From: a virus
Direction: 5' to 3' (one strand)
IMG/VR virus record: IMGVR_UViG_3300025325_000006
Coordinates: 1 to 32,329 of that record
Length of the DNA: 32,329 bases
Shown: positions 1 to 32,329 of the stretch, piece by piece
Layout: every line of letters begins with the position of its first letter
Numbering within the stretch: the first letter of the stretch is position 1
Notes under the pieces: model-generated
The model's input: only the letters and a program-made list of their open reading frames with translations
What the model was told of the DNA's origin: nothing
Databases searched by the model: none
Position numbers and translations under genes: made by a program

Positions 1-127
1 ATTTCAAGTGTAGTAACATCTTTTCCGGCTGCATTAGCAAGTTTTATTTCATCATCATATCTTTGTGTTACTGCTGCACCTGCTTTTTTAGACGCTTCTA
101 TTGTTTTTTCAGCATTATCTTCAATAG
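1..127. repeat. Terminal direct repeat, left copy
   Basis: These 127 bases are identical to 32203-32329. The tape-measure reading frame runs uninterrupted across the join. An overlap of exactly 127 is typical of a de Bruijn assembler run with k=127, so this is best read as evidence of a circular or circularly permuted genome, not as a biological terminal repeat. Confidence 0.95.
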
Positions 128-626
128 CATTATTAGTTATTCCTAACCAATCAGTTAAATCCTTAAAAGCTTGAATAACTGTATCAATTACATCTTTAAT
201 AAATCCAAAAACTTTTCCTATTAAACCACCTGATTGAGTTAGTTTTTCAAAATTTTCAATTACATATTTAATTCCCTCAATTAAAAGAAAAATTGGAATA
301 GCTTTCATTGCTAAACCCAAAACTTTAAATCCAGCTCCAAGTTTTCCTGGGTCTGCGTTTACAAATCCTTCTTTTAATAATCCTAAAGATGAGTTTAATT
401 TTTCAATTCCTGACCCTTTTAATGAATTTGTAGCTTCATTAAGGTCTTCCATTTTATCTTTTAATTCAGCAACTCTTTCAGAAGCACCAGCAACTCCTTT
501 TATGGCATCAGACATGGCAGCTTTAGTCTCTTTTTTTAGACGAGTCATTTCATCAACAACTTTTCCAACATTTTGAGATGCTTGACCGGTATCTATTTTT
601 ATTTTTAATTCTATATCCTTTGCCAT
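1..626 (-). CDS. Tail tape measure protein, N-terminal part (split by the circle junction)
   Basis: The gene starts with ATG at 626 and reads leftward off the window. Because bases 1-127 recur at 32203-32329, it continues in frame at 32202 and stops at 31167, giving about 553 residues in all. This part holds roughly residues 1-208. It begins MAKDIELKIKIDTGQASQ, has a charged coiled-coil-like stretch, then a hydrophobic segment (GLAMKAIPIFLLIEGIKYVI, about residues 104-123) and amphipathic helices. This is the usual make-up of tape measure proteins, which set tail length and line the tube lumen. The size would fit a rather short siphovirus-like tail. It lies downstream of the fibre and 311-residue genes. 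The function comes from sequence character and context; no catalytic motif is visible. Confidence 0.8.
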   Translation of the reverse strand, partial: MAKDIELKIKIDTGQASQNVGKVVDEMTRLKKETKAAMSDAIKGVAGASERVAELKDKMEDLNEATNSLKGSGIEKLNSSLGLLKEGFVNADPGKLGAGFKVLGLAMKAIPIFLLIEGIKYVIENFEKLTQSGGLIGKVFGFIKDVIDTVIQAFKDLTDWLGITNNAIEDNAEKTIEASKKAGAAVTQRYDDEIKLANAAGKDVTTLE

Positions 627-640
627 TATTATTCTTTTTT

Positions 641-648
641 ATAAATAT
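641..648 (-). promoter_or_regulatory. Class II box (ATATTTAT) before the tape measure gene
   Basis: On the minus strand this reads TTTTTTATATTTATAAAAAA and ends 14 nt before the ATG at 626. The same box precedes several structural genes. It may be a promoter -10 element or simply an A/T-rich translation leader. Confidence 0.35.
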
Positions 649-666
649 AAAAAACTATTAATTGTT

Positions 667-1602
667 TTATATGATAGTTTCTATTACGTGATATGTGAAA
701 TTTGCTACATCAGTTGTTCCTACACCTAAATTTAATGTAAAAGACGAAGTAGTTGAAGTTACGTAAGTTGAATTCATCCTAACTGCTCCTGCTGAATTGG
801 TAGCAGAAATTACAACTATAGGTGCTGTTACATATAAATAACCAAATGGAAATGTTACAGTTCCTGCTGCTGTAGTTGGAGTTATTTGTACATTACCTGC
901 CACATCTGTACATTTAGTTCTCGATTGTGAACCTGCGACGTAAGTAGTAGTTGTTATTGCATTAAATGTAGCATTATTTGACTGAGTCTCAATAATGTGA
1001 TAATCATAAGTATGAACTTCTGCTAAAATAGCAGAAGTTGTATTTACAATAAATTTATTTAAATATGATGTTGTATAAACACATATATTATCTATGGCTG
1101 CTAAAACATTTGTTGGACTTATTACAATAATTGGTTCAGTTGCATAAGTATAACCATATGTTATTGTTGCTCCAGTTCCTGCATTATTTAATTTTGGAGT
1201 AATTGAAAAATGACCAGCAATATCTGTTGCATTTGTTCTACTAGATGTTGTTGCTGCCGCACCGGTTGCTATAGTTAAACCAGATGCATTATTTGTTTGA
1301 GTTTCAAAAGCGTGATAATTATATGAATGACTAAGTGTAATATTAGCACCAGCGCTAATATTAATTGTAAAATCATTTTGTGTGCTTGTAACATAAATTA
1401 AAGAAGAATCAGTTGCTGAAACTGAATTTATTGGAGAAATTATAACAATTGGAGCAATACCATATGTATAACCAAATGAAATAGTTACAGTACTTGCTAT
1501 AGAAGAACTTAATGCAAAAGTTACATTTCCAGCAACATCTGTTGCTTTATTAATTGAAGAAGAAGATATTCCTCTTGTATGTCCAATTGTTGGTAAAGCC
1601 AT
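667..1602 (-). CDS. Three-repeat tail or fibre-associated protein
   Basis: This 311-residue protein is built from three imperfect repeats of about 95 residues. Each has the pattern AGN(V/F)xxTP, then FGYxYxxxPIVxISPTN, then YVTSTxxxFTxN, ending in YxYHxIETQ. Alternating hydrophobic and small residues suggest all-beta modules, vaguely like H-type lectin or fibre-tip domains; that likeness is only an impression. It lies between the giant fibre gene and the tape measure gene on the same strand. A role as a fibre tip, adaptor or secondary receptor-binding protein is inferred from this position and the repeat architecture. No catalytic motif is visible. Confidence 0.6.
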   Translation of the reverse strand: MALPTIGHTRGISSSSINKATDVAGNVTFALSSSIASTVTISFGYTYGIAPIVIISPINSVSATDSSLIYVTSTQNDFTINISAGANITLSHSYNYHAFETQTNNASGLTIATGAAATTSSRTNATDIAGHFSITPKLNNAGTGATITYGYTYATEPIIVISPTNVLAAIDNICVYTTSYLNKFIVNTTSAILAEVHTYDYHIIETQSNNATFNAITTTTYVAGSQSRTKCTDVAGNVQITPTTAAGTVTFPFGYLYVTAPIVVISATNSAGAVRMNSTYVTSTTSSFTLNLGVGTTDVANFTYHVIETII

Positions 1603-1611
1603 TTTATTTAT

Positions 1612-1619
1612 TAAATAGT
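1612..1619 (-). promoter_or_regulatory. ACTATTTA box before the 311-residue gene
   Basis: The minus strand reads ACTATTTAATAAATAAAATG, placing the box 9 nt before the start at 1602. It matches the -10-like half of the class I motif but lacks the T-rich upstream half, so it is a weak candidate. Confidence 0.3.
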
Positions 1620-1654
1620 TTTAAATTTTCATATCCCATAATTTTTAAATTTTT

Positions 1655-4600
1655 TTAATCCTGTTGACTTTGAATATGTCCATTTTTTATTGAAAGTTTT
1701 GCGTTGGTAACAAATGATGTTGTGCCTATTCCAATACTTCCAGTTGTTTGAGAAAATGCCATTACAGTTCCTACGGTAGGGTTATAAATATTCAAATCGT
1801 TAGAACTTGCAGGTCTATATATAACCCATTTTTGTGTTGCTGCATTTGTAAATTCTAAAGCTGATTGATACCCATTTGCTGCATCTATTCTAATGTATTG
1901 ATTTGCTGTTGATGCTGAACTTCCTACTTGTAATAATTGAGAGGGGGTGGTTGTTCCTATGCCTACACTTCCAGTACCGGCAATTCTCATTACTTCTGGT
2001 GCAAGTGTATTATCAGTATTGGAAGTTCTGAAAGATATATAGCCAGATCCAGTCGATGATTGCATGGTGATTCTAGAATGCGTTGCGACTGTAGAACCAA
2101 AAATACCATCAACAGTCTTTCTGTTAATGTCCCAATATGCAGAACCTGTATTGGTTGCACTTTCTAAATTTAAAAATGTTGCAACATTAGCGCCACCTGT
2201 ATTACTTGATATTTGAAATTGATTAACATCTGTGCCTTTGATGTGTAGAATACTTGTTGGGGTTGTTATTCCAATACCTACATTACCACCAGTTGGTTGT
2301 AGATTAACATAGCTAGTAGTTTTTGTTGCATTACTTGTACCATCAATTGTTATAACACCATTAGCTGCATTACTGCCATAAATTTGTGGTGTTATCAATG
2401 ATGTACTTGCTGACATTGTAACAGCACTAAAAGTATTGGCTATTGCACTACCACTTATTTCTAATTTTTGAGAAGGGGAAGTTGTTCCTATGCCGACGTT
2501 ACCACCGTTAGGGTTCAAACTTAATGGTCTGGTTGTGTTAGAATTAGTTAAATTTTGTGCTTGAATCCAACTTCCGTATGGGGAAGCATTACCTACCCCC
2601 ATTGTCATTACTTCATCCTGAGATCCATCTAAAACAAATAATCCATTTGCAATTTGTCCAGATGATGAGGGATAAGATGCTGTTCCTTTAATATGAGTTT
2701 TGAGAAGTGGCGTTGTTGTTCCTATGCCGACGTTACCAGCAAGACTAATGAACATTCTTGTGCTTAATGTTGCTGCACCGGTAGCACCACTTGGAGCAGT
2801 ATAAAAATAAAAATTACCATTAGCCATTTCAATAACATTGCCATAACCATTAGCTCTATATTTCCAACCACCATTGTAATAAATATTGTCACTTATCATT
2901 ACATCACTTACTGCATATCCTTGGAGTTCTATACTTCCTACTTTCAATGAACTATTTGTTGAACTACCGGTTATTTCAAGTAAGGTTACTGGATTAGGAA
3001 TTCCAACTCCAACGTTGCCAGAAGGTAATATAACCATACTTGGAGCAGTAGTAGTTCCATTAGTTCTTTGGAAATAAGTATATCCATATGTTCCTGAATC
3101 ACCTGCAATGAAATTTGAAACACCTTGGGATGTATTAATAAGACTAAATGCTGTAGTTGTTTTCCTGTCTATCTTAATTCCATCAAGCAAATAACTAACT
3201 TCATCTTTACTTATGTGAAGCGGATTAGTAGGTGAAATTCCTATTCCGACATTTCCACCTGTTGATAATATCATTTGATCAACGTTGTTCTCTCTAAAAT
3301 GTATATTTAACCCAGTTTGTCTATTAATATACAATGATTTTCCCGGTGCACTATAAAAATTTGAACCTAAACCATTTAAACCATTAAGACTAATTACTCC
3401 ATAAGCTGTATTTGAAGACCAACTGTCAATAAGGACACTACCTGTACCAGAACCTTTTACTACTAATCTATCTGCAGGCGTTGCTGTCCCAATTCCTACA
3501 TAACCATTTGTGTGTATTCTCATTAACTCGGTAGATGTATGAAAAAAAGCGAATGGTTTAGCTGCGCTATGATAAAAATTTAATGAACTAACGCCACCAT
3601 AACCAACATTGCCTGAACCATTCTTAAAAATTTCAGAGGTTCCACCTGATGCGGTAAATATTAATTCTGTGTATGAAGATTGTACAGCACTACCAATGTT
3701 TGCTTGTACTGAAACGGTAGATGATTGTACATCTAATTTATAACCAGGAGTAACTGTTCCTATGCCTACGTTTCCACCACCTAAAACTGTTACTAAATTT
3801 GTTGTAAAATTTTTAATTTGCAACAATGTTTCAGAAGGAGAAAGTGCTTGCCAAGCTGTACCATTAGCTTTGCCACCAATAATAGTGGCTGCTGGTGTTG
3901 TATCAGTTGGATTACTTGATCCAATAATAGCATAGATATTTAATGCCTTTGTATCACCGCTACTTATTCCAACAACATTCAATCCACCTAATGTACTGGA
4001 AATTGGACCCATATAACCATACACGTTTGTTGGTGTTATAGCTGTCATACCGTGAGCTAAATCAGAATCAGATAATTGAAAAATGCCATCTTTAACTTCT
4101 AATTTGCTTGAAGGGGTTGCTGTGCCAATCCCAACATATCCAGTTTGCCCAGAAATCCTCATAAATTCAGTACCACCATCAGTACCACCTTTAAAAATAA
4201 TATCAGCACCTGCACCAGCAACACCAGTTGTGGGTTTAAAAGTTAAAGCTTGAGTTGTAGAAGTTCCACCAATAACTAAAGGAGAAGTAACAGAAGTGGA
4301 AGCGCTTATTGTAACAGCACTAAAAGTATTAGCTATAGCACTACCGTTTACTTCTAATTTTTGAGAAGGAGAAGCTGTACCAATCCCCACACTCCCACCA
4401 GATAAAATAGCAATTCTTGTAGCACCATTTAAATAAAATACCATACCATTTGGACCAGCATATGTTCCTGTTGCATTGTCTACGAATATTTCTCCATACC
4501 CAACTGTTCCAGCAGTGTTTTTAAAATCAACCTGTGAATAATTTGGTAAACTAATATATGAAGAAGTTGTTAAAATTCCAGATAATGTCAAAGCATTAAA

Positions 4601-7600
4601 TGAAGGGCTTGTAGCAACGTTGATAATTGGAGAGTTTGCAGTTCCACCGGTTGTGATATTACTTCCTGGTTGTACAAATACTCTATTCGCATTTATTTGA
4701 GCGTTTGTAATTAATGATAATTCTGTTGCGCCTGAATACAATGTTCCACCACCAACGGTTGTAGCTGTAACAGTTGTGGCTGATAAACTTGGAGCTAATA
4801 TATTACCTGTGAATGTTGCTCCACTTAGATTTGCTTTAGTTAAAAGCTGAGCTGAATGAGTACCGGCAAGTGCTGCTGAACCGAATAATAAACTTACGTC
4901 TGTACTTGCTGAAAAAATTGTAGCTCCTGAAACAGTTGTAGCACTAAAAGAAGGAGCGTTAACTGTACCTCTGATACTTAAATTTTTAGGAAAAAATTGA
5001 CTTGGATTCAATACGTCAATTCCATTACTAACACTTACATTGTCAATTATAACACCTGCCGGCGCATATATAGACGCTCTAACATATAAAGGTGATTGTG
5101 TTACACTTGTATTAGCACTACCATCATATAATGTTGTCCAAGTATCGCCACTATTATTACTTAAGTAATATTTAGCTCCATAATTTTCATTTGTTACTAT
5201 TTTAAGTCTGTAAGTTATACCAGCTGTATATACATAAGAAGTTGTAAATACTGAAACAGCATTTTCATATATTGCAATACCACCACCATTATAAAAATAA
5301 ATAGCGTGTGGCATATTGGTATAATTCATAGTTGTCGTACTAGCCCATCCATACATCGCGTAACTTGTTGCATTTGGATTAATAACATCCATCATTAATG
5401 TAAGTGTGTTTGTTCTATCATAAGCTTGGGTACTTGTAATACCATGTGATGTCCAATTACTAATTCCAGATATTGATAAATCATTATTTTGTGTGACTAC
5501 GCCAGTAGCAGTCCAATTTGAAGTGTTAAAAACAGTCCCATCAAATGTATCTGTAAATTGAACAAAATCTCCATTATTTGAGTTTGCTCCAACTGTTAAT
5601 GCTCCAGAAGTGTAATTATTATTAATTATAGCAGTAGTTGCACTTATTGTTGTGGCACTTAAAATAGGAGTGTTAACTTGACCTGTGAATGTAGCTCCTG
5701 ATAGATTTGCTTTAGTTAAAAGCTGAGCTGAATGGGTTCCTACAAGTGCTGCTGAACCGAATAATAAACTAACATTTGAAGCACCCGAATATAGAGTGTT
5801 TCCAGAAAGAATAGTTCCAAACACTGTACTTCCGGCTATGTTTCCACCGGTAACTGTACCAGTAAATGTTGCTCCACTAAGATTTGCCTTTGTCGCAAGT
5901 TGTGAATTGATTAAAGTTATGTTCGCTGGCGTTGCAAATAAAGTTGATACATCTGTTGAGCCTGAATATAAAGTGTTTCCAGAAAGAATAGTTCCAAATA
6001 CCGTGCTTCCAGCTATGTTTCCGCCTGTAACAGTGCCGGTAAATGTGGCTCCGGAAAGGTTGGCTTTGGTTGCGAGTTGTGAATTAATTAAAGTTATGTT
6101 CGCTGGTGTTGCAAATAAAGTTGATACATTTGAAGCACCCGAGTATAGAGTATTTCCAGAAATAGTGGTTCCAAAAATCGTTGTACCAACAATGGTTCCG
6201 CCGTTAACAGTGCCGGTAAAGGTAGCACCGGAGAGGTTGGCTTTTGTTGCAAGTTGTGAATTAATTAAAGTTATGTTCGCTGGTGTTGCAAATAAAGTTG
6301 ATACATCTGAAGCACCAGAGTAAAGTGTATTTCCAGAAAGTGCAGTTCCAAAAACTGTTGAACCTGCTATATTACCACCTGTAACTGTACCGGTAAATGT
6401 AGCTCCACTTAGGTTTGCCTTTGTTGCAAGTTGCGAATTGATTAAAGTTATGTTCGCTGGCGTTGCAAATAAAGTTGATACATCAGTTGAACCTGAATGA
6501 ATAGTTCCGCCTGAAAACGTGCCTCCACTTAGTGAATATGCATTGACATTTCCTCCAGCGGTAATTCTCATTCTTTCTGTTGGTGTAGCATTACTAAGTG
6601 TTGAATTTCTTGTTCCAAAAATTAAATCTCCAAGTGTGTGACCCACAATACTTTTCTCTTGAAATCCTATATATGCTGGCGCAATATTAGCTAATCCGGA
6701 ATTATAACCAAATCCTATTAATCTGTAAGAATTTAAATTATATTCATTACTGCCTAAATGTAAATATGTTGAAGCGCTAATTACTGTTGGTGCAGTTGTG
6801 GTATCAGTTGTAGACTGAAATATGGACGATTTAACATTGTTACTATTTAAAATTTTTAAATCAATACCAAATATAGTTCCACCGCTAATAGTTGTAGAAC
6901 TAAATGAAGGAGCGTTAACCTGACCTGTAAATGTATCACCAGAACGATTTGCTTTAGTTAGAAGCTGAGCTGAATGTGTTCCGGCAAGTGCTGCTGAACC
7001 GAATAATAAACTTACGTCTGAAGCACCCGAATATAAAGTATTGCCAGAAAGAGTAGTTCCGAAAACTGTACTTCCAGCTATGTTTCCACCAGTAACAGTA
7101 CCTGTGAAGGTAGCACCTGAAAGGTTGGCTTTTGTTGCAAGTTGTGAATTAATTGAAGTTATGTTTGCTGGTGTTGCGAATAAGGTTGATACATCAGAAG
7201 CTCCAGAGTAAAGTGTATTTCCGGAAAGGATAGTACCAAATACTGTTGAGCCGGCTATATTTCCACCGTTAACAGTACCGGTAAAGGTGGCTCCGCTAAG
7301 ATTTGCCTTTGTCGCAAGTTGTGAATTAATTAAAGTTATGTTCGCTGGTGTTGCAAATAAGGTTGATACATCTGAAGCACCCGAATATAGAGTATTTCCA
7401 GAAATAGTGGTTCCAAAAATCGTTGTACCTGCTATATTTCCACCAGTAACGGTGCCTGTAAATGTTGCTCCGCTTAGGTTTGCCTTGGTTAAAAGCTGAG
7501 CTGAATGAGTACCGGCAAGTGCTGCTGAGCCGAATAATAAACTTACGTCTGTACTTGCTGAAAAAATTGTAGCTCCTGAAACAGTTGTAGCACTAAAAGA

Positions 7601-10600
7601 AGGAGCGTTGACTTGTCCTGTAAATGTATCACCAGAACGATTTGCCTTTGTTAAAAGCTGAGCTGAATGAGTACCGGCAAGTGCTGCTGAGCCGAATAAT
7701 AAACTCACATCTGAAGCACCCGAATAAAGTGTATTGCCAGAAAGCACAGTTCCAAAAATCGTTGTACCAACAATGGTTCCACCATTGACAGTACCTGTGA
7801 ATGTAGCTCCACTTAGATTTGCCTTAGTTGCAAGTTGCGAATTGATTGAAGTTATGTTTGCTGGAGTTGCAAATAAAGTTGATACATCTGTTGAGCCTGA
7901 AATTAATGTTGTAGCAGTTAAAGTCGTAAAAGAACTTGCTCCTGAAGCTGTAATTGAAGCTATAGATGGCGAATTTACTAAATTAATAGTAGGATTATTT
8001 GCAGTTCCACCTGTTGTAATATTAGTTCCAGGTTGAACTCTGGTTATATCATTTCCATCATTAGTGGTTAAAAAAATATTATATAGATTTGTATTTCCAG
8101 AAAGTAAAATCCCTCCATTAATTGTTCCTCCACTAATTGTAGTTGCACTTAAAGAAGGAGCGTTAACTTGTCCTGTAAATGTAGCTCCACTTAGGTTTGC
8201 TTTGGTTGCAAGTTGAGAATTAATTAAAGTAATATTAGCAGGTGTTGCAAACAGGGTTGACACATCTGTTGAGCCTGAAATAAAAGAACCATTTGTTACT
8301 GAAATGTTTCCACCATTAACAGTTATAGCTGAGGTCAATATTTCTGTATTTGCAGACCAAGCACCTTTTGAATCAATTGTCCAAGTTGACGCGACACCGT
8401 TTGTTAATCCTGATAAAACTGAAATTCCACCATTTAACGCACTTAAATGTGAACCTGAAAGATTCATTACAATATTATTATCAGAAGTTTGAACCGTTGC
8501 TGTATTGAAAGTTGTTGCTGTTCCAAGAACATCTACATTTCCATAAATTTGAATCGAACCATTAACTGTTAATCCTGTTGTGCCTTGAGTTAAAATAGAA
8601 TTTCCCAAAACTTTATTTCCATTCCAAAGCGGAATAGTATTTGTTGAACCAGAACCTTGAATAAATATATTTTCAATATTTGTTGAGCCTGAAATTAATG
8701 TACTTGCAGATAATGTTGTAAACGAACTTGCTCCTGATGATGATATTGAGTTAAAACTCGGAGAATCAACTACATTAATAATTGGAAGATTTGCAGTTCC
8801 ACCGGTAGTGATATTACTTCCAGGTTGAACTCTTGTTATATCTTCAATTCCAGAAGCTAAATTTGAAATAATTGTTTCTAAATTTGTTGAGCCTGAAAAA
8901 AATGTTGTTGCAGAAATACCATTTGTTGATATTCCACTTAATGAAATTAAATTTGGAACATAAACAGTATTTGCTATATTCGCTGAAATATTATCTCCAA
9001 AAATAAATGTTGATTTTAAACCAGAATCAATTGTAGAACCAGAACCAACAATCATCGAACGAGGAGAGCCTGCTCCTATTATTAAATCTCTACCAACTGC
9101 TATTGAATTTTGTGAACCATAATCAATAAACACTCCTTGTCCACTTCCAATTCCTCCTGTTGATAAAATTTTTGGTCCACCAACAGCAACAACTTGCACA
9201 GGGTCACCTGGATTATTCCATGGGTGATAAATAGAAGTACTTGTAGTTGTACTTACAAATTTTTCTTTTAATTTAATTAATTCAACTTTTGAACTTTCAT
9301 TTGATGTTGGAGAATAATTAATTGAATTTACTATAAAATAATGTCCCGCTCCATCTTCACTTATTCCATCAATAAAAATAGAATCGCTGAATTTAAAATC
9401 ATTGATATCTTGTGGAGTTAAATAAATATTACAAGAAATTATTCTTGAATCTTTATCAGCAATACCATCGAGATAAGTTTTCCAATGTGCATTTATTAAA
9501 TTATTATCAGTAATTGAATCTAAATTATAATATTCATAATCAACTTTTCCAAATGCGATATCAGTAGTCCCTGTTGAAGGATGATTTAACATTCCTAAAT
9601 AAGGAAAATAAGTTTGAGTTTGACCACTTAATAACCAAGAATCAGCAGAAGGTAAAGGTAATATATTTGCAGTATTTTTTTGTAAAATCCTAATATTAAA
9701 ATCAGTTCTCCCAAAATTTTTATTTGAATCTTTCTTTCCTATTTTAGGAATAACAAATTCATTTACAGTAGAAGAACTAGATAATGACGATTCGTGAACT
9801 GATGCAGAAGGTGTTGGAGAAAAAATAACTTCTATTTTTTTCTCACCATCAATAAATTCATTATCAATTATAAAATATTCATCTCCAAATATTCTGGTGG
9901 TTGTTGTTTTATAGTCTTCATTGTAATAATCTTTATCTTCTTTATAAGTAAAAATTATTTTTTTATTTTGTTGTTCTGATATTAATTTTTGACTTATTGG
10001 AAATTTTAAATCCAATTTTTTTGTCCAATCTTTTGTTCTTAATCCTCTTGAAAAATAAGTATCACGAGGTTCTACTATTATTTTTTTTGTATTATCTTTA
10101 ACAGGATCAAGATAAAGATTATGCATGTAAATTAATGAGTTTAAAAAATCTTTTTGCTTAATCTTTTTTGGAACAATACCATTAAATATTAATGTTTGTC
10201 CGGGTAAAGCTTTTGTAGAAACTTTATTATAAAAATTAGTTCCGACAGAATATAAGTTATAATTTAAATCACCTCCTGCTCCTACTACGTTTATTTTTGT
10301 GTCAAGTCTAATTGTAACATAAAAAAGTTCTCCTGGTTGAACTACTCCAAATTGAGTTCCAACATTTCCATCTAAAGGTGGTGTTAAATAAGTTTTTAGT
10401 TTTCTATTGTTTAATATTATATCTCCATTAAATGTATTTAAAACATCTGATTGTGAATAAAAACTTCCCTCAAATCCACCTGAATAAGTTGAACGGTAAA
10501 ATTTAATAATAACATTTGATATTACAGGAGCAACATTTGTATTACTTCTTGTAAATTCCTCATCTAAAGTTATTGAAAACTGTTGAACAGAAGATGTGTC

Positions 10601-11497
10601 TGCTGAATATTTATAAATTGTTGTATCATATAAATTTCCATTATCAAAATAAGGAGCCGGAGTTTCTTTATTTAATGGTATTGTAATTTGATCTGTGAAA
10701 TCCTGTAAAATACCTGCAGTTAAAGTTTTTGTTAAAGTATAATCAGTACTTATGCCAACATCAAAACTTCTTCCTGTTGCAAAAGAATTATCTTGATTTA
10801 ATTCAGTTGTTCCGTTAAATGGAATATATAAATTTGTAAAATAAGTTCCGGATAAAAAAGTTGAATCATAACTATAACCGGCAGCAGAAAATATTCTATC
10901 AACTATGGTTTTTACTTGTAAAGCAGGAAACATTTCTTCCGCTTTAACTCCCATCCCGATATTCATATCAGTTATATTTAAATCATAACCATAATCAATA
11001 AGTGGATAAAAATATGATTGATTTGAGCCTGTCCAAGATAATGTTATTCCTGAATAATCCCAAACGTGATTTAAATCAGAGAAATCTAAATCTTCAATAT
11101 AGGCATCTCCAATATTTTTAAATAAATCCTGACTTTCAGAAAAAATAGTAACTTGATAATCTATTTTTTTATTTTCATTAACAGCAATTCCTACCAATTG
11201 AAAAACACCATTTTGCATTACAGGTATTGAATCAACTGCTAAGTATGCTGGTGTTTTTTTCCTTGCATCAAAAGTGCTATCAGAACCAATATTAAATATT
11301 TGAGTAAGTAATCTATTATTTTTTTCAGAACCTTGTATAGTAAAACTTTGTGTATATGGTGCACTTCGTTTTGAAATATCTTTTATGTCCGAAATAGACA
11401 TTTTAATATTTACCGGTTCGTCTCCATAAGTATCTAAAAATCCAACAGAATTTGTTGAAGCAGTGCTAATTAATCCAAGTTCTAATTTATTTTCCAT
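1655..11497 (-). CDS. Giant repetitive tail fibre / host-recognition protein
   Basis: This 3280-residue protein spans almost a third of the genome. Residues 1 to about 760 are a non-repetitive tail-attachment part resembling tail proteins of Bacteroidota phages. From about residue 1070 to 2250 it carries 13 copies of a TKANxSGxTFTG-type module, many at 59-residue spacing. A non-repetitive insert at about residues 1980-2165 (SNWTSHGITSTQAYDR, later VIIDNVSVSNG) resembles a LamG/concanavalin-like domain and may bind glycans. From about residue 2360 to the C terminus there are 11 G(N/S/Y)VGIGTxxPxxKLxV motifs. Such motifs often precede an intramolecular chaperone (peptidase S74) domain, but none is visible here: the protein ends GHIQSQQD. 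Likely a shaft-like host-binding fibre. Confidence 0.8.
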   Translation of the reverse strand: MENKLELGLISTASTNSVGFLDTYGDEPVNIKMSISDIKDISKRSAPYTQSFTIQGSEKNNRLLTQIFNIGSDSTFDARKKTPAYLAVDSIPVMQNGVFQLVGIAVNENKKIDYQVTIFSESQDLFKNIGDAYIEDLDFSDLNHVWDYSGITLSWTGSNQSYFYPLIDYGYDLNITDMNIGMGVKAEEMFPALQVKTIVDRIFSAAGYSYDSTFLSGTYFTNLYIPFNGTTELNQDNSFATGRSFDVGISTDYTLTKTLTAGILQDFTDQITIPLNKETPAPYFDNGNLYDTTIYKYSADTSSVQQFSITLDEEFTRSNTNVAPVISNVIIKFYRSTYSGGFEGSFYSQSDVLNTFNGDIILNNRKLKTYLTPPLDGNVGTQFGVVQPGELFYVTIRLDTKINVVGAGGDLNYNLYSVGTNFYNKVSTKALPGQTLIFNGIVPKKIKQKDFLNSLIYMHNLYLDPVKDNTKKIIVEPRDTYFSRGLRTKDWTKKLDLKFPISQKLISEQQNKKIIFTYKEDKDYYNEDYKTTTTRIFGDEYFIIDNEFIDGEKKIEVIFSPTPSASVHESSLSSSSTVNEFVIPKIGKKDSNKNFGRTDFNIRILQKNTANILPLPSADSWLLSGQTQTYFPYLGMLNHPSTGTTDIAFGKVDYEYYNLDSITDNNLINAHWKTYLDGIADKDSRIISCNIYLTPQDINDFKFSDSIFIDGISEDGAGHYFIVNSINYSPTSNESSKVELIKLKEKFVSTTTSTSIYHPWNNPGDPVQVVAVGGPKILSTGGIGSGQGVFIDYGSQNSIAVGRDLIIGAGSPRSMIVGSGSTIDSGLKSTFIFGDNISANIANTVYVPNLISLSGISTNGISATTFFSGSTNLETIISNLASGIEDITRVQPGSNITTGGTANLPIINVVDSPSFNSISSSGASSFTTLSASTLISGSTNIENIFIQGSGSTNTIPLWNGNKVLGNSILTQGTTGLTVNGSIQIYGNVDVLGTATTFNTATVQTSDNNIVMNLSGSHLSALNGGISVLSGLTNGVASTWTIDSKGAWSANTEILTSAITVNGGNISVTNGSFISGSTDVSTLFATPANITLINSQLATKANLSGATFTGQVNAPSLSATTISGGTINGGILLSGNTNLYNIFLTTNDGNDITRVQPGTNITTGGTANNPTINLVNSPSIASITASGASSFTTLTATTLISGSTDVSTLFATPANITSINSQLATKANLSGATFTGTVNGGTIVGTTIFGTVLSGNTLYSGASDVSLLFGSAALAGTHSAQLLTKANRSGDTFTGQVNAPSFSATTVSGATIFSASTDVSLLFGSAALAGTHSAQLLTKANLSGATFTGTVTGGNIAGTTIFGTTISGNTLYSGASDVSTLFATPANITLINSQLATKANLSGATFTGTVNGGNIAGSTVFGTILSGNTLYSGASDVSTLFATPANITSINSQLATKANLSGATFTGTVTGGNIAGSTVFGTTLSGNTLYSGASDVSLLFGSAALAGTHSAQLLTKANRSGDTFTGQVNAPSFSSTTISGGTIFGIDLKILNSNNVKSSIFQSTTDTTTAPTVISASTYLHLGSNEYNLNSYRLIGFGYNSGLANIAPAYIGFQEKSIVGHTLGDLIFGTRNSTLSNATPTERMRITAGGNVNAYSLSGGTFSGGTIHSGSTDVSTLFATPANITLINSQLATKANLSGATFTGTVTGGNIAGSTVFGTALSGNTLYSGASDVSTLFATPANITLINSQLATKANLSGATFTGTVNGGTIVGTTIFGTTISGNTLYSGASNVSTLFATPANITLINSQLATKANLSGATFTGTVTGGNIAGSTVFGTILSGNTLYSGSTDVSTLFATPANITLINSQLATKANLSGATFTGTVTGGNIAGSTVFGTILSGNTLYSGASNVSLLFGSAALVGTHSAQLLTKANLSGATFTGQVNTPILSATTISATTAIINNNYTSGALTVGANSNNGDFVQFTDTFDGTVFNTSNWTATGVVTQNNDLSISGISNWTSHGITSTQAYDRTNTLTLMMDVINPNATSYAMYGWASTTTMNYTNMPHAIYFYNGGGIAIYENAVSVFTTSYVYTAGITYRLKIVTNENYGAKYYLSNNSGDTWTTLYDGSANTSVTQSPLYVRASIYAPAGVIIDNVSVSNGIDVLNPSQFFPKNLSIRGTVNAPSFSATTVSGATIFSASTDVSLLFGSAALAGTHSAQLLTKANLSGATFTGNILAPSLSATTVTATTVGGGTLYSGATELSLITNAQINANRVFVQPGSNITTGGTANSPIINVATSPSFNALTLSGILTTSSYISLPNYSQVDFKNTAGTVGYGEIFVDNATGTYAGPNGMVFYLNGATRIAILSGGSVGIGTASPSQKLEVNGSAIANTFSAVTISASTSVTSPLVIGGTSTTQALTFKPTTGVAGAGADIIFKGGTDGGTEFMRISGQTGYVGIGTATPSSKLEVKDGIFQLSDSDLAHGMTAITPTNVYGYMGPISSTLGGLNVVGISSGDTKALNIYAIIGSSNPTDTTPAATIIGGKANGTAWQALSPSETLLQIKNFTTNLVTVLGGGNVGIGTVTPGYKLDVQSSTVSVQANIGSAVQSSYTELIFTASGGTSEIFKNGSGNVGYGGVSSLNFYHSAAKPFAFFHTSTELMRIHTNGYVGIGTATPADRLVVKGSGTGSVLIDSWSSNTAYGVISLNGLNGLGSNFYSAPGKSLYINRQTGLNIHFRENNVDQMILSTGGNVGIGISPTNPLHISKDEVSYLLDGIKIDRKTTTAFSLINTSQGVSNFIAGDSGTYGYTYFQRTNGTTTAPSMVILPSGNVGVGIPNPVTLLEITGSSTNSSLKVGSIELQGYAVSDVMISDNIYYNGGWKYRANGYGNVIEMANGNFYFYTAPSGATGAATLSTRMFISLAGNVGIGTTTPLLKTHIKGTASYPSSSGQIANGLFVLDGSQDEVMTMGVGNASPYGSWIQAQNLTNSNTTRPLSLNPNGGNVGIGTTSPSQKLEISGSAIANTFSAVTMSASTSLITPQIYGSNAANGVITIDGTSNATKTTSYVNLQPTGGNVGIGITTPTSILHIKGTDVNQFQISSNTGGANVATFLNLESATNTGSAYWDINRKTVDGIFGSTVATHSRITMQSSTGSGYISFRTSNTDNTLAPEVMRIAGTGSVGIGTTTPSQLLQVGSSASTANQYIRIDAANGYQSALEFTNAATQKWVIYRPASSNDLNIYNPTVGTVMAFSQTTGSIGIGTTSFVTNAKLSIKNGHIQSQQD
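4741..8290 (-). repeat. Tandem 177-bp repeats within the fibre gene
   Basis: Successive units of 177 bp (59 codons) can be aligned, for example at 5943, 6120 and 6297, where the same GTTGATAC stretch recurs at exactly this spacing. Unit variants alternate (STLFATPANIT versus SLLFGSAALAG). The LamG-like insert at about 5000-5560 interrupts the array. High nucleotide identity makes unit number prone to change by recombination and to assembly collapse. Confidence 0.85.
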
Positions 11498-11500
11498 TTT

Positions 11501-13096
11501 TTAATTTCTTTGTCCATTAAATTTTGAAGCAAGTTTATAAGAAAAACTATAATTAAATAATTTATCATTTAGAGAATTTTTTACTTCAAAATTTGATTCA
11601 TCTAATATTATTGGTGTCGCTGTTCCATCACTATTAATTACAAATACTTCCGGAGAAGTAATTAATTCTTCTAACCAAACACTTTCCACATCTGAAATCC
11701 AATCAGATGTTACTTTATAAGAATATTGGCCATCAACATCTAAAACAGTGCTTCCACGGTCTCCCAATTGATAATTATAATCAAGGACTTTACGATAAGT
11801 ATTACGAGTAACGCTTATCGTTTTTTTAGAAACTAAATTGAAATTAAAATAATCAAAGCCTCCAAGTCTGTTTAAAAATTGTAATCTAACAGTAGAATAT
11901 TTTCCGCATTTTGTATCAATTAAATAGGTTTTTACTTCTGAAATAGTGCTTCCATTATCTGCATTTAGTGAATATTTATAATCAGTTGAAAGATTTATTG
12001 TAGCTCCGGAATTTGGAAGATTATTTAAATTCCAAATTCCTGATGGAATATGTACAACAGAATCTGAAGTTATACCTGTATTTGCTAAATAATAAGTCTT
12101 AGTTCCACCTGAATTTTGGTAAGTTATAAGTTTCATTCTTGTTGCAGCGCTATAAATTTGCATAAATGATAAAGTTCCTCTATCAGTAGAATTTTTTATA
12201 TAAACTTCCGCTGGCTGATTTGTTAAAAATTTCTTTGTTGACCCTCCCATTAAATAATCTGAATAATTCCAAGAAGGTATTTGCTCATATTGATTTACAC
12301 CATTAAAAGTATAGCCTGAGAAAAAAGTAAGTGCTGAATAAATTGTCACTCCTGTATTTAATGTTCCATATTCCTCACCTATTTTTAAAATATAAGGAAT
12401 CATATGTTTATTTGAATTTGTTGGCTCTACAATGTTTTGAATTCTTGCATCGCATCCTAAATAAGATTCTAATATACGAGCAGGAGAAAATATACAATTT
12501 CCTGTTGAACCTGGTCTTGGTAAAAGCTTTACTCTTGCTTGAGCATTGCCTCCACCTGTGTTTCCAGTAAAAATATCAAATACATATTTGTAATTAGGAA
12601 AGCTATAAAAAATCGATAATACATTAAAATAAATAGGATTATAAACCGGAGCAATAAATCCTTGACTTGCTCCAGTAAAAGATGAAATAATAATACTTGA
12701 ACAATCTTTTACAAAATCTATGTTTGCGGAACCTTGACGAATATTAAAAGTTAAAGTTGCATTTCCAACCGCTGCTCCAATAGCTAAAGAAATACCAGTA
12801 GTTGTAATTGTTGTTGCAGTAGCTGTTCCAAACATAACATCAATAGCAAATGGAGAAGATGCTCCTAAAATATTAACTTCTATTATATGAGAAGTTGATG
12901 TGCCAAAATCAGTAAAAACATTTGTTTGAAATAAAGTATTATCTCCTGGTGAAACATAATTTCCATCTGCTCCATTACTTAATGGATAAGTATCAGAAGG
13001 TGTCCATGCGGCGTTTGCTCCTATACCCCAATTTGTAAATGGGCTTCCTGTACCGTTATCTAAAAGTGTTGGATTTAAAATTGAAATATTTGCCAT
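11501..13096 (-). CDS. Putative minor tail / distal tail protein
   Basis: This 531-residue protein lies directly upstream of the fibre gene, separated by 3 nt, so the two are probably co-translated. The N-terminal ~170 residues look like a beta-sandwich, rich in Thr, Ser and Gly (DNGTGSPFTNWGIGANAAW). The rest has long beta-type segments and a C-terminal part (RKVLDYNYQLGDRGSTVLDV, later SVWLEELITSPEVFV) resembling proteins placed next to fibres in Bacteroidota phages. Its role is inferred from position: a baseplate-like or distal tail component that joins tube and fibre. I recognise no enzyme motif. Confidence 0.55.
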   Translation of the reverse strand: MANISILNPTLLDNGTGSPFTNWGIGANAAWTPSDTYPLSNGADGNYVSPGDNTLFQTNVFTDFGTSTSHIIEVNILGASSPFAIDVMFGTATATTITTTGISLAIGAAVGNATLTFNIRQGSANIDFVKDCSSIIISSFTGASQGFIAPVYNPIYFNVLSIFYSFPNYKYVFDIFTGNTGGGNAQARVKLLPRPGSTGNCIFSPARILESYLGCDARIQNIVEPTNSNKHMIPYILKIGEEYGTLNTGVTIYSALTFFSGYTFNGVNQYEQIPSWNYSDYLMGGSTKKFLTNQPAEVYIKNSTDRGTLSFMQIYSAATRMKLITYQNSGGTKTYYLANTGITSDSVVHIPSGIWNLNNLPNSGATINLSTDYKYSLNADNGSTISEVKTYLIDTKCGKYSTVRLQFLNRLGGFDYFNFNLVSKKTISVTRNTYRKVLDYNYQLGDRGSTVLDVDGQYSYKVTSDWISDVESVWLEELITSPEVFVINSDGTATPIILDESNFEVKNSLNDKLFNYSFSYKLASKFNGQRN

Positions 13097-13108
13097 TTAT
13101 TGTTTATT

Positions 13109-13116
13109 ATAAATAT
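13109..13116 (-). promoter_or_regulatory. Class II box before the 531-residue tail gene
   Basis: The minus strand reads ATATTTATAATAAACAATAAATG, ending 12 nt before the ATG at 13096. Same box as before other structural genes. Confidence 0.35.
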
Positions 13117-13133
13117 AAATTTAATTTATTAGT

Positions 13134-13412
13134 TTAAAATGATTTTTCTATCTGCCTTACTAATTCTGATTCTACAAATTCTATGAATTCATTTGAACTT
13201 AATACTTCTGATGATATTTTATGCTTTTCATCCAAAAATTTAAAATAATCTTCTCCTAAAACATTAAAAGAACCATCATTATTTGCTATAACTTCTATTG
13301 AATTTAAAAGCTTGCCGGATTTAACTAAATCTTTTTCAATTATTTTTTCTTTAATTAATTTTTCAATTAATTTAGCAGTTGGATTCCAATCTATTTTAAA
13401 TTCGTTTTTCAT
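13134..13412 (-). CDS. Neck/tail-completion protein, HK97 gp10-like
   Basis: This 92-residue protein contains LVKSGKLLNSIEV, a short beta segment and then GEDYFKFLDEKH. That order, 'T/SG-L-SI' followed by a 'Y-x-x-F/Y-x-D/E' element, is typical of HK97 gp10-like head-tail joining proteins. The gene sits between the duplicated tail-terminator-like gene (7-nt gap) and the minor tail gene. The family match is by eye, but size and position agree with a role in the neck or tail-completion complex. Confidence 0.5.
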   Translation of the reverse strand: MKNEFKIDWNPTAKLIEKLIKEKIIEKDLVKSGKLLNSIEVIANNDGSFNVLGEDYFKFLDEKHKISSEVLSSNEFIEFVESELVRQIEKSF

Positions 13413-13418
13413 AAAAAA

Positions 13419-14390
13419 TTAAGATATAGGTAATGAGCAATAATTTGTCGGCTTTTTTAATTTAAATTCCAATGTGCAAGCCCAGCCGGAAACTTCTTCA
13501 TCACTCCATTCTTCTAATGGATCTAAATTTATATCTCCAACCAATGTTAAAAATCCTAATTGATAAAAAGAATGCTCATTTATTTCTGTTATTATATCAC
13601 TAATCATTTGAAATGTGTCGCTATGAGCATCATCTTGATTATCAGTTGATTTATTTACAAGGTCTAATACTTTTAAGTTAATAAAAAATGATTTTGATGG
13701 ATATGAGCCAGAAATTTCACTTTTAGGATACGTTCCATTTGATAATTGAACATACATTGCTGGATATACTGGCTTTAATGAAGTTGCAAAATTATAATCT
13801 TTGCCATGGCCGAATGTATTTAATTGAAAATGTCTTTCTTGAATATCTTTTAAAACTAAAAGTACTTGATTATAAGTAAGGATTTTCCCATCAGGTATAG
13901 CAGGAATTGGAGTGCTTGAACTAAATGGTAACCCGCAGAATGAATTTTTATTTTTTAACCTAAATGTTATTTGTGTTTTAAATCCTGAAAGTTCTTCATC
14001 ACTGAATTGTTCTAATGCTTCGAAATTAATATCTGAATTGATAGAAACAGAATTTTCAATATAATTCTCGTTTTCATTTATTTCAGTTACAATATCACTT
14101 ATTATTTGCTCACAATCTGAATAAACATCACTAATATTATTAAGTCCTTTATTAACTAAATCTAAAACCTTAAGTTCAACAGTAAAATCCTTACTATTGT
14201 ATGAATCATTTGCTTCTGATTTATAAAACGTACCAGATATTGGCGTTATAAATAGTATTGGATATATATACTTAGTTGAACCGGCGAAATCTTCATCTTT
14301 TCCTATATCAAATGAATTTATTTGGCGGTGATTAGACGCAATTGAACGAAGTTCAGAAATAATTTGATTATATGTTAGAATTGTACTCAT
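13419..14390 (-). CDS. Internally duplicated tail-terminator-like protein
   Basis: The 323 residues consist of two related halves of about 155-160 residues. Each begins with LTYNQ(I/V), continues with GKDxxFA and YPxxxxx, then (F/S)KVLDLVNK-type segments (ELKVLDLVNK and NLKVLDLVNK), then (I/M)ISDI(V/I)TEINE and (S)DEE(L/V)SG, and ends C-G/S-LP-S. Single-unit proteins of this size and position are usually tail terminators or completion proteins. Here two copies are fused in frame. The gene starts just after the frameshift extension of the upstream chaperone stops at 14395. Function is inferred; the duplication is directly visible. Confidence 0.6.
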   Translation of the reverse strand: MSTILTYNQIISELRSIASNHRQINSFDIGKDEDFAGSTKYIYPILFITPISGTFYKSEANDSYNSKDFTVELKVLDLVNKGLNNISDVYSDCEQIISDIVTEINENENYIENSVSINSDINFEALEQFSDEELSGFKTQITFRLKNKNSFCGLPFSSSTPIPAIPDGKILTYNQVLLVLKDIQERHFQLNTFGHGKDYNFATSLKPVYPAMYVQLSNGTYPKSEISGSYPSKSFFINLKVLDLVNKSTDNQDDAHSDTFQMISDIITEINEHSFYQLGFLTLVGDINLDPLEEWSDEEVSGWACTLEFKLKKPTNYCSLPIS

Positions 14391-14394
14391 TTAT

Positions 14395-14691
14395 TTAATT
14401 ATAAATATTATTTTTTTGTGCTTGTTTTTGTTTTGATTCGAAAAATTGTTCCTTTTCCTTCCAAAAGCTTAAAAGATTTAAAGCAGAAATCCAATTTACT
14501 TTATATATTTCTTCAAACTTTGTTATATCTCCCTGTGCAAGCTTTTCTATTATCGAAAACCAACTCCAACGATTAAAACTTGTATCTATTTGGTCTCCAT
14601 CTTTTGTTGAAAACTCTTCTTGTTCTTCATTTTTATTTTGGATGTTGAAAATTCCACTGAATTGTTTGAGGGTTTTTTCTCTCCAAGCAAA
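14395..14691 (-). CDS. Frameshift extension of the tail assembly chaperone (gpGT-like)
   Basis: This is an open frame without its own start, in the -1 frame relative to the chaperone gene. A run of nine T (minus strand, 14697-14689) lies in the sequence AGTTTTTTTTTGCTTGG, where slipping back one base leads to AWREKTLKQFSGIF, an acidic linker and then RWSWFSIIEKLAQGD, KFEEIYKVNWISALNLL and a stop at 14395. The tail of the frame is rich in Trp and helix-forming residues, like the T domain that recruits the tape measure. The fused product would have about 277 residues against 213 for the unshifted one. The layout matches lambda G/GT. The frame is clearly protein-like, so this is a confident call, though slippage itself is not proved. 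Confidence 0.75.
   Translation of the reverse strand, partial: FAWREKTLKQFSGIFNIQNKNEEQEEFSTKDGDQIDTSFNRWSWFSIIEKLAQGDITKFEEIYKVNWISALNLLSFWKEKEQFFESKQKQAQKNNIYN
14401..14408 (-). promoter_or_regulatory. Class II box before the tail-terminator-like gene
   Basis: The minus strand reads ATATTTATAATTAAATAAATG. It overlaps the end of the chaperone frameshift extension and lies 10 nt before the ATG at 14390. Confidence 0.3.
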
Positions 14692-15227
14692 AAAAAACTA
14701 ATTATATCATAAACATCAGTTATCATAATAAATTTGGATTTTTCATTGATGATTAAATTAATGTTATCCGGATTAAAAGGTTCTATATTTCCATCTGGAA
14801 GTATTCTTCTAAATAAAACTCCAAATGCTATTTCTGTTGGCGTTAAATCAAAAGCTTGTTTATCTTTTAACATAGTTTCAATTGAAATGCTTTCACCAAC
14901 AGTTAATTTTGTGAAATCCTTTTTTATTGTCCATTCTTCATCATCTATTTTAAAAGAAGTTACAGGAACTTTCGAAGTTTTAGGCTCAACATTCATCCAT
15001 TTGAATGAATCCTGTATCTTTTTGAAATCATCCACGTTTATATTAATTGCTATTTTAGAAAATTCAGGATTATTACATAAAAGTGATAATGTTTTTATAA
15101 ATACTTCAATAGAAGAAGAGTTTTTATCCTCTGCAGAATTTAAGATATCAATGTAATTTTTTAAAGTAACTTCATCCCATCCGGAAGGAAATAAAAATTC
15201 TTTATTTTCTATTTTTAAGTTTAGCAT
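14586..15227 (-). CDS. Tail assembly chaperone (gpG-like)
   Basis: This 213-residue protein starts MLNLKIENKEFLFPSGWDEV; the 'P-x-x-W-x-E-(V/L)-T-L' opening is common in Bacteroidota phage proteins of the tail-chaperone position. The unshifted frame ends in a basic, low-complexity tail (KIKMKNKKSFQQKMETK), unlike the rest, whereas the -1 frame after the T9 run continues as a structured protein. This indicates that the basic tail is only the non-shifted terminus. The gene has its own class I promoter motif (15244-15263), suggesting timed expression separate from the terminase. It is assigned by frameshift architecture and context. Confidence 0.7.
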   Translation of the reverse strand: MLNLKIENKEFLFPSGWDEVTLKNYIDILNSAEDKNSSSIEVFIKTLSLLCNNPEFSKIAININVDDFKKIQDSFKWMNVEPKTSKVPVTSFKIDDEEWTIKKDFTKLTVGESISIETMLKDKQAFDLTPTEIAFGVLFRRILPDGNIEPFNPDNINLIINEKSKFIMITDVYDIISFFLLGEKKPSNNSVEFSTSKIKMKNKKSFQQKMETK

Positions 15228-15243
15228 ATTGTTTTTTTATTTG

Positions 15244-15263
15244 TAAATAGTGTGTAAAAAAGT
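15244..15263 (-). promoter_or_regulatory. Class I phage promoter motif before the tail chaperone
   Basis: The minus strand reads ACTTTTTTACACACTATTTA, 16 nt before the ATG at 15227. It matches the eight-copy motif with exactly 12 nt between the starts of its two halves. The flanking TGATTTTAC also resembles the GTAAAATCC decamer in reverse. Confidence 0.65.
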
Positions 15264-15284
15264 AAAATCATACTTTCGTTGATA

Positions 15285-15292
15285 ATAAATAT
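15285..15292 (-). promoter_or_regulatory. Class II box between large terminase and tail chaperone
   Basis: ATATTTAT on the minus strand, 57 nt upstream of the chaperone ATG and upstream of the class I motif. It may be coincidental. Confidence 0.2.
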
Positions 15293-15309
15293 AATTAATG
15301 AAATTTAGT

Positions 15310-16575
15310 TTATTGAAATATAAATGAGCCGGAATATTGATTTTGTTTCATACAATAATAACCAATTGCTAATGACATAATTATATCATCGTGCCCGTAA
15401 TTGGCTTGGTATGTTACATTTCCTTTTTTTGATATTGAATAACCAAATGCTTCCATTTCTGAAATAATATTTGGGTCATTTAACAATTGAATTTTTCCTC
15501 CATTGAAATCATAAATCAAATCATTTATTATTAATGGTTTAGAAGTAGAAGTTGTAGCGAATCCTTCAACTTGATATGCTCCACGTGAAATTAATTGCTC
15601 TATTATTGGTAAACCAAATGAGTTCGATTCTATATAGCACTTACAAACCCGAAATAGGTTAAGTGACGAGACTATTCTACGTAATATCTCATCATTACTT
15701 GTTTGATTAAATCTATCTATATATACAAGCTCTGCTCTTTGATTAAATATAGATATAACAGTAAAGTCATTCTTAAATCCTACATCGATTCCCGCGAAGT
15801 AAGTTTCTGAATCACGTGGTCCGGATAACTTATTTAACTTCGTAAAATCCTTTATGTTTTTAAATAAACTACCACCATCGACAAACTCTGCCATATATTC
15901 TTGTTCGAAAATATCGATAGGCAGGATTTTTCTTTGTTGCTCAATAAACTCGATATTTGCATACGGATTATCAATATATGTAGTTTTAAAACTTTTAAAA
16001 GATTTATTCTCAGGGTCTTTTCCTTGTAAAAAAAGTTTATAGAAAAAATTCTTTCCACGAGGAGTTGAACCAAAGATTACTTTTTTTCCGCGAACTAATA
16101 GTGTGGGTGCCAATATAGTTGTCCAAGTCTCCTCATAAACAAATGCACACTCATCCATTAATAAATGTGTATTACTGTAGCCTCGAAGAGAATTTGTGCT
16201 TGCCGCTGACCTAAAAAGTATAACCGAACCATTAGTAAATGCTATTTCACTATCGCCAGCCTGTATTTTATAGGATTTAACATATGGTAAATGTATAATT
16301 GAATTTAAAATCTGCTTATATATCTTTTTTGATTGAGAATCTACCGGAGAAACAACCATTATATGTTGGTCGTTTAGATTTAAGGCATAATATACTGCCA
16401 TATTTTGCATCAGAAATGTCTTTCCTGATTGTCTACTTGCATTATAGACTATATATTTGGTAGTCAGGTCTATACAAGTTTTTACTATCTCTTTTTGAGC
16501 CTCATAAGGCGTGAAAAGTTTTAATGTTGTTTTTTGATTTGGTTCCATAAATGTATGTGGCTCGTGTGTGAGCAT
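15310..16575 (-). CDS. terL: Terminase large subunit
   Basis: This 421-residue protein is the DNA-packaging motor. The ATPase part has a Walker A-type loop SRQSGKT (residues 47-53), a Walker B LLMDE (138-142) and a coupling motif GSTPRG. The nuclease part has AGIDVGFKND (first acidic site), IESNSFG, and a late GHDD motif followed by a hydrophobic helix; these are the RNase H-like nuclease acidic residues. Length is normal for the family. The start at 16575 gives MLTHEPHTF; an internal ATG at 16548 (MEPNQKTT) is also possible. A class I promoter motif ends 7 nt before the first ATG, so the mRNA may be leaderless or use the internal start. It works with the small subunit at 17460-17906. Confidence 0.95.
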   Translation of the reverse strand: MLTHEPHTFMEPNQKTTLKLFTPYEAQKEIVKTCIDLTTKYIVYNASRQSGKTFLMQNMAVYYALNLNDQHIMVVSPVDSQSKKIYKQILNSIIHLPYVKSYKIQAGDSEIAFTNGSVILFRSAASTNSLRGYSNTHLLMDECAFVYEETWTTILAPTLLVRGKKVIFGSTPRGKNFFYKLFLQGKDPENKSFKSFKTTYIDNPYANIEFIEQQRKILPIDIFEQEYMAEFVDGGSLFKNIKDFTKLNKLSGPRDSETYFAGIDVGFKNDFTVISIFNQRAELVYIDRFNQTSNDEILRRIVSSLNLFRVCKCYIESNSFGLPIIEQLISRGAYQVEGFATTSTSKPLIINDLIYDFNGGKIQLLNDPNIISEMEAFGYSISKKGNVTYQANYGHDDIIMSLAIGYYCMKQNQYSGSFIFQ

Positions 16576-16582
16576 ATATTAT

Positions 16583-16602
16583 TAAATAGATTAAAAAAAA
16601 AT
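16583..16602 (-). promoter_or_regulatory. Class I phage promoter motif before terL
   Basis: The minus strand reads ATTTTTTTTTAATCTATTTA, a variant of the class I motif with the standard 12-nt register, ending 7 nt before the ATG at 16575. Confidence 0.55.
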
Positions 16603-16769
16603 AATATATGTTGCTGATTAATAGGATTTTACATATTAATGTTAATATATGACTCAATTTTTAGGTTCTCTTCAGAGCTTGACTGGGCGAGGCTCCAAAA
16701 AAAGATTTACGTAAACCCAGCTTCACTCAGTAAAATCCTGATGAGCTTATATAAATTCAAAACCAGAAC

Positions 16770-16804
16770 GTAAAATCCTGTTGATGGCTCCAATATCCAG
16801 AATA
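16770..16804 (+). repeat. 35-bp direct repeat, copy 1
   Basis: Starts GTAAAATCCTGTTGATGGCT and matches 17219-17253 at 34 of 35 positions. It contains one decamer. Confidence 0.9.
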
Positions 16805-16905
16805 TACCAAGGGCTCTTCAGTAAAATCCTACAGCTCTTCAGCACAATCCTATAGTTTTACTTGCCTAATCCAATAATGTTAATAACTTTTTATAACTTT
16901 TAAAA

Positions 16906-16935
16906 CTCATCATACCTCATCATACCTCATCATAC
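16906..16935 (+). repeat. Three tandem copies of CTCATCATAC
   Basis: Exact 10-bp units at 16906, 16916 and 16926, with a 9-base match again at 17129. One helical turn per unit would put all copies on one face of the DNA. Confidence 0.85.
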
Positions 16936-16976
16936 ACTTTAAGTTAAGGTTCACTTAATGAGTAACTACTCTAAGT

Positions 16977-16996
16977 AGGATTTTACGTAAAATCCT
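16977..16996. promoter_or_regulatory. Perfect 20-bp palindrome, putative operator
   Basis: AGGATTTTACGTAAAATCCT, two decamers head to head. Four bases further on is ACTATTTATAA (17000-17010), identical to the -10-like half of the class I motif on the plus strand. This looks like a dimer-binding operator next to a promoter that would read rightward, antisense to the 51-residue gene and terS. Confidence 0.6.
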
Positions 16997-17218
16997 TTTA
17001 CTATTTATAACCCACACATACTGGAATATCGATTGTTGATAACTTTATTTATACTTGCGTATAACCAGTGCATTTACGAATGTTTGTAAATAATTTGTGG
17101 CACGATTATTGGCTGGCATAGTTATTGCCTCATCATAAACTTAGAGTTAAATACTTACTTAATGAGTTACTACATCTAAATAGGATTTTACTTCGGCCTT
17201 TGGCACCAGTCTCTAATC

Positions 17219-17253
17219 GTAAAATCCTGTTGATGGCTCCAACATCCAGAATA
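17219..17253 (+). repeat. 35-bp direct repeat, copy 2
   Basis: Second copy of the repeat at 16770-16804, with a single T-to-C difference. Confidence 0.9.
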
Positions 17254-17265
17254 CTATAATATTTC

Positions 17266-17421
17266 TCACTCAGTTTTGGATTTTTCAATAAAGTTATTTG
17301 TTTGTGTTTGAATGTTTTGAATTAGTTCGAAACTTATTTTTGCTGGCAATTCAGCAATTCCAGCTAAAATGATGTTAACTTGTTCAAGTGTTAGGTCTAA
17401 TTTAATTTCTTTACTTTTCAT
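17266..17421 (-). CDS. Small conserved phage protein, 51 residues
   Basis: ATG at 17421 and TGA at 17266-17268 give a 51-residue helical protein starting MKSKEIKLDLTLEQVNIILA, followed by GIAELPAK and LIQNIQTQTNNF. The pattern 'L-T-x-E-x-V-N-x-I-L-x-x-(I/L)-x-x-L-P' then 'L-I-x-x-I-Q-x-Q' recalls a small uncharacterised protein found repeatedly in phages of Bacteroidota and other hosts. It lies 38 nt downstream of terS on the same strand. The coding call rests on that pattern and on position. No biochemical role is known to me. Confidence 0.65.
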   Translation of the reverse strand: MKSKEIKLDLTLEQVNIILAGIAELPAKISFELIQNIQTQTNNFIEKSKTE

Positions 17422-17459
17422 AGTTTTTTAAATTTATTAATTTATTGTTTTAATTCATA

Positions 17460-17906
17460 TTATTCTTCCGAATCGGATATTTCATCTTTAAAATAATTTT
17501 CAATTTCTTTATCAGTTAAAAGTTTTGGAACATCAAGGTCTGGAAACTTTAATTCTAAATTTAGAGATTGAACCTGGATTTTACTTGCTTCGTTGAAGCC
17601 CAGCATTCTATTTATTATCTCTAAGGCTTTTAAACTGGCCATGGAGTTTTGGTTCTTCTGAGCGTTTTTGATATCTAAAAGGTCTTGAAGTATAGATTCT
17701 CGGGTAATCTGGGATTTTAGAGCCAGCTGAGCCTTTTGGCGAGTTATTTCTTGTTGAATGCTATCTTTTGCAAGTAAATCAGAAGATAAAGATCTTGCAC
17801 TATCATAACTAACTCCTTCATATGCAGACATATAAGAATGAACAGCAACTCCTGTTTTAATATACTCATCAATGAATGCTTGTTGTTTTATGTTAATTAC
17901 TTCCAT
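17460..17906 (-). CDS. terS: Terminase small subunit
   Basis: This 148-residue protein has the typical small-terminase plan. The N-terminal part is a helix-turn-helix DNA-binding domain (KQQAFIDEYIKTGVAVHSYM, then DSARSLSSDLLAKDSI). A central helical stretch follows (ITRESILQDLLDIKNAQKNQ, then ALEIINRMLGF), likely for oligomerisation. The C-terminal tail is acidic (KEIENYFKDEISDSEE) and may contact the large subunit. It recognises the packaging site and loads TerL. The non-coding block and the 51-residue gene separate it from terL. Two GTAAAATCCT decamers lie directly upstream, so its expression may be controlled by the factor that binds them. Confidence 0.85.
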   Translation of the reverse strand: MEVINIKQQAFIDEYIKTGVAVHSYMSAYEGVSYDSARSLSSDLLAKDSIQQEITRQKAQLALKSQITRESILQDLLDIKNAQKNQNSMASLKALEIINRMLGFNEASKIQVQSLNLELKFPDLDVPKLLTDKEIENYFKDEISDSEE

Positions 17907-17922
17907 TTTATGTTAATGTTGT

Positions 17923-17954
17923 GTAAAATCCTGTTATTTGTATTGTAAAATCCT
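17923..17954 (-). promoter_or_regulatory. Pair of GTAAAATCCT sites upstream of terS
   Basis: Copies at 17923-17932 and 17945-17954 are in the same orientation with starts 22 bp apart, about two helical turns. They lie 16-48 nt before the terS ATG at 17906, where a regulator of terS would be expected to bind. Confidence 0.6.
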
Positions 17955-17970
17955 GTTTATTGTGCTTATT

Positions 17971-18348
17971 CTACTTATTCTTATTTTTTTTAGCATTAAG
18001 TTTATCTAAAGCAGTATTAAAGTTCTTTTTAACCGGTGGTGGAAAAGTATGTGTGATTGTACCATCATTATCCACCTCCGACACAGGAAAATCCTGAACC
18101 TCCAATGGAGTAGGATTGGTTAAACGTTTTTCTATACTTTCTTTATGAAAAAGATAAAATGTATTTAATTCTTTCTTTACGTCCCTTAAGTTAGAGGTAC
18201 ATGTAACACAAGTTGGGCAGCGAGGGTTTATATATTTTCTAACCAAATTAACTACTTCGATTGCCTCAACATTTGTATAATCATATTTTCGATGATGCAA
18301 TTTCATTTTGTCAAATTCTTCTTGTGTTACTTCTTCCGGATTGCTCAT
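17971..18348 (-). CDS. Hypothetical protein with a CxxCxxC cluster
   Basis: This 125-residue protein is not one I can name. Its middle carries CPTCVTC just after KYINPR, a compact cysteine cluster that could bind zinc or be redox-active. A helical segment (LRDVKKELNTFYLFHKESIE) follows, and the tail is basic (KLNAKKNKNK). It follows the membrane protein gene with a 3-nt gap, so the two are probably co-expressed. The N-terminal half is acidic and helical (EEVTQEEFDKMK). Nothing in the sequence decides its role. Confidence 0.65.
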   Translation of the reverse strand: MSNPEEVTQEEFDKMKLHHRKYDYTNVEAIEVVNLVRKYINPRCPTCVTCTSNLRDVKKELNTFYLFHKESIEKRLTNPTPLEVQDFPVSEVDNDGTITHTFPPPVKKNFNTALDKLNAKKNKNK

Positions 18349-18351
18349 AAT

Positions 18352-18651
18352 TTATAAATAAGTTTTAAATGAATTAATAATTTTATCAAAAGACATGGCA
18401 ATTATTGCACCGGTTATTGCATCAAATATCATTATATCATCGAATTTAAATGCCCCCCAGAATAATAAAAGCCAGAATGTAACACATTTTATACAAGAAA
18501 TGCCATTAGCTATATAATCTGAGAAAATAAAAGGTTTAATGTATTTAGTTAAAAAACTTTGTAATGGCTCAAATGAAGTAATAAACCAAGCAATTAAAAA
18601 TCCTTTTAGAATAAAAGTAAAATCCAGGAAAAACGGAATAGTTTGTGTCAT
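18352..18651 (-). CDS. Small membrane protein with an SCxxCxxFW motif
   Basis: This 99-residue protein has about three hydrophobic segments: FFLDFTFILKGFLIAWFITS near the N terminus, TFWLLLFWGAF in the middle, and ITGAIIAMSF near the C terminus. The motif ISCIKCVTFW faces the start of the middle segment. A cysteine pair followed by an aromatic at a membrane boundary resembles DUF1360-like small membrane proteins, but this is a weak likeness. Its place between a sigma-like factor and a terminase-side gene does not fit a holin, and a holin is present elsewhere (24849-25319). Function unknown. Confidence 0.65.
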   Translation of the reverse strand: MTQTIPFFLDFTFILKGFLIAWFITSFEPLQSFLTKYIKPFIFSDYIANGISCIKCVTFWLLLFWGAFKFDDIMIFDAITGAIIAMSFDKIINSFKTYL

Positions 18652-18660
18652 TGTATTTAA

Positions 18661-18668
18661 ATAAATAT
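18661..18668 (-). promoter_or_regulatory. Class II box before the membrane protein gene
   Basis: The minus strand reads ATATTTATTTAAATACAATG, 9 nt before the ATG at 18651. Confidence 0.25.
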
Positions 18669-18675
18669 AAATTAA

Positions 18676-19275
18676 TTAAGTTTGTTTTTGTATTTCTTTT
18701 TGTATTATTTCTCTGGCATTTTTTACATAAGAATGTACGGCCATTAAACTTATTCCTGTTTTTTTAGCAATTTTTCTATATGTTAAGTTTTCGTTATAAT
18801 ACATTCTAAATAACTTAAAGTCTCGTATAAGAATAGGAATTTCTTTTGTTTTTTGTTCAACAATTGAGTCAATTAGGTTTATTTTATTTTGAATTTTATC
18901 CTGCAATTCAATTTCAAATTCAGTTTCCTCAGTTATTTCCTCTATTTGGAAGTTTTCAATATCTTCGTATAAACCAAAACCATCTTTTTTTCTCATTTGA
19001 TAATGCCAACGACTTGTTGAGCTGCATACATTATTTTTAATCATTTTTATGTAAATCCATTTAAAGAAACCATTATTCCAATAAGTTAATACTTTTGGCA
19101 TTTCACATATAGATAAGTGAAGCATTTGTCTAAATTCATTTCTTTCATCTTTTTTAGGAAGAAACTTATGAAGTATTTCCTCATAAAAAGAATCATTTGA
19201 TATTAAATAAAACATTTTAGTTAAAGTATCTGCAGTTAAAGTATTAATAGTGCTTGCTGTTATAGTTATTTTCAT
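18676..19275 (-). CDS. Phage sigma-70-like factor
   Basis: This 199-residue protein has the outline of a divergent sigma factor. Residues about 50-105 look like a region 2 remnant (FRQMLHLSICEMPKV, then FKWIYIKMIKNNVCSSTSRW); the 'N-x-x-x-S-S-T-S' stretch followed by basic residues is a hallmark of sigma-like proteins in Bacteroidota phages. The C terminus is a good region 4 helix-turn-helix (YNENLTYRKIAKKTGISLMA, then VHSYVKNAREII). It overlaps the upstream gene by an ATGA, so translation is coupled. It is the second sigma-like protein of the window and may direct host polymerase to a later promoter class. Assignment is firm for fold, tentative for the promoters used. Confidence 0.75.
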   Translation of the reverse strand: MKITITASTINTLTADTLTKMFYLISNDSFYEEILHKFLPKKDERNEFRQMLHLSICEMPKVLTYWNNGFFKWIYIKMIKNNVCSSTSRWHYQMRKKDGFGLYEDIENFQIEEITEETEFEIELQDKIQNKINLIDSIVEQKTKEIPILIRDFKLFRMYYNENLTYRKIAKKTGISLMAVHSYVKNAREIIQKEIQKQT

Positions 19276-19616
19276 TTATTTAAATACATTGTGTTAAGTC
19301 CTGTTTTTATATCTAAAATATCTTTTTCCATAACCGGTAAAAACCAATTTGTTTTATAGCACATTTTTATAAATTCAGCTTCATTTTGATTAATTACTTT
19401 AAATATTTTTGCACTTAACTCATAACATTCGTCTAGTTCGCTATTCTGGAGATGAATAAAATGATTTTTCAGTTGGGTAATATAGTCTTCAACGAGAAAT
19501 TCTTTGGATTTTTCAAGGAAAAGCAATTCCGCTATCCATCCAGCATTATCATCATTATTTTCTTCGAGATATGCATCATATGCTTTATGAAGAGTTCTTA
19601 TTTGTTTATTTGTCAT
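19272..19616 (-). CDS. Hypothetical helical protein in the sigma/nuclease operon
   Basis: This 114-residue protein is mostly helical and acidic, with several aromatic residues (MTNKQIRTLHKAYDAYLEEN, later NAGWIAELLFLEKSKEF). It overlaps the following sigma-like gene by 4 nt (ATGA) and lies 2 nt after the putative nuclease gene, so the three are one translationally coupled operon driven by the class I motif at 20139-20158. I recognise no domain. It could be a cofactor or inhibitor acting on transcription, but nothing in the sequence shows this. Confidence 0.65.
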   Translation of the reverse strand: MTNKQIRTLHKAYDAYLEENNDDNAGWIAELLFLEKSKEFLVEDYITQLKNHFIHLQNSELDECYELSAKIFKVINQNEAEFIKMCYKTNWFLPVMEKDILDIKTGLNTMYLNK

Positions 19617-19618
19617 AA

Positions 19619-20119
19619 TTACTTTTCTGATATTTTAAATGAACCGTGACTTCCTATTTCGTAATCCGAATACTTTATTATTTCAATTGGATTTTTAAGT
19701 TTTGCTACATATTTATCGATTAAAGTTTTATCGACTGAAGACTCGGGTAAAAGTTTCCATTCAAATACATATTTTTTTATATCTTTTAATTCATAAATAG
19801 CCACACCATCTTTAGTAAAATTAATATAAAGCAACCTTATTTTAATATCTTTAGCACGCATAATTGATTCCGCTTTGCGTTTTATAGCTGCGAACTTTAT
19901 GAATTCACAATAAGGTCCATATTTAACGGAAGTGTGTAAATCACAATCCATCCTGACTTTTATTTCTGCCATGCAATACGTATTTCCACTCCTGAGCTTT
20001 ACGTCATTACAACTTCCTTTCTGTTCGTACACAGATTTGGTTATTTCTGGCTTTATAAATTTTAATTTATCAAATAAACTTTGTCCAATTAATTCTGATT
20101 CATCAAAAAAATCTATCAT
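19619..20119 (-). CDS. Putative PD-(D/E)XK nuclease
   Basis: This 166-residue protein contains D39, then E52-I-K54 in the stretch CMAEIKVRMD. The spacing and the strand-like context (hydrophobic residues around ExK) match the PD-(D/E)XK nuclease core. Further on, FIKFAAIKRKAESIMRA could be the helix that often follows, and IKIRLLYINFTKDGVAIYEL the later strands. It is the first gene of an operon with a class I promoter and a sigma-like factor, so it may be an early protein: host-DNA degradation, recombination or resolution are all possible. The motif could be fortuitous; a structural search would decide. Confidence 0.5.
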   Translation of the reverse strand: MIDFFDESELIGQSLFDKLKFIKPEITKSVYEQKGSCNDVKLRSGNTYCMAEIKVRMDCDLHTSVKYGPYCEFIKFAAIKRKAESIMRAKDIKIRLLYINFTKDGVAIYELKDIKKYVFEWKLLPESSVDKTLIDKYVAKLKNPIEIIKYSDYEIGSHGSFKISEK

Positions 20120-20138
20120 ATTGTTTTTGTTTTTTATG

Positions 20139-20158
20139 TAAATAGTAAATAAAAAAGT
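20139..20158 (-). promoter_or_regulatory. Class I phage promoter motif before the nuclease/sigma operon
   Basis: The minus strand reads ACTTTTTTATTTACTATTTA, ending 19 nt before the ATG at 20119. A full match to the motif. Confidence 0.65.
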
Positions 20159-20168
20159 AAAAGCTGGT

Positions 20169-20843
20169 TTATTTAAATTGTTTAGCTAATTTTGAGTTCT
20201 TTTTTAATAATTCAAGCATAGTTTTAAGTCGCCATTTACAAAGAGAATCTGATATTCCTATTTTTTTACTTATTTCATTTGTTGATTTTAATTTTTCAAA
20301 ACCAAACAATCCAAATCTATAGTATAAAATTATTTTCCAGTCTTCTTTTTTTATAAGTTTATTTATAGCTCGGTATAACACATCAAAATCCCTTGAAGTA
20401 TCTTCTTCTTCAGCTTGTGTAATGTCATCTATTATTTCTTGTCCGGAAGTACAAATAGGAAGTTCTTCTTCTTCAGTTTCTGATTCTGGATTAGGTGCAC
20501 AGTACTCTTTATTCTTTTTAAAATAATCTGATAATATGTTTTGCGGAATTCTTATAGTTCTTTTGTTTTGCATTAACCAAGTTAACATCTCTCCTCTTAC
20601 GTGTATTTTTGCGTATGTGATGAAATATACTCCTTTTTCTGGACAAAAATCTTGCATTGCATTGTAAAGTCCAATATTTCCCATTTGAATTAAGTCATCA
20701 AGGTATTCTGGATTATGAAGTGCATTAGCTATTTTATATATGAACCACTTATTTTTAGACAATAGTTTTTCGAAATCCTTTTTTATTACAAGGCTCACAT
20801 TTTCTTCGTTTAATTCTTTAAGTTGTTCTTTAGTGTATTTCAT
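20169..20843 (-). CDS. Phage RNA polymerase sigma factor (sigma-70 family)
   Basis: The protein has 224 residues when begun at the ATG at 20843 (MKYTKEQLKELNEENV). A longer frame from 20909 exists, but its first 22 residues are hydrophobic and would overlie the class I motif at 20850-20869, so I prefer the shorter start. Region 2 is clear: LDDLIQMGNIGLYNAMQDF, then YFITYAKIHVRGEMLTWLMQ and IRIPQNI. Region 4 is near the C terminus: LKSTNEISKKIGISDSL, then LKTMLELL. Between them is an acidic linker (ESETEEEELPIC). It should bind host core polymerase and choose phage promoters. The class I motif in front of its own gene allows self-activation. Confidence 0.85.
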   Translation of the reverse strand: MKYTKEQLKELNEENVSLVIKKDFEKLLSKNKWFIYKIANALHNPEYLDDLIQMGNIGLYNAMQDFCPEKGVYFITYAKIHVRGEMLTWLMQNKRTIRIPQNILSDYFKKNKEYCAPNPESETEEEELPICTSGQEIIDDITQAEEEDTSRDFDVLYRAINKLIKKEDWKIILYYRFGLFGFEKLKSTNEISKKIGISDSLCKWRLKTMLELLKKNSKLAKQFK

Positions 20844-20849
20844 TTTACT

Positions 20850-20869
20850 TAAATAGTACAGGAAAAAGT
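20850..20869 (-). promoter_or_regulatory. Class I phage promoter motif before the sigma factor gene
   Basis: The minus strand reads ACTTTTTCCTGTACTATTTA, identical over all 20 bases to the plus-strand copy at 22890-22909. It ends 6 nt before the ATG at 20843, implying a nearly leaderless mRNA. A GTAAAATCC sequence (20868-20876) overlaps its upstream end. Confidence 0.7.
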
Positions 20870-21185
20870 AAAATCCAATTCTATTAACAAAGTCGTTGGT
20901 TATTAACAAAATCGGAAATACTGTATTTAAATAGAATTATAGGACAGTTAATAAAAAAGGGAAAAAGATTTTCTTCATTGAAGTTAAAAAAAAACTTATT
21001 TTTTATTGAAGTAAAAAGGAAAATATAAGTTTAGTTGGTTTTATGCGTTTTAAGAGATTATCTAACAAATGATATAGGATTATTCCATTGAAGGTTAGAT
21101 TTGTTTTTATAGTTCTTGTGTGTCTGGTGGAAAATCCTTTTTTCTTATTGAAGTTAAGGAAGAAATTTGTTTTGTTTTAAAATAG

Positions 21186-21232
21186 GAACGGCACTAATAA
21201 TTTTGAATTAATGCCGTTCTTTTGTTTTTTTT
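21186..21232 (+). terminator. Intrinsic terminator (plus strand)
   Basis: GAACGGCA (21186-21193) pairs with TGCCGTTC (21212-21219), with further inner pairs, followed by TTTTGTTTTTTTT. No plus-strand gene lies upstream, which is the main hint of a non-coding transcript. Confidence 0.65.
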
Positions 21233-21247
21233 GCTACAATTTTAATG

Positions 21248-21278
21248 GAACCGGCTTTTCGGAGAAAAAGCCGAGTTC
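21248..21278 (-). terminator. Strong hairpin after the initiator gene
   Basis: GAAC-CGGCTTTT pairs with AAAAGCCG-a-GTTC around a 6-nt loop (12 bp with one bulge). It lies 25 nt past the initiator stop codon. No clear U-run follows on the minus strand, so it may stabilise the mRNA end instead of terminating. Confidence 0.45.
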
Positions 21279-21303
21279 TTATTCAAATATTAGATTTACT
21301 TTT

Positions 21304-22350
21304 TTATTGAATTAAGATTACTTCTCCTTCTGTTGAATTAAGATTAAAGTATACTTTTATATCAGCAATAATAGTTTGCCTTTCATTTGTATTTAATCTT
21401 GTTTCTTTTGTTTCTATATCAAATATTATTTTATTGAAAAGAATATTCCTTTCTACAAAAGATAAAGAAGAGATTATTTCAGGTGGATTTTGAGTAGTTA
21501 CTTCATTCCAGATATATTCTTCTGTTCTTATTACATTATTTTCAATTGCAGGCTCTTTTTTAGTTATTGTATATTTATTTTCTTGAACCAATTCTTTTTT
21601 TTCAGCTGAATTATAAATATGTTTATTTACTCTTTTTGTTAAAATAGATTTATCTGTTGAATTAATAGTATTTGATTTATCTATATACGATTTTATTTCA
21701 TTGAATAAAGGAAGTTTTGTTTCTAAAGCATCAATTGTTTCTCTTGTATGTTTTTCAATAAATCCTGCGAAAAACTTTTCAGCTCTTTTTTCACTTATCT
21801 GTTCCGGAGTTAAAATCTCTTTTTCAATTAATTCAACTGGCTCTTCTTTTTTAATTTCAACTTCAAATTCCGGAATTTCAATTTTCTTGTTTAGGTTAAT
21901 ATTATTTATGTTAGTCTTGTTTAAATTAATATTATTTAAGTTAGTCTTATTTATACCTCGATTTACCATAGATGGTTCAGCCATAGATGGTTCAGCCATA
22001 GATGGTTCAGCCATAGATGGTAAATCGCTATATGGATTTAGCTCGAAAGACCACTGGATTTGCCCTTTTTCATTTTTAGTTCTAACTCTTTTTGCGTAGT
22101 TTTTAGCTATTAATTTGTTATAAATTGCCCTCTGAATTAGTTCAGAATTAGTGCTTCTTTTATAGATTTCTGTGATAAAAACCTTCCATTCTTTTGAATT
22201 AGAAATTAGAATAGAAAGTAATCCTTTTTCTTCAAGACTTAAAGTTTTATTATTTAAGATTGAGTTAGGAACTTTAGTAAAACCCTTTAGGTTTGTTTTA
22301 GATTTTTTTGTGGTTTTTGTGGCAATATTGCCAGATGTTGGTGTTTCCAT
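21304..22350 (-). CDS. Replication initiator with N-terminal winged helix
   Basis: This 348-residue protein resembles phage replication initiators. Residues about 20-110 form a winged-helix domain (GFTKVPNSILNNKTLSLEEK, GLLSILIS, KEWKVF, later LIAKNYAKRVRTKNEKGQIQ). A low-complexity hinge follows: three SMAEP repeats, then NKTNLNNINL-type repeats. The C-terminal ~190 residues are charged and helical and may contact host helicase or loader. The hinge DNA carries four 15-bp repeats and a 30-bp AT-rich repeat, like the iterons within lambda O. It is read from a class I promoter through a structured leader. No polymerase, helicase or primase is visible, so replication must lean on host proteins. 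Confidence 0.75.
   Translation of the reverse strand: METPTSGNIATKTTKKSKTNLKGFTKVPNSILNNKTLSLEEKGLLSILISNSKEWKVFITEIYKRSTNSELIQRAIYNKLIAKNYAKRVRTKNEKGQIQWSFELNPYSDLPSMAEPSMAEPSMAEPSMVNRGINKTNLNNINLNKTNINNINLNKKIEIPEFEVEIKKEEPVELIEKEILTPEQISEKRAEKFFAGFIEKHTRETIDALETKLPLFNEIKSYIDKSNTINSTDKSILTKRVNKHIYNSAEKKELVQENKYTITKKEPAIENNVIRTEEYIWNEVTTQNPPEIISSLSFVERNILFNKIIFDIETKETRLNTNERQTIIADIKVYFNLNSTEGEVILIQ
21887..21946 (-). repeat. AT-rich 30-bp direct repeat within the initiator gene
   Basis: Two copies (21887-21916 and 21917-21946) differ at only a few bases; a third begins at 21947 and is partial. They encode the Asn-rich hinge. Their AT content and position next to the iterons suggest a DNA-unwinding element. 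Confidence 0.75.
21959..22027. repeat. Iteron-like 15-bp repeats, candidate replication origin
   Basis: CCATAGATGGTTCAG begins at 21966, 21981 and 21996, with a fourth, partial copy at 22011. Each holds the inverted pair ACCAT/ATGGT or CCAT/ATGG. The array is closed by perfect inverted flanks: CGATTTACCAT (21959-21969) and ATGGTAAATCG (22017-22027). Within lambdoid phages, similar repeats inside the initiator gene are the origin. Here this is inference, since the repeats also encode SMAEP units. Confidence 0.6.
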
Positions 22351-22395
22351 TTTTATTTACCTTTTTAATTGTTTTTTAACCTTTTTGTTTTTGTG

Positions 22396-22440
22396 CCTGG
22401 GTAGGTAAACCAACGGTAATTACTCCGCTGGAAACCCAGG
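22396..22440 (-). ncRNA. Structured leader of the initiator mRNA
   Basis: Outer stem CCTGGGT/ACCCAGG (22440-22434 with 22402-22396) encloses a 7-bp inner stem CCAGCGG/CCGTTGG (22431-22425 with 22416-22410) with an 8-nt loop. The single imperfect inner pair is G-U in the minus-strand RNA but A-C in the plus strand, so the fold belongs to the initiator transcript. It lies between the class I promoter and the ATG at 22350. It could be a protein- or RNA-sensing control element. Confidence 0.55.
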
Positions 22441-22471
22441 AAACTGAATTTTTAGTTCTGTTTAGTATTAG

Positions 22472-22491
22472 TAAATAGTATATAAAAAAAT
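22472..22491 (-). promoter_or_regulatory. Class I phage promoter motif before the initiator gene
   Basis: The minus strand reads ATTTTTTTATATACTATTTA, with T in place of C at the second base. It would give a leader of roughly 110 nt including the hairpin at 22396-22440, the longest leader of this class. Confidence 0.6.
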
Positions 22492-22600
22492 AAATACTGG
22501 GTTAAACATAAATTTTTAAATGAAAAAGTCAATATTTCAACCAAAACGTTAATCATTTGTAAATAAATATTTTTATTAACACGTTAATAGAACTAACTCA

Positions 22601-22610
22601 GTAAAATCCT
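22601..22610 (+). promoter_or_regulatory. GTAAAATCCT decamer upstream of the plus-strand cluster
   Basis: An exact copy, 18 bp upstream of the class I motif at 22629-22648, in a position where it could activate or repress that promoter. Confidence 0.5.
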
Positions 22611-22628
22611 ATAAATAAAACCTAATCA

Positions 22629-22648
22629 ATAATTTTGTTGTCTATTTA
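22629..22648 (+). promoter_or_regulatory. Class I-like promoter motif before the 74-residue gene
   Basis: Reads ATAATTTTGTTGTCTATTTA, keeping the 12-nt register and CTATTTA but with a weaker upstream half. It ends 8 nt before the ATG at 22657. Confidence 0.45.
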
Positions 22649-22656
22649 ATAGAATA

Positions 22657-22881
22657 ATGACTGAAGAAGAAATATCAAAAACAAGGCTAAACTATCTTAA
22701 AGATAAGTTTGATGAAAAATATTCAATTGAATCATTATCCAGATTAGTTGGAATTTCACGAATTAAGAAGTTTTCTGAAATAATCAGTGCAATATATTTA
22801 AAAGAAAAATCTCTTTTAGATGAAGATAGAAAAAAATTGGGTCGTTTTATTAGTAAATATTTTTATCCAAATAGAGAATAA
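22657..22881 (+). CDS. Small helical protein, possible DNA-binding regulator
   Basis: This 74-residue protein opens MTEEEISKTRLNYLKDKFDE and contains SIESLSRLVGISRIKKFSEI, which could form a helix-turn-helix. The C terminus is basic and aromatic (KLGRFISKYFYPNRE). It is the first gene of the plus-strand cluster, divergent from the replication initiator, a place where phages often keep regulators. The helix-turn-helix suggestion is only a visual one, and I can assign no family. Confidence 0.55.
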   Translation: MTEEEISKTRLNYLKDKFDEKYSIESLSRLVGISRIKKFSEIISAIYLKEKSLLDEDRKKLGRFISKYFYPNRE

Positions 22882-22889
22882 TAATTTTT

Positions 22890-22909
22890 ACTTTTTCCTG
22901 TACTATTTA
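22890..22909 (+). promoter_or_regulatory. Class I phage promoter motif before the 105-residue gene
   Basis: ACTTTTTCCTGTACTATTTA, 25 nt before the ATG at 22935. Identical to the sigma-gene copy at 20850-20869 on the other strand. Confidence 0.7.
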
Positions 22910-22934
22910 TAAATAAACGATAAAACTAAAAATT

Positions 22935-23252
22935 ATGATAGATGTGTGTTATTATGACCTCTCGCTTGATAAACAAAATTCCTGCTTGATTGCTGTGAAG
23001 AATAAATCTTCTTATATTCCTAAAAAAGGAGAGATAATTAAAATTTCACTCCCTTATTGCGAACATATAACTTATATTGATGATTATAAAATGGGAGAGT
23101 CAGTTAAGTTTATTGTTGATGTTGTTGAATATAACCTTGATAGTAATGAAATAGATGATATTGAAGAAAAAAATACAGAAATGGTATGTGTTTATATTAC
23201 CAGATTAACTGAATATCTTAAAAGAAAGGTTTTAGTTGAAAAAATAATTTAA
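22935..23252 (+). CDS. Hypothetical small beta-rich protein
   Basis: This 105-residue protein is one I do not recognise. It begins MIDVCYYDLSLDKQNSCLIA, followed by SYIPKKGEIIKISLPYCEHI and then alternating strands (KFIVDVVEYNL, EMVCVYITRL). The 'P-K-K-G-E-I-I' turn and later strands suggest a compact SH3- or OB-like beta barrel. It is acidic in the middle (NEIDDIEEKNTE). It has its own class I promoter motif and is followed by another, so each gene of this cluster may be a separate transcription unit. Confidence 0.65.
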   Translation: MIDVCYYDLSLDKQNSCLIAVKNKSSYIPKKGEIIKISLPYCEHITYIDDYKMGESVKFIVDVVEYNLDSNEIDDIEEKNTEMVCVYITRLTEYLKRKVLVEKII

Positions 23253-23267
23253 AATAATTCTGATTTA

Positions 23268-23287
23268 ACTTTTTCCTTAACTATTTA
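23268..23287 (+). promoter_or_regulatory. Class I phage promoter motif before the disrupted small gene
   Basis: ACTTTTTCCTTAACTATTTA, 11 nt before the ATG at 23299. Full match to the motif. Confidence 0.65.
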
Positions 23288-23298
23288 TAATAAAAAAA

Positions 23299-23599
23299 AT
23301 GAATAACTGTAGTGATATACCATTAAACTGTTTTTTTGAAACAAAAAAAGATTTTAAAAATCTCGTTCAAACACGGATAGTAATATTTGAAAAGTATAAT
23401 GAAAAGATTGAAAAGTATAATGAAAAGATAAAAACAGAGTATTTTATTTTGAAACAAAGAATATATTCAAACACGGATAGTAATATTTGAAAAGTATAAT
23501 GAAAAGATAAAAACAGAGTATTTTGAAATTAAAATGATGGAACGTCAAAAACAACTTAGTGACTTTTTAGATAACTTACCGACAAAACCAAGAAATTAA
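23299..23599 (+). pseudogene. Small coiled-coil gene broken by a 100-bp out-of-frame duplication
   Basis: The open frame from 23299 stops at 23490 after 63 residues (MNNCSDIPLNCFFETKKDFK to IYSNTDSNI). A segment starting TTCAAACACGGATAG at 23366 recurs at 23466. The offset of 100 bp is not a multiple of three, so the second copy is read in a different frame. Removing 100 bp restores a 66-residue protein ending EIKMMERQKQLSDF, LDNLPTKPRN, with stop at 23597-23599. The intact form would be a small charged helical protein (EKYNEKIKTEYF). Either the population carries a broken allele or the assembly joined variants. Function unknown. Confidence 0.6.
23366..23523 (+). repeat. Partial duplication with 100-bp offset
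   Basis: The two copies share TTCAAACACGGATAGTAATA and continue through GAAAAGATAAAAACAGAG. The left copy also contains a short internal duplication of GAAAAGTATAATGAAAAGAT. About 20 bases of unrelated sequence separate the copies. Confidence 0.85.
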
Positions 23600-23605
23600 G
23601 TAAAA

Positions 23606-23815
23606 ATGAACTATGACGATTATACTTTCGAAGAAAAAAAGAAAGAACGTACACAAATAAATATCGATATAAAAGACAGAGGAAGATATCTTATGTGGAG
23701 AGCATTGTGTAAAAACAATGGCTGGAACCAATCATACATAATAAGAGAATGTTTATTTGAACTTATGGAAAAAGCAATAAAAGAAAATAACAACAAACAA
23801 AATGAAAATAACTAA
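23606..23815 (+). CDS. Ribbon-helix-helix-like DNA-binding protein
   Basis: This 69-residue protein has the order expected of an Arc/MetJ/CopG fold: a strand (RTQINIDIKDRG), a helix (RYLMWRALCKNNG), a turn (WNQS) and a second helix (YIIRECLFELMEKAI). A hydrophilic tail rich in Asn and Lys follows. Such proteins bind short palindromes as dimers. It is one candidate for the factor that reads the GTAAAATCCT sites, though no direct link is visible. Its end overlaps the next small gene (start at 23802). Confidence 0.6.
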   Translation: MNYDDYTFEEKKKERTQINIDIKDRGRYLMWRALCKNNGWNQSYIIRECLFELMEKAIKENNNKQNENN

Positions 23816-23891
23816 AAGTGAAATAACAGCATTTATTTTAGGTGCTTTTTTGGGATTAATTATAGAATTAGTCATTTATATAATGAAATAA
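23802..23891 (+). CDS. Single-span small membrane protein, 29 residues
   Basis: ATG at 23802 and TAA at 23889-23891 give a short basic N terminus (MKITKSE) followed by ITAFILGAFLGLIIELVIYI and MK. It overlaps the end of the preceding gene by 14 nt, suggesting translational coupling. The 20-residue hydrophobic stretch is a good transmembrane helix. Comparable tiny phage proteins can act as lysis or exclusion factors, but nothing here decides that. Confidence 0.5.
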   Translation: MKITKSEITAFILGAFLGLIIELVIYIMK

Positions 23892-23916
23892 TCCTGCTTT
23901 ATCAGGTTATAAAAAA

Positions 23917-23926
23917 GTAAAATCCT
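23917..23926 (+). promoter_or_regulatory. GTAAAATCCT decamer within the terminator of the small-gene cluster
   Basis: An exact copy that forms the 5' arm of the terminator hairpin at 23919-23969. It also lies upstream of the lipoprotein promoter at 23966-23997. Confidence 0.45.
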
Positions 23927-23969
23927 GCAGATTTAGTCACTCATTTTATGCAGGTTTTATTTTTTTTTG
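23919..23969 (+). terminator. Intrinsic terminator of the plus-strand small-gene cluster
   Basis: CCTGCA (23924-23929) pairs with TGCAGG (23949-23954), extended by AAAA/TTTT around a T bulge, followed by ATTTTTTTTT. The run of T also forms the -33 element of the next promoter. Confidence 0.65.
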
Positions 23970-23997
23970 GTTTATTGAAAAAAATTTACTATCTTTG
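23966..23997 (+). promoter_or_regulatory. Host-type Bacteroidota promoter before the first lipoprotein gene
   Basis: TTTG (23966-23969) and TATCTTTG (23990-23997) are separated by 20 nt, a good fit to the -33 TTTG / -7 TAnnTTTG consensus of the Bacteroidota primary sigma factor. It predicts a start near 24003 and a leader of about 45 nt. Confidence 0.8.
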
Positions 23998-24048
23998 TCG
24001 TCAATTAAATGAAAATCATTTAGTTTTTTAACTTAAATCTTAAATCAA

Positions 24049-24405
24049 ATGAAAAAGTACATTTTAATGTTGGGAATGATAATTTTTTTATTATCTTCTT
24101 GTAAAAAAGAAAAAATAGTAGTAGTTCCTACTCATACTATGGAAATTGAAATAACAAGAGCAAATACTCCTGGATATTATACAATTAATGGAGGTAATCA
24201 AATTAAAATCGGTTATGTTAATTCATCTCCCCAATTAATAACTTTCTCAGCAAAAAAAGGTGATGTTATTTTTTGTCATATAAGTAATCAAGTTTATGGA
24301 GGAGCAAATTATAATTTATATTTAAAAGAAGATGGAAATATAGTTATAAATAATCATTATTATTATACTGATAATAGTGGTGTTATAAATTATACAGTTT
24401 TGTAA
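24049..24405 (+). CDS. Phage-encoded lipoprotein (moron-like)
   Basis: This 118-residue protein has a lipoprotein signal peptide: MKKYILMLGMIIFLLSSC, with Cys18 as the lipid-bearing residue, then KKEK. The mature part is a small beta-rich domain (THTMEIEITRANTPGYYTIN, later QLITFSAKKGDVIFCHIS). It is read against the surrounding late genes, from a host-type promoter and with its own terminator, the layout of a moron expressed independently of the lytic programme. Phage lipoproteins often shield receptors or block superinfection, which is a possible but unproved role here. It should be in the inner or outer membrane leaflet facing the periplasm or surface. Confidence 0.75.
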   Translation: MKKYILMLGMIIFLLSSCKKEKIVVVPTHTMEIEITRANTPGYYTINGGNQIKIGYVNSSPQLITFSAKKGDVIFCHISNQVYGGANYNLYLKEDGNIVINNHYYYTDNSGVINYTVL

Positions 24406-24431
24406 AGCAATAGTTATCTTTTATTTTTAAG

Positions 24432-24471
24432 CACCGGCCAGAAAAATGTTCTTTAATGGTCGGTGTTTTTT
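24432..24471 (+). terminator. Intrinsic terminator after the first lipoprotein gene
   Basis: CACCGGCCA (24432-24440) pairs with TGGTCGGTG (24457-24465), with one G-U, followed by six T. It lies between the lipoprotein stop and the endolysin stop, and insulates the two converging units. Confidence 0.8.
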
Positions 24472-24472
24472 A

Positions 24473-24859
24473 CTATAATTCGAAATGAGGTAAATCTTTA
24501 AATGAACTAAAATTACCTCCCCAATTTACATCAGAATCTATTTCTTTTATTATTTCATAAAATTTTTTGAATAATTTTGGATTCCAATCTAATTTTTTAT
24601 CAAAAGTTAAAAATGCGATATCAAAAGCTGTAGAAGGATTAGTATTATGCTTACTTTGTCCTCCTTTTGCATTTGTTATTTTTTTGCCTTTAATTGTTCT
24701 TCCTATTTTATATAATTCATCCTGTTCTTCAGGAGAACGATAAGTGCATACTAAAAAAGGCACCGGCTCATTTGAATAAATTTCTTTCCATTTTTTCAAT
24801 GAAAAATCAAATGCAGTTGCTAATTTAAAAACTAAGTCTTTTTTATCTCTACTCGCCAT
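24473..24859 (-). CDS. Endolysin, M15-type L-Ala-D-Glu peptidase
   Basis: This 128-residue protein looks like a compact M15 metallopeptidase (VanY/T5 endolysin type). It has a TYRSPEEQDELY motif (residues 39-50), the zinc-binding SKHNTNPSTAFD with H71 and D80, and a terminal PHFEL with H125 as third ligand. It would cut peptide bonds of peptidoglycan stem peptides. There is no signal peptide, so it must rely on a holin, whose gene lies directly upstream and overlaps it by 11 nt. Length and motif order are normal for this family. Confidence 0.85.
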   Translation of the reverse strand: MASRDKKDLVFKLATAFDFSLKKWKEIYSNEPVPFLVCTYRSPEEQDELYKIGRTIKGKKITNAKGGQSKHNTNPSTAFDIAFLTFDKKLDWNPKLFKKFYEIIKEIDSDVNWGGNFSSFKDLPHFEL

Positions 24860-25319
24860 CTGTTATTTTTTTTATATTTTTTTGAAATTCTTTTGTTCTA
24901 TTCAAAAGTGTTTTAAATTTTTTCCAAATCGAAACTCCGGATATAGCTAAATAGTTCTCATTTATACTTGTGGCTTCGATAAAAAGTAACGTTGTAGTAA
25001 CTATTTTTGTTAAAATAAAAGGAATGGATGTGAAAAGTCCTATAATATCACCAAGAATGAATTTTTCAACTGCAAAAGCAAGAATAATAGCAGATTGATA
25101 TAACACCATTTTACTTATTATTTTAGAAAATTTTCTTGAGGTAATTGGCTCTTTTACTTTATTTGCACGTAGTATTCCAAAAATACTATCAACGAAAATA
25201 GCTACTCCAACAATTATAATTAAAGGAATAATTGGCATCAAAAAAGCTATAATTATTCCATAAATTGATAGAAAAGATTTCTTTATTGATATTGCTAAAA
25301 TATTTATCTGCTCTGTCAT
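24849..25319 (-). CDS. Holin (phage holin 4 family-like)
   Basis: This 156-residue protein has several hydrophobic segments: IYGIIIAFLMPIIPLIIIVG, then VAIFVDSIFGIL near residues 40-50, then LYQSAIILAFAVEKFI and IPFILTKIVTTTLLFIEATS. The order 'D-x-x-x-G-I-x-x-A' followed by 'K-M-x-x-Y' and 'E-x-x-S-I-x-E-N' agrees with the holin 4 / toxin-secretion holin family. The C terminus is basic and helical (KKFKTLLNRTKEFQKNIKKI). It overlaps the endolysin gene by 11 nt and follows the connector gene by 2 nt, forming a lysis cassette at the end of the head operon. Confidence 0.8.
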   Translation of the reverse strand: MTEQINILAISIKKSFLSIYGIIIAFLMPIIPLIIIVGVAIFVDSIFGILRANKVKEPITSRKFSKIISKMVLYQSAIILAFAVEKFILGDIIGLFTSIPFILTKIVTTTLLFIEATSINENYLAISGVSIWKKFKTLLNRTKEFQKNIKKITDGE

Positions 25320-25321
25320 AA

Positions 25322-25894
25322 TTAAAAATTGTTACAAAAGTTATTGCAATTGTTATTGTTGTTATTTCTGTCTTCGTATGGCAAACCAGCTATGTGCAAG
25401 CCGCCGAAGTACTGTGTACGTTCCGGGAAAATCGTTGAGCAGTCTGAAGGGTCGTTAACTAATTCCGGAAATAAAGTATAGTTGGCCTTCATATAATTTA
25501 TAAATCTTTGTGCGTAATAGCTTGCGTTGTTTAAAATTTTTGCTTGTAAATAAACAATTTCTTCCATTGAAGCAGCATTCGAATTATCACTGTTTTTTGT
25601 TAGAACGCTTTTATTGGTTATTTGCCAATTAATAAAAGGAAGTGCTTCATATAATGTGTATTGAGCTAATGTTGGTTGAACATACAGTTGCATAAGAGTT
25701 AAGTAATTACCGGAAAGGGAATTGGATTTTACATCTGTAATCAAACGATTATATAATTCTGTACCAAGACATGGCAGAATATATTTATCCATACTTAGCA
25801 CAATAAATGGACGTATAGTCATACCATCAACATTTGCTTGTATATTAGTATTGGCTTTTAGGTAATCTAGAGTAATGAATATGCTATCTGTCAT
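25322..25894 (-). CDS. Head-tail connector protein
   Basis: This 190-residue protein begins MTDSIFITLDYLKANTNIQA, with NVDGMTIRPFIVLSMDKYIL and then LGTELYNRL. The pattern 'K-x-x-T-x-I-x-x-N-V-D' followed by 'I-x-P-x-I-x-x-x-x-D-x-Y-I-x-P-x-L-G-T-x-L-Y' resembles DUF6712-type proteins found next to portals in Bacteroidota phages. It is helical and lies 2 nt after the portal gene. It probably forms the ring below the portal. The C terminus is Asn-rich (NRNNNNNNCNNF-like) and may be disordered. Confidence 0.65.
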   Translation of the reverse strand: MTDSIFITLDYLKANTNIQANVDGMTIRPFIVLSMDKYILPCLGTELYNRLITDVKSNSLSGNYLTLMQLYVQPTLAQYTLYEALPFINWQITNKSVLTKNSDNSNAASMEEIVYLQAKILNNASYYAQRFINYMKANYTLFPELVNDPSDCSTIFPERTQYFGGLHIAGLPYEDRNNNNNNCNNFCNNF

Positions 25895-25896
25895 AA

Positions 25897-27102
25897 TTAT
25901 TCTTGTTTTTTAATTTCTAAATACATTTTTTGGTCTGCAGGATTAATCGTAGTTGAATATAAATTATATTTATTTAATTCAAATGTTGGAGCTATTCCAT
26001 TATATATAGCAAGTTTATTTATTGCATCACAAATAATCTTTTGAGCAGGAGCGATGTTCGTAGTTTGAAACATATCATACGAATCTTGAATATCTGTTCT
26101 TGCTCCAAGTTTTCCAGACGTTTCTATATTTGCCACAATAGATGATGCATCGTGGCCTATTCTTATATTTTCATTAACCTGAGTCATTAAATCTTTAAAG
26201 CGTTGGTCACTGCCATTGTTAGGCATAGGTACGAATTCAGGTGCTTTATCTGCATTTTCTGCATAAACCATAAGGATATCTCCACTTGCTTCGGCACCAG
26301 AATATCTTTTGCGTAGCTCTTGATATTGTTGCTCTCTCATTTCTTTTGGAGGAATACCATTTTTATTAATAATAATTAAACCTGAATTCATATTATTTTG
26401 AATTGATCTCAAATGGAAAACGTTAATTTCAAAAGCCAATTTTATCCAATTCAAAGAACTTGTATAATTACAATAAGAATAGTACTCTGCATTTGGGGAA
26501 TATTGTCGAACAAAAAGAATTTGATTAGGAAATTCTTCTGCTTTTAGAGGATTAAAACCAACCATTTTTACCGGTGTGTTTTCTTCTCTTCTATAAAACT
26601 CCCAATCTCTGCTTACATAATAATTTTTTTCATTAATTTCATCACCATCAATTGGTTTTGCAACTCTTACTTTTTCGAAAGGTAAATGTTGAATTCTGGA
26701 AATGGATTTTCCATCTTTACTAAATGTAACATTTAGATAAAAGCCACCAAATAAATGTAAATCAAAGGCTGTAGCTACAACAATTTCATCAAGTGTCATA
26801 TTACCAAACCTATTAGCTAAAAAATTAAGAGCTAATCCATTTAGGCCATCAGTTTTAAAACCATTACCTGCAGTCATATTCCCTTTTTTTCTAATCATTG
26901 CGGTGTGTAATGAGCTTGAATCTAAATAAAGACGAATCAATTCTTGAGGGTATAAATTATCTAATCCAAAATTAACCCATGGCTGATTATTTCTCCAGAA
27001 TTCTTTAAACTCAGGAGTTTTTGAAACTCCGCGTTCATAGGAATAAAATAAGAAGTTATCATCCTTTTGTTTTTCTGTATTTTCTTTTGTACTTTTTGCC
27101 AT
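25897..27102 (-). CDS. Portal protein
   Basis: This 401-residue protein is the dodecameric gate for DNA entry. The N-terminal part has WVNFGLDNLYPQELIRLYLD, followed by SSLHTAMIRKKGNMTAGNGF, the 'Y-P-x-x-L-x-x-L-Y ... I-x-x-K-x-x-x-x-x-G-N-G' pattern of Bacteroidota phage portals. The centre contains IRIGHDASSIVANIETSGKL, GARTDIQDSYDMF, a long helix and loop that fit the stem/crown part. The length is normal. It lies between a structural gene (2-nt gap) and the connector gene. Confidence 0.85.
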   Translation of the reverse strand: MAKSTKENTEKQKDDNFLFYSYERGVSKTPEFKEFWRNNQPWVNFGLDNLYPQELIRLYLDSSSLHTAMIRKKGNMTAGNGFKTDGLNGLALNFLANRFGNMTLDEIVVATAFDLHLFGGFYLNVTFSKDGKSISRIQHLPFEKVRVAKPIDGDEINEKNYYVSRDWEFYRREENTPVKMVGFNPLKAEEFPNQILFVRQYSPNAEYYSYCNYTSSLNWIKLAFEINVFHLRSIQNNMNSGLIIINKNGIPPKEMREQQYQELRKRYSGAEASGDILMVYAENADKAPEFVPMPNNGSDQRFKDLMTQVNENIRIGHDASSIVANIETSGKLGARTDIQDSYDMFQTTNIAPAQKIICDAINKLAIYNGIAPTFELNKYNLYSTTINPADQKMYLEIKKQE

Positions 27103-27104
27103 AA

Positions 27105-27530
27105 TTAATTATAAATATATAAACTTGTTGCACCAGTATATTGTGTTGTTATATTATAAAGAGAACTTCCGGATAATAAAACTTTACCAGATTCAATATA
27201 ACCATCAGAATTTGCATTACTTAATGTTACTCCTGATAAATCAATATTTGTTTGACCAGTCATTTGATAAATTTTATATTGATAATAGCCAGGTATTTCT
27301 AAATGTATTGTTCCAGCTGTTAAATTTTGAGTAACAGCCGGTCCTTCTGTTATTGAAAATTCATTATATCGTTCAGTATTTGAACTTATATCAGGAGCAG
27401 TGAAAAACATTGATGATTGATTATCATCTGAAATAAAATTAAAAAGATAATAAGTACTACCTGTTAAAGTTGTTAGCTCGGAAAGAGTTAAAATTACATT
27501 TGTTGTAGCAGATTTGTTTAAATAAATCAT
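27105..27530 (-). CDS. Putative structural protein upstream of the portal gene
   Basis: This 141-residue protein has a beta-rich pattern: MIYLNKSATTNVILTLSELT, then YYLFNFISDDNQSSMFFTAP, then RYNEFSITEG and LEIPGYYQYKIYQMTGQTN. The combination 'Y-Y-L-F-x-F-x-S-D-D' and 'E-I-P-G-Y-Y-x-Y-x-I-Y' looks like a small virion protein found in several Bacteroidota phages. Its exact place in the particle is unknown; a head-decoration or neck role fits the context. It lies 2 nt before the portal gene and downstream of a terminator. Confidence 0.6.
   Translation of the reverse strand: MIYLNKSATTNVILTLSELTTLTGSTYYLFNFISDDNQSSMFFTAPDISSNTERYNEFSITEGPAVTQNLTAGTIHLEIPGYYQYKIYQMTGQTNIDLSGVTLSNANSDGYIESGKVLLSGSSLYNITTQYTGATSLYIYN
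27111..27118 (-). promoter_or_regulatory. Class II box before the portal gene
   Basis: The minus strand reads ATATTTATAATTAATTATGG, with the box ending 8 nt before the ATG at 27102. Confidence 0.35.
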
Positions 27531-27560
27531 AATAAATCGATTTAATTCAAGAATATATTA

Positions 27561-27568
27561 ATAAATAT
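27561..27568 (-). promoter_or_regulatory. Class II box before the 141-residue structural gene
   Basis: TTTTTATATTTATTAATATA on the minus strand, 30 nt before the ATG at 27530 and 30 nt past the terminator at 27599-27626. This spacing suits a promoter that restarts transcription after termination. Confidence 0.45.
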
Positions 27569-27593
27569 AAAAAGAACTCCAATGTACATTAAT

Positions 27594-27626
27594 AAAAAAA
27601 GCCAGACGATTTTAAACAGCTGGCTT
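27594..27626 (-). terminator. Intrinsic terminator after the 170-residue structural gene
   Basis: On the minus strand AAGCCAG (27626-27620) pairs with CTGGCTT (27605-27599), followed by a run of seven T (27600-27594). Confidence 0.8.
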
Positions 27627-27646
27627 AAATTTTAATCAATTAAGAT

Positions 27647-28159
27647 TTAAACGATTGAAAGAGTTGCAACGTAAGTACTTGATACCTCCCTAGCAGGAGA
27701 TGGTTCTTTGGCAGTAATAGAAAAAGTGGAGCCATTTAAATCGCCATACGCTTTTCCTAATCCAATAGAACTTGCAGTTAAATCAGCTCCATTTTGTTCA
27801 GCCATCATAAAGTATTTTCCATTTTGATCAAGAACAAGAACTTGTAATCTTGATTGTGATAGAACTAAAAGCAAATCTCTGACACTCGCTTGATTTTTAT
27901 AAAGTGTAAGGGAAGCAATTTGAGTCCAATAATTTGTGCCATTTTCGACGCTATGTGCGCCGTCTTCTTTATATTCTCCAACTTCATTTCTTTGCTCAAA
28001 AGTATAAAATGTTGGAACAGATGTTCCGCCGGTAATAATATTATCAGAACCGACTGAAAAAGATGTAACAGCAGAAAAATTTCCTATATAAAATTTTTGT
28101 ACTCCGCCTAAATTATCTTTGCAACCTAGTGAATAACCTGTTGTGAATATGCAACTCAT
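27647..28159 (-). CDS. Putative major tail tube or other abundant structural protein
   Basis: This 170-residue protein opens MSCIFTTGYSLGCKDNLGGV followed by QKFYIGNF. The 'G-Y-x-L-G-C-x-D-x-x-G-G-V' start and the following beta segments resemble a structural protein recurrent in Bacteroidota phages. Later segments (ASLTLYKNQASVRDLLLVLS, LQVLVLDQNGKYFMM) are compatible with a tail tube fold, and the C terminus (SSTYVATLSIV) with a final strand. It is flanked by terminators on both sides, as expected for a highly expressed unit. The specific tube assignment is inference; head decoration remains possible. Confidence 0.55.
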   Translation of the reverse strand: MSCIFTTGYSLGCKDNLGGVQKFYIGNFSAVTSFSVGSDNIITGGTSVPTFYTFEQRNEVGEYKEDGAHSVENGTNYWTQIASLTLYKNQASVRDLLLVLSQSRLQVLVLDQNGKYFMMAEQNGADLTASSIGLGKAYGDLNGSTFSITAKEPSPAREVSSTYVATLSIV

Positions 28160-28196
28160 AGTTTTTTAATTATTAATATTGTTTATTTATATTTAA

Positions 28197-28226
28197 AATG
28201 GCGAGCCAATTTCTCAACTCGCCATT
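28197..28226 (-). terminator. Hairpin after the capsid gene
   Basis: AATGGCGAG (28197-28205) pairs with CTCGCCATT (28218-28226), a perfect 9-bp stem. On the minus strand it is followed only by TTTTAAAT, so it may be a weak terminator or an mRNA-stabilising hairpin. Confidence 0.65.
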
Positions 28227-28252
28227 CTTTGTTTTGTCTTTTTTAATTTTTG

Positions 28253-29209
28253 TTATCTTATTACAACAACTAGTTCTGGAAATACGAATCCAGTACCTAC
28301 ACGAATTTTTGTGCGAGTGTGAATTGCATCTGCATTTTTCTCGAACCATATGTCCATATTTAAATCTGACTCGTCAGAAATTACAAGAACGATATTTTCT
28401 TTTTTGGTTGCCAAAGCTGTTCCGCTGGCAACACCATCCATACCGTTAGTTTTAACAATATGCATTCCAATACTTCCTGGGTGAAGAATATTTGTTGTAG
28501 CTTCAGCTTGAGTATTGTAATTGTATAAATTTAAGCTTCTTAACGAAGATAAATATGATTGAAAGTCTGCAGGAGAAAGATAAAGATTAAATTCATCTAG
28601 TAGCACAGAAGCATTAGCTGCTACGCTTGTTAAAATATCGTCTACGATTACATAAGCATTAGAAACAGTTATTGCTGTTTTAGCTACGTTTACTGTTGAT
28701 GCAGAAGCAAGATAACCAGCTTCTAAGAAACCATTACAAAGAACTAAATTTCCAGTTGTTGCAGCGGAACCTGCATAATTTGGTGCAGCGGTTGCACTTC
28801 TCCAAACCATTTGGTCAATTGCTTTAGTTGTTGCTTCTACTTTATTAGAAACAAAAACATCTTCGAAAGCCCCAAGATCTTCAGTATTAAATTTAGATTG
28901 AGCCATAAATGATAAGTAATACTTATTTAATGTATCAATACACACAGAATCTTCGAACTTAACTGGGCAGAGCGTAACTGTAGTCGCACCAATAACAGTA
29001 CTTCCAGATGTTGCAAAAGCACTACAAGCAGCAGTTGTTCCTAAAATTGTACTTTTGATTGAATTTAATTGTACGGCATTGCCGATGGCACCGTATTGTA
29101 TAGCGACGATATCGCCTTTTATTGTGTTTGAAGCTAAAAGAATTTCTTTAGCCAATTTTCCAGATATTTGATCTGTGTAGGTTGATAATGCTGATACGTT
29201 TAATGACAT
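28253..29209 (-). CDS. Major capsid protein
   Basis: This 318-residue protein starts MSLNVSALSTYTDQISGKLA. It is rich in Ala, Ser and Thr, lacks enzyme motifs, and lies directly after scaffold and protease genes in the canonical order protease, scaffold, capsid. Segments such as KFEDSVCIDTLNKYYLSFM, TKAIDQMVWRSATAA and VLLDEFNLYLSPADFQSYL fit an HK97-like A-domain and spine helix arrangement, though the fold cannot be proved from sequence alone. The C terminus (IHTRTKIRVGTGFVFPELVV) resembles the closing strand of capsid proteins. A hairpin follows the gene. Confidence 0.8.
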   Translation of the reverse strand: MSLNVSALSTYTDQISGKLAKEILLASNTIKGDIVAIQYGAIGNAVQLNSIKSTILGTTAACSAFATSGSTVIGATTVTLCPVKFEDSVCIDTLNKYYLSFMAQSKFNTEDLGAFEDVFVSNKVEATTKAIDQMVWRSATAAPNYAGSAATTGNLVLCNGFLEAGYLASASTVNVAKTAITVSNAYVIVDDILTSVAANASVLLDEFNLYLSPADFQSYLSSLRSLNLYNYNTQAEATTNILHPGSIGMHIVKTNGMDGVASGTALATKKENIVLVISDESDLNMDIWFEKNADAIHTRTKIRVGTGFVFPELVVVIR

Positions 29210-29239
29210 AATTTATGTTTTAAATTGTTATTTGTTTGT

Positions 29240-29256
29240 TTGGTCTTCGTGACCAA
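29240..29256 (-). other. Hairpin in the capsid gene leader
   Basis: TTGGTC (29240-29245) pairs with GACCAA (29251-29256) around a 5-nt loop. It lies 30 nt before the capsid ATG and just before the scaffold stop. It might protect or separate the capsid mRNA after processing. Confidence 0.35.
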
Positions 29257-29261
29257 TATTT

Positions 29262-29891
29262 TTATTTGTTATTTTTTGATTCTCTAATTTCAACAATTCT
29301 ATTAAAAGTTGTTGATTTTTTTGTTTGTTTTACTTCTTCTTTTGCTTCAACTTTTTTGAAGTTTACAGCAGGAGTTGCAGGTTCTGCACTTAATTCTTTT
29401 ACTTGTTTCTTCAGATTTTTATTTTCTTTAGTAACTTCTTTCATTTCTGATTCCATTTGCATTCCACCTGCATTACACATGTCAATACATTTTTTTATTT
29501 CTTCAGAAAGTAAATTTATTGCTGCTTCAAGTTCTGCACATTTTGTTTCGATTGCCGTAATCTTATCAGTTTCAGGAGCTTCAGTTACTGGAGTTTCTAA
29601 CGCTGGAGTTTCTTCTGCCATTTCTTCTTCTGGAACTTCCGGAGCAACAATTTTTATAATTGCACCTGTTCCGTCTGTTGAAATTATACTTCCATCTTCT
29701 AATTCATAATCAGCAGCTCCTACTATTTGAACTGAACCATCTTCTGATAATTGAGAAACAATAGAACCTTCTTTCAATTCTCCATCTACTCTTAATATTA
29801 AACCATCTTTAGTTTTAACATCAGCACATTTTGTTTCTTGTGGTGTTTTTTCTGCTTCAAAAAGCAATTTGATTTTATCAATTAAACTCAT
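29262..29891 (-). CDS. Capsid scaffolding protein
   Basis: This 209-residue protein combines a small beta N-terminal part (LILRVDGELKEGS, DYELEDGSIISTDGTG) with an acidic hinge (EVPEEEMAEETPALETPVTE) and a coiled coil (CAELEAAINLLSEEIKKCID, later EVTKENKNLKKQVKEL), and ends basic (FNRIVEIRESKNNK). This acidic, coiled-coil, basic-tail plan and its place between protease and capsid genes are typical of scaffolds. The basic tail probably contacts the capsid protein during procapsid assembly, and the protein may be a substrate of the upstream protease. Confidence 0.75.
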   Translation of the reverse strand: MSLIDKIKLLFEAEKTPQETKCADVKTKDGLILRVDGELKEGSIVSQLSEDGSVQIVGAADYELEDGSIISTDGTGAIIKIVAPEVPEEEMAEETPALETPVTEAPETDKITAIETKCAELEAAINLLSEEIKKCIDMCNAGGMQMESEMKEVTKENKNLKKQVKELSAEPATPAVNFKKVEAKEEVKQTKKSTTFNRIVEIRESKNNK

Positions 29892-29919
29892 ATTGGTTGC
29901 GTTGCGTTAATTTATAATA

Positions 29920-29927
29920 ATAAATAT
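29920..29927 (-). promoter_or_regulatory. Class II box before the scaffold gene
   Basis: AATTATATTTATTATTATAA on the minus strand, 28 nt before the ATG at 29891. Confidence 0.35.
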
Positions 29928-29948
29928 AATTGTGTGTTTTTTGTACAA

Positions 29949-30632
29949 TTAAAGTAATTTTTTAATTTCAATTTCTTTTTGGATATCATTTATATCCTTG
30001 TTATATACTATTTCTTTTATTTTAGATTCAATATTTATAGGGGATATTACTTGTTTAAATATATGAGAGAATTTTTCCGCAAAATCTCCTTCAATGGAAA
30101 ATCCTGAAAAACCTTCTGTCTTTATTATATTCCAAAGAACTGGACTTTCTATCTTCATTGCAATAAACCAATCTCCTTTAGATGGAGTAAAGCCGTAGCT
30201 TATGGCTGTATCTTTAGCTGGGTCTTGAACAATCCAAGATTGAGTCACATAAGCATCTTTTATTTGGTTTTGGCCAAGTACTTCTGAATGTTCAAGTGAT
30301 GTTTTTGTGTGATTTGAATTCTTAAAAAATAATTCTGAGCATTTTACAACAGTTTCTTCTGAAAAAAAACAGTTAAAATAAGTGTCTGTTTCTTTGTTGT
30401 ATCGAAGAATGTTTTTATTTGCTGTCATAGCCGGACCGACAATAATTTGTTTTTCAAAATCTATTTTTGCAAATGAATGTTCTTTCTCTTTTGAAAATAA
30501 ATGAAATGATTTTTCAATTGCTGGGTCACGTACAATAGAAATAAGAGATAAATCTCCTAAAATAGAACCTTCAGCATCATCAATAACAAATTCAACTGTG
30601 CGTAATTTTTCAATTTTATCTTTTTCTTTCAT
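29949..30632 (-). CDS. Prohead protease, XkdF-like
   Basis: This 227-residue protein matches the phage XkdF-type serine protease plan. It has IIVGPAMTANKNILRY, then FNCFFSEETVVKCSELFFKN, a histidine-bearing segment (NHTKTSLEHSEVLG), WIVQDPAKDTAISYGF, and GDWFIAMKIES followed by GFSGFSIEGDFAEKF with the candidate catalytic Ser near residue 180. It would mature the scaffold and capsid. It lies between the lipoprotein gene (other strand) and the scaffold gene, opening the head operon. Confidence 0.8.
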   Translation of the reverse strand: MKEKDKIEKLRTVEFVIDDAEGSILGDLSLISIVRDPAIEKSFHLFSKEKEHSFAKIDFEKQIIVGPAMTANKNILRYNKETDTYFNCFFSEETVVKCSELFFKNSNHTKTSLEHSEVLGQNQIKDAYVTQSWIVQDPAKDTAISYGFTPSKGDWFIAMKIESPVLWNIIKTEGFSGFSIEGDFAEKFSHIFKQVISPINIESKIKEIVYNKDINDIQKEIEIKKLL

Positions 30633-30636
30633 AATT

Positions 30637-30644
30637 ATAAATAT
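30637..30644 (-). promoter_or_regulatory. Class II box before the prohead protease gene
   Basis: The minus strand reads CTTTTATATTTATAATTATG, with the box 4 nt before the ATG. This is too close for a normal -10 element, so it may be a translation leader. Confidence 0.3.
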
Positions 30645-30660
30645 AAAAGTGATTTTTTAG

Positions 30661-30668
30661 TATATTTG
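30661..30668 (+). promoter_or_regulatory. Host-type -7 element before the second lipoprotein gene
   Basis: TATATTTG matches TAnnTTTG, 51 nt before the ATG at 30720. No good TTTG is found about 20 nt further upstream, so the promoter is weaker than that at 23966-23997. Confidence 0.5.
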
Positions 30669-30719
30669 TAACATTATAATTATTATTTCGTTTAATATAA
30701 AAAACTTAAAACTTAAATT

Positions 30720-31166
30720 ATGAAAAAAGTATTTTTTAAAATAATTACTGTAGTACTATTAGTATTATCAACTTCTTGTAAAAAAACAGAAATTGCACAA
30801 ATGAATCAGATTCAACATTTTATTTATTTATTACCTTGTAATTGGAATTTGACTCATAATTATGGAAATCCTGAATTAACATTATATATTAAAAATTCAA
30901 TTCATTATCATTCTTCAAATCTAAATTATTATTTTGATACAATTCCTAGTGCAATATATTATATTCCATACAATAATTTAGCTCTTGATGGTCCCGTTAG
31001 ATTTAATAAATATTTCAAAGTTCAAAGTAATGATACTATATTTTTTTCAACCAAGGAAAATTTAAATTATAATGCAATAAGTTTTGATTTATATTATGAT
31101 GAAAAAAAAGTAAAAACATCAAATTCTTCAAATAATTATACATATATTGAATATATTATACCATAA
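30720..31166 (+). CDS. Second phage-encoded lipoprotein (moron-like)
   Basis: This 148-residue protein has the signal peptide MKKVFFKIITVVLLVLSTSC with Cys20 as the lipid-bearing residue, then KKTEI. The mature part is rich in Asn, Tyr and aromatic residues (HFIYLLPCNWNLTHNYGNPE, later NTYIEYIIP-like end) and is probably beta-rich. It is read on the plus strand between the minus-strand protease and tape-measure genes, and its stop codon abuts that of the tape measure (31164-31169). I see no separate terminator. It shares the signal-peptide style of the first lipoprotein (24049-24405) but no obvious sequence similarity in the mature part. A surface or exclusion role is possible. Confidence 0.7.
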   Translation: MKKVFFKIITVVLLVLSTSCKKTEIAQMNQIQHFIYLLPCNWNLTHNYGNPELTLYIKNSIHYHSSNLNYYFDTIPSAIYYIPYNNLALDGPVRFNKYFKVQSNDTIFFSTKENLNYNAISFDLYYDEKKVKTSNSSNNYTYIEYIIP

Positions 31167-32329
31167 TTAAGGAGTAAAATTAGCTCTTCTCTCTAAAACT
31201 GCATCTGAATTTTGTTGATTTGTTAAATCCTGACTAATTACATAAACTTTTGATGGTTTATTTATTGTACTTGATGAATTTGTTGAACCAATTTTTTGTA
31301 ATTCATTTCCAGTAAAAGCACCTGATGCATTTGGCGATGCTGATGAAGGAGAAGCTGGTACAGCAACTCCTGAACTTTCTCCTCCACCATTAAGCGTAAA
31401 TTGAGTTGCCGCTATTTTTGCCACATTTGTCGCGGCAGCAATTCCAACTGAAACAGCTGTTGCAACTTTTAAAATTGTTCCAAATGGCTCAGGAACAACT
31501 GATTGAGCTGATAAAGCATTAACAACACCTTGAATACCTGATATTACAGCAGATTGAATGGCTAATGCTTTATTAATTTTAAATTGTTGTCTTGCTGCTT
31601 TTTCTTCTTCTGCACTTCCCTTTCTTGTATTTGCCATTTTTACAGAAAAGAATAAATCAGATAAAGCAATTAAAGAGTCATTTGAAGTTTTAGCAATTTC
31701 GAACATAGAATCTTGCCTATTTTTTGCATCCTGAACTGATTTTAATGAATCAGATTCTTCTTTTGTAATTCTATCATCTTCTGCTTTTTCTTTAGCTTTT
31801 AATTTAGCCATCCAAGCTTCTCCGGATAATTTTATTCTTTCTTGTTCTATTCTATAACTTTCTAAAGAGGATTTTTCTTCTAATTCTATTTTAGCATCTT
31901 CTGCTTCTTCTTTAGCTTTTAATTCAGCCATCCAAGCTTTACCACTTTCTTTTAATTTATCCTCTTCTATTTTTTTATGTTCATCATTATACTCTTTATT
32001 TATTTTTACTTTTTCATCAGATGTTTTCTTTTCGTTAGCAATGGTTTTAGCTTTAATTTCAACTTCGGCATTATGAATTGTTGTTACTAAAGTTTCTAAT
32101 TGCTCCATTTGAGCTTTAGTTAAAGTTCCATTCGCTTCATAAACAGCTTTTAATGCATTAACTTGAACTCTCGCAGTTTCAATAACAGCTTCTTGTTTTT
32201 TGATTTCAAGTGTAGTAACATCTTTTCCGGCTGCATTAGCAAGTTTTATTTCATCATCATATCTTTGTGTTACTGCTGCACCTGCTTTTTTAGACGCTTC
32301 TATTGTTTTTTCAGCATTATCTTCAATAG
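31167..32329 (-). CDS. Tail tape measure protein, C-terminal part (split by the circle junction)
   Basis: This is the rest of the gene that begins at 626; the window's right end corresponds to about residue 167 of 553. The ATG at 32108 (MEQLETLVTTIHNAEVEIKA) is internal and not the real start. A long charged coiled coil contains repeated KESGKAWMAELKAKEEAED-like units (EDKLKESGKAWMAELKAKEE, then IKLSGEAWMAKLKAKEKAED-type), followed by a helical hydrophobic domain (ALAIQSAVISGIQGVVNALS, TILKVATAVSVGIAAATNVA) and a Ser/Ala/Gly-rich tail (PASPSSASPNASGAFTG). The last part is a usual tape-measure C-terminal module. Confidence 0.8.
   Translation of the reverse strand, partial: IEDNAEKTIEASKKAGAAVTQRYDDEIKLANAAGKDVTTLEIKKQEAVIETARVQVNALKAVYEANGTLTKAQMEQLETLVTTIHNAEVEIKAKTIANEKKTSDEKVKINKEYNDEHKKIEEDKLKESGKAWMAELKAKEEAEDAKIELEEKSSLESYRIEQERIKLSGEAWMAKLKAKEKAEDDRITKEESDSLKSVQDAKNRQDSMFEIAKTSNDSLIALSDLFFSVKMANTRKGSAEEEKAARQQFKINKALAIQSAVISGIQGVVNALSAQSVVPEPFGTILKVATAVSVGIAAATNVAKIAATQFTLNGGGESSGVAVPASPSSASPNASGAFTGNELQKIGSTNSSSTINKPSKVYVISQDLTNQQNSDAVLERRANFTP
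32203..32329. repeat. Terminal direct repeat, right copy
   Basis: Second copy of the exact 127-base overlap with positions 1-127. It should be trimmed when the genome is circularised. Confidence 0.95.

Follow-up and report, generated by a model that had tools for sequence, protein, structure and literature searches.

Phage sigma factors and their promoters

Promoter sets read by phage-encoded sigma factors are already known, and the well-supported set described here is comparable to those of phages 7-11 and phiEco32. The late promoters of phage 7-11, served by the sigma factor gp47, have the consensus GTAAtg-(16)-aCTA, with transcription starts 6-9 bp away, while the middle and late promoters of phiEco32 are served by gp36 and carry the element tAATGTAtA (PMC8948821). 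In phage T4, a MotA box at -30 characterizes the middle promoters, and the late promoters operate via gp55/gp33 (PMC6024815). Among the Bacteroidetes, the primary sigma factor uses the box TAnnTTTG, and the motifs mapped in Flavobacterium psychrophilum comprise TAnnTTTG, TAnnTTGY, a CGT box and sigma-54 elements (PMC9723704).

The virus of this study (IMG/VR record IMGVR_UViG_3300025325_000006) is small, and its host is probably a Bacteroidetes bacterium. The window, i.e., the whole stretch of DNA analysed, is 32,329 nucleotides long; the ends of the record overlap by 127 bp and, thus, the genome is a circle of 32,202 bp, as the preliminary description had assumed. A related phage shares 75% identity in TerL and 39% in the sigma factor.

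A repeated bipartite motif ahead of phage genes

The preliminary description listed eight 20-bp copies of a motif, here termed class A, and all eight were found at their coordinates and on the strands given. Five of the eight match the consensus ACTTTTT-N5-ACTATTTA exactly, whereas a reversed control pattern has zero matches in the genome; the fuller motif is GATTTTA[C/T]TTTTT-N5-ACTATTTA. A relaxed pattern, which was drawn from these sites and covers all eight of them, occurs 8 times compared to a mean of 0.07 and a maximum of 1 in 200 shuffled versions of the genome with dinucleotides preserved. When each copy was scored by a matrix of the remaining copies and compared with all genome positions, seven copies had no equal elsewhere, while 40 positions equal or exceed the copy at 22629(+); the set is therefore regarded as seven firm copies and one weak copy. 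The 12-nt offset proposed for the halves of every copy is likewise unsupported at 22629(+), which retains only CTATTTA. All eight copies are intergenic and directed at the next gene, in agreement with the placement first described; wholly intergenic 20-mer positions make up 8% of the genome. The start codon follows the motif end at a distance of 6, 8, 11, 16, 19, 25, 37 or 121 nt. The class A motif is, in short, repeated, oriented and intergenic ahead of several phage genes, and absent within genes.

Five copies reside on the minus strand. The copy ACTTTTTTACACACTATTTA (15244..15263) lies 16 nt ahead of gene 14586-15227 and is conserved ahead of the matching gene in the relatives L007-L010. 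The copy ATTTTTTTTTAATCTATTTA (16583..16602) precedes terL by 37 nt, counted to the likely start at 16545, which is favoured over 16575 because the TerL of the relative begins MEAKTTL; no clear counterpart of this copy is apparent ahead of terL in the relatives. The copy ACTTTTTTATTTACTATTTA (20139..20158) is 19 nt ahead of gene 19619-20119, downstream of which, and hence behind the same copy, are the genes for a region-4 protein and TerS. The sigma gene is preceded at 6 nt by ACTTTTTCCTGTACTATTTA (20850..20869), a copy kept in L008 with an identical 6-nt gap, and ATTTTTTTATATACTATTTA (22472..22491) is 121 nt ahead of the replication-initiator-like gene 21304-22350. On the plus strand, ACTTTTTCCTGTACTATTTA recurs at 22890..22909, 25 nt ahead of gene 22935-23252, and ACTTTTTCCTTAACTATTTA (23268..23287) is 11 nt ahead of gene 23299-23490. 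The opposite-strand pair at 20850(-) and 22890(+) was correctly described as identical over 20 bases, and the identity extends to 24 with the flanks included. The weak copy, ATAATTTTGTTGTCTATTTA (22629..22648, plus strand), is 8 nt ahead of gene 22657-22881 and overlaps a separate host-like TAATTTTG at 22630-22637. An additional ACTATTTA that lacks the upstream half is located at 1612..1619 on the minus strand, directly ahead of gene 667-1602.

Proposed promoter geometry

The 12-nt spacing of the class A halves is incompatible with a classical pair of -35 and -10 hexamers. CTATTTA is likely the -10 element, which would place the T-rich half at about -26 to -20 and have the fuller GATTTTA[C/T]TTTTT span roughly -32 to -20. 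In both phages, the transcript of the sigma gene would have almost no leader. The Bacteroidetes arrangement (TA, two bases and TTTG at -12 to -5) is not found in the copies, which read ACTATTTA or TCTATTTA. Class A has a C (in AC or TC) at the A position of the TA, and the final A is invariant where the host box has G, which bears out the earlier statement that the motif does not fit TTTG/TAnnTTTG. A generic sigma-70 promoter scan returned fewer sites in the genome than in shuffles and is uninformative for this genome. The possibility that CTATTTA represents a T4-like late box on the opposite strand was rejected, since all copies are oriented the other way.

Other candidate promoter elements of the genome

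The structural genes have the class B element TATATTTAT in place of class A. Class B is found on the minus strand ahead of a tape-measure-like gene with its start at 626 (641..649), gene 11501-13096 (13109..13117), gene 18352-18651 (18661..18669), the portal gene (27111..27119), gene 27105-27530 (27561..27569), gene 29262-29891 (29920..29928) and the protease gene 29949-30632 (30637..30645). It is also present at L010:3628, ahead of an apparent match of gene 11501-13096. Two lipoprotein-like genes on the plus strand, 24049-24405 and 30720-31166, are preceded by the host-like -7 boxes TATCTTTG (23990..23997) and TATATTTG (30661..30668), respectively; thus, TAnnTTTG-type boxes occur in the same genome as the differing class A.

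Sigma factor and region-4 protein

The phage sigma factor (20169..20843, minus strand) has regions 2 and 4, and in both phages the gene spans region 2 through region 4 in full. Region 2 is detected by Pfam Sigma70_r2 at 35.6 bits (cut-off 24), compared to 29.8 for the sigma factor of the relative. TIGR02937 spans the protein fully (2-163 of 165; 80.6 bits vs a cut-off of 42.9), which places region 4, a helix-turn-helix, at the C-terminus, while the Pfam region-4 models score at or below cut-off (22.7 vs a cut-off of 24.1 for the L008 sigma factor, and only HTH_24, below cut-off, for the one described here). Among PDB entries, the protein matches RpoS (1.9e-14). An AlphaFold model made from two sequences had a mean pLDDT of 44.6, too poor for use. 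A second sigma-like protein (18676..19275, minus strand) has region 4 only, with Pfam Sigma70_r4_2 above cut-off; its L008 homologue is 58% identical, and a role as a late regulator is possible.

Conservation in relatives

Class A recurs in the related phage ahead of two matching genes, those of the sigma factor and of the protein encoded after TerL. Both sites are islands of conservation, with 79-82% identity over 28 bp compared to ~30% further upstream. The sigma factor and motif occur together in only one diverged relative, and the two matching genes are from one related phage group. Searching viral contigs for the extended motif returned 53 stretches, including a fragment of the phage itself and one stretch with a weak sigma match (23% identity); the others are mostly chance-like single matches or local repeats with no close sigma relative. 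The contig L026 (26% GC), which has one good copy ahead of a gene, was dropped, as it has no sigma factor and no second copy. Queries of the viral contigs with the sigma factor alone or with a two-member sigma alignment gave no relatives other than L008. The bacterial genome collection held no relatives of TerL or of the region-4 protein, and the phage collection gave no match to the capsid-position protein, the portal, the region-4 protein or the DNA of this region.

Proposed regulon and alternative readings

The reading of class A as a phage promoter, put forward in the preliminary description, is strongly supported by the placement and orientation of the copies, by their scarcity elsewhere and by their conservation at matching genes of the relative. 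The copies are probably the promoters of one phage regulon, in which host core RNA polymerase would act in vivo with the phage sigma factor (20169-20843). This sigma factor is a plausible and favoured reader because its gene is present, encodes regions 2 and 4 and carries the motif, as does the homologue of the relative. In the proposed mechanism, ACTATTTA would serve as the -10 element melted by sigma region 2, with RNA starting ~5-7 nt downstream, while GATTTTA[C/T]TTTTT may add affinity via sigma region 4, DNA bending or an accessory protein. The sigma gene, under its own class A promoter, would generate positive feedback. The predicted regulon includes, leftwards, the sigma gene, the replication initiator, the 19619/region-4/TerS cluster, terL and the gene after terL, together with three small rightward genes; with this content (sigma, replication, TerS/terL and small rightward genes), class A would behave like a middle class. 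The structural genes would depend on TATATTTAT, and host-type promoters would serve the two lipoprotein genes. Counting against this explanation, the spacing of class A differs from that of a normal sigma-70 promoter, and the only clear promoter ahead of the sigma gene is class A itself, with no exact host box there on the strand of the sigma gene. A more elaborate scheme is tentative and rather doubtful: a cascade of two sigma-like proteins in this 32-kb Bacteroidetes phage, in which the sigma factor would amplify itself from compact bipartite promoters (the T-rich element 12 nt above ACTATTTA and a near-leaderless sigma mRNA), and the region-4-only protein would then redirect polymerase to the TATATTTAT of structural genes.

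The same sites may be read in other ways. Polymerase with a host or phage sigma factor could recognize CTATTTA, and the upstream GATTTTAC, centred near -28, could be bound by a separate phage activator, as in MotA-dependent middle promoters. The geometry fits, as the T4 MotA box has its centre at -30 (PMC6024815) and 12 bp separate the end of GATTTTAC from TATTTA; moreover, in both phages no other 9-mer comes close to GGATTTTAC in over-representation, which points to a dedicated binding protein. This arrangement is nonetheless unlikely: only 3 of 10 sites have an exact GATTTTAC, the T-run is better conserved, no gene resembling MotA or AsiA was identified in the genome and the phage carries a complete sigma factor. 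Recognition by a primary or alternative host sigma factor, with the phage sigma factor in another role, appears very improbable. An nnTTT core is common to class A and TAnnTTTG, and host-type boxes are present in this genome; however, every copy has A for the final G and C for the A of TA, the motifs mapped in F. psychrophilum do not fit (PMC9723704) and, in the viral contig scan, the motif family was seen only in phages with this sigma factor.

The motif could instead be an operator, a direct repeat (ACTWTTT-N5-ACTWTTT) bound by a phage regulator that represses or activates nearby promoters. The strongest copies do read ACT[T/A]TTT in both halves, and the 12-nt period sets the halves near the same helix face. 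This reading is nevertheless quite improbable, since only the second half is invariant, the orientation to the gene is fixed in 10 of 10 sites, the start codon can follow within 6-8 nt, as for a -10 element, and no further promoter element is apparent next to the sites. Bacteroidetes do not have Shine-Dalgarno sequences and use A-rich leaders; thus, with most copies near starts, a signal for translation initiation or RNA processing might be envisaged, as might a replication or packaging repeat. Such non-transcriptional roles are highly improbable for a motif that is T-rich rather than A-rich, has a gap to the start of 6 to 121 nt and is missing upstream of most genes of the genome.

If regulation by the phage sigma factor is correct, the virus would offer a phage sigma factor with its full cognate promoter set from a phylum with unusual promoters, where phage transcription is seemingly little mapped, and the sigma factor with a 28-bp promoter could be combined into a small orthogonal expression system for Bacteroidetes. 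The proposal is directly testable, as the motif predicts transcription starts within a few bases.

Comparison with known systems

Class A and the late promoters of phage 7-11 share a set of about eight sites per genome, a bipartite AT-rich consensus with ACTA in the downstream element and, for class A as proposed, a sigma factor with region 4 that acts with host core polymerase. By contrast, the upstream element and spacing differ (the strong elements of class A start 12 nt apart), the host here would belong to a different phylum, and class A is found, rather than at structural genes, ahead of genes for regulation, replication and packaging and of the sigma gene. With phiEco32 is shared a phage sigma factor that has its own promoter set, middle genes included; the phiEco32 promoter is of a single element and its sigma factor lacks region 4, whereas class A is bipartite and its proposed sigma factor has region 4. 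Similarly to T4, class A would have an upstream box near -30 (as in the T4 middle class) and a separate phage-specific -10 (as in the T4 late class), and the small sigma-related co-factor of T4 is comparable in kind to the region-4-only protein; the elements are, however, unrelated in sequence, and no homologue of MotA, AsiA, gp55 or gp33 was identified here. Like the promoters of the Bacteroidetes primary sigma factor, class A would have an AT-rich -7 region near the gene and short leaders, yet at the positions that define the host box it has C instead of A and A instead of G.

Organization of the genome and predicted host

The phage genome is circular or circularly permuted (32,202 bp), as the record carries a terminal overlap of 127 bp. 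Genes recognized on the minus strand include: (i) TerS, TerL, portal, an XkdF/S78-type protease, an M15 peptidase (endolysin) and a holin, and (ii) a replication-initiator-like protein, a sigma factor (20169-20843) and a second protein with sigma region 4 only (18676-19275). A Bacteroidetes host is predicted, since TAnnTTTG boxes precede two lipoprotein-like genes and Shine-Dalgarno sequences are lacking; apart from those before both lipoprotein-like genes, host-like boxes reside mainly within genes. A hairpin of 13 pairs followed by a T-rich tail (21186-21219) lies between the initiator and sigma genes and is likely a terminator separating their transcripts. Within the initiator gene, a tandem 15-bp repeat, CCATAGATGGTTCAG (21951-22040), possibly represents iterons that encode a repeated peptide, SMAEP.

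A putative phage promoter motif and the genes behind it

The eight copies of a 20-bp putative promoter motif (a T-rich half and a CTATTTA half) claimed in the preliminary description are all found on re-reading of the sequence, from 15244(-) to 23268(+), with ACTTTTT-N5-ACTATTTA exact in five of the eight. A relaxed pattern that accommodates the eight sites has 8 genome-wide matches vs. a mean of 0.07 (maximum 1) across 200 dinucleotide-preserving shuffles, a flattering comparison as the pattern was built from the sites themselves; the reversed pattern, used as a control, has zero matches in the window. Leave-one-out, in which a matrix from the remaining copies scores the left-out copy against every position on both strands, is the fairer test: seven copies are each top-ranked over all other genome positions, whereas 22629(+) fails, with 40 other positions scoring equal or higher. 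Thus, the set comprises seven firm copies and one, 22629(+), that retains CTATTTA. The whole-genome matrix scan proposed in that description reveals no good false matches, the best non-site position scoring 11.9 bits with the eight-site matrix vs. 15.5 for 22629 and at least 19.2 for the remaining copies. A host-like box, TAATTTTG (22630-22637), overlaps this weakest copy, so host and phage signals may be combined there in one (early) promoter.

The placement of the copies upstream of starts and in the correct orientation also holds: all are intergenic (intergenic sequence accounts for 8% of the 20-mer positions of the genome) and each faces the next gene, at gaps of 6 to 37 nt plus one of 121 nt. 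One copy precedes the phage's own sigma gene, another the initiator and a third the 19619 cluster, which continues into the region-4 protein and TerS; terL, the gene that follows it and three short genes read rightward each have one as well. The head, tail-fibre and lysis genes of the window lack a full copy, and ACTATTTA without the upstream half stands before gene 667-1602. Directly upstream of the sigma promoter are two 14-bp direct repeats, TATTAACAAAGTCG and TATTAACAAAATCG, spaced 19 nt apart (20882-20914), a possible operator.

Conservation in related phages

Four IMG/VR fragments (L007-L010) encode a TerL that is ~75% identical to that of the window, and one of these, L008, alone also has the sigma factor (39% identical) and the region-4 protein (58%), in the same order. 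The motif lies 6 nt upstream of the L008 sigma gene, a gap identical to that of the window, and in each of the four fragments it also precedes the gene that follows terL. At two matching genes, ungapped comparison of the 28-bp motif gives identities of 79% and 82%, vs. 29-30% for the DNA from -150 to -30 and never above 64% for other 28-bp upstream segments, even with free offset. This conservation is independent evidence of function. The comparison widens the motif to GATTTTA[C/T]TTTTT-N5-ACTATTTA; across ten sites, CTATTTA and the leading A and last three T of ACTTTTT are invariant, and a G stands out six bases before the motif (7/10, p 1.3e-4 before correction).

The region-4 protein (window 18676-19275, L008:2287-2874) is conserved, and no relatives beyond these two phages are found in the collections searched. 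Genes judged by eye to be GIY-YIG-type homing endonuclease-like are present in L008 (3157-3816) and L009 (2735-3280) and missing from the window; that of L009 bears a host-type box, TATCTTTG.

Promoter geometry and the presumed reader

Of the reported geometry, the 12-nt spacing between the starts of the two halves stands for the firm copies, and a classical -35/-10 pair is therefore not possible. CTATTTA, being invariant and near the gene, would be the natural -10, and a weak CnGATT is located 16 bp above TATTTA. If RNA starts 5-7 nt past CTATTTA, the 5' end of the sigma mRNA would fall on the ATG or no more than about two bases from it in both phages, making the transcript practically leaderless. 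Leaderless mRNAs are uncommon (5.5%) in Flavobacterium psychrophilum (PMC9723704).

The sigma factor spans regions 2 to 4 in full (TIGR02937 2-163/165, 80.6 bits vs. a cut-off of 42.9), with RpoS as its top PDB match. In the RpoS alignment, WWIRQ of region 2.3/2.4 is replaced by IHVRG (window) and YHIRG (L008); both phage sigmas are thus changed alike at positions that generally contact the -10 element in sigma-70 factors. The proposed pairing of the phage sigma with the motif, as its presumed reader, is well motivated.

The most serious rival is a MotA-like activator bound at the upstream half. In its favour, GATTTTAC is located at a fitting distance, and no other 9-mer in either phage is nearly as over-represented as GGATTTTAC; however, exact GATTTTAC occurs in only three of the ten promoters. 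Readings of the motif as an operator or a host promoter fit less well. GGATTTTAC (fuller form AGGATTTTAC) is found 18 times on both strands of the window minus the fibre gene (0.4 expected), and throughout L008 (16 vs. 0.2 expected) and L009 (15 vs. 0.14 expected), and is absent from four unrelated phage loci. In both phages it clusters in the terS-terL interval; 11 of the 20 window copies are within 16624-17953, the others being at 8104, 9682, 14182, 15842, 18617, 20868, 22601, 23917 and 25724. A pac site bound by the terminase, a Chi-like site and an activator site are possible readings of GGATTTTAC.

A second upstream element

The genome has 12 copies of TATATTTAT, seven of them lying in sense no more than 60 nt upstream of a gene and none doing so in antisense; in shuffled upstream regions, the best 9-mer of any kind reaches up to 9 (mean 4.7). 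Sense-only copies lie at 641-649, 13109-13117, 15285-15293, 18661-18669, 27111-27119, 27561-27569, 29920-29928 and 30637-30645. The genes behind it are mostly structural (portal, protease, tape-measure-like, 29262, 27105 and 11501), and it recurs at L010:3628 before the apparent counterpart of gene 11501. TATATTTAT may define a late promoter class, a claim of moderate strength, given that upstream regions are rich in A-rich words in general.

Comparison with known systems

Overall, the promoter set is real and conserved, and its internal geometry is unusual. No paper on such a sigma-promoter system in a Bacteroidetes phage was found in the open-licence literature; phage sigma factors that have promoters of their own are already known. 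The promoters of phage 7-11, GTAAtg-(16)-aCTA, are read by the phage sigma gp47, with starts 6-9 bp away (PMC8948821), and their 16-bp spacing is close to the CnGATT-TATTTA distance (16 bp) noted here.

Follow-up and report, generated by a model that had tools for sequence, protein, structure and literature searches.

The gap between the two terminase genes of this virus holds an array of a short word, AGGATTTTAC (= GTAAAATCCT), whose core is the 9-mer GGATTTTAC. The GGATTTTAC array is real, under selection and unexplained by any described family that could be tested, and its conservation extends to at least two lineages of phages. We put at roughly 40% the probability that it serves a tailed phage as a composite replication-control locus, an origin or origin-like initiator-binding region in which GGATTTTAC would be the site of a second protein.

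The window, that is the whole stretch of 32,329 bases that was analysed, contains 15 exact copies of AGGATTTTAC. The mean in 100 dinucleotide-preserving shuffles is 0.14 and the maximum 1. The initial annotation had considered the concentration of the word in non-coding DNA unexpected for a random decamer. A terminal direct repeat of ~127 bp (1-127 / 32203-32329) identifies the window as a complete circular map, so that the motif counts are whole-genome counts. The core GGATTTTAC occurs 20 times versus 0.54 expected (k-mer count, second-order Markov model). The A that precedes it is common but not fixed, no conservation is seen in its flanks, and copies with one mismatch are only modestly enriched (29 versus 14). 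Thirteen of the 20 copies fall in the 3,979 bases counted as non-coding. The gap itself is partly coding: a 51-codon ORF at 17266-17421 lies inside it, which restricts the true non-coding gap, and the array proper, to 16576-17265. The seven genic copies compare with 0.94 expected from synonymous codon choice. The sites are the following:

9682: exact GTAAAATCCT copy within the gene for a 3280-aa protein
14182: exact GTAAAATCCT copy, genic
15310-16575, minus strand: terL, large terminase (Terminase_6N, 1.8e-16)
15842-15851, minus strand: AGGATTTTAC copy within terL, codons K-D-F-T
16576-17265, no strand: non-coding gap from terL to the 51-aa ORF, in which eight exact copies of the motif are accompanied by two DnaA-type boxes and two TGGCAYRRTT elements
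16623-16632, plus strand: AGGATTTTAC copy, upstream of the terL start by 48 bp
16730-16739, minus strand: AGGATTTTAC copy
16770-16779, minus strand: AGGATTTTAC copy situated at one end of a 36-bp direct repeat (16769-16804 / 17218-17253, 97%)
16821-16830, minus strand: AGGATTTTAC copy within a 21-bp tandem, second unit CACAATCCT
16878-16890, minus strand: DnaA-type box by comparison with oriC (plus strand TGTTAATAACTTT, minus strand AAAGTTATTAACA)
16977-16996, no strand: perfect 20-bp palindrome AGGATTTTACGTAAAATCCT, made of motif copies 16977 and 16987 back to back
17034-17046, minus strand: DnaA-type box (plus strand TGTTGATAACTTT, minus strand AAAGTTATCAACA)
17098-17107, plus strand: TGGCACGATT element, TGGCAYRRTT pattern
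17114-17123, plus strand: TGGCATAGTT element, TGGCAYRRTT pattern
17182-17191, plus strand: AGGATTTTAC copy
17219-17228, minus strand: AGGATTTTAC copy in the second member of the 36-bp direct repeat
17460-17906, minus strand: terS, Terminase_2 family (4.3e-16)
17576-17584, plus strand: GGATTTTAC copy within terS
17923-17932, minus strand: AGGATTTTAC copy, upstream of the terS start by 17 bp
17945-17954, minus strand: AGGATTTTAC copy, upstream of the terS start by 39 bp
20868-20876, minus strand: GGATTTTAC copy immediately upstream of the sigma-factor gene
22601-22610, minus strand: AGGATTTTAC copy, upstream of the genes clustered on the plus strand
23917-23926, minus strand: AGGATTTTAC copy that makes up the 5' arm of what looks like an intrinsic terminator (TCCTGCA...TGCAGGTTTTATTTTTTTTT), recognized by eye

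The ten exact copies that the initial annotation had reported at 16623-17954, eight in the gap and two upstream of terS, are all correctly placed, as are the further ones at 22601 and 23917. It had noticed two genic copies, 14182 and 15842, which are both there, but overlooked the third at 9682 and missed the DnaA boxes of the same gap. Copies of AGGATTTTAC in the array use both strands (7 and 3). Their spacing is irregular. Palindromic pairs at spacing 0-1 are seen in the window and, twice, in L321. No switch of GC skew occurs at the array, a result that is not decisive for origin activity. Rfam matches were found neither in the window nor in L028 or L011, INPHARED held no near DNA relative of the window, and a literature search for the word gave only unrelated matches among those listed, mostly primer or sequence.

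Relatives that share the gene order have retained the word, so that neither this comparison nor the shuffles gave the outcome that would have refuted the initial annotation. In L010-L013 TerL is 75% identical to that of the window and gene order is the same where covered, while TerS is only 37-38% identical. GGATTTTAC is clustered in the terS-terL gap of L010-L012 (5 copies), and copies in L011 end 1-3 bases ahead of the start codons of terS and terL. The terL gene of L011 carries the word six times, on both strands, versus 0.62 expected, a number never reached in 3,000 synonymous permutations. This excess indicates that the word is selected as DNA and is not only a by-product of protein sequence. 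At 3157-3816, L011 also has an inserted gene for a 219-aa GIY-YIG-type endonuclease-like protein, which separates two genes that are direct neighbours in the window. A more distant relative (L321), found by a pattern search for inverted pairs, carries 19 GGATTTTAC copies in a record of 15.5 kb, where the reversed control word does not occur. Its gene order is broadly that of the window, with TerL 37.8% and TerS 29.7% identical. Five copies are found in its 268-bp terS-terL gap, four of them arranged in two inverted pairs one base apart, and 13 in its genes, versus 1.1 expected and a maximum of 5 in 500 synonymous shuffles. The HTH/sigma-like proteins of the window and L321 are only 24% identical, yet the 9-mer is unchanged. 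Homologues of the window more distant than L321 (L014, L019-L021) showed no comparable array, and prophages with a related TerL were not found in GTDB genomes.

The window and L010-L013 are related, so that their agreement is partly due to descent; L321 and a giant phage, G001, are more independent witnesses. The 212,632-bp record of G001 was reached by an IMG/VR pattern scan for direct pairs. At the protein level G001 resembles the window only in an 82-aa stretch of the protein encoded at 29949-30632 (E 8e-6) and, in profile comparison, in TerL (1.6e-6); GIY-YIG-type proteins are similar between G001 and the L011 group. G001 has 86 copies of GGATTTTAC, 44 and 42 on the two strands, versus 4 for the reversed control. 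Fifty-five are intergenic, though ~85% of the sequence is coding, and 11 form one array in the divergent intergenic region 48925-50067. The motif is also present in coding DNA and spread over 44-101 kb. With terL at 125.6 kb, ~76 kb from the array at 49-50 kb, the G001 array is not beside the terminase. A second enriched word, AATGTACTATAC / GTACTATAC, occurs in G001 (L130-L140), mainly at 5-30 and 45-95 kb (57 copies of the 9-mer versus 0.6 expected), and is possibly a promoter or the site of another regulator.

Besides the 9-mer, the arrays proved on comparison to have a second element in common, AAAGTTATYAACA: the window and L321 each have two copies, L011 and G001 three each, a few of them differing at one base. 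Motif copies and GTTAT(A/C/T)AACA boxes number 8 and 2 in ~690 bp of the window, 5 and 3 in 452 bp of L011, 11 and 3 in 1,143 bp of G001, and 5 and 2 in the 268-bp gap of L321. The boxes are concentrated in the arrays and rare outside (positional P 6e-4, 8e-6 and 2e-6 for the window, L011 and G001, respectively), and both boxes of the 13-kb L321 locus are within the gap. When Bacteroidota genomes were searched for boxes in pairs, the search pointed to the DNA directly preceding a dnaA gene. In 30 Bacteroidota genomes of one order, the 1-kb regions ahead of dnaA contain TTAT(A/C/T)AACA 70 times versus 3.8 expected, in 29 of the 30 loci, together with 46 copies of the canonical TTATCCACA. On the strength of this match the array boxes are taken as predicted DnaA boxes of host type. 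All four arrays thus carry a cluster of such putative boxes, as a DnaA-dependent origin would, the host phylum being deduced from sequence features. The phage host is probably a Bacteroidota bacterium, judging from the box type and from lipoprotein signals of SCKK type, spotted by eye in the window and G001, which we take to denote this phylum.

An exact 18-mer, TTGTTGATAACTTTATTT, is common to the window and G001 and lies directly upstream of dnaA in one bacterial genome. It has single copies in 42 other viral contigs (44 in total), so that its identity alone means little and it is the clustering that counts; its occurrences outside the two arrays are attributed to chance, as are the single co-occurrences of motif and box in 96 viral contigs. 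A third element, TGGCAYRRTT, was spotted by eye and post hoc: both window copies and both L011 copies are within the array, which holds one of the two in G001. A non-coding region of another viral contig (L313, 3300021961_006819) has three DnaA-type boxes and its own word, CTTAAAGTA, repeated four times, and could represent a similar module built on another word.

The DnaA boxes of the window gap point to replication control. In the proposed mechanism the two or three GTTAT(A/C/T)AACA boxes would be sites for the host initiator DnaA, and a second sequence-specific protein would recognize GGATTTTAC as an asymmetric 9-bp site of monomer type, which occurs in either orientation and in some places as a palindromic pair. 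The two proteins would assemble at the terS-terL gap, bend its AT-rich DNA or open it, and determine when and where replication starts or switches. Dispersed copies may adjust promoters in their vicinity or attract additional molecules of the second protein. The latter is more likely to be encoded by the host than by the phage, since the word is identical while phage proteins diverge and an unrelated phage carries it. Its exactness in spite of 30-37% protein identity, its cost in codon choice and its recurrence in a giant phage suggest a strong common reader. This reader may be a yet-undescribed conserved bacterial DNA-binding protein of replication initiation or recombination, for which unrelated phages independently built or exchanged DnaA-box/GGATTTTAC modules, a possibility put forward tentatively, with the odds against it. 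If it holds, the 32-kb family and the 212-kb phage would capture one bacterial protein of the same host group through such modules. The pairing with oriC-type boxes would also offer a handle on how uncultured Bacteroidota phages tie replication to the host initiator, and the reader of GGATTTTAC could be fished out with a short DNA bait.

Several results weigh against this replication-control interpretation. GGATTTTAC is absent (zero copies) from the 30 Bacteroidota dnaA-upstream regions, strong enrichment of AGGATTTTAC is found in none of the 296 Bacteroidota genomes sampled (the true host may lie outside this sample), the skew does not switch, and the boxes number only two or three per array. 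Paired motif copies in bacterial genomes were mostly single chance pairs; the conserved pair of Sunxiuqinia is at the start of a coding sequence resembling groES, and those of L072, L036 and L024 are tandem repeats. The spread of the motif through coding DNA and over a large part of G001 argues against a simple origin. The main argument against the array as the only origin is a lambda-O-like candidate, the perfect 15-bp tandem CCATAGATGGTTCAG (21966-22021, 3.7 copies) inside an initiator-like gene, 21304-22350 (phrog_4707, 3e-9). No homologue of the 348-aa initiator was found in G001. Theta origins of iteron plasmids and of P1 type combine DnaA boxes, Rep iterons and an AT-rich DUE (PMC4980987). 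The arrays resemble them in that a second short site, in many copies, accompanies DnaA-type boxes within non-coding DNA that is AT-rich. They differ in that the sites are bare 9-mers on both strands, also present in coding DNA genome-wide, and that the phages have no cognate Rep in common. Strict membership in this class fails on spacing, which is irregular here and not that of regular direct repeats.

The sites could instead be operators of a phage-encoded regulator that binds GGATTTTAC and controls or blocks transcription at many places, most densely at the late terS-terL region, which we consider rather unlikely. Such a role would suit the copies a short distance upstream of terS and terL, of the sigma gene and of the plus-strand cluster, those abutting the start codons of L011, and the intergenic majority of G001, where about ten copies sit in a repeated promoter-like unit, TTGGATTTTACGTATATC. 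Repressors of Cluster A mycobacteriophages are a precedent, binding as monomers to 20-30 dispersed asymmetric sites of 13-14 bp (PMC6550527). Like these stoperators (PMC6550527, PMC9283540), the array word provides tens of dispersed, short, asymmetric and likely monomer-bound sites, many of them intergenic (20 in the window, 86 in G001 and 19 in G482), although of 9 bp. Stoperators, however, follow the direction of transcription, whereas the word is used in both orientations, only 14 of the 26 G001 copies near an ORF start being on the strand of the gene. Many copies also lie inside genes on either strand, the word is dense at one locus, and it is identical in unrelated phages for which no common repressor was found. 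BLAST, phmmer and three-sequence profiles, which small HTH/RHH proteins can escape, detected no regulator common to the window and G001; both encode a sigma-70 region-2 protein, with no detectable similarity between the two. The divergence of HTH proteins between the window and L321 at an unchanged site also speaks against operators. A reading of the 10-mer as a promoter element was dropped because of its strand-independence.

Chi sites are strict, short, asymmetric words with flanks that are not conserved, spread over phage genomes, and the Chi word is expected to be strongly enriched in the host genome. Recognition of GGATTTTAC by a host enzyme of AddAB/RecBCD type, with phages accumulating the word at highest density around the origin or packaging start, where DNA ends are formed, would fit the near-invariant word, its modest one-mismatch excess and its presence on both strands, in and between genes, of unrelated phages. 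It is nevertheless unlikely, given the lack of enrichment in the 296 sampled genomes of the host phylum, among which the true host may not be, and the DnaA boxes clustered with the word, which it leaves unaccounted for along with the palindromic pairs.

Recognition by TerS at a packaging (pac) site, proposed in the initial annotation, is the weakest of the main rivals and appears improbable. The cluster is located exactly between terS and terL in three family members with TerL identities of 37-75%, in or next to terS in the window, L010-L012 and L321. The pac site of SPP1 likewise spans the start of the gene for the small terminase, and direct repeats of three sets are found in it (PMC4737164). 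Unlike these SPP1/SF6-type sites, however, the word stays exact while TerS falls to 30-38% identity, it is clustered far from terL in G001, and DnaA boxes that packaging does not explain lie among its copies. The DNA-binding domain of SF6 TerS, moreover, has little sequence specificity for pac repeats (PMC4737164). Of the earlier interpretation, what stands is a conserved and selected site, apparently of protein-binding type. A datA-like sink that titrates host DnaA to block initiation on the host chromosome, with GGATTTTAC as an accessory, is very improbable: the boxes do cluster away from a host-like oriC, with no dnaA gene, but are few for titration, and the 9-mer would be unaccounted for.

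Other repeated features are present in the window. Promoter-like sequences, TTTTACTTTTT and, after a few bases, TACTATTTA, were seen by eye upstream of several genes near 15240, 20140, 20860, 22885 and 23265. A repeated word of TTATTGAAGTTAA type is found near the sigma-factor gene, at 20960-21160 in the window and also in L011. A partial tandem duplication at 23299-23530 lies in a 63-aa ORF and its second copy continues out of frame.
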